A stretch of 42,658 nucleotides of DNA from Desulfonatronovibrio magnus (lineage in GTDB: Bacteria > Desulfobacterota > Desulfovibrionia > Desulfovibrionales > Desulfonatronovibrionaceae). The position numbers and the translations under genes are program-made. Under the pieces are notes generated by a model. The model was not told the DNA's origin, did no database searches, and worked only from the letters and a program-made list of their open reading frames with translations. Of the stretch, positions 1 through 42,658 are shown one piece after another; the first letter of the stretch is position 1, and each line of letters opens with the position of its first letter. The stretch covers positions 52,113-94,770 of the forward strand of contig NZ_KN882182.1 of NCBI RefSeq assembly GCF_000934755.1, written 5' to 3'.

Positions 1-353
1 TTCCAGGAACCAATGCAGCATCAATCTTTTTTATAGTACCTCGCGGGGACTGTCCCAATTTCCAGAAAAGTGACAGACTCGTAAAGTTACTCACAAGTTC
101 GGTCCTGGTCCGTCCAGGTGAGGAGCTTCTAAGTAACTAAAACCAAATTAGTAATAAATTCAGAGCATTATGGTTTTACCTTACAGATTGCTTCGGTCGC
201 TTAAGCTCCCTCGTGGGTGACAGGTTTTCAGCAACTACATTCCTGACAGCTCAGGTGTCATTGCGAGCGAGTCTTCGAGCGCGGCAATCTCTAACGTGTT
301 AAGGCTATTTCAAGTTACTCCCAAGTTCGGTCCCGCCCCCCCGGGTGAGGAGC
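1..353. repeat. Intergenic region with dispersed repeats, no gene seen
   Basis: No credible coding frame. It contains the palindrome GGGGACTGTCCC (45-56), two copies of a unit running from gttactc to gaggagctt (86-127 and 314-355), and a longer unit (131-355) that recurs at 6170-6468. The long unit includes a stretch reading tcattgcgagcgag, a core found in REP-like intergenic repeats of many proteobacteria. The region probably represents repeat-rich spacer downstream of rnhA. Confidence 0.75.
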
Positions 354-812
354 TTAGAAATCAGTTGCTCTCATGGCAGCTTCTCTTGCCAATACATCAC
401 ATCTTTCATTATATTTGTCTCCACTATGACCTTTAACCCATTTAAACCTTACCTGATGGGTATCCATAAGTCCTAATAACTTCTCCCACAGATCTTTATT
501 CTTAACATCTTTCTTGCCTGCTGTCTTCCATCCGTTTAACTGCCATTTAGAAATCCAGCCTTGACTAAAAGCCTTTTGGATATATTGAGAGTCAGTAAAC
601 ACAGTAGCCTGGCACGGATACTTCAAAACCTCTAAAGCGGCTATGACACCGGTCAACTCCATTCTGTTATTGGTAGTATCAGAGAATCCTCCTGAAATTT
701 CCTTAACTTTTTCCTTGTAGATAAGAACAGCTCCGTACCCTCCAGGTCCTGGATTACCAAGGCAGGAACCATCAGTATAAATTGTCAGTTCACTTTTATG
801 AGTCTTTTTCAA
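354..812 (-). CDS. rnhA: Ribonuclease HI
   Basis: Cytoplasmic endonuclease that cleaves the RNA strand of RNA/DNA hybrids (R-loops, Okazaki primers). At 152 aa it has the usual length of bacterial RNase HI. The four catalytic acidic residues are visible: Asp in YTDGSCLGNPGPGG near residue 14, Glu in RMELTGVIAALE, Asp in FTDSQYI, and the C-terminal Asp in CDVLAREA, preceded by the family VKGHSGDKYNE loop. It is the last gene of a minus-strand cluster and its start overlaps the preceding gene (ending at 796) by 17 bp, which suggests translational coupling. Nothing looks broken. The assignment rests on well-known family motifs. Confidence 0.96.
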   Translation of the reverse strand: MKKTHKSELTIYTDGSCLGNPGPGGYGAVLIYKEKVKEISGGFSDTTNNRMELTGVIAALEVLKYPCQATVFTDSQYIQKAFSQGWISKWQLNGWKTAGKKDVKNKDLWEKLLGLMDTHQVRFKWVKGHSGDKYNERCDVLAREAAMRATDF

Positions 813-1293
813 TCTGCGTCATCTCCTGTCCAAGTATATTTAATGCATCCGCCAATCCTTTGACCCATTGACCGTTTTCCCAGTACTCAGCAAAATGTTC
901 TGTTTGAAAATATGTAATAAATTTTTCAGATAGTGCTCTGCGAAGAAGCATGGGGAACACTACACTCCATTCTTCATATCTGGGGCTTAATCCAATAAAT
1001 ATTATTCTTGGATCTTCAGGAGGTGAAATCACAAAACCTTCAAAAATCTTCACCTGAATGGCTATTCCGAAGCGCTGCTGGAAGTTTCTGGAAAAATTTG
1101 CCACATCGTTTTGAAAGTCAGAACTTAAAGTGCCAGTCTCATCCTGGATAATATGTTGACTCTGGATGCTGGTCATAGTTCTTTCATAATTTTTCCAAAA
1201 CAAATACCCTACCCCGATAAATAGTACGAGCATCAGCAGGATGCGTAACGTACTGCTTTGCCTTCCCCTTGAATTTTTGGGAGAGAAAATCAC
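796..1293 (-). CDS. Membrane-anchored TPM-domain-like protein
   Basis: 165 aa. A basic N-terminus (residues 1-14) precedes one hydrophobic helix (about 15-33), so it is probably an inner-membrane anchor with the rest outside. The domain from about residue 48 begins DETGTLSSDFQNDVANFS and continues with FGIAIQVKIF, resembling the start of TPM domains (TLP18.3/Psb32/MOLO-1), but the rest is divergent and I cannot see a catalytic site. The start is a GTG preceded by GGAGG at 8-nt spacing. Its first bases overlap the TGA stop of the upstream small gene. Role unknown; the TPM assignment is a pattern call, not certain. Confidence 0.6.
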   Translation of the reverse strand: MIFSPKNSRGRQSSTLRILLMLVLFIGVGYLFWKNYERTMTSIQSQHIIQDETGTLSSDFQNDVANFSRNFQQRFGIAIQVKIFEGFVISPPEDPRIIFIGLSPRYEEWSVVFPMLLRRALSEKFITYFQTEHFAEYWENGQWVKGLADALNILGQEMTQIEKDS

Positions 1294-1625
1294 TTGATAT
1301 CCTCCCTGATATTTTTGTGATCACCTGTTAACCTGATACAGGTCATAGACCTGTCAGGATCACCCCACAATATTTTAGCAGATTCTTTAGAAAGAACATA
1401 GTCTAAAAAAACATCAAACTCAGACTCAACATATGATGCTGGTTGATGCAAGTCATGGCAGAGCAGCAAGATAACTTTATGGTCTTGAGAGTTGGATTGA
1501 TTCAGAAAAATCATGACATTTCCAGATTCACCATCAATGATTTCCTGGTCATGATTGTTTTTCCACGCCCATAATGATCCCAGAACAAGAATATGAGCGG
1601 CAAAAATGTAAAACACTTTTCTCAT
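1290..1625 (-). CDS. Small membrane-anchored hypothetical protein
   Basis: 111 aa from the ATG at 1623-1625. An upstream in-frame start would lie inside the preceding mutase gene. The N-terminus MRKVFYIFAAHILVLGSLWAW is a hydrophobic signal anchor, followed by a soluble part with no motif I recognise. The start is two bases downstream of the mutase stop (TGA 1630-1628), and its own stop overlaps the GTG of the next gene. It therefore sits in a tightly coupled four-gene operon, phosphomannomutase to rnhA. No clear Shine-Dalgarno is visible, consistent with translational coupling. Function cannot be stated. Confidence 0.6.
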   Translation of the reverse strand: MRKVFYIFAAHILVLGSLWAWKNNHDQEIIDGESGNVMIFLNQSNSQDHKVILLLCHDLHQPASYVESEFDVFLDYVLSKESAKILWGDPDRSMTCIRLTGDHKNIREDIK

Positions 1626-1627
1626 AA

Positions 1628-2995
1628 TCAGGAAAGATCTTGAATCCACTCTTTCAGAGGTTGCTCAACTATATCACGAAACTCATTCAACCGCTTTTCT
1701 GACTCGGCCTCAAACCTCAGCACCAGAACCGCCTGGGTATTTGAGGCACGTAACAGAGCCCACCCGTCTTCAAAGGTTATCCTCACACCATCCACATCTA
1801 CAATATCAAAATCTTTACGAAAATACTTCTGAGCTTTTTCAACTACCTTGAACTTGATACTATCCGGACAATCCATGCGTATTTCAGGTGTATTGAATGT
1901 TTTTGGCCAGTCACTTAGATAATTGCTGACAGGCTCTTGCCCTTTTTTGGCTACAATTTCCAGCAGTCTGCGGGCAGAATAAATTGCGTCATCGAAACCA
2001 AAATATCTGTCTGCGAAAAACATATGCCCACTCATCTCACCAGCCAGCAAGGAGCCCTCTTCTTTCATTTTGGCCTTAATCAGAGAATGGCCTGTTTTCC
2101 ACATTATGGGTCTTCCGCCATGTTTTTCAATATCATTGAAAAGCAGATGGGAACATTTTACCTCGCCTATAACGCTGGTGCCAGGGTTATGCTCAAGCAC
2201 CTCACGAGCATAAACTGCAAGCAGCTGGTCTCCGTAGATCATTTGCCCGTTTTCATCAACAACACCTATTCTGTCTCCATCTCCGTCAAGGCCGATTCCA
2301 AGCTGAGCCTTTTGTTCCTGTACAGCCTTAACAAGATCAACATTGTTTTTCATGACCGTGGGATCTGGGTGGTGATTGGGAAAGTCTCCGTCAGGTTCAC
2401 AATATATGGGCACAACCTCGGCACCGGCCTGCTCAAGGGCCTGAACACACACTAAACCTGCAGCACCATTGCCTCCATCAACAACCACTTTTACCTTGTC
2501 CTTAAGACTACCCTGCTCGCTAAGATAAGCCAGATATTCAGGAACAATATCCATCTCGCCAGCCACACCTTTTCCCCTGGTAAATTCTCCCTTGACCATG
2601 ATCTCATATACATCCTGGATTTCCTGACTATGAATAGTGCTGTCTCCGGCCCATATTTTGAAACCATTGAAATCGGAAGGATTATGACTTGCGGTGACCA
2701 TAACCCCGGCCTTGCGTCCAAGCTTTTTAACTGCAAAATAAAATAACGGGGTGGCCACCATATTTAAAAAAACCACATCCACACCAGTTGATTGCAGCCC
2801 TTTAACAATGCGGGCCTGATATTCATGAGAACTGTGTCTGCAGTCATGAGCCACAACCGCCTGATCAATACCCATTTTACGAAAATAGGTGCCACACGCC
2901 TTTCCTAAAACTTCCACCCACTCAGAATCAAAATCCTGGTCAACTATTCCCCTTATGTCATAAGCCCTGAAAATATCTCTATTAATCTCTTTCAC
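1628..2995 (-). CDS. Phosphomannomutase / phosphoglucomutase
   Basis: Alpha-D-phosphohexomutase (AlgC/ManB type) interconverting hexose 6- and 1-phosphates for sugar-nucleotide and envelope polysaccharide synthesis; cytoplasmic. I place the start at the GTG 2995-2993, because AGGAGG lies 5 nt upstream (3006-3001) and the protein then begins MKEINRDIFRAYDIRG, as family members do. A longer frame starting near 3061 lacks this signal. The 455-aa product has the phosphoserine loop TASHNPSDFNGFK (Ser103), the metal loop GLDGDGDRIG (about 236-244), the sugar-specificity loop GEMSGH (319-324) and the phosphate-binding RASNTQ (416-421), so all four active-site loops are intact. AlgC-like dual specificity is inferred. 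It is first in the operon with the two small membrane proteins and rnhA. Confidence 0.93.
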   Translation of the reverse strand: MKEINRDIFRAYDIRGIVDQDFDSEWVEVLGKACGTYFRKMGIDQAVVAHDCRHSSHEYQARIVKGLQSTGVDVVFLNMVATPLFYFAVKKLGRKAGVMVTASHNPSDFNGFKIWAGDSTIHSQEIQDVYEIMVKGEFTRGKGVAGEMDIVPEYLAYLSEQGSLKDKVKVVVDGGNGAAGLVCVQALEQAGAEVVPIYCEPDGDFPNHHPDPTVMKNNVDLVKAVQEQKAQLGIGLDGDGDRIGVVDENGQMIYGDQLLAVYAREVLEHNPGTSVIGEVKCSHLLFNDIEKHGGRPIMWKTGHSLIKAKMKEEGSLLAGEMSGHMFFADRYFGFDDAIYSARRLLEIVAKKGQEPVSNYLSDWPKTFNTPEIRMDCPDSIKFKVVEKAQKYFRKDFDIVDVDGVRITFEDGWALLRASNTQAVLVLRFEAESEKRLNEFRDIVEQPLKEWIQDLS

Positions 2996-3000
2996 TGCAA

Positions 3001-3006
3001 CCTCCT
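3001..3006 (-). promoter_or_regulatory. Shine-Dalgarno fixing the mutase start
   Basis: The plus strand reads cctcct here, so the transcript carries AGGAGG 5 nt before the GTG at 2995. This decides the start against the in-frame ATG at 3049. Confidence 0.8.
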
Positions 3007-3115
3007 GTGATAGTGCTTTTTTGCCATCGTGTTCATATTCAGTTATCATTATTAAAAACAATGCGCCTTGTAAACTGTAGAGCTCAAAAATTCAAAAAAA
3101 ATGCGTATCACATTC

Positions 3116-3132
3116 AAAGAGCTAAATTGTTA
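3116..3132 (+). repeat. 17-bp motif shared by the hflK and uvrC upstream regions (copy 1)
   Basis: AAAGAGCTAAATTGTTA occurs here, about 230 bp before hflK, and again at 6713-6729, about 30 bp before uvrC. It may be a shared regulatory motif or a repeat remnant. The rest of the 3062-3361 gap is AT-rich and shows no gene. Confidence 0.6.
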
Positions 3133-3177
3133 AGATTTTTTAACCTTCAAAAAACAATGATGCCCGAAATCCTTATT

Positions 3178-3205
3178 CTTCAGCCTTCAGCCTTCAGCCT
3201 TCAGC
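3178..3205 (+). repeat. Heptamer tandem repeat, four CTTCAGC units
   Basis: Four perfect consecutive copies of CTTCAGC upstream of hflK. They are in the same 7-bp periodic class as the degenerate array at 38055-38117. Confidence 0.85.
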
Positions 3206-3361
3206 CTGAAAAGTAAGGTTATCGCACAAACTTAACTATTCTTGTAAAAATTGGGTTGTGGGCACAGTCCGCATTAGTAATCACCTTCTTCAGAATAAAA
3301 AAATTATCTTCTACTGTTTCTCTTGACCATCACCAGAGACTGCACTATATGTGAATCCATT

Positions 3362-4396
3362 ATGAATTGGGATTGGGATAAATTACAACAAAAGCGGCAA
3401 AGGCACTTTCCCGGCTCAGGCGGTCAGGGCGGACAGGGTGGTAATGAATTTGGTGAATTCCAGGAAAAATTAAGTCAACTCAAAAAAATCAAATTTCCTG
3501 GTGGTAAATACATTATTCCTGTACTGGCTTTGATTATCTGGATGCTTTCAGGTTTGTACATTGTTGAACCGGGACAAGTTGGGGTAGTTCAACGTTTTGG
3601 GGCTTTCCATGAGCAGACTGCTCTTGGTTCGGGTTTGCAATGGCACTGGCCAAGACCCATTGAAAAAGTGACCGTCGTTGATACCCAGCGTATTAGAACC
3701 CACCAGATCGGATTCAGCTTAGTCAACGGAAGCAAAAGAGTTAACCGTAATGAAGCTTTGATGCTTACAGGTGACAAAAACATTGCCCACTTTGAGATCA
3801 TAGTGCATTACCGGGTCAGTGAGCCTGCAGATTATCTTTTCAATGTCCGAGAGCCGGACACTATGATCTTGAGAACTGCATCAGAAACTGCCCTGAGAAG
3901 CATTGTTGGAACCATGGACATTGAAACAGCCATTGTTGCCGAAGGCTTAGCCATGGTTGCCATGCGCACTCAGGCTTTATTGCAGATGCTCCTTGACGAC
4001 TACGGCTCCGGCCTTTTTGTCACTGATGTCCGCACAGAGCGTGGTGACGCTCCTCAGGAAGTCAGGGATGCTTTTCACGATGTGGTCAGAGCTATGGAGG
4101 ACAAGGAACGTCTAATTTATCGCTCTCAAGAATATCGTGAAGATATAGTTCCTCGAGCACGTGGTGGAAGAGAGGAAAGAATTCTCACTGCACAAGGTGA
4201 AATCAGAAGATTCAGCCAGATTCTTAATGAATATCGTCTTGCTCAGGATGTTACCCGTCAGAGAATGTACTTGGAAAAAATGGCCGAAATTTTACCTGGT
4301 GTGGAAAAGGTCATCATTGACAAAGGAGCTGCTGACAATGTTTTTCTCCTGCCAGGCGGGGGATCTTTAAACATTGGGGCACAGACAGGCAGATGA
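3362..4396 (+). CDS. hflK: HflK, membrane protease modulator (SPFH/band 7)
   Basis: Partner of HflC in the inner-membrane HflKC complex that encloses and modulates the FtsH protease. I take the ATG at 3362 because the product then begins MNWDWDKLQQKR followed by a Gly-rich segment (GSGGQGGQGG) as in other HflK proteins; the upstream extension has no support. 344 aa. One transmembrane helix (about residues 50-70) leads into YIVEPGQVGVVQRFG, the start of the SPFH domain. The Arg/Glu-rich stretch near 255-295 is a probable coiled coil. No strong ribosome binding site is visible. The 403-bp gap to hflC is unusual, since these genes are normally adjacent. Confidence 0.93.
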   Translation: MNWDWDKLQQKRQRHFPGSGGQGGQGGNEFGEFQEKLSQLKKIKFPGGKYIIPVLALIIWMLSGLYIVEPGQVGVVQRFGAFHEQTALGSGLQWHWPRPIEKVTVVDTQRIRTHQIGFSLVNGSKRVNRNEALMLTGDKNIAHFEIIVHYRVSEPADYLFNVREPDTMILRTASETALRSIVGTMDIETAIVAEGLAMVAMRTQALLQMLLDDYGSGLFVTDVRTERGDAPQEVRDAFHDVVRAMEDKERLIYRSQEYREDIVPRARGGREERILTAQGEIRRFSQILNEYRLAQDVTRQRMYLEKMAEILPGVEKVIIDKGAADNVFLLPGGGSLNIGAQTGR

Positions 4397-4799
4397 GCGA
4401 CTCCCCTTCCTTTCTCCATAGAAAAATCACAAACTGCAGAAAATTAAAGTATTTAATAGTTTAGCCTCCTTTGTAGAGCAGGAGACAAGCACTCAGGACC
4501 CACTTGAGCAATAGCCGATGCCTCAAGCATGTCATTTATGAGAAAGTGAGTCCCGGAAGCCAAAGTCCTCGCGCTATTTACAAAGTTATAAACTATTACC
4601 AAAATTTGACTTTTGAATTATGAATAAAATGTCCGCGCCTAATCTCAGATGCTTTTTCAAGTTATATTTTCAATCCTTTCAGGTAGGCAGGATAGGGTTT
4701 TAATCTTTATCTACCTACCTTCTTAAGTACCTGAGTACCTGTAAACATATTACCAATAAATTTTATGAATTATAAATCAGCTTTCCCAAGGAGGCATAA
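4397..4799. other. Non-coding gap between hflK and hflC
   Basis: No coding frame is seen. An imperfect hairpin can form at 4681-4720, AGGTAGG pairing with CCTACCT around an AT-rich loop. It is not followed by a T-run, so it is not an obvious intrinsic terminator. A good ribosome binding site (AAGGAGG, about 4789-4795) belongs to hflC. The gap implies that hflC may have its own promoter, but I cannot pick one out. Confidence 0.6.
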
Positions 4800-5936
4800 A
4801 TGAATAAGCAGGCCGTTATCGTTGCAGCGATAATAGCAGCTGTATTAATCATCCCTCAAACCACATTTATTGTTGATGAAAGGGAATACGTTCTTGTATT
4901 GCAGCTTGGAGAACACAAGAGAACCATAGATGAAGCCGGGCTTCACTTTAAAATTCCTCTTATACAGAACCTGGTCCGACTGGACAAACGTGTTCAAACC
5001 ACAGACGCACCGCCTGATGAGTTTCTCACAGTTGATATGGAAAGACTTCTCATAGACCATGTCAGTCGCTGGTATATAGATAATCCTTTGCAATTTTATG
5101 TAACTGTCCGGGATGAACCGGGAGCAGTGTCCAGGCTGCAGAATATTATTGTCGCAGAACTAAGAGATGTAGTCAGTAGCGAACTTATACTCAATGTTAT
5201 TTCTGGAGAGCGCGAAACAATTATGAACAGAGTCACCAATCGTTCAGCTGAAAGAGTGAATGACTTTGGTATAGGTTTGATAGACATCAGAATGAAAAGA
5301 GTCGATGTTCCGCCAGAAGTTGAGGAAAGTGTGTTTGAAAGGATGAGAGCGGAACGAGAACGTATTGCTGCCAGACACAGAGCTGAAGGTGAAGAAAGAG
5401 CACTTGCCATAAGAGCTCAGGCGGATGCTGACAGAAACAGAATTCTTGGTGAAGGTGAAGCCAGAGCAACCAGAATATTTGCTGAAGGTTTTGCTGAAGA
5501 TATGGTGAGGGTTACTCACAACCAATCTCCAGTTTCTGGTGCTGTCATAACTGTAAATCGTCGAGAAATCGGCCCCACTGATTTTTCCGGACAGATGCCA
5601 GTAAGTTTACCTTATTCAGGAAGCCTGCATGTCATTGCAGATTATGAGAATGATGAACAGAGCCACTCCGGTGAGCTGACTGCAATAATTGAACATGGCC
5701 GATTAGCTGATATAGAAACCATTGGTGAGCTGAATATATCCTTTCTAAACGATCCTCATATATATCATGGGTATACTGCTGATGAAGAGTTTTATCGTTT
5801 TATGAAAACCTTAGAATCTTATGAAAGTTTTCTCCCCCAGGGCACCACCCTGGTACTGGGAGCAGATTCAGATCTCTTTGACTACCTGCGGGGCCCGGGT
5901 TCACCTCAGACCTCTATTTCCAATGACCTTTTTTAG
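4800..5936 (+). CDS. hflC: HflC with a domain-sized insert near the C-terminus
   Basis: SPFH/band 7 partner of HflK regulating FtsH. 378 aa, against about 290-330 for usual HflC. Strong ribosome binding site AAGGAGG before the ATG. Residues 5-23 are the membrane anchor, then FIVDEREYVLVLQLGEHKR opens the SPFH domain. RMKRVDVPPEV (164-174) and the Ala/Glu/Arg-rich helix (175-233) are typical. Family members go directly from the AEA/GFAED segment to DEEFYRFMKTLESY; here about 90 residues (about 235-325) intervene. The insert contains SPVSGAVITVNRREIGPTDF, then LPYSGSLHVIADY, a pattern like carboxypeptidase-regulatory or PEGA beta-sandwich domains. The reading frame is intact on both sides, so the insert looks genuine. 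Confidence 0.92.
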   Translation: MNKQAVIVAAIIAAVLIIPQTTFIVDEREYVLVLQLGEHKRTIDEAGLHFKIPLIQNLVRLDKRVQTTDAPPDEFLTVDMERLLIDHVSRWYIDNPLQFYVTVRDEPGAVSRLQNIIVAELRDVVSSELILNVISGERETIMNRVTNRSAERVNDFGIGLIDIRMKRVDVPPEVEESVFERMRAERERIAARHRAEGEERALAIRAQADADRNRILGEGEARATRIFAEGFAEDMVRVTHNQSPVSGAVITVNRREIGPTDFSGQMPVSLPYSGSLHVIADYENDEQSHSGELTAIIEHGRLADIETIGELNISFLNDPHIYHGYTADEEFYRFMKTLESYESFLPQGTTLVLGADSDLFDYLRGPGSPQTSISNDLF

Positions 5937-5939
5937 ACG

Positions 5940-6100
5940 CATAACCTTATTATCACTACAGCGAAAATTTTTTTAGATGGAAGGGAACTTGCACTTTTGC
6001 TGTCAGATAGTCTGCCAATTTTACGGTTTGAGGTCGGCAAAAGTGTTTGTCTTTAGAGACCAAGGCAGTAATTTGCGCAAATTATCGCTGTAGTGTTATG
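5940..6100. mobile_element. MITE-like inverted-repeat element downstream of hflC
   Basis: A 161-bp non-coding unit whose ends read CACTACAGCGAAAATTT (5954-5970) and, inverted, AAATTATCGCTGTAGTG (6079-6095), 16 of 17 matching, with cataac/gttatg just outside. An inner inverted pair (CACTTTTGCTG at 5992-6002 against CGGCAAAAGTG at 6035-6045) makes a nested hairpin. It could be a non-autonomous transposon or a structured 3' UTR; no target-site duplication was identified. Confidence 0.6.
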
Positions 6101-6136
6101 AGGGCCAGTCCCAAAACTCGGTACTGGTCCTCTTTT
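6100..6136 (+). terminator. Probable terminator after hflC
   Basis: Hairpin GAGGGCCAGT (6100-6109) with ACTGGTCCTC (6123-6132), 9 of 10 pairs, followed by TTTT. Confidence 0.6.
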
Positions 6137-6169
6137 CGCCTTCTCAAAACATGCTCAGTCATTCCTTAC

Positions 6170-6468
6170 AAGTAACTATAATCATATCTGCAATAAATTC
6201 AGAGCATTATGGTTTTACCATACAGATTGTTTCGGTCGCTTAGGCTCACTTGTAGGTGACAGTTTTTCAGCAACCACATCCCTGACACCTCAGGTGTCAT
6301 TGCGAGCGAGTCTTTTGACCCCGTTGAATACACGCAGTGTAGGCGCAGCCATTCAACTGGGGCGAGCCCGGCAATCCTTGTTGCGAGCGAAGCGAAGCAA
6401 TCTCGCGCTAAGGCTATTTTATGTTACTCACAAGTTCGGTCCCGGACCGCCTGGGTGAGGAGCTTACA
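6170..6468. repeat. Second copy of the long dispersed repeat, with a micro-insertion
   Basis: Matches 131-355 in order: aagtaact, aataaattcagagcattatg, ggtgacag, tcattgcgagcgag, taaggctatt, gttactcacaagttcggtcc, gggtgaggagctta. Relative to copy 1 it has about 48 extra bases at roughly 6314-6361 that form a hairpin with arms CCCCGTTGAAT and ATTCAACTGGGG, plus an extra gcgagcgaagcgaagcaatc unit (about 6384-6403). No coding frame. Confidence 0.8.
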
Positions 6469-6504
6469 AGTATTTCCATTGAATTTAATTACATATCCCA
6501 CTAC

Positions 6505-6680
6505 AGCACGATGCATCCGCTCAAGCTCATTCCGAGTTTATGAAAAGCCGACCAAGGTCAGTCCCGAAGCCCTTGACAGTCTCCGTGTCAGGCCGTCATA
6601 ATCGAATTTTTTATTTTTTACCCAAGATAGCTATGACAAACAACTCGTATATCTGAGTTTCAAGAACGCGCAATGCATAC
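6505..6680. mobile_element. Degenerate copy of the 41.6-kb MITE family
   Basis: The stretch around 6565-6675 shares order and wording with 41600-41700: cagtcccgaagcc, gacagtc-ccgtg, gccgtca-aatcg, acccaa, agctatgacaa, and agaacgcg-caat near the end. It lies in the uvrC upstream region. The ends are degenerate and limits are approximate. Confidence 0.5.
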
Positions 6681-6712
6681 GTCTCGGATTGTCAGAATTC
6701 TGCTTTCATTTG

Positions 6713-6729
6713 AAAGAGCTAAATTGTTA
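6713..6729 (+). repeat. 17-bp motif shared by the hflK and uvrC upstream regions (copy 2)
   Basis: Identical to 3116-3132 (AAAGAGCTAAATTGTTA). It lies just before uvrC and could overlap its promoter. Confidence 0.6.
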
Positions 6730-6761
6730 CATATGAAGCAGTTTTTTCAAGGGCAATGTTA

Positions 6762-8594
6762 ATGAATATGGTTGAAAAAACCGACAGTAAGATTCCAGGA
6801 GACCTACCTGTCACTCCTGGGGTCTATCTCATGAAAAATGAGCGCAATCACATCATTTATGTTGGTAAAGCCAAAAACATTAATAAAAGGGTAAGCTCAT
6901 ATTTTCGATCTCATGATACTCTGACTCCCAAAACCAGGGCCATGATGTCAAAGGTATGTAAAGTTGACTTCATAACTACGCTAACAGAAAAAGATGCCCT
7001 GCTGTTAGAGTCAAGCCTGATCAAAAAACACCGTCCAAGATATAATATAGTATTAAGAGACGATAAACAGTATGTTCTATTTAAAATTAACAAATCACAT
7101 TCATACCCAAGTCTTGAACTGACCAGAAAAGCGAGCAAGGACAACAGCATATATTTTGGCCCTTTTACATCCAGCAACGCAGCCAGATCCACATTAAAAA
7201 TAATTAACAAGATTTTTCTTTTGCGCAAATGCGGCCATAAAAAATTTAAAAATCGAGTAAGACCATGCCTGCAGTATTATATCCAGCGCTGCATGGCACC
7301 ATGCTGTCTTCAAGTCTCTCAGGAAAAATATGCCCGACAGGTTAAAAAAGTTGAACTGTTTCTTTCCGGTAAATCATCTGCACTTATTCAAAAGCTTAGA
7401 CAAGATATGCTTAAAGCCTCAGATGAAATGCTTTACGAAGAGGCTGCACAGATCCGAGATCAAATTAAAGCTGTTGAACAAACTATAAAAAGTCAGTCAG
7501 TTGTTATTCCCGGCGGCCATGACATGGATATATTTAACATTATCCAACATGATGGGGGGCTCTGTATAGGAATTATTTTTGTCAGACAGGGCAAAGTTTT
7601 GGACAGCATGAATTTCTTCCGCCCAGGTCTTGTTGTGTCTGATGAGCAAGAAAGGGAAGAGGCTTTGGTCAGTATCTTAAGCCAATTCTATAATCAAGAT
7701 AAGTATGTGCCGGAAAGAATCATTCTGCCGGAAAAAATATATGACCCATCCATTTCAGATATTCTCTCTGAGTATCGAGGCAAGAAAGTCATCATCCGGA
7801 AGGCAAGGGGCGATGCTTTAAAGTCTTTGCTACAAATGGCCCTCCAAAACAGCCTTAACCATGCGTCTTCAGTGATTCGCTCTTCAACTGCCGATTTAAC
7901 CCGAATTTTTGGCAGTCAGCATGAAATATTGCGGGTGGAGTGCATTGATGTATCTCATCAGTCCGGAGAAAAGACCAGGGTTGGAGCAGTAATCATGGAG
8001 CAGAATGCATTTGTCAAGAAGGACTATAGAATCTTCAATTTGGGACACATCATTTCTGGAGATGACTACCTTGCTCTGAGGGAGTTTATTATGCGCAGAG
8101 TAAAGTCGAGTCTGCCCTGGCCGGACCTGCTGCTTATTGACGGAGGCCTGGGACAGCTTAATGTTGTTTCAAAAGCTCTGCAGGAAAATAACATTGAGCC
8201 TGATTTCAAAGTTGCCGCCATTTCAAAAGGGCCAACCCGTGGCCAGGGACAGCTTTATGATCAGATTTTTGTACCCGGTCGCAAAAACCCTATAAATATC
8301 AAGCCCGGCAGCCCGGAGATGCTTTTGTTACAAAAAATTCGAGACGAGGCACATAGATTTGTTATCCAGAGCATGAGAAAAAGTAGAGGTAAAATTCAAG
8401 GTTACAGCCAGATTGAAAAGATAAAAGGTATAGGACCGAAAAAAGCAAAAATTATCTGGGATCATTTTCAGAGCTTGGAAAAAATAAGAAAAGTAAAGCA
8501 GGAAGAACTTGAAACTCTGCCCGGCTTTGGCCCTCAATCCGCGAAACTAACAGCAAAGGCCATAAAGCAATGGAATACACAAAATTCTTCATAG
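6762..8594 (+). CDS. uvrC: UvrABC system protein C (excinuclease)
   Basis: Makes both incisions in nucleotide excision repair as part of UvrBC on damaged DNA. 610 aa, normal length. Three close ATGs (6756, 6762, 6768) are possible; AAGGG at 6749-6753 gives 8-nt spacing to 6762, so I chose it. Domains: GIY-YIG nuclease at the N-terminus (PGVYLMKNERNHIIYVGKAK), a Cys-bearing linker (CLQYYIQRCMAPC), UVR motif (ML...YEEAAQIRDQIKA), RNase H-like endonuclease (ECIDVSHQSGEKTRVGAV, later DLLLIDGGLGQL), and C-terminal helix-hairpin-helix repeats (IKGIGPKKAKII, LPGFGPQSAK). Everything looks intact. The 3' end overlaps the DUF445 gene by 25 bp. Confidence 0.97.
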   Translation: MNMVEKTDSKIPGDLPVTPGVYLMKNERNHIIYVGKAKNINKRVSSYFRSHDTLTPKTRAMMSKVCKVDFITTLTEKDALLLESSLIKKHRPRYNIVLRDDKQYVLFKINKSHSYPSLELTRKASKDNSIYFGPFTSSNAARSTLKIINKIFLLRKCGHKKFKNRVRPCLQYYIQRCMAPCCLQVSQEKYARQVKKVELFLSGKSSALIQKLRQDMLKASDEMLYEEAAQIRDQIKAVEQTIKSQSVVIPGGHDMDIFNIIQHDGGLCIGIIFVRQGKVLDSMNFFRPGLVVSDEQEREEALVSILSQFYNQDKYVPERIILPEKIYDPSISDILSEYRGKKVIIRKARGDALKSLLQMALQNSLNHASSVIRSSTADLTRIFGSQHEILRVECIDVSHQSGEKTRVGAVIMEQNAFVKKDYRIFNLGHIISGDDYLALREFIMRRVKSSLPWPDLLLIDGGLGQLNVVSKALQENNIEPDFKVAAISKGPTRGQGQLYDQIFVPGRKNPINIKPGSPEMLLLQKIRDEAHRFVIQSMRKSRGKIQGYSQIEKIKGIGPKKAKIIWDHFQSLEKIRKVKQEELETLPGFGPQSAKLTAKAIKQWNTQNSS

Positions 8595-9175
8595 CCCCCT
8601 TTATATGCGCTCTTATTGGCTGGTTCACCAATTATCTTGCAGTAAAAATGCTTTTTCATCCTCGTCGCCCAGTCAGAATCTTTTTTTGGAACCTGCAGGG
8701 CATATTTCCCAAAAGACAGAAAGAGTTGGCCTCAAGCCTTGGTGATCTTGTAGAATCAGAACTGATATCTCATAATGACATTCAGCAGGTCATTCACGAC
8801 CCTGAATTCAGAGCCAAATTCAAGAAAATCATTCAGAACTACTTTCACAACTTCATTACTTCAAAAATTACAACTTTACACCCCATGGTGGCCGTATTCT
8901 TAAACAACGATACTCTTGATGCCATTCAAAAGCTTCTTTCACAGGAAATCGACAAATATCTGCCCCAAATACTGGAAAAAATTGCTTTGCATTTGAAAAA
9001 CAATCTCAACTTCAAAGAAGTAGTGAAACTGAAGGTGGAAAATTTTTCCATGGATAAGCTGGAAACAATCCTGTTTACCATAATGAAAAAAGAATTTCGT
9101 TTTATTGAAGCAATGGGCGCTGTACTTGGCTTTACCATAGGCATTTTCCAGTCAATTTTCATTTTTTTGCTTTAG
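8570..9175 (+). CDS. DUF445 family membrane protein
   Basis: 201 aa. It begins FFIAPFICALIGWFTNYLAV followed by KMLFHPRRPVRIF and QGIFPKRQKELA, the signature N-terminus of DUF445 (YheB-like) proteins. A second hydrophobic segment (GAVLGFTIGIFQSIFIFLL) ends the protein, so both termini are membrane-embedded around a helical middle. The function of the family is not established. It starts inside the last codons of uvrC (25-bp overlap), which suggests co-transcription and coupling. It stops about 57 bp before tRNA-Gln. Confidence 0.85.
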   Translation: MEYTKFFIAPFICALIGWFTNYLAVKMLFHPRRPVRIFFWNLQGIFPKRQKELASSLGDLVESELISHNDIQQVIHDPEFRAKFKKIIQNYFHNFITSKITTLHPMVAVFLNNDTLDAIQKLLSQEIDKYLPQILEKIALHLKNNLNFKEVVKLKVENFSMDKLETILFTIMKKEFRFIEAMGAVLGFTIGIFQSIFIFLL

Positions 9176-9188
9176 GGCAAAAAATTGC

Positions 9189-9217
9189 TTGACAAAAGTT
9201 GCAGAGACAACTAACTA
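9189..9217 (+). promoter_or_regulatory. Sigma-70-type promoter of the tRNA pair
   Basis: TTGACA at 9189-9194 and TAACTA at 9212-9217 with 17-bp spacing, 15 bp before the tRNA-Gln 5' end. No other promoter appears between the two tRNA genes, so they are probably co-transcribed. Confidence 0.65.
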
Positions 9218-9232
9218 ATCACTTTCCCGATT

Positions 9233-9306
9233 TGGGGGATCGTCTAGCGGCAGGACGACGGGCTCTGACCCCGTTAACCTAGGTTCGAATCCTAGTCCCC
9301 CAGCCA
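9233..9306 (+). tRNA. tRNA-Gln (anticodon CUG)
   Basis: Cloverleaf: acceptor TGGGGGA (9233-9239) pairs with TCCCCCA (9296-9302), discriminator G and encoded CCA follow. The anticodon arm is ACGGG-CTCTGAC-CCCGT, loop anticodon CTG. The T arm carries GGTTCGAATCC. Confidence 0.95.
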
Positions 9307-9323
9307 TACGATCTTTACCATGC

Positions 9324-9401
9324 GTCCCCATCGTCTAGCCTGGTCCAGGACATCGGCCTTTCACGCCGGTAACAGGGGTTCAAATCCCCTTGGGGACGCC
9401 A
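9324..9401 (+). tRNA. tRNA-Glu (anticodon UUC), integration site of the element
   Basis: Acceptor GTCCCCA (9324-9330) pairs with TGGGGAC (9391-9397), then G and encoded CCA. The anticodon loop is CTTTCAC, anticodon TTC. Its 3' part from the anticodon loop onward (9358-9402) is duplicated exactly at 34565-34609, showing that the mobile element integrated here and restored the gene. Confidence 0.95.
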
Positions 9402-9402
9402 A
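9358..9402 (+). other. attL core (45 bp) within tRNA-Glu
   Basis: From the anticodon loop through CCA plus one base; identical to 34565-34609. The match breaks immediately on both sides (c/t at the left, t/a at the right). Confidence 0.93.
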
Positions 9403-9446
9403 TGATTTCAAGGGGTTAGCAAAATATACATTTTCCAAAATATAGC

Positions 9447-9470
9447 TGGAAACGGTTTTGGAAACGGTTT
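9447..9470 (+). repeat. Left arm-type tandem site
   Basis: A 24-bp stretch made of two copies of GGAAACGGTTT, 45 bp inside attL. The identical 24 bp occurs at 34472-34495 near attR. The position suggests integrase or Xis arm-binding sites. Confidence 0.8.
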
Positions 9471-9490
9471 TTTTTTGCATAGCCTTTCTC

Positions 9491-10597
9491 TTAACAAGCC
9501 ACTTGGGAGTGCTTTTCCAGGTGGCTTTTTATATCTAAGACTTTCCCCCTGCCACATAAATCTTCCAGATGTGACCTTGTTTCTTCCAAGCCTAAAGATC
9601 TCAGATACCTTTCTGTTGTTGAGGCATGTTTGTGTCTAAGGATAGCTTGGATAGCTCCAACTGGTTTTCCGAGCCTGTAAAGGATTGAAGCTGTCAAATG
9701 GCGGATAGCATGAAAGCCAAAGTGAGGTACTCCTGCTTTTTTACACATCCGTTTCATAAAATGTTGCCTGTTTGTAAAAGGCTTTCCATAATGCTCTTTG
9801 CAGAAATGGTATTCTTCTTCACAGACAAACACATAATCGTGCCTCTTAAAGGTCCTGTTCTCCCACCACCACAGCAGCTTGGATTTTAATTCCTGAGTCA
9901 TGGGCAGCCAGTCAAACTCCAGGGTTCCATCTTTCCTTTTTCTGGTAGCCAGGCGAATTCTTCCAGATGGAAAATCTACGTCAGTCCACTTCAGTTTAAA
10001 AATCTCTCCCCTTCTTGCTCCAAGATGAAGAAAAGTCAGGAGCATAACCTGATCCTGCCCCTCAGCAACTTCGTACACTTTCCAGAAATCCTCTTCAGGC
10101 GGTACATACCGTTCCTCTCTTACTTCTGGAAACTTATCAACAAGACATGGGTTATTTGTAGGCAAACCAAGATATTTCACACCCCAATTCCAGGCAGCCA
10201 CAAGATTTTTGCGATCCTTGTTTGCTGCGTAGCCGGATCTGCTTCTGAACTGGACCTGAAGAGCTCTCAGGACCATTCCAGATGTCAGAGTGGAGACATC
10301 AGCTTCTGGGTCAACTATTATACCATTACGGTCTTTTGCAGCAAAGAATTCCTTAAAGGCCTTCTTTTTTTCACCATATGCCTTACCTGAAAACTTCCTG
10401 GAATAATCTAAGTAATGCTGAGCCCACTCACCCAGGGAAAATTCCGTGTCTGTCTTCGACCAGTCTTTTTGCCTTTCCTCGTTTTCCCAATTCAGAGCTT
10501 CCTTCTTCGTGTGGAAATGCTTCTGTCTGATCTTCCCATTCTTCTGAACTCTGCCTTTCCATTGAATTCGTCCGTTCTTGGTTATCTTTGAAGGCAT
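9491..10597 (-). CDS. Tyrosine recombinase (integrase) of the element
   Basis: Catalyses site-specific integration and excision at the tRNA-Glu att site. 368 aa. N-terminal arm-binding region (about 1-60), SAM-like core-binding domain (about 55-155), catalytic domain (about 165-345). Catalytic residues visible: Arg195 in GARRGEIFKLKW, Lys near 220-222, His296 and Arg299 in FHAIRH, His322, and nucleophile Tyr331 in TTERYL. AAGGAGG lies 7 nt before the ATG. The gene reads toward attL, a standard layout for tRNA-targeting elements. It overlaps the HTH gene upstream by 170 bp in another frame. The match of all catalytic residues makes it likely active. Confidence 0.95.
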   Translation of the reverse strand: MPSKITKNGRIQWKGRVQKNGKIRQKHFHTKKEALNWENEERQKDWSKTDTEFSLGEWAQHYLDYSRKFSGKAYGEKKKAFKEFFAAKDRNGIIVDPEADVSTLTSGMVLRALQVQFRSRSGYAANKDRKNLVAAWNWGVKYLGLPTNNPCLVDKFPEVREERYVPPEEDFWKVYEVAEGQDQVMLLTFLHLGARRGEIFKLKWTDVDFPSGRIRLATRKRKDGTLEFDWLPMTQELKSKLLWWWENRTFKRHDYVFVCEEEYHFCKEHYGKPFTNRQHFMKRMCKKAGVPHFGFHAIRHLTASILYRLGKPVGAIQAILRHKHASTTERYLRSLGLEETRSHLEDLCGRGKVLDIKSHLEKHSQVAC

Positions 10598-10826
10598 AAG
10601 TGTTCCTCCTTAATGCACTCACTATGTTTTTTTCAAAGAACAAGATTCGACCTGTTGGTCCTGTTGGACGAATTCCACCGATGGCTGCATAATGCTTCCT
10701 CACCGTGTCTTCGTCAAGCCCTACATAGGCCGCTACATCCTTAGTAGACAACCTCCGGCCTAGTTCTGAATCAAGAATCCTGAACTCTTGCCCCTGCCCG
10801 TTTGAATGTTTTGCTAACTGTTTCAT
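10428..10826 (-). CDS. Helix-turn-helix DNA-binding protein, possible excisionase
   Basis: 132 aa from the ATG at 10826. Residues about 25-75 read LSTKDVAAYVGLDEDTVRKHY followed by GGIRPTGPTGRILFFEKNIV, a MerR/Xis-like winged-helix pattern in which the second part forms the wing. The C-terminal third, after YAFKDNQ, is charged, low in structure, and lies inside the 5' end of the integrase gene (170-bp overlap). An excisionase or integrase regulator is inferred from position. No clear ribosome binding site; an upstream in-frame TTG near 10904 is an alternative start. Confidence 0.65.
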   Translation of the reverse strand: MKQLAKHSNGQGQEFRILDSELGRRLSTKDVAAYVGLDEDTVRKHYAAIGGIRPTGPTGRILFFEKNIVSALRRNTYAFKDNQERTNSMERQSSEEWEDQTEAFPHEEGSSELGKRGKAKRLVEDRHGIFPG

Positions 10827-11108
10827 GTTACAGTATAGCGTTACAAATCCAAAAATTTTAGTTTTTTCTTGAAATTTGTTTACTCTTTCGGTGGGACATA
10901 CCAACTTTATTATGTAATTTCAAAGACTTATGCACCCAAAAAATTTTCATCAAAGATCAGGTTTTGGCTCTGTTTGGTTTGAAAAACGGTTGTATGGGGG
11001 CTGGTTTGTGGCTGGGAGAGTGAGTCGAGAGATATTGATTCGCGTGGGCTATTATCTTATGGTTCTGGATAAATTATGCAGCCCGGAACTCGGGCTCAGG
11101 GAGAAATC

Positions 11109-11375
11109 ATGAAAAAGAAATTCACACTTATTTTGCTGGCGTTAGGCCTGATGCTGCTTTTAGGAGTTCAACCAGCCATGACCTTTCTAGCTCTTGATGG
11201 AAGAGCCCTTGTAGCTGAACGCTGCACAACATGTCACAACCTGGATCGTATAGAACGCAGGTTCGGCCAAGATTTGGCCTTTTGGGAAAGTACTGTGGAC
11301 CGGATGCTGGGTAAACGGAACATGCTAAGCGAAGCAGAACGAAAGGCAGTTTTAGCTTATCTGATTAATCCTTAG
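11109..11375 (+). CDS. Small monoheme c-type cytochrome
   Basis: 88 aa from the ATG at 11109 (GGGAGAAATC precedes it). A Sec signal peptide (KKKFTLILLALGLMLLLGV...AMT) is followed by one heme-binding CTTCH motif in ALVAERCTTCHNLDRI and a C-terminal Met (RMLG or NML) that could be the sixth ligand. The protein is therefore probably periplasmic and carries one covalent heme. It sits inside the mobile element between the integrase module and the hsd operon, and ends 8 bp from the convergent hsdR. A 57-bp copy of its 3' end survives just outside attR (34681-34737). The electron-transfer partner is unknown. Confidence 0.85.
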   Translation: MKKKFTLILLALGLMLLLGVQPAMTFLALDGRALVAERCTTCHNLDRIERRFGQDLAFWESTVDRMLGKRNMLSEAERKAVLAYLINP

Positions 11376-11383
11376 CCCTGCAC

Positions 11384-14300
11384 TTAAGCTGTCATACCCA
11401 GCACCCGAGGCTGGGTATCCTTCAGAGCGTTGAAAATCCCGTCTACAACATTATCCTTCCCGGCAAATAAACCATCAGGGCCGCCAGAGTGCAGGTTGGA
11501 AAAGGGCGGTTCATACAAAGCAGCACCTTCCATGAAGCCTCTCGCTGTGAGCTGGTCAATAATCATTTCAATAAACCTGATCTGTTCTGATGTCAGGCTA
11601 TGGTCCCTCAAAAACTCGGAAAACACAGCCTGGGCTGCAGCCCTGTCGAGCCCCACCATGCTCCTGATGAAATGAGCCAGGGACGGAGCCTGACTGCGCT
11701 CAAGAAGCCCGGAAAGAAGAGTCTGCCCTTCATCCTCACCTATTTCCACCAGAGCTTTTTCCAGCCCTTCAAGGTCTTTGGGTGTTAAAGGCTGGTTGGA
11801 GCGCAGCTTGTGAATTACCAGATGGTCCTGATGATTTTTCAGGTATTCCCGGACCTTTTTTTCATACTGCAGGCTGGTCATCTTGGGCATATCTGGAAAA
11901 TCTTCCTGCACAACGTTTACTATCTCGTCCTTAAAATCAGTATACACGACCTTGCGGGTTTTCTTATCCAGAAAAGGTGTCAAAACTCTTAGCCTGACTC
12001 GCATATCCTCAAGGATCTCTAAGTTGATACCTTCCCAGAAACCATTATCCTGCAGAGCTGCAAGATAGGCCAGCTCTGTCTTTACCGCTGGGATATTGGC
12101 TTTTTCTTCCAAAAGCATTGCAGTCTCAACCACTTTTCTGCGGTCTTTTTCAAAGGAATTGTTATCTCCACGGGATAGAGCAAGCTGCATACGCAGGGCA
12201 ATCAAATCAAACAGCCGGGACTCAATCTCATCAGTTTCTTTTTCGCTGGGCAGTCCGGCAATCTCACTTAGCAGTACCTCTTTATCGTCCTCACTGAGCT
12301 TGTCCCATGCTCCAGATCTTTGAAAGCGCTCAACACTTTGCAGATGCATGCGCACAATGAAATTATCCAGGTTCATGGCAGCCACTTCCTGGGAAAGCTC
12401 TTTGGTTAGAGACTCCCGCAGCTTAGACTGTTCTGGAAAATCACGCATGCTCTGGATATGGCTCAGAAGTTCTACCCTGGACTTAAAAAGCCTGGCCCCC
12501 AGAGATTCTCCCTGGCCTGCTTCTATACCATCAGGATTTTCCCGGAAGAAATCGAAATTAAAGCAGAAGTCAAAGACCCGGAAATTTTCCTTATCCTGCC
12601 CAGGGCCGAATAAATCAATGCAGAGTCTGGTTCCCCTGCCCATCATCTGCCAAAACTTGATCCTGGAATATACCGGCTTGAAAAATACCAGATTAGCTAC
12701 TTCAGGGATATCAATGCCGGTATCAAGCATATCCACGGAGATGGCTATATGCGGAGTTTTATCCTTGTTCGCAAAGTCATCAATCAGGCTCTGAGCGTAA
12801 TTGACCCTGTTGTCTATAACCCTTGCAAAGTGACCTGCAAGATGCGGATAGTGGTGGTTGAAGCGCTCTTCAATAAACACAGCATGATCGTGGTTTCTGG
12901 CAAAGATAATGGTCTTGGCCAGGCGGTCCCCAGCCTCTACCTTATGTCCATGCTGCATCAGGTATTTGAGGACCTTATCCACTGTGTCTTTGTTGAACAG
13001 CCAGTTGTTTATGGCTGAAGCATTTACCTGAGTGGGCAGTCCGTGTTCGTCAACATCATCTCCCCAGTCTAAACTTTCCCACTGCTCCTTTTCTTCTTCT
13101 GTCAGGGATTCATAGCTGATCCCTTCCCGTGGAAATTTCAAATCCACCTGCTGGACCCTGGGAGGAACCAGAAAATCATCCCGCACAGCCTCAGACAGTT
13201 CATAGGCGTCTGTAGGTACTCCGGGTTCCAGATCAAAAAGCTCATAGGTATTTCGATCCACATGTTCACTGGGGGTTGCGGTCAGTCCTATGAGCATGGA
13301 GTCAAAATACCTGAATATGGCTCCGTATTTCTGGTAAACTGAGCGGTGGGCCTCATCAATTATCACCAGATCAAAATGTCCCACACCAAAGCGGGCAGTA
13401 TTGCCTTTTGTTTCATCTATGAGCCCCATCATGGTGGGATAGGTGCTGACGTATACTCTGCCCTGGCCGTCCTTTTCAGATATCAGATTAACCGGGCTTG
13501 ATTCCGGAAGGTGGGCTTTAAAAGCGTTTACTGCCTGCCGTACCAGGGATACCCGATCTGCCAGGAACAAGGCTCTTTTTACCCATCCCGCTCGCTGCAG
13601 TACGTCCACTAAGGCAATGGCTATCCTGGTTTTGCCTGTGCCTGTAGCCATAACCAGAAGGGCCTTTCTTCTGCCCTGGGCCAGCTGTTTGAAAATGCTG
13701 CCAATAGATCTTTTCTGATAATAGCGCCCGGCTATGGCTTCTTTGATCTGGGATACATCAAGGGAAGTGCGTTGCTTGCGTCTTGTTATGAGCCGGGTCA
13801 ATTCATCTTTTTTGTAAAACCCTGTTACCTGTCTGGAGGGATAAGTTAAATCATCCCAGATCCAGGTGTGGTACCCATTGGTATAAAAAATTACCGGCCT
13901 CTGCCCGTGCATGTTTTCTAAGCAGTCTGCGTACAGCTTGGCCTGCTGTTTACCTGTATCAGGATTAATAGTGGATTTCTTGGCTTCTACAACGGCAAGG
14001 GGCTTGCCATCATCACCCCAGAGTACATAATCAGCATATCCAAAGCCTTTGGGGTTGGGCATCCCAGATAACTTGTATTCCCTGTCCCTGGGCCCATCCA
14101 AGGACCATCCCGCACGCTTAAGTTCTACATCAATCAGATAATGGCGGGTCTGGGCTTCGGTATAATCATGGGGATCAGTCTGCTGCTCGGCCCTGGCCTT
14201 AACTACAGTCAGCTCATCGCGCAAAGCCTGGATCTGTGCATCCAAGGCATCGCGCTCTTTTTGCTGCTTCAGGTTATCCTTGTTTTTTTGAATCAGCTGC

Positions 14301-14776
14301 TCTTCCAGTTCCAGCAGCTTTTTGCGCGGGACAACTTCAGCCCTGTCAACAGGTCTTGGGATGATATCCATATCCCAGATCACATTGTCTATTCCGGTAT
14401 CAGGGGAGTATGTACGGCAAAGCCAGTAGCATAAATGGTGCAGTTCACGCACTACCTGAAGAGCATCCCGCTCACTTACCGGCCTTGGATTATGGACTGC
14501 CAGATTTCCCATCTTGAGGATCACTCTGGCTTTTTGAAACACAGCTTCAGGCAGAAGATTCTGAAAACTTGGCTCATGCAGCAAAGCCCCAAGCTTTTGA
14601 TCATAAGGCATGTTCAGGCTGTTATCGTGGCGGTAAAGCCAGTGGGTTGCAGCCTCTAAGGCAAAACGGGCATGAAAGCAGGCTGCCCTGGGATCACTCA
14701 AAATATGGCCTTCTGCCTTGCATGCTGAATCTGCAATAGCTTTGAACTTACCGGGCAGGAAGGCGAAATTACTCAT
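11384..14776 (-). CDS. hsdR: Type I restriction enzyme R (endonuclease/translocase) subunit
   Basis: 1130 aa. Cleaves unmodified DNA after ATP-driven translocation, in complex with HsdM and HsdS. An N-terminal DUF4145-like helical domain (about 1-130) is followed by a coiled coil, an HSDR_N nuclease with YADYVLW...LAVVEAKKS (PD-(D/E)XK), and an SF2 helicase: MATGTGKTRIA Walker A near 380, DEAHRS near 475, GLTATPSEH, and MMGRGTRLC. The C-terminal region is of the EcoEI/EcoR124 R-subunit type. GGGGAG lies 8 nt before the ATG and the start is 2 bp after the hsdS stop. All motifs are intact, so the system looks functional. Last gene of the minus-strand hsdM-hsdS-hsdR operon. Confidence 0.95.
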   Translation of the reverse strand: MSNFAFLPGKFKAIADSACKAEGHILSDPRAACFHARFALEAATHWLYRHDNSLNMPYDQKLGALLHEPSFQNLLPEAVFQKARVILKMGNLAVHNPRPVSERDALQVVRELHHLCYWLCRTYSPDTGIDNVIWDMDIIPRPVDRAEVVPRKKLLELEEQLIQKNKDNLKQQKERDALDAQIQALRDELTVVKARAEQQTDPHDYTEAQTRHYLIDVELKRAGWSLDGPRDREYKLSGMPNPKGFGYADYVLWGDDGKPLAVVEAKKSTINPDTGKQQAKLYADCLENMHGQRPVIFYTNGYHTWIWDDLTYPSRQVTGFYKKDELTRLITRRKQRTSLDVSQIKEAIAGRYYQKRSIGSIFKQLAQGRRKALLVMATGTGKTRIAIALVDVLQRAGWVKRALFLADRVSLVRQAVNAFKAHLPESSPVNLISEKDGQGRVYVSTYPTMMGLIDETKGNTARFGVGHFDLVIIDEAHRSVYQKYGAIFRYFDSMLIGLTATPSEHVDRNTYELFDLEPGVPTDAYELSEAVRDDFLVPPRVQQVDLKFPREGISYESLTEEEKEQWESLDWGDDVDEHGLPTQVNASAINNWLFNKDTVDKVLKYLMQHGHKVEAGDRLAKTIIFARNHDHAVFIEERFNHHYPHLAGHFARVIDNRVNYAQSLIDDFANKDKTPHIAISVDMLDTGIDIPEVANLVFFKPVYSRIKFWQMMGRGTRLCIDLFGPGQDKENFRVFDFCFNFDFFRENPDGIEAGQGESLGARLFKSRVELLSHIQSMRDFPEQSKLRESLTKELSQEVAAMNLDNFIVRMHLQSVERFQRSGAWDKLSEDDKEVLLSEIAGLPSEKETDEIESRLFDLIALRMQLALSRGDNNSFEKDRRKVVETAMLLEEKANIPAVKTELAYLAALQDNGFWEGINLEILEDMRVRLRVLTPFLDKKTRKVVYTDFKDEIVNVVQEDFPDMPKMTSLQYEKKVREYLKNHQDHLVIHKLRSNQPLTPKDLEGLEKALVEIGEDEGQTLLSGLLERSQAPSLAHFIRSMVGLDRAAAQAVFSEFLRDHSLTSEQIRFIEMIIDQLTARGFMEGAALYEPPFSNLHSGGPDGLFAGKDNVVDGIFNALKDTQPRVLGMTA

Positions 14777-14778
14777 GG

Positions 14779-15918
14779 CTACAACTCCCCGTTAAAAGCC
14801 CTCTGCTGAAATGATGCAAACAAGGTATCCATCTGGGATAGCTGGGCCTTTAGCCTTTCCTTTTGCTTCTCAATGGACTCGACTGTTGATGCGAAGCGCT
14901 GCTGGAGGTCGAGGGGTGGGATTGGAACTAAAATATTTTCAAACTTACTCTTTTTCAGTATTGGTAGTGTTGTAGATGCTCCGTCCTTTGCGATCTTTTG
15001 CTTGAAGAACTTCATCAATTCAAAGCCAAAATTGTTATCAACCTTTGTACCCCATGACACTGCATTGATCTGCTGATTGAATGCAGAAAGCTTTAATGAT
15101 TTTCCCATTTTACCAATTGTCGCTCCTATACAACAAACCAAGGTAGCTCCCCTTTGTACTGTTCTCGATTTTTTAGCACCTTCTTCAGTGACTGTCCTCA
15201 CGCTATTGGACCACGTTTCGCGCAGATCTCCGGGCGTTATAAAAGGAATATCCCCGTTAAACATACCTTCAAGCTTAGATGGAGGCGTACCTCCAGTCTT
15301 TACTTCACCGACTTCTTTAAGCCTTAGAGGGCCCCACCCCATGGGATTAGTCACCGGATCTCCAAACATATCCAGGAAAATGGACTGAGTGAGGTCATCC
15401 AGCAAGGTAAGGGACTCACGGCGCTTGGCCCTTAGGGCATCAGCTGCATCCAGGATTTTGGCGATTCTTTTTTGTTCGGAGAGAGGGGGGAGGGGGATTT
15501 CTATTTTTTTTAATTTCGCCTTGTTTAATGTCTTACCCTTTGCCGCACGATCCACAAATAAAAAATAATCAACATTGCCAAGAGCCCAGTATAGGTAGTG
15601 AGGTTCCACTCGAGCAATATTATTGATCTTTAATGCAGCAATAGCCTCGTTAGTGTATAAGTCGCAAGCTGCAAAAGCTCGTTTTCCTAAAGATAATTTG
15701 AAGCTTAACAGGAGTGTGCCCCTCATTATCATCTTTGATCCACTTTCTTTTGCGCCTTTTTCAGAGATTTTTTCCTTGGTCTCACACACAAAACGAAAAG
15801 TACTCATATCGCTAATCGTAACCCATGGGAGATTGCCATACCAATAATCTGGATTTGATCGTGATGGAGTTTTTCCAATTTGAATGTCACAAATTTCGTC
15901 AAGAGATACTGTCTTCAT
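14779..15918 (-). CDS. hsdS: Type I restriction-modification specificity subunit
   Basis: 379 aa. Determines the bipartite recognition sequence of the complex. It has two target-recognition domains: the first (about 1-145) begins VSLDEICDIQIGKTPSRSNPDYW, the second (about 195-345) begins PLRLKEVGEVKTGGTPPS. Each is followed by a conserved helical spacer: PPLSEQKRIAKILDAADAL in the centre, and PPLDLQQRFASTVESIEKQ at the C-terminus. Both begin with the G-K/G-TP motif typical of the family. The ATG overlaps the hsdM stop (ATGA). The target sequence cannot be predicted here. Confidence 0.94.
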   Translation of the reverse strand: MKTVSLDEICDIQIGKTPSRSNPDYWYGNLPWVTISDMSTFRFVCETKEKISEKGAKESGSKMIMRGTLLLSFKLSLGKRAFAACDLYTNEAIAALKINNIARVEPHYLYWALGNVDYFLFVDRAAKGKTLNKAKLKKIEIPLPPLSEQKRIAKILDAADALRAKRRESLTLLDDLTQSIFLDMFGDPVTNPMGWGPLRLKEVGEVKTGGTPPSKLEGMFNGDIPFITPGDLRETWSNSVRTVTEEGAKKSRTVQRGATLVCCIGATIGKMGKSLKLSAFNQQINAVSWGTKVDNNFGFELMKFFKQKIAKDGASTTLPILKKSKFENILVPIPPLDLQQRFASTVESIEKQKERLKAQLSQMDTLFASFQQRAFNGEL

Positions 15919-17381
15919 CCCAACATCCCTTCCAGTTCCTTCCGTCCCTGAAAAATCTCATCATCCAGCTCAGCCAGCCGCTCCAGAATCACCCTGGGTG
16001 GGTCATAATCCACTTCCTCGTATTCAATCTCCTTATATCTGTTGATGGACAAATCATAATCATTGGAGGCTATCTCTGCCTTGGGAACCAGAAAACTTTT
16101 ATCCGTGCGTTTTCGCTCTGTTTCAGCCTCAAGGTTCTGCCACCTGGTCATAATGTCAGACAGATCACTCTTATCCGGCTGGGGAGTGCGTTTATCATCT
16201 AAGGAGAAGCCATCGTTCTGCATATCATAAAACCAGACATTATCTGTCCCGCCGGAATTGGTCCTGGTAAACAGCAGTATGGCTGTAGATACCCCGGCAT
16301 AAGGCTTAAATACACCAGAAGGCATGGAGATAATGGCATCAAGCTTCTGATCTTCCACCAGAATTTTACGCAGGGTCTTGTGCGCATTGGATGAGCCGAA
16401 TAACACCCCATCCGGAACAATAACAGCAGCCCTGCCTCCGGTCTGAAGCAGGCGCAGAAAAAGTGTCAGAAATAACAGCTCTGTTTTCTTGGTCTTTACA
16501 ACCTGCAGCAGATCCTTGGCCGTAGATTCAAAATCCAGACTTCCGGCAAAGGGTGGATTAGCCAGGACCAGAGTATATTTCTCCTCATCCAGTTCATCAG
16601 CCTGAGCTAAGGAATCCTTATATCTGATATCCGGATTTTCCACGCCATGCAGAAGCATATTCATGCTACCGATCCTGAGCATTGTGGTATCAAAATCATA
16701 CCCGTGAAACGTGCCTTCATTGAATTTCCGGCGGCTTTCCGGGTCTTTGTAGATTAGGTCGCTGTGGTTTTTAACCAGGTATTCTGAGGCTGAAATAAGA
16801 AAACCCGCAGTACCGCAGGCTGGATCGCAAATAATATCTTTGGGAGAGGGAGCAGTCATATCCACCATGAGCTTGATGATATGGCGGGGTGTACGGAACT
16901 GCCCGTTCTGCCCTGCACTGGCAATTTTTCCCAGCATATATTCGTACAGATCACCCTTGGTATCGCTGTCCGTCATTTCAATGCTGTCTAACTGATCCAC
17001 GACACTGGCCAGAACCCTGGGAGTAGGCATGAGGAACAAGGCGTCCTTCATGTGATGGGTGTATGTGGAATTCCCATTGTTGTTCAGATTCTTGATGAAG
17101 GGAAAAACTTCATCCCGCACAGTCTCAAACATTTGCTCCGGTGCGGTTTCCTTGAACCGGGACCAGCGAAGATTTTCCTGGTTATCCTTGAAAATAGGCC
17201 TTTCAATGGGCTTGCCTGTTCGGGAGGCCTGGCGTTCCTTGAGAGTATGAAGCTCATCTAAGCGCTTGATAAACAGCAGATAAGTCAACTGTTCAATAAC
17301 AGACAAAGGATTGGAAATTCCACCAGACCACATAGTATCCCAGATGCGGTCAATTTTGGACTTGAGTTCACCGGTTATCAT
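15915..17381 (-). CDS. hsdM: Type I restriction-modification N6-adenine methyltransferase subunit
   Basis: 488 aa. Methylates adenine in the HsdS-defined target and is needed for restriction. N-terminal HsdM_N bundle (LKSKIDRIWDTMWSGGIS), then the AdoMet-binding motif I ICDPACGTAGFL (about 186-197) and the catalytic motif IV NPPF (about 276-279). LGKIASAGQNGQFRTPRHI upstream of motif I is also characteristic. First gene of the hsd operon. The divergent gene at 17591 lies about 210 bp away, so that gap should hold the hsd promoter. Confidence 0.96.
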   Translation of the reverse strand: MITGELKSKIDRIWDTMWSGGISNPLSVIEQLTYLLFIKRLDELHTLKERQASRTGKPIERPIFKDNQENLRWSRFKETAPEQMFETVRDEVFPFIKNLNNNGNSTYTHHMKDALFLMPTPRVLASVVDQLDSIEMTDSDTKGDLYEYMLGKIASAGQNGQFRTPRHIIKLMVDMTAPSPKDIICDPACGTAGFLISASEYLVKNHSDLIYKDPESRRKFNEGTFHGYDFDTTMLRIGSMNMLLHGVENPDIRYKDSLAQADELDEEKYTLVLANPPFAGSLDFESTAKDLLQVVKTKKTELLFLTLFLRLLQTGGRAAVIVPDGVLFGSSNAHKTLRKILVEDQKLDAIISMPSGVFKPYAGVSTAILLFTRTNSGGTDNVWFYDMQNDGFSLDDKRTPQPDKSDLSDIMTRWQNLEAETERKRTDKSFLVPKAEIASNDYDLSINRYKEIEYEEVDYDPPRVILERLAELDDEIFQGRKELEGMLG

Positions 17382-17590
17382 GTATGCTTTCCTGTTTTTT
17401 GTAGGGGAGTGGTTTCAGATTATGCTCAATACACACACCAACACTGCCAAAAATCAGGATTTTAAGCAACAATTTTAATATTGCCACACGACTCACCATA
17501 GGCCTGAGAATATCATTCAGCATATGGCTGTAACCCGGGAAATATCTTGGACAGTACCGGGCACAACGCACTCTCCACAAACAAGTGTGG

Positions 17591-18079
17591 ATGGAAGAGA
17601 AAATTGAAGCCAAAGTAGCTGATATTATTGAAAGAGTGGATAGTATCCACTTTTTAATTTCTTCAGACCTCACCGCCCAGATAAACGGAGCCATCACACA
17701 AATGTACAAAGCAATCACAGAATTGCAACTGGAGTACAAAGACTTACACGCAAGGCTGGCCCACCTGGAGAAAGAACTGGGAGCTACACCAGCAGCCAAC
17801 CCAGTACTGGTAGATCTGGACCTGAAGGCAATGCAGGTAAAACTGGAAAAGCCTGAGCCTGTGTTGCAGCACGCCACCATAGAATTTGTAAAGGCATCCA
17901 TTTCTGACGGGAAGCCGGATAAGCTTTCCGTTGTGCAATGGATAACTGCAGAGCGGGAGCGTAATCCTTCAGTGTCTTACGGGGAGCTGGCCGAAATGCT
18001 GGATAATGCTGGGATTCCTACTCTGTCTGGGAAGGTTGGGTGGAACCGGGGCACCATCAGGAATCTGGTGGTGAAGTAA
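17591..18079 (+). CDS. Coiled-coil protein with recombinase-like C-terminal motif
   Basis: 162 aa from the ATG at 17591 (an in-frame GTG lies 6 bp earlier). Residues about 1-70 are heptad-rich and likely coiled coil (LQLEYKDLHARLAHLEKEL). The C-terminus, VSYGELAEMLDNAGIPTLSGK then GWNRGTIRNLVVK, resembles the short helical motif after the recombinase domain of serine recombinases (LN..GI.T..G..W....V..I), but no catalytic domain is present. A broken paralogue lies at 20505-20657, on the other side of the iteron region. Possibly a DNA-binding accessory or partition-like factor; function unknown. Divergent from hsdM. Confidence 0.6.
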   Translation: MEEKIEAKVADIIERVDSIHFLISSDLTAQINGAITQMYKAITELQLEYKDLHARLAHLEKELGATPAANPVLVDLDLKAMQVKLEKPEPVLQHATIEFVKASISDGKPDKLSVVQWITAERERNPSVSYGELAEMLDNAGIPTLSGKVGWNRGTIRNLVVK

Positions 18080-18098
18080 TTCTACAGAAGCAGGCCGA

Positions 18099-18124
18099 GG
18101 GGTTCGTATTTGGATACGGACCCC
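18099..18124 (+). terminator. Hairpin downstream of the coiled-coil gene
   Basis: GGGGTTCGTA pairs with TACGGACCCC (9 of 10) around a 6-nt loop. The T-run is weak. A related hairpin (20794-20814, GGGTCCGTATA with GTATACGACCC) follows the paralogous pseudogene. Confidence 0.45.
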
Positions 18125-18240
18125 TTGTAAGATAACCGTCGAGTTGACGGTCATCCCAGCAATACATCAATACTTTCTAAGCCGGGGCTGACGTCATTAC
18201 TAATGATGGCAGCTCCTTCCCCCTCTACACGCTTTAATGA

Positions 18241-18565
18241 ATTACGAAAATTACCATAGAACGTGATGGTGAGAAACCTATGACTTTTAATGGACGCCTG
18301 GTTAACCTGAAGAGGATCGAAAACGAGCAGTCTGGCCTAGCCTTGAAGCTGTTGCGTATTCCACGGTAAGGTGACCACCTGAAGGAAACAGTATGAGCTG
18401 GACTTCACTTATTGGGACATGCTGAACAACAAAAGAACCCTGGTTGAAAAGGATGAGTTTATAAACCAGATGTACATCTGGGAGACTCTTTCAGGCCCGA
18501 ATCCAAAAAAAGTAAATTCAAAGGTAAAAAGAGTGATGGATTTGGGCCCGACTTCACCAGTTTGA
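18241..18565 (+). pseudogene. Decayed hypothetical gene, frameshifted
   Basis: Two collinear protein-like pieces in different frames: KITIERDGEKPMTFNGRLV...LALKLLRIPR (18247-18369, then TAA) and YELDFTYWDMLNNKRTLVEK...YIWETLSGP (from about 18390 to the TGA at 18563). Together they read like one protein of about 105 aa broken around 18365-18390. I do not recognise the family. Its end runs into the first iteron (18552), so the iterons may have expanded over a dead gene. Confidence 0.45.
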
Positions 18566-18698
18566 CAACCGTAACACGAATATTAAAAAGTTATACGGAT
18601 AGTAACACGATTTATAGAATTAGGTGTAAAAATTAGTAATCTCGTACTATCTTAGTATGAAATTATCCGGATTTCGTTAATTATATTAGTAACTTAGC

Positions 18699-18731
18699 CC
18701 GACTTCACCATTGTCACAACGGTGAAGTCGG
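18699..18731. repeat. 33-bp palindromic iteron pair
   Basis: Perfect 11-bp arms CCGACTTCACC and GGTGAAGTCGG around the centre ATTGTCACAAC. The same centre and shorter arms recur at 19780-19806. Confidence 0.85.
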
Positions 18732-19048
18732 TAAAAAAAAGATAAACAAAATAAATAGTTATGCCATAAAACTTTAGTAAAACTCAGCAAATTTTTTTCC
18801 TTCAAAATGAGGTTAAATACCTGTATTTATTAAGAAATGGGTACTTCACTTAGACTTCACCAGAATGACAATTTTTAAGGCCATTGTCAAAACGGTGAAG
18901 TTTGCCCCTTTAACATAGAGTCACCCTGCCTTCCGCTTCCCAAAAAAACCTCCAAATCCCAAAAAGACTTCACCAGAATGACAATTTTCGGCATTTTACT
19001 AAGTAGACTAAACCCTTGATATTATTATTAATAGAGGTGTTTTGTAAT

Positions 19049-19462
19049 GCAAATTGTCAAACTGGTGACCTTTACACCCACCCTAGGGTCCCTTATGTAA
19101 AAACGTTATTTTTATTATTATGTTTATTTTATGTTTTTATCGTTATTTTTCCTATATTTTCTACTATATTTCCTGTTAGCCAAGTAATACCAACGACTTT
19201 AAAATCGTGTTACTTTTTTCCTTATATATTTCAATAGTTTATATAGTATATATAATATATTATATAATAATAATAATTTTTATTTATTTATTATTTGCAG
19301 CAATCGCGGAAGAAACAATAAAAGAAAAAAATATATGCAAACAAGTAAAAACTACTAACCAAAAAAGTAACACACACCCCAGTAACACACACTGGGAAAT
19401 TATACTTTTTCCATAAGGGTACCTAGGGTGGGTGTAAATGTTACCAGTTTGACAATTTGAGC
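19049..19462. repeat. 50-bp inverted repeat flanking a 314-bp AT-rich core
   Basis: The left arm 19049-19097 and the right arm 19412-19462 are imperfect reverse complements. Each contains one iteron (GTCAAACTGGT core) and the block TTTACACCCACCCTAGG. The 314 bp between them are extremely AT-rich, with runs such as atataatatattatataata near 19247-19270. This looks like a melting region set between symmetric initiator sites. Confidence 0.75.
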
Positions 19463-20057
19463 ACTAATTTTCAATAAAGTGTGCAATAATAACAACTTAT
19501 CTACTTACTGATAAACACTAAAATTGTCATTCTGGTGAAGTCTTTACCTGAATATTCCAGCTACTTTAAATATAGAACCTATATACCTCATAGCTTAAGC
19601 CCTTAAACTTCACCGTTTTGACAATCACCCTAAAAATTGTCATTCTGGTATGATATAATTTTAAGTACCTTTACCTAATAAAAACAAGTACTTATACCTT
19701 TATTGAACAAAAAAGTGTCTCTGAGTTTCACTAAAGTTTTATACCGTGCTACCGTGAAATAATTGAATTTTTCGCTCATACTTCACCATTGTCACAACGG
19801 TGAAGTCCCCAGATTCCCACGCCCAGCAACGCTTTAACCAAAAAATACCCTACTAAAAAAGTGCATTATTAAGCTAAAGTAACACGAATTCGTAATACGT
19901 ATGTTTTTCTACCAAAATGGTCAAGGATGCTGATCATGTCATTAAAAAATATTGAGTAACACAATCTTTACCAAGCTGGTATAGAATTAGCAACACCATT
20001 TTCAAAAAAGTATTTCTTAAAAATCCGATTTCTGAACCTTATACATTTGCGATTTCG

Positions 20058-20122
20058 AAAGCAGGTGACTCTTTATTTCGCAGCAGGTACTTCCCATTCA
20101 GATACCAGAGGAGTATTTGAGG
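20058..20122 (+). pseudogene. Possible AAA-14/DUF4143 ATPase fragment
   Basis: One frame reads GDSLFRSRYFPFRYQRSI then a stop. This is reminiscent of the G-SL-GR-F-F-L-P segment of AAA-14/DUF4143 ATPases. Too short to be sure. Confidence 0.25.
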
Positions 20123-20317
20123 TTCGCGGACACGCAATATTACAGGTAAAACGTTTTTTTTTTTTAGATGTCAGAGGTCACATATTCTCCATAAATCTCC
20201 TTACATTGTCAAAAACTTAATAGCCTCTATTCCTCAAGTGTATATAATATGCATGGATTCAATAAAAACAGGTGGTTAAGATTTTTATGTAGAATATGCG
20301 TGGTAATCTCTCAAATT

Positions 20318-20332
20318 GAGAGGTTCTTTTCC
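20318..20332. promoter_or_regulatory. 15-bp palindrome, possible operator or hairpin
   Basis: CTCTCAA-A-TTGAGAG, perfect 7-bp arms, followed by GTTCTTTT. It lies in the non-coding stretch before the replication genes. Confidence 0.35.
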
Positions 20333-20504
20333 CAAGAGTATGTGCATTAGAAAAAATCAAAGGTAATACCCTACGTTTAACTCAGGGAAAATCCAGTATG
20401 TCAATTAGATATAGGGGATAATCAAAAAATTCCCTTACCATCAGTGAGGAAATCCAAATATAAAGTTTTTCTGAACCTGATGTATGGGGGAAGGCTGATT
20501 GAAA

Positions 20505-20657
20505 CGATTCGTTGTACAGTGGGTTCAAGCAGAGCGAAACCCGGGTGTGTCTTACGGCGAGCTGGAGAGATACTGGACCAGGCTGGTGTGCCTACACTTC
20601 GGGGAAGTACAGGGCGGCATCGGGGGACTATCAGGAATCTGGTGGTGAAGAGTTGAA
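20505..20657 (+). pseudogene. Broken paralogue of the 17591 coiled-coil gene (C-terminal part)
   Basis: One frame reads WVQAERNPGVSYGELER; after a frameshift near 20566 another reads EILDQAGVPTLRG...HRGTIRNLVVK. Together they match the C-terminus of the 17591 product (WITAERERNPSVSYGELAEM and DNAGIPTLSGK...RGTIRNLVVK). The N-terminal coiled coil is gone. The two paralogous copies bracket the iteron region. Confidence 0.75.
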
Positions 20658-20661
20658 GTTC

Positions 20662-20707
20662 AACCCAAGAGGGAGGGCATACTGTGCTCCCCCTCGGGTT
20701 TATTTTA
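20662..20707 (+). terminator. Intrinsic terminator after the pseudogene
   Basis: A strong hairpin with arms AACCCAAGAGGGAGGGCA and TGCTCCCCCTCGGGTT, one small bulge, then TTATTTT. Confidence 0.65.
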
Positions 20708-20829
20708 AGGGAGTCATTCAAAATACAAGTCAGACTAATCTCAGGCATTATAACCTACCAGCTTAAAGCTTGTCATAATAAATAAGGACCCAAGGGTCCG
20801 TATAGTATACGACCCCTCTCTCCACAAAG

Positions 20830-21240
20830 CCACTCTAATTAGTAAACAGAGTGCTTCCCGGGAAGACAATGTTTTTCTGAAGGATGCTGAAAGAATCGGT
20901 ACCACTACACAAGCAGCACAATGTGTAGATACTGTCTACCCCCTTTTGTGAACCACAACATTATTGGGTTTAAAAATTATATGTGCCCACTACCACCCGA
21001 ATTCTTGCAGGGACCTCAGCTGACGTAGTTTTAACCGACACCAGAGTTTCTACATCCTGTAATGAAGTGCAGGCCATCACCCTATCCCAGCCCCTCACCA
21101 CTGCCCCAGGTAAAAATTTATTCTTCATTATTACAAGCCCTTACACACTGACCATCAAAAAAAATCTGTTTCTGATTTAAAAAACAAAATCTGCACCGGT
21201 ATACTCTTAATAAGCATTTTACATCAGATTGTTTCCCGTT
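20830..21240. other. Non-coding stretch before the replication operon
   Basis: A 65-codon GTG frame exists (20983-21180) but has no ribosome binding site and low-complexity composition, so I do not call it. No repeat related to the iterons is seen. Confidence 0.5.
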
Positions 21241-21241
21241 G

Positions 21242-21272
21242 AACGGGTACGCATAGGGCGTGCCCGTTTTTA
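21242..21272 (+). terminator. Hairpin with T-run upstream of the replication operon
   Basis: AACGGGTACGC (21242-21252) pairs with GCGTGCCCGTT (21258-21268), with one T-G wobble, followed by TTTT. It could be a terminator or an attenuator in the leader of the downstream genes. Confidence 0.6.
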
Positions 21273-21316
21273 TGGGAGGCAAAGCTGGTATCCTAAATCA
21301 TAACAGGAGTTTATAC

Positions 21317-21490
21317 ATGGCGACCAAAACATTCCGAACGATTTACATGACGCCGGATATGGATCAGCGGCTGGTTAAGGCTGCTGAGCAGGAAAGATCC
21401 AGCGCGTCGAGACTGGTTCGGTTGGCACTGGAAAAATTTTTTGAAAAACAAGCAGAGCACTCTAATAAACGGGTAAAGAAGGAGGACTAA
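21317..21490 (+). CDS. Ribbon-helix-helix (CopG/Arc-like) regulator
   Basis: 57 aa from the ATG at 21317, preceded by CAGGAG at 7-nt spacing. The sequence FRTIYMTPDMDQRLVKAAEQ then SSASRLVRLALEKFFE has the short beta strand, helix A and helix B of RHH repressors. RHH proteins of this size next to a replication gene usually control plasmid copy number or repress the rep promoter, so autoregulation of this operon is inferred. It lies 7 bp upstream of the PrimPol-helicase gene, presumably co-transcribed. Confidence 0.75.
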   Translation: MATKTFRTIYMTPDMDQRLVKAAEQERSSASRLVRLALEKFFEKQAEHSNKRVKKED

Positions 21491-21497
21491 TATAAAA

Positions 21498-24173
21498 ATG
21501 TCGAAACAATCTGAAAAAATTAGCTTGTCGGTAATTTCCGGAGAAAAACCAAAACTGTTGACCAAAACTTTTATGCTGGATTCCGAAAAAAGGCTTAATA
21601 AGGTTTCTGGCGGGCAGTTGGTTAAAGGTTTTGTGGAACGGGTTGAAGTTAATAATGTTGAGGAACTGGCTGATCTGGTTATGAGCCTGGGGACGGATAA
21701 ATGCCTGGCATATGGTGTACCTAAGGAGCACGATACCGCAATTTTGTCATCATCCTCTCAGTCTATCACTACAAGAACCCACCAGAAAATTCACGCTAGT
21801 TGCAAGAATCCACAGCGCCGAAAAGATGCAAAACCCGTGATAGAGAGGTGCCGAGATAATTTCCAGTATCCAATGGGGGCAGGAGTTTTCATGCTGGATG
21901 TTGACTGCCCAAAAGGGGCGGAGCGGCTTGATCCGGAAGAAGTTCTTGCCAAGTTATACAAGGTGTGCCCTGCACTCGGTAGAGCTCCACACGTTTCTTT
22001 TAGCTCTTCCTCATCCAATATTTTTAACTCTGAAACAGAAGAAAAGTTAATAGGTATAAAGGGGTTACGCATTCTGGTCGTTGTAAAAAATGCTGCGGAT
22101 ATTCCCCGGGCCGGTGCTGTTCTGCTTAAAAAACTATGGCTGGATGGTCACGGCCACATTGAGATCAGCAAGTCGGGCGCACTGCTGGTGCGGACCCTGG
22201 TTGATGGTGCGGTCTGGCAGCCAGAAAGGCTGGACTTTTGTGCGGGGTCTAACTGCGTGGCGCCTCTGGAACAGCGCAGGCCTGATCCCGTTGTTTTTAA
22301 TGCGGATTGTGATTTTCTTGATACAGCAGCCGCTTTACTTGATCTAAGCCCGGAAGAAGAAGCTAAGTACGAAAAATTGGTTGCAGAGGCCAAAGGGAAC
22401 GCCAGGCCTGAAGCTGAAGATGTGCGAGAAACTTACATTGGAGCGAAGATCCTCGAAGAAGCCGGAGAAGACGGACTCAAGAACCCTGAAGTGGTTGAAA
22501 ACATAAGGAAAAGAGTGGTCAGAGCCCTGGATGATTCTGAGTTGGAAGCAGGTCATGTCATTACTCTTTCCGATGGAAAAAAGGTAACTGTAGAGGAACT
22601 GCTAAATAAACCAGATACTTACGACGGGAGATACTGCTGTGACCCCCTTGAACCCGACTATAATGGCAACAGCCAGGTTGCCTGGGTTAGCCTTAAAGAG
22701 GGCGCGCCAATTATATATAGTCACGCTCATGGGGGCAGAAAATTCTATCTTGTAGCAGGTAAAATAAAGAAACAGAAAAACAAAGACCTATTAGCTGAAG
22801 TTAATGACCAGTTTGCCGTAGTTCTAATGGGCTCTAAGGTCTGGATTATGAAAGAGTACAAGGACCATGAGGGATACAAAAGGCAGGCGTTTCTCAAATC
22901 TGGTGACTTCAAAACCTATTTGGCCAACAAGCATGTAATGCACAAAAATAAAATGGGCGAGTGGGAGAAAAAACCCCTGGCGAATGAGTGGCTCAAATGG
23001 GAGCACCGGAGACAGTACGATGGTGTAGTATTTGACCCCTCTGAAAAATCAGGGTCTGAGTTTTTTAACCTTTATCAGGGGATGACCGTAAAGCCACAAA
23101 AAGGTGACTGGAGCTTACTCCGGCAGCATGTGCTGGACGTAATCTGCTGTGGGAATGAGAAAATCTTTGATTACCTTATGGCCTGGTGCGCCAGGATTTA
23201 CCAGGACCCCGGCGGGAAGAAACCCGGGACCTGTATTGTCTTAAAAGGGGGTGAGGGGATTGGTAAAAGTATGTTCGTGAAGTTCTTCGGGAAGGCCTTT
23301 GGGGCACATTTTCTCCAGGTTACAAAACCCAACCAGGTTACCGGGAACTTCAATAACCACCAGAAGGATGTGATCTTACTTTTTGTAGATGAAGGTATAT
23401 GGGGCGGAGATAAGGCTGCTGAAGGGGCATTAAAGGCCATGATCACAGAAGAGCACCAGGTTATCGAGGCCAAAGGAAAGGATGCCATCACCGTAGCAAA
23501 TCACATGAATATTATGATCGCATCAAATAATAAGTGGGTTGTACCTGCGGGAAAAGACGCCAGGCGCTTTTTAGTTCTGGATGTTTCAAATAAACGCGCT
23601 GGAAATAAAGAATACTTTAAAGCAATTTATGAGCAGATGGAAAACGGAGGTTTGGAAGCTATGATGTATGATCTCCTTAACCTGGATATTTCTGACATTG
23701 ACCTGCGCCAGGTACCAAGAACATCAGCCTTGTTCGGTCAGATCCTCAGTAGCATGGACCCTGTAGAACTGTACTGGCATGAGAAGCTAAATGACGGAGT
23801 CTTACCCGAAAAAAGCGGTAATTTTTTAAATGATGAACCTACCTGCAACCGTTGGATAGACCGGGTTTTGAAAAGTCAGCTTGAAAAGGACTATCATGCA
23901 TTCTGCAACAAGACAAACGTACGATATAAAAAATCTAAGGATCAACTTTGTAAGGAACTACTGACAATATGTCCTGGACTCAGCACGACCAAAATGCGGT
24001 CTGGAATTAAAAGAGAATCCGCGTTTATTGTTCCTAAGCTGGATGTATGCCGTAAAATGTTTGAGGATATGGTCAAAATGCCGGTTGATTGGGATGAGCC
24101 CGTTGAAGAAAAACCAGAGATAAACGAGATGGATCAAAAACAGAACAATGAACCTATTGTACTATTTTTCTAG
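21498..24173 (+). CDS. PrimPol-SF3 helicase replication protein
   Basis: 891 aa. Probably primes and unwinds the element's origin, as in P4-alpha-like or plasmid primase-helicases. In the N-terminal half, FMLDVDCPKG (about 131-140) supplies the paired aspartates of an archaeo-eukaryotic primase fold, followed by SFSSSSSN and HIEISKSGALLVRTLVDG. The linker has a DUF5906-like lead-in. In the C-terminal half the SF3/AAA helicase has Walker A KGGEGIGKSM (about 584-592), Walker B LLFVDEGIWGG, and NIMIASNNKWVVP (sensor/motif C) with DARRFLVLDVS (Arg finger region). GGAGG upstream is a little far from the ATG (12 nt). Adjacency to the iteron region strongly suggests initiator function. Confidence 0.85.
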   Translation: MSKQSEKISLSVISGEKPKLLTKTFMLDSEKRLNKVSGGQLVKGFVERVEVNNVEELADLVMSLGTDKCLAYGVPKEHDTAILSSSSQSITTRTHQKIHASCKNPQRRKDAKPVIERCRDNFQYPMGAGVFMLDVDCPKGAERLDPEEVLAKLYKVCPALGRAPHVSFSSSSSNIFNSETEEKLIGIKGLRILVVVKNAADIPRAGAVLLKKLWLDGHGHIEISKSGALLVRTLVDGAVWQPERLDFCAGSNCVAPLEQRRPDPVVFNADCDFLDTAAALLDLSPEEEAKYEKLVAEAKGNARPEAEDVRETYIGAKILEEAGEDGLKNPEVVENIRKRVVRALDDSELEAGHVITLSDGKKVTVEELLNKPDTYDGRYCCDPLEPDYNGNSQVAWVSLKEGAPIIYSHAHGGRKFYLVAGKIKKQKNKDLLAEVNDQFAVVLMGSKVWIMKEYKDHEGYKRQAFLKSGDFKTYLANKHVMHKNKMGEWEKKPLANEWLKWEHRRQYDGVVFDPSEKSGSEFFNLYQGMTVKPQKGDWSLLRQHVLDVICCGNEKIFDYLMAWCARIYQDPGGKKPGTCIVLKGGEGIGKSMFVKFFGKAFGAHFLQVTKPNQVTGNFNNHQKDVILLFVDEGIWGGDKAAEGALKAMITEEHQVIEAKGKDAITVANHMNIMIASNNKWVVPAGKDARRFLVLDVSNKRAGNKEYFKAIYEQMENGGLEAMMYDLLNLDISDIDLRQVPRTSALFGQILSSMDPVELYWHEKLNDGVLPEKSGNFLNDEPTCNRWIDRVLKSQLEKDYHAFCNKTNVRYKKSKDQLCKELLTICPGLSTTKMRSGIKRESAFIVPKLDVCRKMFEDMVKMPVDWDEPVEEKPEINEMDQKQNNEPIVLFF

Positions 24174-24186
24174 GTTTGGTCCAGGT

Positions 24187-24413
24187 GGTCCACCCTTGGC
24201 TCAGAAGGGTGGACCGGGCTTAGCCCATGAGTGGCGTGGCCTGGTCCACCCGGTCCACCCTGTCTACCCTATATAAGTAAAAGTAAATTAGAGGAAGAGG
24301 AACTATGTTGAAAAAAAGATTTACCACGCTTTTTTTATTTTCTCTCAAACACCCTGGACAGGGTGGACCGGGTGGACCAGGCCACGCCAGTTCTACGTTA
24401 AACCAGGTCCACC
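24187..24413. repeat. Seven GGTCCACC/GGTGGACC octamers
   Basis: Perfect octamers on one or other strand at 24187, 24208, 24243, 24252, 24362, 24371 and 24406, plus near-matches at about 24178 and 24424. They lie in the 314-bp gap between the primase-helicase gene and the next gene. Confidence 0.85.
24233..24388. repeat. 32-bp perfect inverted repeat
   Basis: Left arm 24233-24264 and right arm 24357-24388 are exact reverse complements. Each begins with GGCGTGGCCTGGTCCACC or its complement and contains two of the octamers. The 92-bp loop is AT-rich. This could be a second replication structure, an operator, or a very strong transcript hairpin. Confidence 0.85.
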
Positions 24414-24460
24414 CATTTTTTCAAGGGTGGACACAATCCAGGCAGGCTAGACTATACTAA
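24305..24460 (+). CDS. Possible 51-aa Gly/Pro-rich small protein
   Basis: ATG 24305 follows GAGGAAGAGGAACT, a good ribosome binding site. The peptide begins MLKKRFTTLFLFSLKHPG and then GQGGPGGPGHAS, the latter encoded by the inverted-repeat octamers. The coding frame passes through a structural DNA repeat, so it may be accidental. No family recognised. Confidence 0.3.
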   Translation: MLKKRFTTLFLFSLKHPGQGGPGGPGHASSTLNQVHPFFQGWTQSRQARLY

Positions 24461-24487
24461 CAAAAAATAATATTAAGGAGAATACAA

Positions 24488-25126
24488 ATGCCATTTTTAA
24501 CAACATTGCAATGTGATTTTAATAGTGCCCTTCCAGGTCACTATAACCAAAACCAGCCCATCGAATATTGGGCTTCCAATCCTGAAGAAGTTTTTGCTCC
24601 ACTTACCTATATTGACAAATCAGCGGCAAAACAGATCCGATCTGATCATACCCTGAGGCCTTATGTTCTAGAAGGCCATCACATACAAGCCAAAGCACTA
24701 CGAAAGAAATACCCCGAGTACAGTTGGTTGTGTGATATATTCGAAGAGGACATAAAAAAACTGAAAACACCCCCAAAAAATACATATGATGTTTTATTTC
24801 AGGAACTTACTCTCAGGGAAATCGCGGAAGTATCCAGAAAAACTACTCAGCATGAATCCGGAGCTCTGATTGCATCGGGGTACATACTCTACATAGACAA
24901 CGAAAATTTGAAACGCTTTGATCTCTTTTGGAAAAACTTAAGCCATGACCGCCGTGCTGAAGGATTAGAAGCCGAGTTCAGGTATTTCCAGGAGGGTCTG
25001 GCCGTGTTATTTTCTGAAGAATCCGCGAATCTCCTGGCAACTATAATATCCGAAATCATGCCAGAGGCCCTCATAGCAGATACTACAGTACACAAACAGC
25101 AGGAGGTTTCACCGTGTCTGACTTAG
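24488..25126 (+). CDS. Hypothetical protein of the element
   Basis: 212 aa, preceded by AAGGAGA at about 6 nt. It is soluble with no signal peptide or membrane helix. It has a helical middle (AKALRKKYPEYSWLCDIFEEDIKKL) and SRKTTQHESGALIASGYILY in the centre. I recognise no family. Its end overlaps the GTG start of the next gene by 13 bp, so the two are co-expressed. Same strand and likely same operon as the replication genes. Confidence 0.65.
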   Translation: MPFLTTLQCDFNSALPGHYNQNQPIEYWASNPEEVFAPLTYIDKSAAKQIRSDHTLRPYVLEGHHIQAKALRKKYPEYSWLCDIFEEDIKKLKTPPKNTYDVLFQELTLREIAEVSRKTTQHESGALIASGYILYIDNENLKRFDLFWKNLSHDRRAEGLEAEFRYFQEGLAVLFSEESANLLATIISEIMPEALIADTTVHKQQEVSPCLT

Positions 25127-25545
25127 TTTCAGAAAAAAATATCATGGGCACTCAGGACAATAACCTGGGTGCCGCCCTTCTCCAACAGGCCTATAAAGCG
25201 TCCACGCCAAAAAACCAAGAATCACCCGAAATAACAGCTGCTTTTTTTACAGAAACCGCACCGCGTAACCCTTTGGAAGCCATGATTATATCCCAGATGG
25301 CGGCTGCACATGCGCACGCAATGGAGATGTTCGCGGGGGCAAAAAACAGCACGATTCACGAAGTCGAAATTGCCAGGCTGAAGATGGCAGAAAAACTTAT
25401 GCGCACTTTTGCAAATTCTTTGGATGTGTTGGAGCGCTCTAGGAGGAAAGTTCATCAAAGTGTTAAGGTCGAGCACGTCCACGTAAACGCCGGCGGTCAG
25501 GCAATAGTGGGCTGTGTATCCCAGGGGGGGGTAAAAAATGAATAA
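25114..25545 (+). CDS. Conserved mobile-element protein (HVHVNAGGQAIVG type)
   Basis: 143 aa from a GTG preceded by AGGAGG at 7 nt. A helical region with LEAMIISQMAAAHAHAMEMF and ARLKMAEKLMRTFANSLDVLERSRR is followed by a C-terminal VEHVHVNAGGQAIVGCV. This closing motif is familiar from short proteins next to a PKGN.NA.KHG protein in prophages and integrative elements of proteobacteria (recalled, not searched). Function is not known; a DNA-packaging or partition accessory has been only a guess. The downstream small gene starts within its last codons. Confidence 0.65.
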   Translation: MSDLVSEKNIMGTQDNNLGAALLQQAYKASTPKNQESPEITAAFFTETAPRNPLEAMIISQMAAAHAHAMEMFAGAKNSTIHEVEIARLKMAEKLMRTFANSLDVLERSRRKVHQSVKVEHVHVNAGGQAIVGCVSQGGVKNE

Positions 25546-25693
25546 AACAAGTGACACACCGAAAGGCCCTCCTAAAGGTAATAAAAATGCTGTCAAGCAT
25601 GGCTTTTTTACCCAAAAAGAAATCAAGAAAAGGAAGGCCTTGCACGGACTGATCCGCGATCTAAAAACTTTAACTAAAAAAATCGGAGATTAA
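25538..25693 (+). CDS. Small basic protein, PPKGNKNAVKHG type
   Basis: 51 aa, overlapping the preceding gene by 8 bp. It reads TPKGPPKGNKNAVKHGFFTQ then KKRKALHGLIRDLKTL, which matches the pattern of the small partner that usually follows HVHV..GGQAIVG proteins. It is strongly basic, consistent with nucleic-acid contact. The role is unknown. Confidence 0.65.
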   Translation: MNKTSDTPKGPPKGNKNAVKHGFFTQKEIKKRKALHGLIRDLKTLTKKIGD

Positions 25694-25698
25694 TTAAC

Positions 25699-25863
25699 AT
25701 GGGATTTTTTGTTGACCCCGAAAAAGTATTGGAGGAGTTCCACATGCTAAAGGGTATTGGAGACAATGGACCCCCATATGAACCAAAATTTTATCAGTAC
25801 TATAAAGAACACCTAACAGGCCGAGCCCTGGAGTATATCCAAAGATTAGAACTGAAGGAATAA
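25699..25863 (+). CDS. Small hypothetical protein (54 aa)
   Basis: ATG 25699 six bases after the previous stop; product begins MGFFVDPEKVLEEFHMLKGI and ends AREYIQRLEL-like helix (GRALEYIQRLELKE). It is acidic and soluble. The leader has only a weak GGAGA. Last gene of the left operon before a strong terminator. Family not recognised. Confidence 0.5.
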   Translation: MGFFVDPEKVLEEFHMLKGIGDNGPPYEPKFYQYYKEHLTGRALEYIQRLELKE

Positions 25864-25891
25864 TACACGGAGTACAAAAAAAGTTAGTATA

Positions 25892-25918
25892 GGGGGGCTT
25901 CGGCCTCCCTTTTTTTTT
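25892..25918 (+). terminator. Intrinsic terminator of the replication operon
   Basis: GGGGGGC-TTCG-GCCTCCC hairpin with a UUCG tetraloop (one G-T pair), directly followed by eight T. Confidence 0.9.
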
Positions 25919-26134
25919 CTACTGCCTTTATCTCCCCTCTTCCCTACAAAAAAAAACCAGTCACTTCCTCTTTTTCGTCCCCACAGAAACCCTCCATCCG
26001 CTAAAAATCCCCATTTTACACCATTTTCCCCTGTTTATGCACTAAAAGTCCTTTATTTTCGAAAATGAACCTCGAATATGTTAAAAGAGTTAAATGGATA
26101 GAAATATATAACGTTTAACAGGAGGTATTTTATT
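25919..26134. promoter_or_regulatory. Leader of the recombination/AAA-VWA operon
   Basis: Non-coding, between the terminator and the first small gene. It contains C/T-rich then AT-rich sequence with TATATA at about 26104-26109, which might be a -10 element, but no convincing -35. The promoter of the right-hand operon must lie here or be read-through. Confidence 0.4.
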
Positions 26135-26278
26135 ATGTTCATTGTACTCGAATTATTCGACTTATCCTTCCCCTGCATCGTAATTGATGAAGATGGAATC
26201 CCGATCATCTTTGAAACCAGAGAGGGCGCAGAACAAGCAGCCCAAGAGCTGCATGACCCAAGAATATTGGAGGTATAA
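26135..26278 (+). CDS. Small acidic hypothetical protein (47 aa)
   Basis: ATG 26135 preceded by CAGGAGG with 9-nt spacing, one of the best ribosome binding sites in the operon. It reads MFIVLELFDLSFPCIVIDED then TREGAEQAAQELHDPRILEV. Its last codons contain the GGAGG used by the next gene, so the pair is translationally linked. Family unknown; first gene of the right-hand operon. Confidence 0.6.
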   Translation: MFIVLELFDLSFPCIVIDEDGIPIIFETREGAEQAAQELHDPRILEV

Positions 26279-26279
26279 C

Positions 26280-27275
26280 ATGCTGAACCTACAAACCTTC
26301 CATACGGGCTTACAAACAGCCCAGATCCTTGAAACAGAAGCAACTTTGGGAGATCGAAGGCTCTACATTGGAGCCAGTGATATCGCCCAGTGCCCACGTA
26401 AAGTAGTTAAAGGCAAAACTAACCCGCAACCACATACCTTGCAGTCTCTGATAAGATTCAAGAGAGGACATATTGCGGAGGACATAATTTCAGAAGCTCT
26501 GCATGCCTTTCAGCATGAGAGGCAGATGGCGCTTGAATATGTGGCATCTTATTGTCCTCTATGCCACTGGTATGGGCAAAACACTCGGCACTGTCCCAAG
26601 TGCAGTACCCAGCTGAGTTCTCTGCCCCTCACAGCTCACCTGGATTTTGTATTCCCGGATAACACGATTCTGGAAGTTAAAACCACCAGCCTGCCAGCCA
26701 TCCAGAAGTCATGGGAAATGCAACTCCAGACCCAGATGTATCTGTACAAAGAAATACAAGGAACATCCCCGAGGGGCTATATCCTGACCATGGACATCGC
26801 TGAAGGAACCCTGAACCTCACTGAACCCTACACGTTGAACGAAGCAGCTGCGGATGAGATAATTGGCAGGGCTATAAACCTCTGGGAATCTCTGAGATCT
26901 GAAGCATCTCAGCCCGAAACAGAACCCTCTGCCTTGTGTTGCGTATGTGAGTATTTAAGTGACTGCCCTGCTTTTGAAGGAAACACCTTGCCTGAAGAGG
27001 TAACCCCGCTGATAGCTGAGTATCATAGTGCAGGTATGGTGGAAAAAGAAGCAGCTAAGGATAAATCCCGGTTAAGAACAGCTATTCTGGGAGCGCTCTC
27101 CCCCGGTAAGTACCAGGCTGGGGATTTCCGTATCTCCCTAAGCCAGAGGTCAAGAACCTCAACAGATAACAAGGCCATAGCTTTTCTTCTCAAGGAATTA
27201 GGCCAGGACATCTCAAAGTATCAGTCCAAGTCTACATACCCAGTGCTGGACATCAAGCACATCTCTGCAAAGTAA
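26280..27275 (+). CDS. Cas4/RecB-like PD-(D/E)XK nuclease with Fe-S cysteines
   Basis: 331 aa from the ATG at 26280, GGAGG 6 nt upstream. Nuclease core: GHIAED (Glu67), AHLDFVF (Asp122), ILEVKTT (Glu132, Lys134) and the QLQTQMYLY motif (148-156), i.e. motifs I-IV of RecB-type exonucleases. Cys38 in SDIAQCPRK plus Cys220/221, Cys223 and Cys229 in CCVCEYLSDC form the four-cysteine 4Fe-4S pattern of Cas4 and AddB. An extra CPLC...CPKC zinc ribbon (Cys92, 95, 105, 108) sits between motifs I and II. The C-terminal tail (FRISLSQRSRTSTDNKA) resembles that of phage YqaJ-type exonucleases. Most likely a DNA end-processing exonuclease paired with the annealing protein at 31087. Confidence 0.8.
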   Translation: MLNLQTFHTGLQTAQILETEATLGDRRLYIGASDIAQCPRKVVKGKTNPQPHTLQSLIRFKRGHIAEDIISEALHAFQHERQMALEYVASYCPLCHWYGQNTRHCPKCSTQLSSLPLTAHLDFVFPDNTILEVKTTSLPAIQKSWEMQLQTQMYLYKEIQGTSPRGYILTMDIAEGTLNLTEPYTLNEAAADEIIGRAINLWESLRSEASQPETEPSALCCVCEYLSDCPAFEGNTLPEEVTPLIAEYHSAGMVEKEAAKDKSRLRTAILGALSPGKYQAGDFRISLSQRSRTSTDNKAIAFLLKELGQDISKYQSKSTYPVLDIKHISAK

Positions 27276-27315
27276 TCCCCTACCATACAACGCAATAACC
27301 AATAAGGAGGCTCCC

Positions 27316-27513
27316 ATGACAAAGGCGCAGAGGCATAAGTACGTCCAAAATTCAGAGGACCTAATCTCAATATTCAACTCAAGCATTGGGAAGAAGTTCA
27401 AGCTTGACTGTGGGCATCATCTCTCAATCAGGCCCGGCTGCTTCCTGACTAACGACTTTGTAATCTATCAGGGCACAAAAAAGGTGGTTTGTACCTTGTG
27501 CGCTTACTCTTAA
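27316..27513 (+). CDS. Small zinc-finger protein
   Basis: 65 aa; GGAGG 5 nt before the ATG. CGHH (in KLDCGHHLSI) and CTLC (KKVVCTLCAYS) give four potential zinc ligands, a zinc-ribbon arrangement. The 5' half is basic and helical. It sits between the Cas4-like nuclease and the AAA ATPase in the same operon, with short spacers of 40 and 21 bp. Function unknown. Confidence 0.6.
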   Translation: MTKAQRHKYVQNSEDLISIFNSSIGKKFKLDCGHHLSIRPGCFLTNDFVIYQGTKKVVCTLCAYS

Positions 27514-27534
27514 AACATTCAAAGGAGAATCAAA

Positions 27535-28461
27535 ATGCCTACAGTGAAAGAATTATTTCATCCTTCGTTCCCGGATATTCAATGGTCCGTAAGGGATAAA
27601 CATGACTTTCAAAACTATGTCCCCAACAAAACAGACTACCAGTTCAGACCCGAAACAACTGCAGATTTCCTTGGCTGGCTGCAATTCGGTGGCCTGAGCT
27701 CCTTGATCTCAGGCCCCACAGGCAGCGGTAAATCAAGCTTAGTGAACGAAGTAGCAGCCCGCAGCAACATTCCTGTATTCCCCATTGTCGGCCACAACCG
27801 CTTGGAATGGCTGGACCTTGCTGGTCAGTATGTACCCAATGATAAAGGCGGCTTCACTTACGAGTATGGTCCACTACCCATGGCTATGAAAGCAGGAGGT
27901 ATCTTCTTATTCGATGAGATTGACCTGGTGGACCCTTCTACTTTGGTGGCCCTGAACTCTGTATTGGATGGCCGCCCCCTGGTCCTGTCTGCCAATAATG
28001 CTGAAGTGATAAAACCACACAAGGACTTCAGGCTTGTAGCGACTGCAAACACTACCGGACACGGCGATGGCGAGGCCAATGGCTATTCCGGTACTCTGAA
28101 GATGTCCCGGGCCTTCATGAATAGACTGCAGTGGACCTTCAAAGTGGATTACCCTGAACCGGAAGTTGAGACCCAGATAGTAGAGGGTATTACCGGCAAC
28201 AAAGAGATAGCGAAGCAGATGGTGAGTTTTGCTGCTGAAGTGCGTCAAGCGCATAAGTCTGAAGAGGCCCACATTCCAGACACAATGTCTACAAGAGAGA
28301 TCAGGGAATGGGCTAAGGCTGCACTGTTTTTCCAGAAAGTCCCCAGAATAAACAACCCTCTTTCCGAGGCTCTAAAATACGTGCTGTTAAACAAGTGCAG
28401 CGAAGACGGAAGGCCTGTTATCTCTGAAATCTATCAAAGAATATTCAATCAGGAGTTATAG
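27535..28461 (+). CDS. MoxR/CobS-type AAA+ ATPase
   Basis: 308 aa. Walker A ISGPTGSGKSS (about 58-68), Walker B GGIFLFDEIDL (121-131) and sensor LVATANTTGHGDGEA (168-181), with the pre-Walker region of MoxR/CbbQ/CobS ATPases. These AAA proteins act with VWA-domain partners, as in CobS-CobT cobalt chelatase and MoxR chaperones; here the VWA partner is 29369-31075. AAAGGAG precedes the ATG. The next gene begins 2 bp after the stop. No cobalamin genes are nearby, so chelation is unlikely and a remodelling role on DNA or protein is inferred. Confidence 0.9.
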   Translation: MPTVKELFHPSFPDIQWSVRDKHDFQNYVPNKTDYQFRPETTADFLGWLQFGGLSSLISGPTGSGKSSLVNEVAARSNIPVFPIVGHNRLEWLDLAGQYVPNDKGGFTYEYGPLPMAMKAGGIFLFDEIDLVDPSTLVALNSVLDGRPLVLSANNAEVIKPHKDFRLVATANTTGHGDGEANGYSGTLKMSRAFMNRLQWTFKVDYPEPEVETQIVEGITGNKEIAKQMVSFAAEVRQAHKSEEAHIPDTMSTREIREWAKAALFFQKVPRINNPLSEALKYVLLNKCSEDGRPVISEIYQRIFNQEL

Positions 28462-28463
28462 CA

Positions 28464-29354
28464 ATGAAAGATCAAATATTTGAAAATTCAGTAGGCTTGA
28501 TACTCGATATTAAACTGTGGAGTGGCTCCAAGAACCTCAAGGCAGAGGACTTCAAAGACGTGGAGCTCCCCCCGGAGGATCTTATTTCTCTGGGATCTAA
28601 AAGGATCCATGCCAAGGAGAAGTTCAAGCCCATCCAGCAGGTCCGTACCAAAACCTTAACCTATCTTGAGTCCGTAGCTGTTTCTCTGTACTCGGGAAAG
28701 ATCTGGATCATTCCAGAAGCCAGAAAGACAGAAGTAGAAAGTGCCTTAAAAGAGTTCGCAACAGAATTCATACAAGAGAAAGCTCAGTTTCTGTCCCGCT
28801 TCGATAAGGATCAGACAGAGTGGCTGGAGCAAAATAAAAAATGGTCCCGGATAATCGCCCCCTACCTTGAAACCCCGGAAAGTGTGGAAAAGAAATTCAG
28901 CTTTACCTGGAGGAGCTTTAAGATGTCTGCATCGGAACAGGTAGCCCAGGACCTGACTGGCAGTGTGCTACACGAAATAAGTCAGATCTCCAGTGATGTA
29001 TATGAAAGTATTAGAGGCAGGGAGCGAGCTACCCCGAAAAATCTGAACCGTATAGAGCGGCTGCAGGGTAAGCTGCAGGGGCTGGCTTTTGTGCAGCCGG
29101 GTGTGACTACGATAGAATTGGAACTGTCTAAAATTATGGACGAGCGAGATACTGGCGGAGCCTTGGAGGGCCATGGGTTATTCCGGCTTATACGCCTACT
29201 CATCCAGCTTAAGAATCCGGGTATATTGAAGGATATCCTTGAGGCAGCAAGAAGTGGCAAGGATTATCAGTTCAAGTACGACGCTCCACAAAAGACTACT
29301 ACCCTACCACCAATCCCACACAATCAACCCAGACTCCCAGAGGCCTGGTTTTAA
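28464..29354 (+). CDS. DUF3150 family protein
   Basis: 296 aa, starting 2 bp after the AAA ATPase gene. The N-terminal half (ILDIKLWSGSKNLKAEDF, later GSKRIHAKEKFKPIQQVRT and VSLYSGKIWIIPE) has the pattern of DUF3150, a family found between CobS-like AAA and VWA genes in integrative elements. The C-terminal half is helical and charged. It probably bridges the ATPase and the VWA protein. Function unknown; the family name is my recognition from memory. Confidence 0.75.
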   Translation: MKDQIFENSVGLILDIKLWSGSKNLKAEDFKDVELPPEDLISLGSKRIHAKEKFKPIQQVRTKTLTYLESVAVSLYSGKIWIIPEARKTEVESALKEFATEFIQEKAQFLSRFDKDQTEWLEQNKKWSRIIAPYLETPESVEKKFSFTWRSFKMSASEQVAQDLTGSVLHEISQISSDVYESIRGRERATPKNLNRIERLQGKLQGLAFVQPGVTTIELELSKIMDERDTGGALEGHGLFRLIRLLIQLKNPGILKDILEAARSGKDYQFKYDAPQKTTTLPPIPHNQPRLPEAWF

Positions 29355-29368
29355 AGGAGTACAACATA

Positions 29369-31075
29369 ATGCTCTCACCTCCCCAGATGATATCGCTGGC
29401 TACAACGCTGGCAAGAAAGAATAAAGTGGATGTAAAATTCGATAATTCCAGCACAGCAGCCACAGATGGTAAAACCATTATCCTGCCCCTTACAAGTAAG
29501 GAGAATTCGTGGATAGTCCGTGGCTATCTGGATCACGAAATTGGGCATGTCAGATTAACGGACTTTGGGACCATCCCCAAAAAGACAGCTCTGCACAAGT
29601 CCTTATGGAATATCCTGGAAGATATCCGCATAGAACAAAGGATGTCTGAGCTCTATCCGGGCATGGCCACTAATCACCTGAAATTAATAACTGAGCTGCT
29701 TACAGCTGAACCTGGAATATTTGAGGTCAAGCCCGGTGATCACCCTGCAGGTATAATCTGCGGATATCTGGTTCTGCTATTAAGAACCCAGCACCTGAAA
29801 CAGACGGTACTGAATGACCTTGAACAAAAGGCAGACCAGGTATTCCAGAGTGCCTTCGGCTCAGAACTACAAAAGGATATGCTGGATATTGTTCTGCCTT
29901 ACTCCAGGGTACAAAGCCCTGAAGATGTATCTGAGATGGTTGAAGACCTGCTGCAACTCCTTTCTAAGCACTTACAGAAGCAGAAGGAGAGACAACCCAA
30001 GCCCGACAGTTCTGAACAGAAAGATTCCAAGCCTGAGTCTGAGTCTGATAGATCCGGCACTCAGGATTCCACTAATTCTGAAAAAAGATACATAGATTCC
30101 AGTAATTCAGAAAATACAGAGAACCTCGATGATCAACCTGGCAACTCAGAGCTATACAGCGAAGGGCCTGCATCTCGTGCCACAGACACCATACAAGCCA
30201 TAAAAGAGGCTCTGAACTCCACAGAAGAGCAACAGGACATTGGAACCCAACTGAAAAACCTGGCGCTGGAAAAAGAATCACAGGAAAGGATTAGCCGTGC
30301 TGTTGCTATACCGGCAAAAGAAAAGGTCATTCGGGATTTTGGCTATACGCCGCAAGAGATCAAAGCCCCCTCAAAGCTTGTTTCCAAATTATCGGCAAAT
30401 CTGCGGGGTCTCCTTCAGGCCCAGGTGCTGGACCATTCCAGACCCGGCTTATCCGGTAACAGGATAGCCCGTAACCAGGTGCACAAGATAAGGACTGGTG
30501 AGCCCCGGCTATTCTTGCGCAGGTCTCCAGTTAAACAGGTAAATACTGCAGTGCATATCCTTTTGGATAACTCATCCTCAATGCGTAACTATTACAGATT
30601 CGAGATAGCCAAGAATACAACCCTGGCTCTACTCAGATCTCTATCTTATGTCAGAGGCATCAATCTGGCCCTAAGTATATTCCCGGCAGTGTACCCTTAC
30701 CACCTCAGTGGAGGCTCAGAAACAGTCCCTGTAGCTGAGATAAGAAGGCAGGGAAATAAAATACTCTACCCTGCCAAACCCAAAGGCAGCACACCTCTGG
30801 CCCCGGCTGTAAGACTTGCTGCAAGCAGGTTATGGGAACTTACTGAGTCCAGAAAAATACTGCTGATCATAACTGATGGTGAGCCAGACAGCAGAGTAGA
30901 GGCAGAGATAGCCATCAAAGAGGCTATAGACCTGGCTATAGAAGTGGTGTGCCTGGGGATTGAAGATGTTGCCTATCCGGAAATATTCCCAATCTATGAG
31001 ATCGTGAAGGACGTTAAAGGCTTGCCCCATAAGGCCTTTAACCTGTTTGAACAACTCTTAACCACACAACCATAA
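29369..31075 (+). CDS. CobT-like VWA protein with HEIGH motif
   Basis: 568 aa. The N-terminal region contains GYLDHEIGHVRLTDFG (His56-Glu57...His60) followed by LEDIRIEQRM with Glu84, the layout of a zincin-like metalloprotease or its degenerate relative. The middle (about 200-280) is Ser/Glu/Asp-rich and probably disordered. The C-terminal VWA domain starts VHILLDNSSSM, giving a complete DxSxS MIDAS (Asp400, Ser402, Ser404). GSTPLAPAVRL and LLIITDGEPDS supply the other MIDAS elements. AAAGGAG precedes the start. It is the expected partner of the MoxR-like ATPase two genes upstream. Whether the HEIGH site is catalytic cannot be told from sequence. Confidence 0.88.
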   Translation: MLSPPQMISLATTLARKNKVDVKFDNSSTAATDGKTIILPLTSKENSWIVRGYLDHEIGHVRLTDFGTIPKKTALHKSLWNILEDIRIEQRMSELYPGMATNHLKLITELLTAEPGIFEVKPGDHPAGIICGYLVLLLRTQHLKQTVLNDLEQKADQVFQSAFGSELQKDMLDIVLPYSRVQSPEDVSEMVEDLLQLLSKHLQKQKERQPKPDSSEQKDSKPESESDRSGTQDSTNSEKRYIDSSNSENTENLDDQPGNSELYSEGPASRATDTIQAIKEALNSTEEQQDIGTQLKNLALEKESQERISRAVAIPAKEKVIRDFGYTPQEIKAPSKLVSKLSANLRGLLQAQVLDHSRPGLSGNRIARNQVHKIRTGEPRLFLRRSPVKQVNTAVHILLDNSSSMRNYYRFEIAKNTTLALLRSLSYVRGINLALSIFPAVYPYHLSGGSETVPVAEIRRQGNKILYPAKPKGSTPLAPAVRLAASRLWELTESRKILLIITDGEPDSRVEAEIAIKEAIDLAIEVVCLGIEDVAYPEIFPIYEIVKDVKGLPHKAFNLFEQLLTTQP

Positions 31076-31086
31076 AGGAGAAACAT

Positions 31087-31689
31087 ATGCTTCAACAGAC
31101 TAATTTGCCAGAAATCAGAAAGCCCCAGCTTCCCAAGCTGGACGAGCGCTTTATGATCAACCTGAAGGGGAAGGATTTTGTAACGTACGCTGGACTATTG
31201 GACCTTGCGCATCAGCAAGGCCTGGTAAAGCTTGAGGTCCAGCCCTTACAGATGCCTACAGAGGACAATGGTTTACAGGCTATCTGCCTCGCTACAGCAG
31301 TCACTACAGGAGGCAAGGTATTCTCAGACTTAGGCGACGCCTCTCCCCGAAATACCAATAAGATGGTAGCCGCCCACTTAATCAGAATGGCCAGCACAAG
31401 AGCAAAAGCCAGAGTACTTCGAGATATTACGAATATCGGAATCACAGCCCTGGAGGAACTGTCAGGTGAAGAATATCCCAACCATCATAGTGGTAATGGT
31501 AATGGCAACGGCAATACCCTACCAGCAATTACAGAAGCCCAAAGAAGAGCCATATCCAACCTGGGCAGGATAAAAGGCTACAGCCACCAAGAACTGGACC
31601 AGGTATCAAAAGAGTACTTCAGCAAGGAAGTGTCCAGGCTCAGCGCCCAAGACGCCTCTGAGCTGATCATAAAACTTCAACAGACATAA
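31087..31689 (+). CDS. Putative single-strand annealing/recombination protein
   Basis: 200 aa, AAAGGAG before the ATG. The conserved-looking block runs from NLKGKDFVTYAGLLDLAHQQ through FSDLGDASPRNTN to RMASTRAKARVLRDITNIGI. I read it as a distant Rad52/Sak-like annealing protein because of the T-R-A-K-A-R-L-R-N-I-G pattern and the nearby exonuclease gene. This is an inference. After residue 140 a linker (HHSGNGNGNGN) leads to a small helical domain (QRRAISNLGRIKGYSHQEL...). Its place at the end of the operon with the Cas4-like nuclease would give an exonuclease-annealase pair. Confidence 0.55.
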   Translation: MLQQTNLPEIRKPQLPKLDERFMINLKGKDFVTYAGLLDLAHQQGLVKLEVQPLQMPTEDNGLQAICLATAVTTGGKVFSDLGDASPRNTNKMVAAHLIRMASTRAKARVLRDITNIGITALEELSGEEYPNHHSGNGNGNGNTLPAITEAQRRAISNLGRIKGYSHQELDQVSKEYFSKEVSRLSAQDASELIIKLQQT

Positions 31690-31704
31690 ATAAGGAGCAA
31701 AGAC

Positions 31705-31812
31705 ATGCGCAGTCACAATAATGGAGGAAACGAGATGGTCATTCAGTTTATCGCTACAGTTATATCCTGCCTCTGGGACGCCTTCGGACCTGACAGCTGC
31801 AGGAGGAAATAA
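31705..31812 (+). CDS. Tiny hypothetical protein (35 aa)
   Basis: ATG 31705 after AAGGAGCAAAGAC. The peptide reads MRSHNNGGNEMVIQFIATVI then SCLWDAFGPDSCRRK. A central hydrophobic stretch and three Cys/Trp-rich positions are visible. The gene ends 2 bp before the next one. Coding is supported by the ribosome binding site and tight spacing only. Confidence 0.4.
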   Translation: MRSHNNGGNEMVIQFIATVISCLWDAFGPDSCRRK

Positions 31813-31814
31813 CC

Positions 31815-31970
31815 ATGTGGAGCGTTATCAAACTGGGCAAATTCCTGGGCGCAGATGTGTCTGAGTCAGAAAGAAGCTTCAAGACCGAACAGCAGGCCCG
31901 AGAGTACGCAGCCCTGATAATCAAACTATCCGGTGTGTACGGAGTTATGATCGAGTACTATAACGATTAA
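31815..31970 (+). CDS. Small hypothetical protein (51 aa)
   Basis: ATG 31815, with GGAGGAAATAACC upstream (AGGAGG inside the end of the previous gene). Reads MWSVIKLGKFLGADVSESER then FKTEQQAREYAALIIKLSG and VYGVMIEYYND, a compact alpha-beta protein of the kind typical of phage and ICE accessory genes. No family assigned. Confidence 0.55.
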   Translation: MWSVIKLGKFLGADVSESERSFKTEQQAREYAALIIKLSGVYGVMIEYYND

Positions 31971-31988
31971 CCCTGGGGAGGTAGGGAT

Positions 31989-32153
31989 ATGCAGGATATA
32001 CACGGAGTCTCAAAGATAGGCTCCAAGCTCAGGCAGGAGATTCGGAGGAACACAATGAGCTACCACGAGCGAAAGCACTACTTCTGGAAGCGCCAGGCTT
32101 ATGCCTTGTGGTGTGCTGTTGTAGTCTTGAGTGGCTTGGTAATCCTCTGGTAA
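31989..32153 (+). CDS. Small membrane protein (54 aa)
   Basis: ATG 31989 after GGGGAGGTAGGGAT. A basic N-terminus (KIGSKLRQEIRRN, HERKHYFWKRQ) is followed by one C-terminal transmembrane helix (AYALWCAVVVLSGLVILW), so it should be tail-anchored in the inner membrane. Last gene of the operon. Function unknown. Confidence 0.55.
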   Translation: MQDIHGVSKIGSKLRQEIRRNTMSYHERKHYFWKRQAYALWCAVVVLSGLVILW

Positions 32154-32164
32154 TGACCGGAGTA

Positions 32165-32197
32165 AAAAAGAAGGGACGCACGAGTGCCCTTCTTTTT
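32165..32197. terminator. Bidirectional terminator between the operon and recombinase 2
   Basis: AAAAAGAAGGG pairs with CCCTTCTTTTT around a 11-nt loop. The A-run and T-run on either side make it usable on both strands, matching the convergent genes. Confidence 0.8.
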
Positions 32198-32199
32198 AG

Positions 32200-32784
32200 T
32201 CAAATCTCATTCATCAAAATCCCATTGACTTCCTTGTCCTCAATACCCAGGTAACGCATGGTGACCGCAGGGCTGCTATGATTAAACCGCTTACAGAGAA
32301 CCTCGAAGCCTACCCCGTACTTGATCCGCTGAATATATCCAAATGTCTTACGCAGGCTATGTGTCCCGTAGTTGCCTCTCAGATTAATAGCCTTGCACCA
32401 GGACTTAACGAGTCTATTGGCTGCACTTACAGTTATTGCCCTGCTGCCCTTCTTGCTTTTGAACAGATAGTCATCAGGCTCGAGCCCGGCACCGGCCAGG
32501 TAGTCCTCCAAAGCTCTATGCACAGACCTATTGATCAGCAAAATATTGTCCTTGTCCGTCTTCTGCTCACGGATACGTAGTGTCTCTCCAGGCCTCAAAC
32601 CTTGAACTTGCTTCACCTTCAGCTTCAGGATATCTCCGATCCGCAAGCCATTGTTGATTCCTATGGTAAACAGCAGCAAGTCTCTCGGCTTATTTTGGAG
32701 CAACTGCTTGATGGCTTTGATGTCTTCCAGGTTTCTTATGGGCTCAACTTTTATGGAGCTGCCCTTTTGTGGATGGTTTGTCAT
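32200..32784 (-). CDS. Second, short tyrosine recombinase
   Basis: 194 aa, essentially only a catalytic domain, as in Tn916-independent short integrases of plasmids and resolvase-type recombinases. Catalytic residues: Arg in NNGLRIGDILKLK, Lys in REQKTDKDN, His/Arg in HSLRKTFGYIQR, His in FNHSSPAVT, Tyr in MRYLG. No arm-binding domain is present, so it may resolve plasmid multimers rather than integrate the element. It faces the convergent operon across the shared terminator. It is independent of the 368-aa integrase at the left end. Confidence 0.88.
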   Translation of the reverse strand: MTNHPQKGSSIKVEPIRNLEDIKAIKQLLQNKPRDLLLFTIGINNGLRIGDILKLKVKQVQGLRPGETLRIREQKTDKDNILLINRSVHRALEDYLAGAGLEPDDYLFKSKKGSRAITVSAANRLVKSWCKAINLRGNYGTHSLRKTFGYIQRIKYGVGFEVLCKRFNHSSPAVTMRYLGIEDKEVNGILMNEI

Positions 32785-32992
32785 AGGTTCAAGCTATATC
32801 AACTAAAATGAAATTAAGTCAATAATAATTTGCGTTTACCTACCAAAGTGAAGGTAGTGGGGTTGGGGGGCTACAAGTACAACGCTGATTTTATTGGATA
32901 TTTTTTATCTAAAAAGCTTAATATCAACTTTTGGACAAAAGTTGGTATTTAATCTTCTTGCAATGTTTCAAGCCCTGAGATATCTATCCATT

Positions 32993-33997
32993 ATGTCATT
33001 TGAAATTCCATCCCCACACGATGTAGGCTTCAAGACCTTTTTCCAGGATAAAGAGCTGGTCCGGGATTTCATCAACCACTACATACCAGATGAAATCAAG
33101 TCATATCTGGATCTGTCAGTAATAGAAATTGATATCAGCGGGTTTGTAGCTGAAGAGTTTAAAGAGTTCCGCACTGACGTGGTTGTGAGAGTGCAACTAA
33201 AAAATAGCGATCAGATGGCAGATCTCTATTTCCTGTTTGAGCATAAAAGTTACCCAGACAGGTACGCCCGCCTTCAAGCTCTTCACTATTCGGTCCAGAA
33301 ATGGATGAATCTGTACAGACGAAATAAGCTCGGCGGCTACTTGCCTATAGTTATCCCTGTGATTATTTATCATGGTGTAAGCGAATGGACATTCAGCCAC
33401 GAATTTGAAGACTATTTTGAAATACCCCATGAATCATTCAGGGTTTTTGTTCCTAAATTCAGGCATTTGCTGCATGACATAACCCATATGAGAGACGAGG
33501 CTTTCAAAACCTCTATCCTTATGGAAATATTTCACCTGCTTTTTAAGTACATACACTTCCCTGAGCTGGACATAAAGTTGCAGGAAATATTTGACTTGCT
33601 TGAGCAGCTGCCTGATGAGGACAAGAGAAAAGAATATCTGTTTAATATTTTGAAATACGTACTGGCATCTGGCTCCTTGAGTGAGGAGCGGGTAACTGAG
33701 CATACCAGACGATTTCCAGGAGGTAAGGATATGGTAGGAGTAGCAATGCAAGAAATTGAAAAAAGGGTTGAGCAAGCAAGGAGACCTTATTGGGAGGGTG
33801 TTGCTAAACTTGAAAACGCCCAGGAAACCTTGATAGACCTCGCAACAGAGGTATACGGCCCAATACCCGGCATGCTCCAGGTTAAAATCAAGTCCATTCA
33901 ATCCATAGAGAATCTCAGGGCTCTAAACAGAAAAATAATCAGGACAGAGTCGTTGGATGAATTCACAGAAATGGTAAACACAGCAGCACTCAATTAG
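32993..33997 (+). CDS. Rpn family recombination-promoting nuclease / putative transposase
   Basis: 334 aa from the ATG at 32993; an in-frame upstream extension from 32894 is AT-rich and lacks a ribosome binding site. Opens SPHDVGFKTFFQDKELVRDF, the hallmark of the PF04754 (Transposase_31)/Rpn family. PD-(D/E)XK elements: FRTDVVVRVQL (Asp), LYFLFEHKSYPD (Glu-x-Lys), YSVQKW. Then PIVIPVIIYHG typical of the family. The C-terminus is helical. Rpn proteins cut DNA and promote RecA-independent recombination, and have been linked to phage defence. It is the last gene before attR, a usual place for cargo or defence genes. Confidence 0.85.
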   Translation: MSFEIPSPHDVGFKTFFQDKELVRDFINHYIPDEIKSYLDLSVIEIDISGFVAEEFKEFRTDVVVRVQLKNSDQMADLYFLFEHKSYPDRYARLQALHYSVQKWMNLYRRNKLGGYLPIVIPVIIYHGVSEWTFSHEFEDYFEIPHESFRVFVPKFRHLLHDITHMRDEAFKTSILMEIFHLLFKYIHFPELDIKLQEIFDLLEQLPDEDKRKEYLFNILKYVLASGSLSEERVTEHTRRFPGGKDMVGVAMQEIEKRVEQARRPYWEGVAKLENAQETLIDLATEVYGPIPGMLQVKIKSIQSIENLRALNRKIIRTESLDEFTEMVNTAALN

Positions 33998-34018
33998 TCT
34001 CCTCCCCTTCCCGTACAA

Positions 34019-34050
34019 GAGGCCACCCCGCACTAACCAGGGGTGGCCTC
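34019..34050 (+). terminator. Strong hairpin after the Rpn gene
   Basis: GAGGCCACCCC (34019-34029) and GGGGTGGCCTC (34040-34050) form a perfect 11-bp stem with a 10-nt loop. There is no T-run, so it may be a terminator, a transcript stabiliser or a barrier. The rest of 34051-34471 shows no gene. Confidence 0.6.
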
Positions 34051-34471
34051 CATGCACATCACATCTAAATCACGCCGCCTTACCCAGCGGTGTGTTGATG
34101 CTGCTGCTGGATGACGAGTAGCCAAGTTGAACTGTATCTTGTGATATAATCGGGGAGCAGAAACAAGCCTTTTGTTCCCCGTCTTATTCCAGTTAACGGC
34201 TATATTTCTGAAGTAGTCCATCCCCCAGAATTTTGAAGACTACCACTCTCCCGGGCTTGGTGAAACATTTTTCGTCTCATCAGTCAGGGAAATATATTTT
34301 TGGATTGCTCATGTAAGAGGGAGCTGATAGGTTCTACAGCGACAACCTACTTTTTTTAAGTTAATACAGTACGTTGAGTGATCATTTCTCGTTTATTCCT
34401 GAAGTTTTTGTCAATAACAGGGAACATCGCTGAAAAAAAAAACTCATTATGGCTTGATACCGCTAAAAAAT

Positions 34472-34495
34472 TGGAAACGGTTTTGGAAACGGTTT
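34472..34495 (+). repeat. Right arm-type tandem site
   Basis: Identical 24 bp to 9447-9470, two tandem GGAAACGGTTT units, 69 bp inside attR and in the same orientation as the left site. Confidence 0.8.
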
Positions 34496-34564
34496 ACTTC
34501 TAAAAAGGCAGGAAAACATGGGTTTAATCGGTGGAATTCGGCCTAATTCCGGTCAAATCACGCT

Positions 34565-34609
34565 CTTTCACGCCGGTAACAGGGGTTCAAATCCCCTTGG
34601 GGACGCCAA
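34565..34609 (+). other. attR core (45 bp)
   Basis: Exact duplicate of the tRNA-Glu 3' end (9358-9402), including the T arm and CCA. It lacks the 5' half of the tRNA, so it is not a functional gene. Confidence 0.93.
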
Positions 34610-34620
34610 ATAAAATCAAT

Positions 34621-34653
34621 GGGTTATGGCTTATAGAGCTGTAACCCTTTTTT
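34621..34653 (+). terminator. Terminator just beyond attR
   Basis: GGGTTA...TAACCC with internal GCT/AGC pairing, followed by six T. Plausibly the ancestral terminator of tRNA-Glu, displaced by the insertion. Confidence 0.6.
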
Positions 34654-34655
34654 AT

Positions 34656-34737
34656 TTTCCAACCCTATTTCCAACCTTCAAGACAAATTAGCGATACAGA
34701 GCGGACAGCAGTTTTAGCTTGTCTGATTAATCCTTAG
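34656..34737 (+). pseudogene. Left-end remnant of a second related element: arm-like repeat and cytochrome 3' end
   Basis: 34681-34737 encodes RQISDTERTAVLACLINP then a stop, matching the cytochrome end at 11109-11375 (LSEAERKAVLAYLINP); the last 28 nt are nearly identical. Just before it, 34656-34677 has two tandem TTTCCAACC units, a degenerate form of the inverted arm motif. The order core - arm - cytochrome end repeats that of the intact element with the middle deleted. Confidence 0.65.
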
Positions 34738-34919
34738 GCTCCCAGACTGGTACTTGCAGCACAAGGCTCACTTGTGTTGGTAGAGTTTTGCTTTGCGCTT
34801 TGGACAACACTGGGATCTCTATCTCTAAGCGTCTCAAACCAGAAAGACTATGAGCCTCGAAAAGGCTTGCCAACCAGGACAGCCGCATATATATTTTTTT
34901 AAAATCTAAAGGAAATAAA

Positions 34920-35147
34920 ATGCAGCAGACACAGATAGCCCAGGAAATTAAAAAACTGGAACCTGCCCATAGACTCAGCCTGGTTCAGGAAATATGGGCC
35001 TCAATTGCCATAGATAAGGCCCAGATTCCTTTTCCTGACTGGCAGAAAGATGAGTTGAAATTCAGATATGAGCAGTATAAGAACGGTAAAATGAGCCTTA
35101 TCGACTGGTGCAATGTCCATCAGAAACTTAGAGACAAGGTTAAGTGA
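34920..35147 (+). CDS. Addiction-module antitoxin (ParE-partner family)
   Basis: 75 aa, preceded by AAAGGAAATAAA. It has the pattern of short putative addiction-module components (TIGR02574-like): RLSLVQEIWASIAIDKAQIP then WQKDELKFRYEQYKNGKMSLIDW. These antitoxins accompany ParE/RelE toxins. The stop overlaps the GTG of the truncated toxin at 35144. The antitoxin outlives its toxin, a common end state of TA decay. Confidence 0.8.
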   Translation: MQQTQIAQEIKKLEPAHRLSLVQEIWASIAIDKAQIPFPDWQKDELKFRYEQYKNGKMSLIDWCNVHQKLRDKVK

Positions 35148-35227
35148 AACCTTTCTATACAGACAGGGCTCTGCTTGACCTGGAAATAGCTTTTGACTGG
35201 TACGAGAACCAATTCCCGCTTGAGTAG
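35144..35227 (+). pseudogene. Truncated ParE/RelE toxin
   Basis: The GTG overlaps the antitoxin stop. The frame reads KPFYTDRALLDLEIAFDWYE then NQFPLE and TAG at 35225. Intact ParE proteins have about 95 residues and begin with the same V-F-A-DL-A-WYE pattern, so at least two-thirds is missing. The following bases do not restore the domain in any frame I could read. Confidence 0.75.
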
Positions 35228-35380
35228 TTCTCGGGCCAGTGCGGTTTGTCGGTCCTTTCTGAAGTCTGGCGCAGTGATGTTCCTGCCATTGCCGTGGGCT
35301 AAACTCTTATGTCTTATCCAGGTGATGCTAACTTTCAAAAGAATCCTGCCCACCCCGGTTAAACGACAGAGGGCTTAACT

Positions 35381-35454
35381 GGGCAGGCGGAACACACGGA
35401 AGGACACAGAATTTGAAGATTTCTTTTCCGTGCTTTTCCGTGTATTCTGTGGGC
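35381..35454. repeat. 74-bp hairpin repeat, copy 1
   Basis: Contains GGAACACACGGAA and, after a short spacer, TTTTCCGTGCTTTTCCGTGT ending in GTGGGC, so CACGGAA and TTCCGTG can pair. Copy 2 is at 36063-36134. The two copies flank the BECR/DUF2283 gene pair in direct orientation. Confidence 0.85.
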
Positions 35455-35511
35455 GATAATCTTTTTTAACTCTTTCCCTATGGAACATACTGAAGGGCGA
35501 GGGTGAACTAT

Positions 35512-35814
35512 ATGAAAACTACATTTTCCGTTCATGGTGCCCGCATTCGATTAACTGATGAGAGATGGGCACACATTGTTGAAGAGCATGGCGAGATTTC
35601 TGAGATGATGGATGCTGTTCTACAAACAGTAAACAAGCCTGAATTCATATTCGCGGGGAACAACGGTGAGCTTTTAGCCGTTCGTGAGGTCAAAGCAGGA
35701 AAATACCTTGTGGTACCATACAGAGAACAGGACAAGGATGGTTTCATTATAACAGCCTTTGTGACCAAAAGACTGCATACATTGCAGAGGAGAGTAAAGC
35801 TATGGCCCAATTAG
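35512..35814 (+). CDS. BECR-fold-like toxin partner of DUF2283
   Basis: 100 aa from the ATG at 35512 (GAGGGTG 8 nt upstream; an in-frame GTG 9 bp earlier is possible). It reads RLTDERWAHIVEEHGEI...MMDAVLQTVNKPEFIFAGN and YLVVPYREQDKDGFIITAFV. This resembles barnase/EndoU/ColicinE5/RelE-like small nucleases (the PBECR group) that are genetically coupled to DUF2283 proteins. The RNase role is inferred from family resemblance and pairing. The last 13 bases overlap the DUF2283 gene. Confidence 0.65.
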   Translation: MKTTFSVHGARIRLTDERWAHIVEEHGEISEMMDAVLQTVNKPEFIFAGNNGELLAVREVKAGKYLVVPYREQDKDGFIITAFVTKRLHTLQRRVKLWPN

Positions 35815-36032
35815 CAATCAATAATTTCATGGCCGTCATGCCCGCTGTCAAGATAGCACCCGAGAAAACATTTTGGACGACCTATGATGAAGAAGCGGAT
35901 GTTCTTTATATTAATTTCAAAAAGCCAAGTTATGCTGATGACAGTGAACTGACTGACGACGATGTCATCATTAGATACGAGCGAGGAGAAATCATTGGAT
36001 TGACGTTTCTAAATGCAAGCAAGCGAAAATGA
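35802..36032 (+). CDS. DUF2283 domain protein (probable antitoxin)
   Basis: 76 aa. Core DEEADVLYINFKKPSYADDS...DDDVIIRYERGEIIGLTFLN is a clear DUF2283 domain, whose members accompany the toxin type encoded just upstream. It overlaps the toxin gene by 13 bp, with GGAGAG for ribosome binding inside the toxin's end. A residual downstream repeat (36063) marks the cassette end. Confidence 0.85.
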   Translation: MAQLAINNFMAVMPAVKIAPEKTFWTTYDEEADVLYINFKKPSYADDSELTDDDVIIRYERGEIIGLTFLNASKRK

Positions 36033-36062
36033 TGCTTTTTGTGGAAACTTTAAGAAAATCCT

Positions 36063-36134
36063 GCCCACGGAACACACGGAAAGTCACTGAACTTAAAGAT
36101 TTTTTTTCCGTGCTTTTCCGTGTATTCTGTGGGC
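36063..36134. repeat. 74-bp hairpin repeat, copy 2
   Basis: GCCCAC-GGAACACACGGAAA ... CCGTGTATTCTGTGGGC; the outer ends GCCCAC and GTGGGC also pair, so the unit can fold into a long hairpin. See copy 1 at 35381-35454. Confidence 0.85.
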
Positions 36135-36218
36135 AAAATTTATTGTGTTTCATAGACAGCCGAAAGCTGCTGATCATTAGCTTTTCTTTGCGCATTGAAA
36201 ATGTCGAGGGATACATGT

Positions 36219-36620
36219 ATGCCTGATACAAGAGAAATGATAAAATATTGGATAAAGAGTTCGGACAATGATTTTAAGGCAATGAATCACTTATTTGACA
36301 AAGGGCACTACACATGGGCTTTATTTGTCGGCCATCTGGTTGTTGAAAAATTGCTGAAAGCTCTTTATTCGCAAAAGAATGAAACCAACCCTCCTTTCAT
36401 TCATGATTTATATAGGCTTGCAGAGAAATGCTCCATCGATCTAGATGAAGATCAAAAAGATTCTCTTGATACCATTACCACATTCAACATACAAGCTCGA
36501 TATGATGACTACAAAATGGAGTTTCATAAAAAATGCACTAAGCAATTTACAAAAGAATGGATCGATTCCATAACGGAGCTGAGAAAATGGATAAGAGAGA
36601 AGCACCTGAACAAATATTAG
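36219..36620 (+). CDS. HEPN domain toxin-type protein
   Basis: 133 aa from the ATG at 36219. It reads IKYWIKSSDNDFKAMNHLFD...HYTWALFVGHLVVEKLLKAL, the typical first two helices of HEPN proteins, then FIHDLYRLAEKC and FNIQARYDDYKMEFHKKCTK. The last contains an R-x(n)-H pattern like the HEPN RNase site. Paired with the MNT gene that begins within its last 34 bases; HEPN/MNT pairs act as toxin-antitoxin systems where MNT adenylylates HEPN. Whether this copy is active is unknown. Confidence 0.85.
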   Translation: MPDTREMIKYWIKSSDNDFKAMNHLFDKGHYTWALFVGHLVVEKLLKALYSQKNETNPPFIHDLYRLAEKCSIDLDEDQKDSLDTITTFNIQARYDDYKMEFHKKCTKQFTKEWIDSITELRKWIREKHLNKY

Positions 36621-36895
36621 GTTATATTAATCAATTAAAAATGTCGTATTCTGATCTCAAGAAAGTTTACATTTTTGGATCCTTTGTCAAAGGTTCATCC
36701 AGAAAGGATAGTGATATTGATATGGCATTGGTTTTTGATGATGTGGAGGATACTTTTGACCGTCAGGTTCAACTGATGAAAATTCGTAGAAACTATGACT
36801 CACGCATTGAACCTCATGTTTTCAGGCTTGCGGATTTCAATGAAAATCATCCCCTGGCAGCGGAGATAATATCAACAGGGATTGAAATTCATTGA
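36587..36895 (+). CDS. MNT nucleotidyltransferase antitoxin of the HEPN pair
   Basis: 102 aa from the ATG at 36587 (GGAGCTGAGAAA upstream). VYIFGSFVKGSSRKDSDIDMAL contains the GS...S/D-x-D signature of minimal nucleotidyltransferases (Asp-x-Asp present). It overlaps the HEPN gene by 34 bp in the typical HEPN-MNT order. Adenylylation of the toxin is known for related MntA proteins. Confidence 0.88.
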   Translation: MDKREAPEQILGYINQLKMSYSDLKKVYIFGSFVKGSSRKDSDIDMALVFDDVEDTFDRQVQLMKIRRNYDSRIEPHVFRLADFNENHPLAAEIISTGIEIH

Positions 36896-36929
36896 GGATG
36901 GAATTGATGGAATGGACTAAGGCCAAGTA

Positions 36930-37010
36930 CTTAAGGTAGGAACCGTATGAGGTAATTCCTCACGTACGGATCGTGCGGGGGCACCGGGCAACCGGCATCC
37001 CTACCGCGAT
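36930..37010 (+). ncRNA. 3' fragment of a group II intron (domains V-VI)
   Basis: GGAACCGTATGAGG-TAAT-TCCTCACGTACGGATC (36939-36972) folds as the domain V hairpin with the usual 2-nt bulge region, followed by a domain VI-like stem and CATCCCTACC. The canonical catalytic AGC is AAC here, and no intron-encoded reverse transcriptase is present, so it is a dead remnant. Confidence 0.6.
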
Positions 37011-37048
37011 CCCAGCCAACTCAGTTAATTTTTTGCAGGAGAGAGTTG

Positions 37049-37273
37049 ATGAAAGCACAGAAAATTACGACCTTTACTGATAAAACTGGAAGGCTCATAA
37101 ATTTACCGACTTTTAAGCCAATGCAACAAGTTGAATTAATTGTTCTGTTTCCTCTCCAGGAAAATTCGCCTGCTGTCAAAAAGAGACGTCCACCAGAAAA
37201 ACTCAAAGGTGTGCTGTTAGAAAAAGGTGATATTTTTTCTTCGGCACCCCATAGTGATTGGGGTATTTCCTGA
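37049..37273 (+). CDS. VapB-type antitoxin
   Basis: 74 aa; CAGGAGAGAGTTG provides ribosome binding. The sequence FTDKTGRLINLPTFKPMQQV...LIVLFPLQ and KLKGVLLEKGDIFSSAP resembles short antitoxins (DUF2281-like) paired with PIN toxins. The TGA stop overlaps the ATG of the following broken vapC. No DNA-binding motif is clear. Confidence 0.6.
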   Translation: MKAQKITTFTDKTGRLINLPTFKPMQQVELIVLFPLQENSPAVKKRRPPEKLKGVLLEKGDIFSSAPHSDWGIS

Positions 37274-37656
37274 TGCTCGTCTTGGATACGCATATCTGGA
37301 TATGGTGAATCAACCAGACATCCGAGCGGCTTCCGTTGGAAATCGTAAAGCTGATTGAACAGACGGACCTTGTCGCTATTTCAGCAATTTCATGCTTTGA
37401 GGTGACATGGCTTTACGATCATGGAAGAATTCATCTGGAAATCCCTGTTCAAGAGTGGATGACTCAAGCGACTGAGGATGCCCAAATTGTAAGCCTGCCG
37501 GTTTCCTGTGCAATCGCCGGCCTTGCCGCTGCGTTGCCTGAACATCACAAGGATCCCCAGGATCGTATCATCATTGCAACCTCCATCAATGAAAAGCGAG
37601 CTAGCTTTGGAAACCTGGAGGATCTGAAAAAGGATCTTTTGTCCAATGAATTATAA
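37273..37656 (+). pseudogene. VapC-type PIN-domain toxin with one in-frame stop
   Basis: The frame ATG 37273 reads MLVLDTHIWIW, then TGA at 37306, then continues without a shift: INQTSERLPLEIVKLIEQTD...VAISAISCFEVTWLYDHGRI...DPQDRIIIATSI to the stop at 37656. PIN hallmarks are present: Asp5 of LDTHIWIW, Glu in FEVTWL, and DPQDR/IIIATS. Relatives have Trp or a similar residue after WIW, so a TGG-to-TGA change is the simplest explanation. One point mutation separates it from an intact 127-aa toxin. Confidence 0.85.
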
Positions 37657-37958
37657 ACTTGCCTGGACTCAAGGTTTCAAAAGAGGCTTCAAGAAGGCAA
37701 CCAGAAACAACAAGCCCTTACAGGAAAAGATTTTTTCCGTATTGGACAATCTATGCAAAAAGCCTTTTGATGCAAAATTGAAGACGCATAAACTGCATGG
37801 AAAATTGATGGATCTTTGGCTTGCCCGGTTTAATTCCGAAGGACAGCGAAGCGGATTTAACTGGGGCTTGCCATGTAGAGTATGACTGCCGGATTGTTTT
37901 TGCGTTTTAAAAAGATCCTGATTCAGAAAATGACCTGGTCGTATTTGCTAAGTCCTAG
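37646..37958 (+). pseudogene. YafQ/RelE-like toxin broken by a palindromic micro-insertion
   Basis: The start reads MNYKLAWTQGFKRGFKKATR...LKTHKLHGKLMDLW, a YafQ/RelE-family toxin. A palindromic insert of about 39 nt plus an 8-bp duplication (GGCTTGCC at 37818-37825 and 37865-37872) follows, shifting the frame. The downstream frame resumes as HVEYDCRIVFAF, TAA, KDPDSENDLVVFAKS to 37958. At least one further indel or stop has accumulated. The 5' end overlaps vapC by 11 bp. Confidence 0.75.
37826..37864. mobile_element. Palindromic micro-element inserted in a toxin gene
   Basis: Arms CGGTTTAATTCCG and CGGATTTAACTGGGG flank a short centre. It is flanked by two GGCTTGCC copies that look like an 8-bp target duplication. 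A similar hairpin with CCCCGTTGAAT and ATTCAACTGGGG arms occurs at 6314-6361. Confidence 0.65.
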
Positions 37959-38054
37959 TTTATTTATGAGCTATGATCATACACGAAGCATCAGCGACGT
38001 AATACAGGGAAAGAGCGCTTCCCCCCTTGCCTCTTCCCCCTTACCACGTTTGCT

Positions 38055-38117
38055 ATGAGCCACGAGCTATGAACTATCAGCCACGAGCCATCAGCCATGA
38101 ACTATGACCTACGAGCC
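38055..38117 (+). repeat. Degenerate heptamer tandem array (nine units)
   Basis: Nine successive 7-bp units: atgagcc, acgagct, atgaact, atcagcc, acgagcc, atcagcc, atgaact, atgacct, acgagcc. Consensus close to ATSAGCC. Confidence 0.85.
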
Positions 38118-38192
38118 ATAAATAGTTCGGGGTCAGACCCCAAGGCCGGCAAGAGGTTGGCAGTGAAAGGTACCAATCATAGGAGGAACTGT

Positions 38193-38420
38193 ATGTTTTT
38201 TGAAAGAATCGAATGGAACCCCAGAGTATGCAACGGAAAGCCTGTCATTAGGGGAACGAGAATTCCTTTGGGCATCATTCTGGAACAGATAGCGCACGGA
38301 GTTTCCTGGGAGCAGCTATTACGCGACTATCCAGAGCTGACCAGGGACGACATCCAGGCGACGCTCTTCTTTGCACGAGCGAATATTGAACATGCCGACA
38401 TCCGGGAGGTTCATGCCTGA
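38193..38420 (+). CDS. DUF433 antitoxin
   Basis: 75 aa from the ATG at 38193, AGGAGG 6 nt upstream. It reads RIEWNPRVCNGKPVIRGTRI...LEQIAHGVSWEQLLRDYPEL with the DUF433 helix-turn-helix core (P-V-I-RGTRIP, DYPELTRDDI). DUF433 proteins are antitoxins for DUF5615 PIN-like toxins. The stop overlaps the following gene by 8 bp. Longer frames starting near 38097 have no ribosome binding site. Confidence 0.93.
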   Translation: MFFERIEWNPRVCNGKPVIRGTRIPLGIILEQIAHGVSWEQLLRDYPELTRDDIQATLFFARANIEHADIREVHA

Positions 38421-38787
38421 AATGATGCGCCTCTATTTGGACCAGATGATCCAAGTGCATGTTCGTGATGTATTGGCACGAATGGGATTTAATGTTGTCC
38501 GGGCATCAGAATTTGGTCAATCTCGGTCGGATGACCACGAAATACTTGCCAAGGCTATACAGGAACAGCGAATACTGATTACACTAGACGATCACTTCGG
38601 TGATTGGGCTGTTCTTCCCCTGAATTTGCATTATGGCGTGATCCGGTTGAAAGTGTATCCAACTTCCGCTCAAAATATTCTTGACCTCGTCACCCCCTTT
38701 CTGGAGAAGGTTGATCCGGCGGACTTGCTCAACTACCTTGTTATATTATCAAAAACAAGAGAGAAGTGGATTTCGTCTGCACAGTAA
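38413..38787 (+). CDS. DUF5615 PIN-like toxin
   Basis: 124 aa from the ATG at 38413 (GGGAGGTTC upstream). LYLDQMIQVHVRDVLARMGF, VVRASEFGQSRSDDHEILAK and LITLDDHFGD correspond to the conserved Asp residues of DUF5615 (Mut7-C/PIN-fold) proteins. Paired with DUF433 as a two-gene toxin-antitoxin operon with an 8-bp overlap. No damage is seen; likely an intact pair. Confidence 0.9.
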   Translation: MPEMMRLYLDQMIQVHVRDVLARMGFNVVRASEFGQSRSDDHEILAKAIQEQRILITLDDHFGDWAVLPLNLHYGVIRLKVYPTSAQNILDLVTPFLEKVDPADLLNYLVILSKTREKWISSAQ

Positions 38788-39855
38788 AGGGGAAGGAATG
38801 GTTGCAATCCCTCAAGCGGATGAGGGCCGCGCACAGTTGGAGAAGAACACGGCAAATTTGGTGAACAAGAGCCAGCAGAGGCCAACATGCTGGTCCGGCG
38901 CGTGTTTAAGGATAGCGATATAGGTTAAATCATAAATAATATTTGAGAGTTATTTGATTTCCGGTCTAACTCAATTGATTCTAAAGCCAAAAAACGGGTT
39001 TTTTTTGAAACTTAAAGTGAATTATTTTCCCTGGTTATAGGGGTCAGACCCCCATGGCCTTCAAATATCAGCGTAGATCAGTTTACCCCGTGAAATCTCC
39101 TTTATTTCACTGAGGCGCAATCAGCGGCAAAAAACTCTTTGTCTTTGCCTTGATGCATGAAGAATCAAGGCAGAAGAACCTGGCCGCTGATCTCGCTGAT
39201 TCACGCTGATCAAGGCAGAAGATAGCTCTTTAGGTTGCTGGTCTCAGAGACCTGGCCACAATAGAATGGATTCGAGAAGCCATTAAAAAGGGAAATTTGT
39301 CAAGGGATTCAGTATGGAGTACTGAACTTGCTGTAGGCGACAATGGATTCATAGATAAGATAAAAAGGGTGTGGGCAGATTTGTTTCCAGGATGACCGTG
39401 CAAGAAGCTCCCGGACTGTATGGTCAAACACGATCTCAGCCGAACTCCCTGGCATGGCAAATATTTGAAGAAGCTGATTTTTAGTAAATATGTTTATATT
39501 ACAGAAGCTTAAGTCTATTTTTGATGAATTCCAGAGAATTTCTTTATTCTAAGGCCATAAAACGTTTACCCTATGAAATATACGAAGTATCAGCGCAGCG
39601 TATTTCTATAGGGGCTTGTTTTGAGCAATGAATATAATCAAATTGGCCTGCCCGGCCTGCCCCGTGCAATCTCTTCACATTTCACTGGGGTGAAATAACG
39701 CTTTGCGTTGAAGCCTTGCTGGATTTCACTGGGTAGCTTATGCGGGTCAGACCCCATGCCCTAATTATCAGTTTGGGGTCAGACCCCCATGCCCAAGGTG
39801 TAAATAACCTACAACTTACAACATACTTACAACAACAGTTCAAGGAGACTTTGTC
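38788..39855. repeat. Gene-poor stretch rich in palindromes and repeats
   Basis: GGGGTCAGACCCC palindromes at 39040, 39743 (variant) and 39775 (another copy at 38129). A 26-bp segment containing GGTCTCAGAGACC (39235-39260) is repeated exactly at 40905-40930. GCGCAATCAGCGGCAAAAA (39115-39133) recurs at 40668. Variants of GTTTACCCCGTGAA occur at 39081, 39563 and 40730. The only coding trace is the transposase remnant at 39244. Confidence 0.75.
39244..39395 (+). pseudogene. REP-associated Y1 transposase remnant (C-terminus)
   Basis: The frame from 39244 reads LRDLATIEWIREAIKKGNLS then RDSVWSTELAVGDNGFIDKI and KRVWADLFPG, stop at 39393. The W-T-E-x-x-AVG-x-x-x-F-I-x-K pattern resembles the C-terminus of RAYT (TnpA-REP) proteins. 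It sits among GGGGTCAGACCCC palindromes, the kind of repeat such enzymes mobilise. The catalytic part is gone. Confidence 0.5.
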
Positions 39856-40158
39856 ATGACATTCTCAACCATTGATGAAGTAATCCACTATCTCAGAACG
39901 AACAAAGGGGAGTTTCAGGAGAGGTATGGAATCACCAGCATCGGTATATTTGGTAGTTTTGTCCGAAAAGAACAAAACCCATTTAGCGATATCGACATGG
40001 TTGTAGAGATGGATCCACACCGTAAGAACCTTCACAATTTTTTACAGTTCAAGCGGCATGTGGAAAGGACATTGGAACTCTCCGTAGATATCGGATTCGA
40101 ACATACCCTGAAACCGGCTGCAAGAGAGTCGGTAAAAAAGCAGATAGTGTATGCCTGA
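39856..40158 (+). CDS. mntA: MntA-type nucleotidyltransferase antitoxin
   Basis: 100 aa; AAGGAG upstream. ITSIGIFGSFVRKEQNPFSD then IDMVVEM supplies the GS-x(n)-D-x-D active site of minimal nucleotidyltransferases. It overlaps the HepT gene by 8 bp. Known MntA antitoxins polyadenylylate a tyrosine next to the HepT RNase motif; here a Tyr follows that motif (VHEYF). Symbol by analogy. Confidence 0.88.
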   Translation: MTFSTIDEVIHYLRTNKGEFQERYGITSIGIFGSFVRKEQNPFSDIDMVVEMDPHRKNLHNFLQFKRHVERTLELSVDIGFEHTLKPAARESVKKQIVYA

Positions 40159-40501
40159 AAGGAATATTCGACTTTACCTCGAAGATATCAGTGAATCGGG
40201 CCACGCTATTTTTGAATACGTGCAGGGGATGTCGTTCGATGAATTCTGCAGTGACCGCAAGACCTTTTCGGCGGTTATCAGGGAGTTTGAGATCATTGGT
40301 GAAGCCGTGGGAAAGCTGCCTGACGAGATCAAGGAGCGTTATTCAGAAGTCCTATGGCAGGATATAAAAGACTTCAGAAATATACTTGTCCATGAATATT
40401 TTGGAGTTGATCTTGAAATCGTCTGGAAAGTAATCGGGGAAGAACTGCCCGCACTATTGGACGCAATAAATGAAATGAGAAAGAGACTTGATCAGCTATA
40501 A
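40151..40501 (+). CDS. hepT: HepT-type RNase toxin (DUF86, HEPN)
   Basis: 116 aa. The HEPN signature RNILVHEYF (R-x4-H-x-Y) is complete at about residues 79-87, preceded by FSAVIREFEIIGEAVGKLPD and LWQDIKDF as in DUF86 proteins. In related systems this motif cuts tRNA or other RNA, and the antitoxin modifies its Tyr. Gene order antitoxin-toxin with an 8-bp overlap. It appears intact and is probably a functional TA locus. Confidence 0.92.
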   Translation: MPERNIRLYLEDISESGHAIFEYVQGMSFDEFCSDRKTFSAVIREFEIIGEAVGKLPDEIKERYSEVLWQDIKDFRNILVHEYFGVDLEIVWKVIGEELPALLDAINEMRKRLDQL

Positions 40502-40927
40502 TATGGGCCTTGGCCTTTGCACCTGGGTCCTCGGCCCTTACAACCTCCCTGAACAGTGGGTTGAAGAAGTTTTATGAGTGGTATACAGGTTCGGCTTCGT
40601 GATGAATTGGGCTGGTTTCAGAGACCTGGACCCGCAGGAACAATAACCTCTTGATCTGCGGAGATCAGCGCAATCAGCGGCAAAAATTTCTTTCTCTTTG
40701 CTCTTTACTTTTTTTAAGCACCATCGGTTTACCCCGTGAAGTCCATGGCCTGTTAAACCATCTTTGATCCGAGAGAGTTTACAAGTTAATAATCTGTTAT
40801 TTCAGTCCGTTAAGTACAATACAGGCTGTTATCAAGGGGAAAAGTTGCCTGTAAGGGGTAAAAATGAGCTATTTTAGAGGGTCAAATTCAATAAAATCAG
40901 ACACTTGCTGGTCTCAGAGACCTGGCC
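40502..40927. other. Non-coding stretch with repeat fragments
   Basis: Contains GTTTCAGAGACCTGG (40614), GCGCAATCAGCGGCAAAAA (40668-40686), GTTTACCCCGTGAAGTCC (40729) and the 26-bp repeat with the GGTCTCAGAGACC palindrome (40905-40930) that abuts the pseB remnant. No gene seen. Confidence 0.65.
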
Positions 40928-41575
40928 ACAGACCAAGACAGCCAATCCCATTAATCTGTAGGGTGCCACAAACTCTGCTCTGATAGACTTTTTGCAGCTG
41001 CCAACAACCTGGCCGGAGCGCACAGCACAACTTTCAGCGTTGTCCGCTACGGCAATGTCCTGGGGTCATGGGGTTATGTTGTCCCGTACTTTAAAAAACT
41101 CATAGCTTTCGGAACAGATCACCTGCCCATTACTCATGAAGACATGACCAGGTTCTGGATTACCCTGGACCAGGGAGTCGATTTTGTCATGCAGAGCTTC
41201 AAGCGCATGCACGGAGGGGAAACATTTGTGCCCAAGATACCATCTGTGCGCATAACTGACCTGGCCACAGCCATGGCCCCTACCCTGCCCCGTAAAATAA
41301 TCGGCATCAGGCCGGGTGAAAAGCTCCACGAGGTAATGTGCCCCAGGGATGATTCTCATTTGACCATTGAATTTCCGGACCATTACGTAATAAAGCCAAG
41401 CATACGGTTCTTCAGCCGAAGCAATGAGTTTCTGGAAAACAGACTGGGCGAAAAAGGCAAACCTGTTTCACAGGGCTTTGAGTACAATTCAGGAGACAAT
41501 CGACATTTTTTGAGTATTGAAGAAATATCTGAATTTAACCACCTGGCTTGTGGAGGGAGCATTACGCGTTTCTGA
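40928..41575 (+). pseudogene. pseB-like UDP-GlcNAc 4,6-dehydratase, C-terminal remnant
   Basis: From 40988 the frame reads FAAANNLAG...FSVVRYGNVLG...MTRFWITLDQGVDFVMQS and IIGIRPGEKLHEVMCPRDDS...SIRFFSRSNEF, the C-terminal half of PseB-type SDR dehydratases. Just upstream, T-DK-A-NP-IN-L, a TAG, and GATN read as the damaged YGATK catalytic segment, with one base missing before LCSDRL. The N-terminal NAD-binding half is absent, cut at the 26-bp palindromic repeat. A MITE (41555) interrupts the 3' end. Not functional; its partner pseC remnant follows. Confidence 0.88.
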
Positions 41576-41706
41576 AAAGTCGAATGGGGACAGTCCCGAA
41601 GCCAGGGACAGTCCCCGTGCCAAGCCGTCACAATCGGGTTTTAACCCAATAATTGCTATGACAACCAGCTCACATTCATAAGTTTTCAGAAACGCGTAAT
41701 ACTTCC
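41555..41706. mobile_element. 152-bp MITE with 18-bp perfect TIRs and 8-bp target duplication
   Basis: Terminal inverted repeats ATTACGCGTTTCTGAAAA (41561-41578) and its complement (41683-41700) are perfect; the outer six bases (GGGAGC and ACTTCC) are near-complements. CTTGTGGA lies directly on both sides (41547-41554 and 41707-41714). The interior holds a GGGACAGTCCC-type palindrome. It lies over the 3' end of the pseB remnant. A degenerate relative is at 6505-6680. Confidence 0.85.
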
Positions 41707-41809
41707 CTTGTGGAAATTGATCATTTGTTTTTCAAGACATACTATCAACAGACCAATTGCTGAGATTAACTGCTGTTGGCAATTTTTTATAATATGAATG
41801 GTGAATGTT

Positions 41810-42043
41810 ATGCCAGGACAGATTTATGAAGTAGATATTTCTGATGAAGGCCTCCTTGATTTTCAGATTCAGGTGTCTGACAAATTAAGGGGCAAAGAAG
41901 TAAGGCTGTTACTTCTTACTGATAATGAGTGGGAATCCAGTGCAGAAGAACTGCAGGAAGCAGTGGATCAGGACTGGTCGGACTGGCTGGATGTAAGGGA
42001 AGATGTTTACGAGGAATATCGTGGCCAAACTCCAAAAGGGTGA
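41810..42043 (+). CDS. MazE-like antitoxin
   Basis: 77 aa from the ATG at 41810 (an in-frame ATG at 41798 is equally possible). MPGQIYEVDISDEGLLDFQI and RLLLLTDNEW, then an acidic C-terminus (AVDQDWSDWLDVREDVYEEY) as in antitoxins that wrap a MazF partner. The 3' end overlaps mazF by 23 bp. TATAAT at 41788-41793 is close upstream. Assignment rests on partner and shape more than on a conserved domain. Confidence 0.65.
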   Translation: MPGQIYEVDISDEGLLDFQIQVSDKLRGKEVRLLLLTDNEWESSAEELQEAVDQDWSDWLDVREDVYEEYRGQTPKG

Positions 42044-42404
42044 TATCTACCTTAGCAAATTTCCTTTTACCAGCCATAAGCAATTCAAAATTCGCCCTGT
42101 GGTGGTGCTTGCAGAAGACAAGACCTACAAGGATGTGGTTGTAATGGCTATATCTTCAGTCCTTGATAGATGGGATCCCTCTTCAGTAGTTTATATACTC
42201 TCTGAAGATATTGACTTCAAAATCACAGGCCTGAAAAAAGATTCCTGCATTTTAGTTAACAGAATAGCCACTATCCAAAAGGATCGGCTTTTTCATCAGC
42301 TAAGAAGACTGCCTGCTAACCATATTCAAAAAATTGAAACACATTTCCTGGAGAATCATCTAATTGGATGCAATAACCCGCAATCCCGATCATATGAAGC
42401 ATAA
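42021..42404 (+). CDS. MazF/PemK-type endoribonuclease toxin
   Basis: 127 aa from the GTG at 42021 (GAGGA 6 nt upstream). KLQKGDIYLSKFPFTSHKQFKIRPVVVLAEDK is a characteristic MazF N-terminus and VVVMAISSV with SCILVNRIATIQKDRL completes the SH3-like barrel (Arg in KIRPVVVL, Thr in RIATIQ). The last about 10 residues (NNPQSRSYEA) are read from pseC remnant sequence in another frame, so the toxin gene joins native DNA without its own stop. Probably still active, since MazF ends are variable. Confidence 0.85.
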   Translation: MAKLQKGDIYLSKFPFTSHKQFKIRPVVVLAEDKTYKDVVVMAISSVLDRWDPSSVVYILSEDIDFKITGLKKDSCILVNRIATIQKDRLFHQLRRLPANHIQKIETHFLENHLIGCNNPQSRSYEA

Positions 42405-42658
42405 ACCAGACGGACCCTGGTTTTATGAGCAAATTGATCTCGGATTCAACTACCGCATGACCGATATCCAGGCGGCACTGGGCTTATGCCAGCTGTCCAG
42501 ATTGGATGAATTTGTATCCAGAAGGCATTATCTGGCCAAAAGATATGATCAGCTACTCCAGGGCTTGCCAATGTCTACCCCCTGGCAGCACCCGGACAGT
42601 GATTCAGCCTGGCATCTTTACGTAATCCGCCTCAAGCTGGAAGAGATAGACTCAAGCC
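42373..42658 (+). pseudogene. pseC-like aminotransferase fragment, runs off the window
   Basis: From 42373 the frame reads ITRNPDHMKHKPDGPWFYEQ then IDLGFNYRMTDIQAALGLCQ, LSRLDEFVSRRHYLAKRYDQ and SAWHLYVIRLKLEE, the middle and C-terminal part of DegT/DnrJ/EryC1 (PseC-type) PLP aminotransferases. The N-terminal part with the PLP lysine region is missing on the left, replaced by mazEF. It is open at the right edge. Together with pseB it marks a destroyed nonulosonic (pseudaminic-type) sugar locus. Confidence 0.8.

Follow-up and report, generated by a model that had tools for sequence, protein, structure and literature searches.

The window analysed here, a 42,658-nt stretch of the Desulfonatronovibrio magnus genome, contains an integrated mobile element of 25.2 kb that carries a co-directional operon of putative recombination genes. 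The element is delimited by a 45-nt direct repeat, with attL (9358..9402, plus strand) lying over the 3' end of a tRNA-Glu gene (9324-9401) and attR (34565..34609, plus strand) being a 100% copy; these perfect repeats, 25.2 kb apart, bear out the integrative element proposed in the preliminary description. Adjoining attL is a tyrosine integrase (9491..10597, minus strand), recognized by NCBIfam tyrosine recombinase models, whose match to NF040815 (9.9e-18) falls below that model's equivalog cut-off. The element further encodes a primase/helicase (21498..24173, plus strand; PHROG_16593 5.7e-63, PHROG_1156 1.6e-49), a short tyrosine recombinase of 194 residues (32200..32784, minus strand; PF00589 9e-18) with 89% identity to a copy on contig C56 of the same genome, and, from a PADLOC scan, a type I restriction system. 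Scanning the operon and restriction proteins of the window with Pfam, PHROG and PADLOC returned no cas gene.

The operon is encoded on the plus strand downstream of a terminator-like hairpin and T run (25891..25918, a consensus match only). Its first gene is a small candidate ORF of 47 residues (26135..26278, an ORF call), followed by a Cas4/RecE-like PD-(D/E)XK exonuclease (26280..27275, 331 residues; PF01930, phrog_434) and a 65-residue cysteine-rich, zinc-knuckle-like protein (27316..27513). Then come a MoxR/CobS-type AAA+ ATPase (27535..28461; AAA_5 1.8e-20), a DUF3150 protein ending in -LPEAWF (28464..29354; PF11348 6.6e-49), and a protein combining an HExxH metallopeptidase-like domain with a VWA domain bearing a MIDAS site (29369..31075; CobT PF06213 9.5e-10, VWA_2 2e-7). 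The predicted model of the next product identifies it as a probable single-strand annealing protein (SSAP; 31087..31689). The series is completed by a small ORF starting at 31721, with no match among sibling elements of the same genome, a 51-residue gene conserved in those elements (31815..31970), and a 54-residue gene with conserved copies on five of the genome's contigs (31989..32153). All genes named in the preliminary description were thus recovered, in one direction and tightly spaced. Relative to a second copy on contig C75, the cysteine-rich, AAA, DUF3150, VWA and annealase genes show Ka/Ks values of 0.03-0.13, with Ks above 1 and near saturation in four of the five, which indicates conservation beyond chance. 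The cysteine-rich protein shares 90% identity across 58 residues with its C75 sibling and had no family match in Pfam, PHROG or NCBIfam searches.

For the exonuclease, a TTG start at 26184 (363 residues) overlaps the tiny ORF, and the start at 26280 comes after GGAGGTATAAC. Its Cas_Cas4 score (PF01930, 2.9e-5) barely exceeds the cut-off (24.7 vs 22.7 bits), PADLOC Cas4 models match at 3.5e-7, and PHROG_434, a 'RecE-like recombination exonuclease', provides a better fit than Cas_Cas4 (9e-18). The catalytic residues D122, E132, K134 and Q148 are each conserved in 23-24 of 24 exonucleases (D122 in 23, E132 in 23, K134 in 24). Among the four Fe-S-type cysteines (38, 220, 223 and 229), C220, C223 and C229 are kept in 24/24 and C38 in 22/24. 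The extra ribbon (cysteines 92, 95, 105 and 108) is as distinctive as first supposed, being present in only two of the 24.

The annealing protein has a good sequence E-value only to phrog_22961, whose function is unassigned there, and a PDB search with its sequence profile gave nothing convincing. Its AF2 model (pLDDT 88) predicts a RAD52-type core (residues 9-120) and a Red-beta-like C-terminal domain (144-200). The model matches RAD52 (Foldseek 6e-4, probability 1.00; VIA Z 8.0), in agreement with the annealase fold anticipated for the 31087 protein, and the C-terminal domain resembles that of Red-beta (VIA Z 8.2). With PD-(D/E)XK catalytic residues in one product and a modeled RAD52-type fold in the other, the window appears to pair an exonuclease gene with one for an annealing protein, the combination found in two-component recombination systems.

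The AAA, DUF3150 and VWA trio

The AAA_5-type ATPase gene neighbors the MIDAS VWA gene, the arrangement of MoxR AAA and VWA systems. The PDB matches of the AAA profile begin with several domains of Midasin, followed by CobS (9ujv, 3.5e-27) and then NorQ (2e-13); the best match of the VWA profile is CobT (9uka, 4e-24), which begins past the HExxH site and so covers only the later part of the protein. The HEIGH motif occupies residues 56-60. The preliminary description had singled out its fusion to a VWA domain, which proves to be the rule in the family: the HExxH site occurs in 95 of 97 relatives and the MIDAS residues D400, S404 and D503 in all 97, while H56, E57, H60, E84, D400, S404, T475 and D503 are each present in 94-97. 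The DUF3150 assignment is secure (167 bits vs a Pfam cut-off of 24.9). The AF2 model of this protein (pLDDT 89.9) retrieved no convincing fold from the PDB (best Foldseek E 0.28), and VIA found helical bundles only (best Z 8.8), an absence of matches that does not by itself make the fold new. The good viral matches to this protein comprise one named DUF3150 and others unnamed or uncharacterized.

Like CobS-CobT, the trio includes a CobT-like domain plus a VWA domain, and CobS and CobT are among its top PDB matches; it differs in having DUF3150 as a third gene, an intact HExxH site and no CobN found in the host. The CobN profile PF02514, which matches 5 of 14 control genomes, gave no match in the host assembly (97.5% complete), consistent with the lack of cobalamin context remarked on at the outset. 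The NCBIfam equivalogs score far below their cut-offs (CobS 104.5 vs 558.6 bits; CobT 30.5 vs 759 bits), and the HExxH site is missing from both genome CobTs checked. On these three grounds a cobaltochelatase reading of the trio was rejected. In a phylogeny of AAA proteins, the phage CobS-like sequences did not group with the trio in preference to CobS, so doubt about cyanophage cobST derives solely from the HExxH site.

Other MoxR-VWA pairs, such as NorQ-NorD and RavA-ViaA, similarly combine a MoxR-type AAA with a MIDAS VWA protein as they are described, but differ from the trio, which adds a peptidase-like HExxH domain, DUF3150 and recombination genes. Jumbo phages encode a MoxR AAA together with a protein in which a metallopeptidase domain is joined to VWA; the passage on this pair proposes a role in virion assembly and mentions neither DUF3150 nor a recombination operon (PMC7824862). 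In the openly licensed PubMed Central literature searched, most subscription journals being outside its scope, no paper containing the word DUF3150 and no description of the trio as machinery for recombination were found.

Association with recombination genes

Neighborhoods were surveyed in 48 non-redundant loci, each with 7 kb or more of upstream sequence and none picked by its neighbors: 39 from a VWA scan, six from a DUF3150 family search, two picked plasmid records and the window. Six annotated records were chosen for reading, two of them within the 48. AAA was found in 47 loci, DUF3150 in 48, an exonuclease in 42 and an SSAP in 40, with all four in 38; the exonuclease lies 5' of VWA in 41/48 and the SSAP in 39/48. 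Restricting the count to the 39 VWA-scan loci gives 38, 39, 34 and 35 for AAA, DUF3150, exonuclease and SSAP, respectively. PHROGs extended these profile counts by one SSAP (L153) and one exonuclease (L155); by the profiles, both genes are absent from 4/48 loci. The order SSAP-exo-AAA-DUF3150-VWA is strict in 31 of the 38 complete loci. Excluded for having less than 7 kb upstream were 19 of 67 non-redundant VWA loci, including the phage-type L053, L054 and L057; among these 19, AAA occurs in 14, DUF3150 in 13, an exonuclease in seven and an SSAP in four. The recombination context envisaged in the preliminary description is thereby upheld, and the sequences make it very likely that the trio is associated with exonuclease and annealing genes across many bacteria.

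The trio accompanies SSAPs of the RecT/Bet, ERF and RAD52-like kinds, and lambda-type exonucleases in 25 of the 42 exonuclease-bearing loci (beyond VWA in L036). On a quick VWA tree, built without L053, L054, L057 and L185, the annealing family was swapped about four times while the trio stayed (shuffled mean 16.5 changes), and well-supported branches force three SSAP changes for RecT. SSAPs are rare in 297 genomes (ERF 8 loci, RecT 13 loci), with a DUF3150 gene 3-5 kb away in 4/8 ERF and 2/13 RecT loci; since 15 of these 21 loci have no nearby DUF3150 gene, the trio can be no more than an accessory.

The likeness to IncA/C plasmids drawn in the preliminary description is confirmed by IncC pAR060302, which has AAA-x-ssb-bet-exo-DUF3150-VWA in one direction and, like the window, carries AAA, DUF3150, VWA, exonuclease and SSAP genes on one strand. 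The window differs from this IncC/SXT-type operon in its Cas4/RecE-like nuclease and in its RAD52-like annealase 3' of VWA; an SSB profile with the IncC gene as its seed matched none of the window ORFs, and, unlike in IncC/SXT systems, no conjugation gene was found among the window ORFs looked at. The SXT ssb-bet-exo genes have been demonstrated to recombine DNA, the activity of Bet and Exo in E. coli being about 50 times lower than that of lambda or RecET (PMC3118119). Rts1 (IncT) has bet-exo-MoxR-DUF3150-VWA, a gene set and exo-to-VWA order like those of the window; unlike the window, it is a conjugative plasmid and its VWA gene is interrupted by IS2. By the published numbering bet precedes exo, and in a deletion series covering all genes but repA both affect conjugation (PMC10838148). 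The table passage of that study lists nothing affecting conjugation between orf224 and orf239, the interval into which the trio falls by position, so the trio, its VWA broken by IS2, seems unneeded there for transfer.

Aromatic C-terminal ends and the proposed machine

What is new here is the aromatic C-terminus of DUF3150 and, as read from predicted proteins, a double-aromatic end common to unrelated proteins of the operon. The last residue is aromatic in 60/63 DUF3150 proteins, 21/25 lambda-type exonucleases and 12/12 products of the gene after AAA (family c6744); the corresponding counts are 2/63 for AAA, 0/67 for VWA and 65/1085 for the background. Two terminal aromatics are found in 38/61, 20/25 and 12/12 of the same three groups, and in 0/61 AAA, 0/66 VWA and 10/1085 background proteins. 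Within a locus, residue -2 is identical in 10 of 20 cases vs 5.4 when shuffled (p 0.007, uncorrected for shared ancestry). Cas4-type exonucleases (0/22) and ERF proteins (0/11) are untagged, RecT has no double aromatic (0/10), and the few lambda-type exonucleases compared from outside trio loci (three full-length distant relatives and one split-gene piece) all lack the tag. In the window, aromatic ends were seen only on DUF3150 (-EAWF) and the primase (-VLFF), the nuclease and annealase being untagged.

A viral search with the window VWA protein as a single sequence found no relatives, and an alignment was needed as the query. Both another AAA gene cluster and a DUF2201 peptidase-VWA cluster, each identified by one Pfam-tested member, occur in 38 of 80 viral DUF3150 loci. 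In phages, DUF3150 ends are aromatic in 12/22 cases with the peptidase-VWA vs 0/15 without it at 70% clustering, a significant difference, and in 1/6 vs 0/8 at 40% clustering, which is non-significant.

We propose, with a probability of about one half, that the trio supplies the motor for a Red/RecET-like recombination operon on mobile elements and acts on tagged proteins. By analogy with CobS-CobT and NorQ-NorD, the AAA protein would assemble into a hexamer that the VWA protein grips, with DUF3150 as an adaptor or scaffold. The aromatic ends (-WF, -FF, -YF, -LW) may dock DUF3150, lambda-type exonucleases and the product of the gene after AAA onto this machine, which, at the ends of DNA or on annealed intermediates, would strip, hand over or cleave recombination proteins; the result would be turnover of annealing, after which replication could proceed. 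More speculatively, mobile elements might encode their own AAA+ metalloprotease directed by an aromatic C-terminal tag, in which a MoxR-type hexamer, an HExxH-VWA protease and a DUF3150 adaptor unfold or cut recombination proteins, and which phages rebuilt around DUF3150 from another AAA and a DUF2201 protease-VWA; we regard this as possible but doubtful.

The same tails could instead mimic the SSB C-terminal peptide, those of DUF3150 and the exonucleases docking on the Red-beta-like domain of the SSAP or on host SSB-binding proteins. Many DUF3150 tails are indeed acidic ahead of the aromatic end, and the Red-beta domain matched by the annealase is the one whose solved structures include lambda exonuclease and the SSB C-terminal peptide as partners. 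Yet double aromatics, frequent on the tagged proteins, end none of the 24 SSB-labelled ORFs of the surveyed loci (16 of which end in F), viral DUF3150 tails (e.g., KVDSLLKEFSW) are of mixed charge, and viral DUF3150 beside AAA without VWA has an aromatic end in 0/24 cases. The double-aromatic pattern and the phage contrast, which fails at 40% clustering, favor docking on the machine and make mimicry unlikely.

Alternative roles and wider meaning

A comparably unlikely alternative is a replication helper that loads or clears proteins at forks during recombination-dependent or plasmid-like replication, with the SSAP and exonuclease in the same program. Pointing this way, 15 of 80 viral DUF3150 loci contain a DNA-polymerase-A gene cluster (one member Pfam-tested), and 11 of these 15 also have the DUF2201 gene; in addition, certain phage VWA-AAA pairs adjoin primase, helicase or DNA pol III genes, and the window primase ends in -VLFF. 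The recognized neighbor in non-phage loci, however, is the recombination pair, replication genes lying outside the profile set.

Less probable again is an assembly chaperone in which AAA and VWA load a partner, in this operon the Fe-S nuclease, with a metal or cofactor. CobS, CobT and NorQ are close solved relatives, and NorQD is described as inserting metal (PMC13036017). The four conserved Fe-S-type cysteines of the window nuclease also suit such a role. Metal maturation as the main role is nonetheless disfavored because the trio also accompanies lambda-type exonucleases, which are not known to be Fe-S enzymes; the missing CobN and intact HExxH site likewise count against it. Least probable is a machine that guards the ends of element DNA against nucleases of the host or acts against competitors, for although the element bears a restriction system, MoxR-VWA systems are described in biological conflicts (PMC7159879) and Mu Gam-like end-protection genes adjoin annealase relatives in 3/7 viral loci tested, the trio comes after recombination genes in most of the 48 loci and PADLOC, with no match for DUF3150, VWA or annealase, offers the defense role raised in the preliminary description only a marginal mad8 hit on AAA (4.7e-4) and the Cas4 models on the nuclease.

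Returning to the proposed motor of a recombination operon, Red/RecET-type recombination is regarded as the work of two proteins, and here the nuclease and annealing genes are accompanied by three further conserved genes in many bacteria and IncC plasmids. If the proposal is true, it would make sense of an overlooked segment of well-studied plasmids and could provide a missing factor behind the low activity of SXT Bet and Exo in E. coli (the sequence compared being IncC pAR060302); it would also cast doubt on viral CobST as cobalamin genes. The aromatic tag allows the machine idea to be tested with short peptides. A tag-directed protease, should it exist, would be a counterpart of ClpXP made of parts known so far as metal-insertion chaperones.

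Element and proteins of the operon

The operon proposed at 26135-32153 was confirmed by its ORFs, and its placement on an integrative element holds, since a 25.2 kb unit is bounded by perfect 45-nt direct repeats at 9358-9402 (the 3' end of a tRNA-Glu) and 34565-34609, with a tyrosine integrase adjoining its left end. A terminator-like hairpin, recognised by consensus match only, lies 5' of the operon at 25891, and the nuclease is more likely to start at 26280 than at 26184. The element also carries the R, S and M genes of a type I restriction-modification system (11384-17381) and a 367-aa ORF (32894-33997; L254) with 88% identity to a copy on contig C40 of the host genome; presumably it resembles an Rpn/YhgA-type nuclease. 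Upstream of the primase, at 18546-19810, a partly palindromic 28-nt sequence (ACTTCACC...GGTGAAGT) is repeated six times; the array is iteron-like and a candidate replication origin. The primase itself (21498-24173) ends in -VLFF; among unlabelled window ORFs sharing the strand of the VWA gene and lying no more than 9 kb from it, it is the sole one listed as double-aromatic at its end. Phage small-terminase profiles match a short part of a 51-aa ORF at 25538-25690 (phrog_509, 4e-4), and a 67-nt repeat (91%) occurs outside attR amid small ORFs, at 35388-35454 and 36068-36134.

The nuclease (26280-27275) is Cas4/RecE-like (PHROG_434, 9e-18; Pfam Cas4 barely above cut-off). Among 24 family members, C220, C223, C229 and K134 are invariant, D122 and E132 are present in 23 and C38 in 22, while the extra ribbon C92/C95/C105/C108 is found in only two. 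Midasin domains head the PDB matches of the AAA protein, followed by CobS and NorQ, and the VWA profile matches CobT. The DUF3150 protein yields a good predicted model (pLDDT 89.9), for which comparison with the PDB gave no convincing match. Sequence searches with the putative annealing protein (31087-31689) returned no named family. Structurally, residues 9-120 of its AlphaFold2 model (pLDDT 88, pTM 0.58) match human RAD52 (Foldseek 6e-4, probability 1.00; VIA Z 8.0), and residues 144-200 match the lambda Red-beta C-terminal domain (Z 8.2, rmsd 1.9, 57 residues), whose solved structures include lambda exonuclease and the SSB C-terminal peptide as partners. The annealase fold suspected in the preliminary description is thus supported by the predicted model, although Z values of about 8 on a small helical domain constitute moderate evidence. 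Viral contigs hold 22 relatives of this protein, with the ORF recovered in 21; of the seven whose neighbours were examined, three have a Mu Gam-like gene together with a replication-initiation or helicase-loader gene, and four gave no match.

Within the host genome, a 54-aa gene was found in five contigs. Contig C75 repeats the block of cysteine-rich gene (27316-27513 in the window), AAA, DUF3150, VWA and annealase genes. Contig C60 instead combines a DUF3150 of another kind with the same small genes, and its unnamed-family protein has a weaker Sak4-like match (phrog_124, 2.8e-9). This suggests that recombination modules are swapped as units within one genome.

Conserved neighbourhoods in bacteria, plasmids and viruses

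A VWA-protein profile search confirmed at least 182 named bacterial loci. The best 80 of these, with loci from further searches, supplied 97 sufficiently long VWA proteins, of which 67 remain at an identity of <80%, and 48 of the 67 loci, including the window, have at least 7 kb upstream. Neighbour profiles were seeded from loci of the same set, most seeds, and the seeds alone, having been checked via Pfam, PHROGs or plasmid annotation. Within 9 kb and in the same orientation, the 48 loci (39 from the best 80 of at least 182) contain the AAA in 47, DUF3150 in 48, an exonuclease in 42, a single-strand annealing protein (SSAP) in 40 and SSB in 24; the 39 taken separately give 38, 39, 34 and 35 for the first four. 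Only one exonuclease (locus L036) and one SSAP (that of the window) lie 3' of the VWA gene. A PHROGs search of the loci added one SSAP and one exonuclease, and four of the 48 have neither by the neighbour profiles. The AAA-DUF3150-VWA-exonuclease co-occurrence was upheld, and the strict order SSAP, exonuclease, AAA, DUF3150, VWA is kept in 31 of 38 complete loci, a set drawn partly from the best 80 of at least 182; seven depart from it, namely five IncC-type loci that begin with the AAA gene, L205, and the window, where the SSAP comes last. In locus L145 (5027-6973), the MoxR AAA is missing by profile and an ATP-dependent-protease-like gene (phrog_4871), a possible motor replacement, lies 5' of DUF3150.

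A quick VWA tree shows four switches of SSAP family, versus 16.5 in shuffles; for RecT and ERF, each taken singly, its starred branches require three. Across 297 genomes of the phylum both families are scarce, with 13 RecT and 8 ERF loci, of which 2 and 4, respectively, have a DUF3150 gene 3-5 kb away. The noted resemblance to the IncA/C block proved correct, as IncC plasmid pAR060302 carries it, and so does IncT plasmid Rts1. Plasmid records matching the VWA protein number 1446, many of them near-copies, with 934 matching over at least 80% of its length.

A second DUF3150 module emerged from a search with DUF3150 proteins devoid of MoxR and VWA neighbours, and the viral counts that follow refer to the best 80 of 114 confirmed loci. 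A PF00004 AAA of ~500 aa is present in 25, with no recognised VWA gene. Another AAA cluster occurs in 42 and a DUF2201 metallopeptidase-VWA cluster, named from its tested member, also in 42 (both in 38), with HExxH in 39 of its 42 members. The two AAA kinds are mutually exclusive, and 13 loci have neither. The viral DUF3150 protein has an aromatic end in 29/41 cases with DUF2201, 0/24 with the 500-aa AAA and 6/13 with neither; by 70% clusters the first two become 12/22 versus 0/15, and by 40% clusters 1/6 versus 0/8. DUF3150 thus seems to accompany AAA motors as a rule, in many cases together with a peptidase-VWA protein.

Zinc site and aromatic C-terminal ends

The zinc and MIDAS motifs of the trio are intact. 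HExxH is present in 95 of the 97 trio-type VWA proteins, the exceptions being a contig-end fragment (L185) and a phage protein (L054), and in all 71 viral VWA relatives (score >50, >550 aa). Unlike these, the genome CobTs lack it in 2/2 cases, one reading HDAATH at the equivalent position (placed by eye); the PDB CobT alignment begins just past the site. A metallopeptidase-like site is thus retained in the trio VWA proteins and, going by two CobT sequences, CobT may be their decayed relative. Phage and cyanophage CobS-like AAA genes (viral contigs L058-L137) adjoin an HExxH-VWA gene and did not group with the trio in the AAA tree. One study regards the 'peptidase' label given to viral cobT as an error and infers that host CobN is hijacked (PMC8651126); the intact HExxH of the viral relatives argues for a peptidase-like role.

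Of 63 DUF3150 ORFs, 60 have F, W or Y as their final residue, the exceptions being L056 and two pieces of genes read as two ORFs (L034, L174). The final residue is likewise aromatic in 21/25 lambda-type exonucleases and 12/12 members of c6744, the ORF cluster following the AAA gene, compared with 65/1085 other ORFs, 2/63 AAA and 0/67 VWA proteins. Counting one protein per family and locus, a double-aromatic end is carried by 38/61 DUF3150 proteins, 20/25 lambda-type exonucleases and 12/12 c6744 proteins, against a background of 10/1085; the corresponding values are 0/61 for AAA, 0/66 for VWA, 0/22 for Cas4-type exonucleases, 4/14 for Bet, 0/10 for RecT and 0/24 for SSB, part of the SSB-labelled ORFs resembling wrong frames. 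Within loci, the penultimate residue agrees in 10/20 DUF3150-exonuclease pairs (5.4 shuffled, p 0.007), 8/12 DUF3150-c6744 pairs (3.8, p 0.013) and 8/11 exonuclease-c6744 pairs (4.5, p 0.024), by a statistic that ignores ancestry. Double-aromatic ends also occur on other unlabelled ORFs, for the most part small and directly 5' of DUF3150 (groups of 12, 3 and 2). Control phage exonucleases similar to the IncC enzyme (27-29% over 52-85%; the partial L344 left out) are distant relatives and a weak control: three end in -KGK, -KGK and -QKA, and in the fourth phage the second piece of a split exonuclease gene ends in -EIE.

Proposed role of the trio

The observations of the preliminary description stand, and its interpretation is borne out in part. 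Transfer itself is probably not the role of the trio, since the available part of a deletion study of Rts1 reports that bet and exo affect conjugation and leaves the trio unlisted (PMC10838148), a conclusion tempered by the IS2 inserted in the VWA gene of Rts1. The insertion splits the VWA region (L218:4030-7192) into an upstream piece with HExxH and a downstream piece with a MIDAS-like motif. In another study, SXT Bet and Exo alone recombine ~50-fold below lambda or RecET, and SXT Ssb is no help (PMC3118119). This weak activity leaves room for a missing helper, the trio block having been read in IncC and IncT plasmids rather than in SXT.

Each part taken individually belongs to a known kind. 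Literature searches turned up no description of their combination in recombination operons or of the aromatic ends that they share. We infer that the trio forms a complex onto which recombination proteins would dock via their aromatic ends, so that the motor would strip, hand on or cleave the tagged proteins of the annealing reaction. An AAA+VWA machine that remodels or cleaves tagged recombination proteins is the best overall explanation, with a probability of about 0.5.
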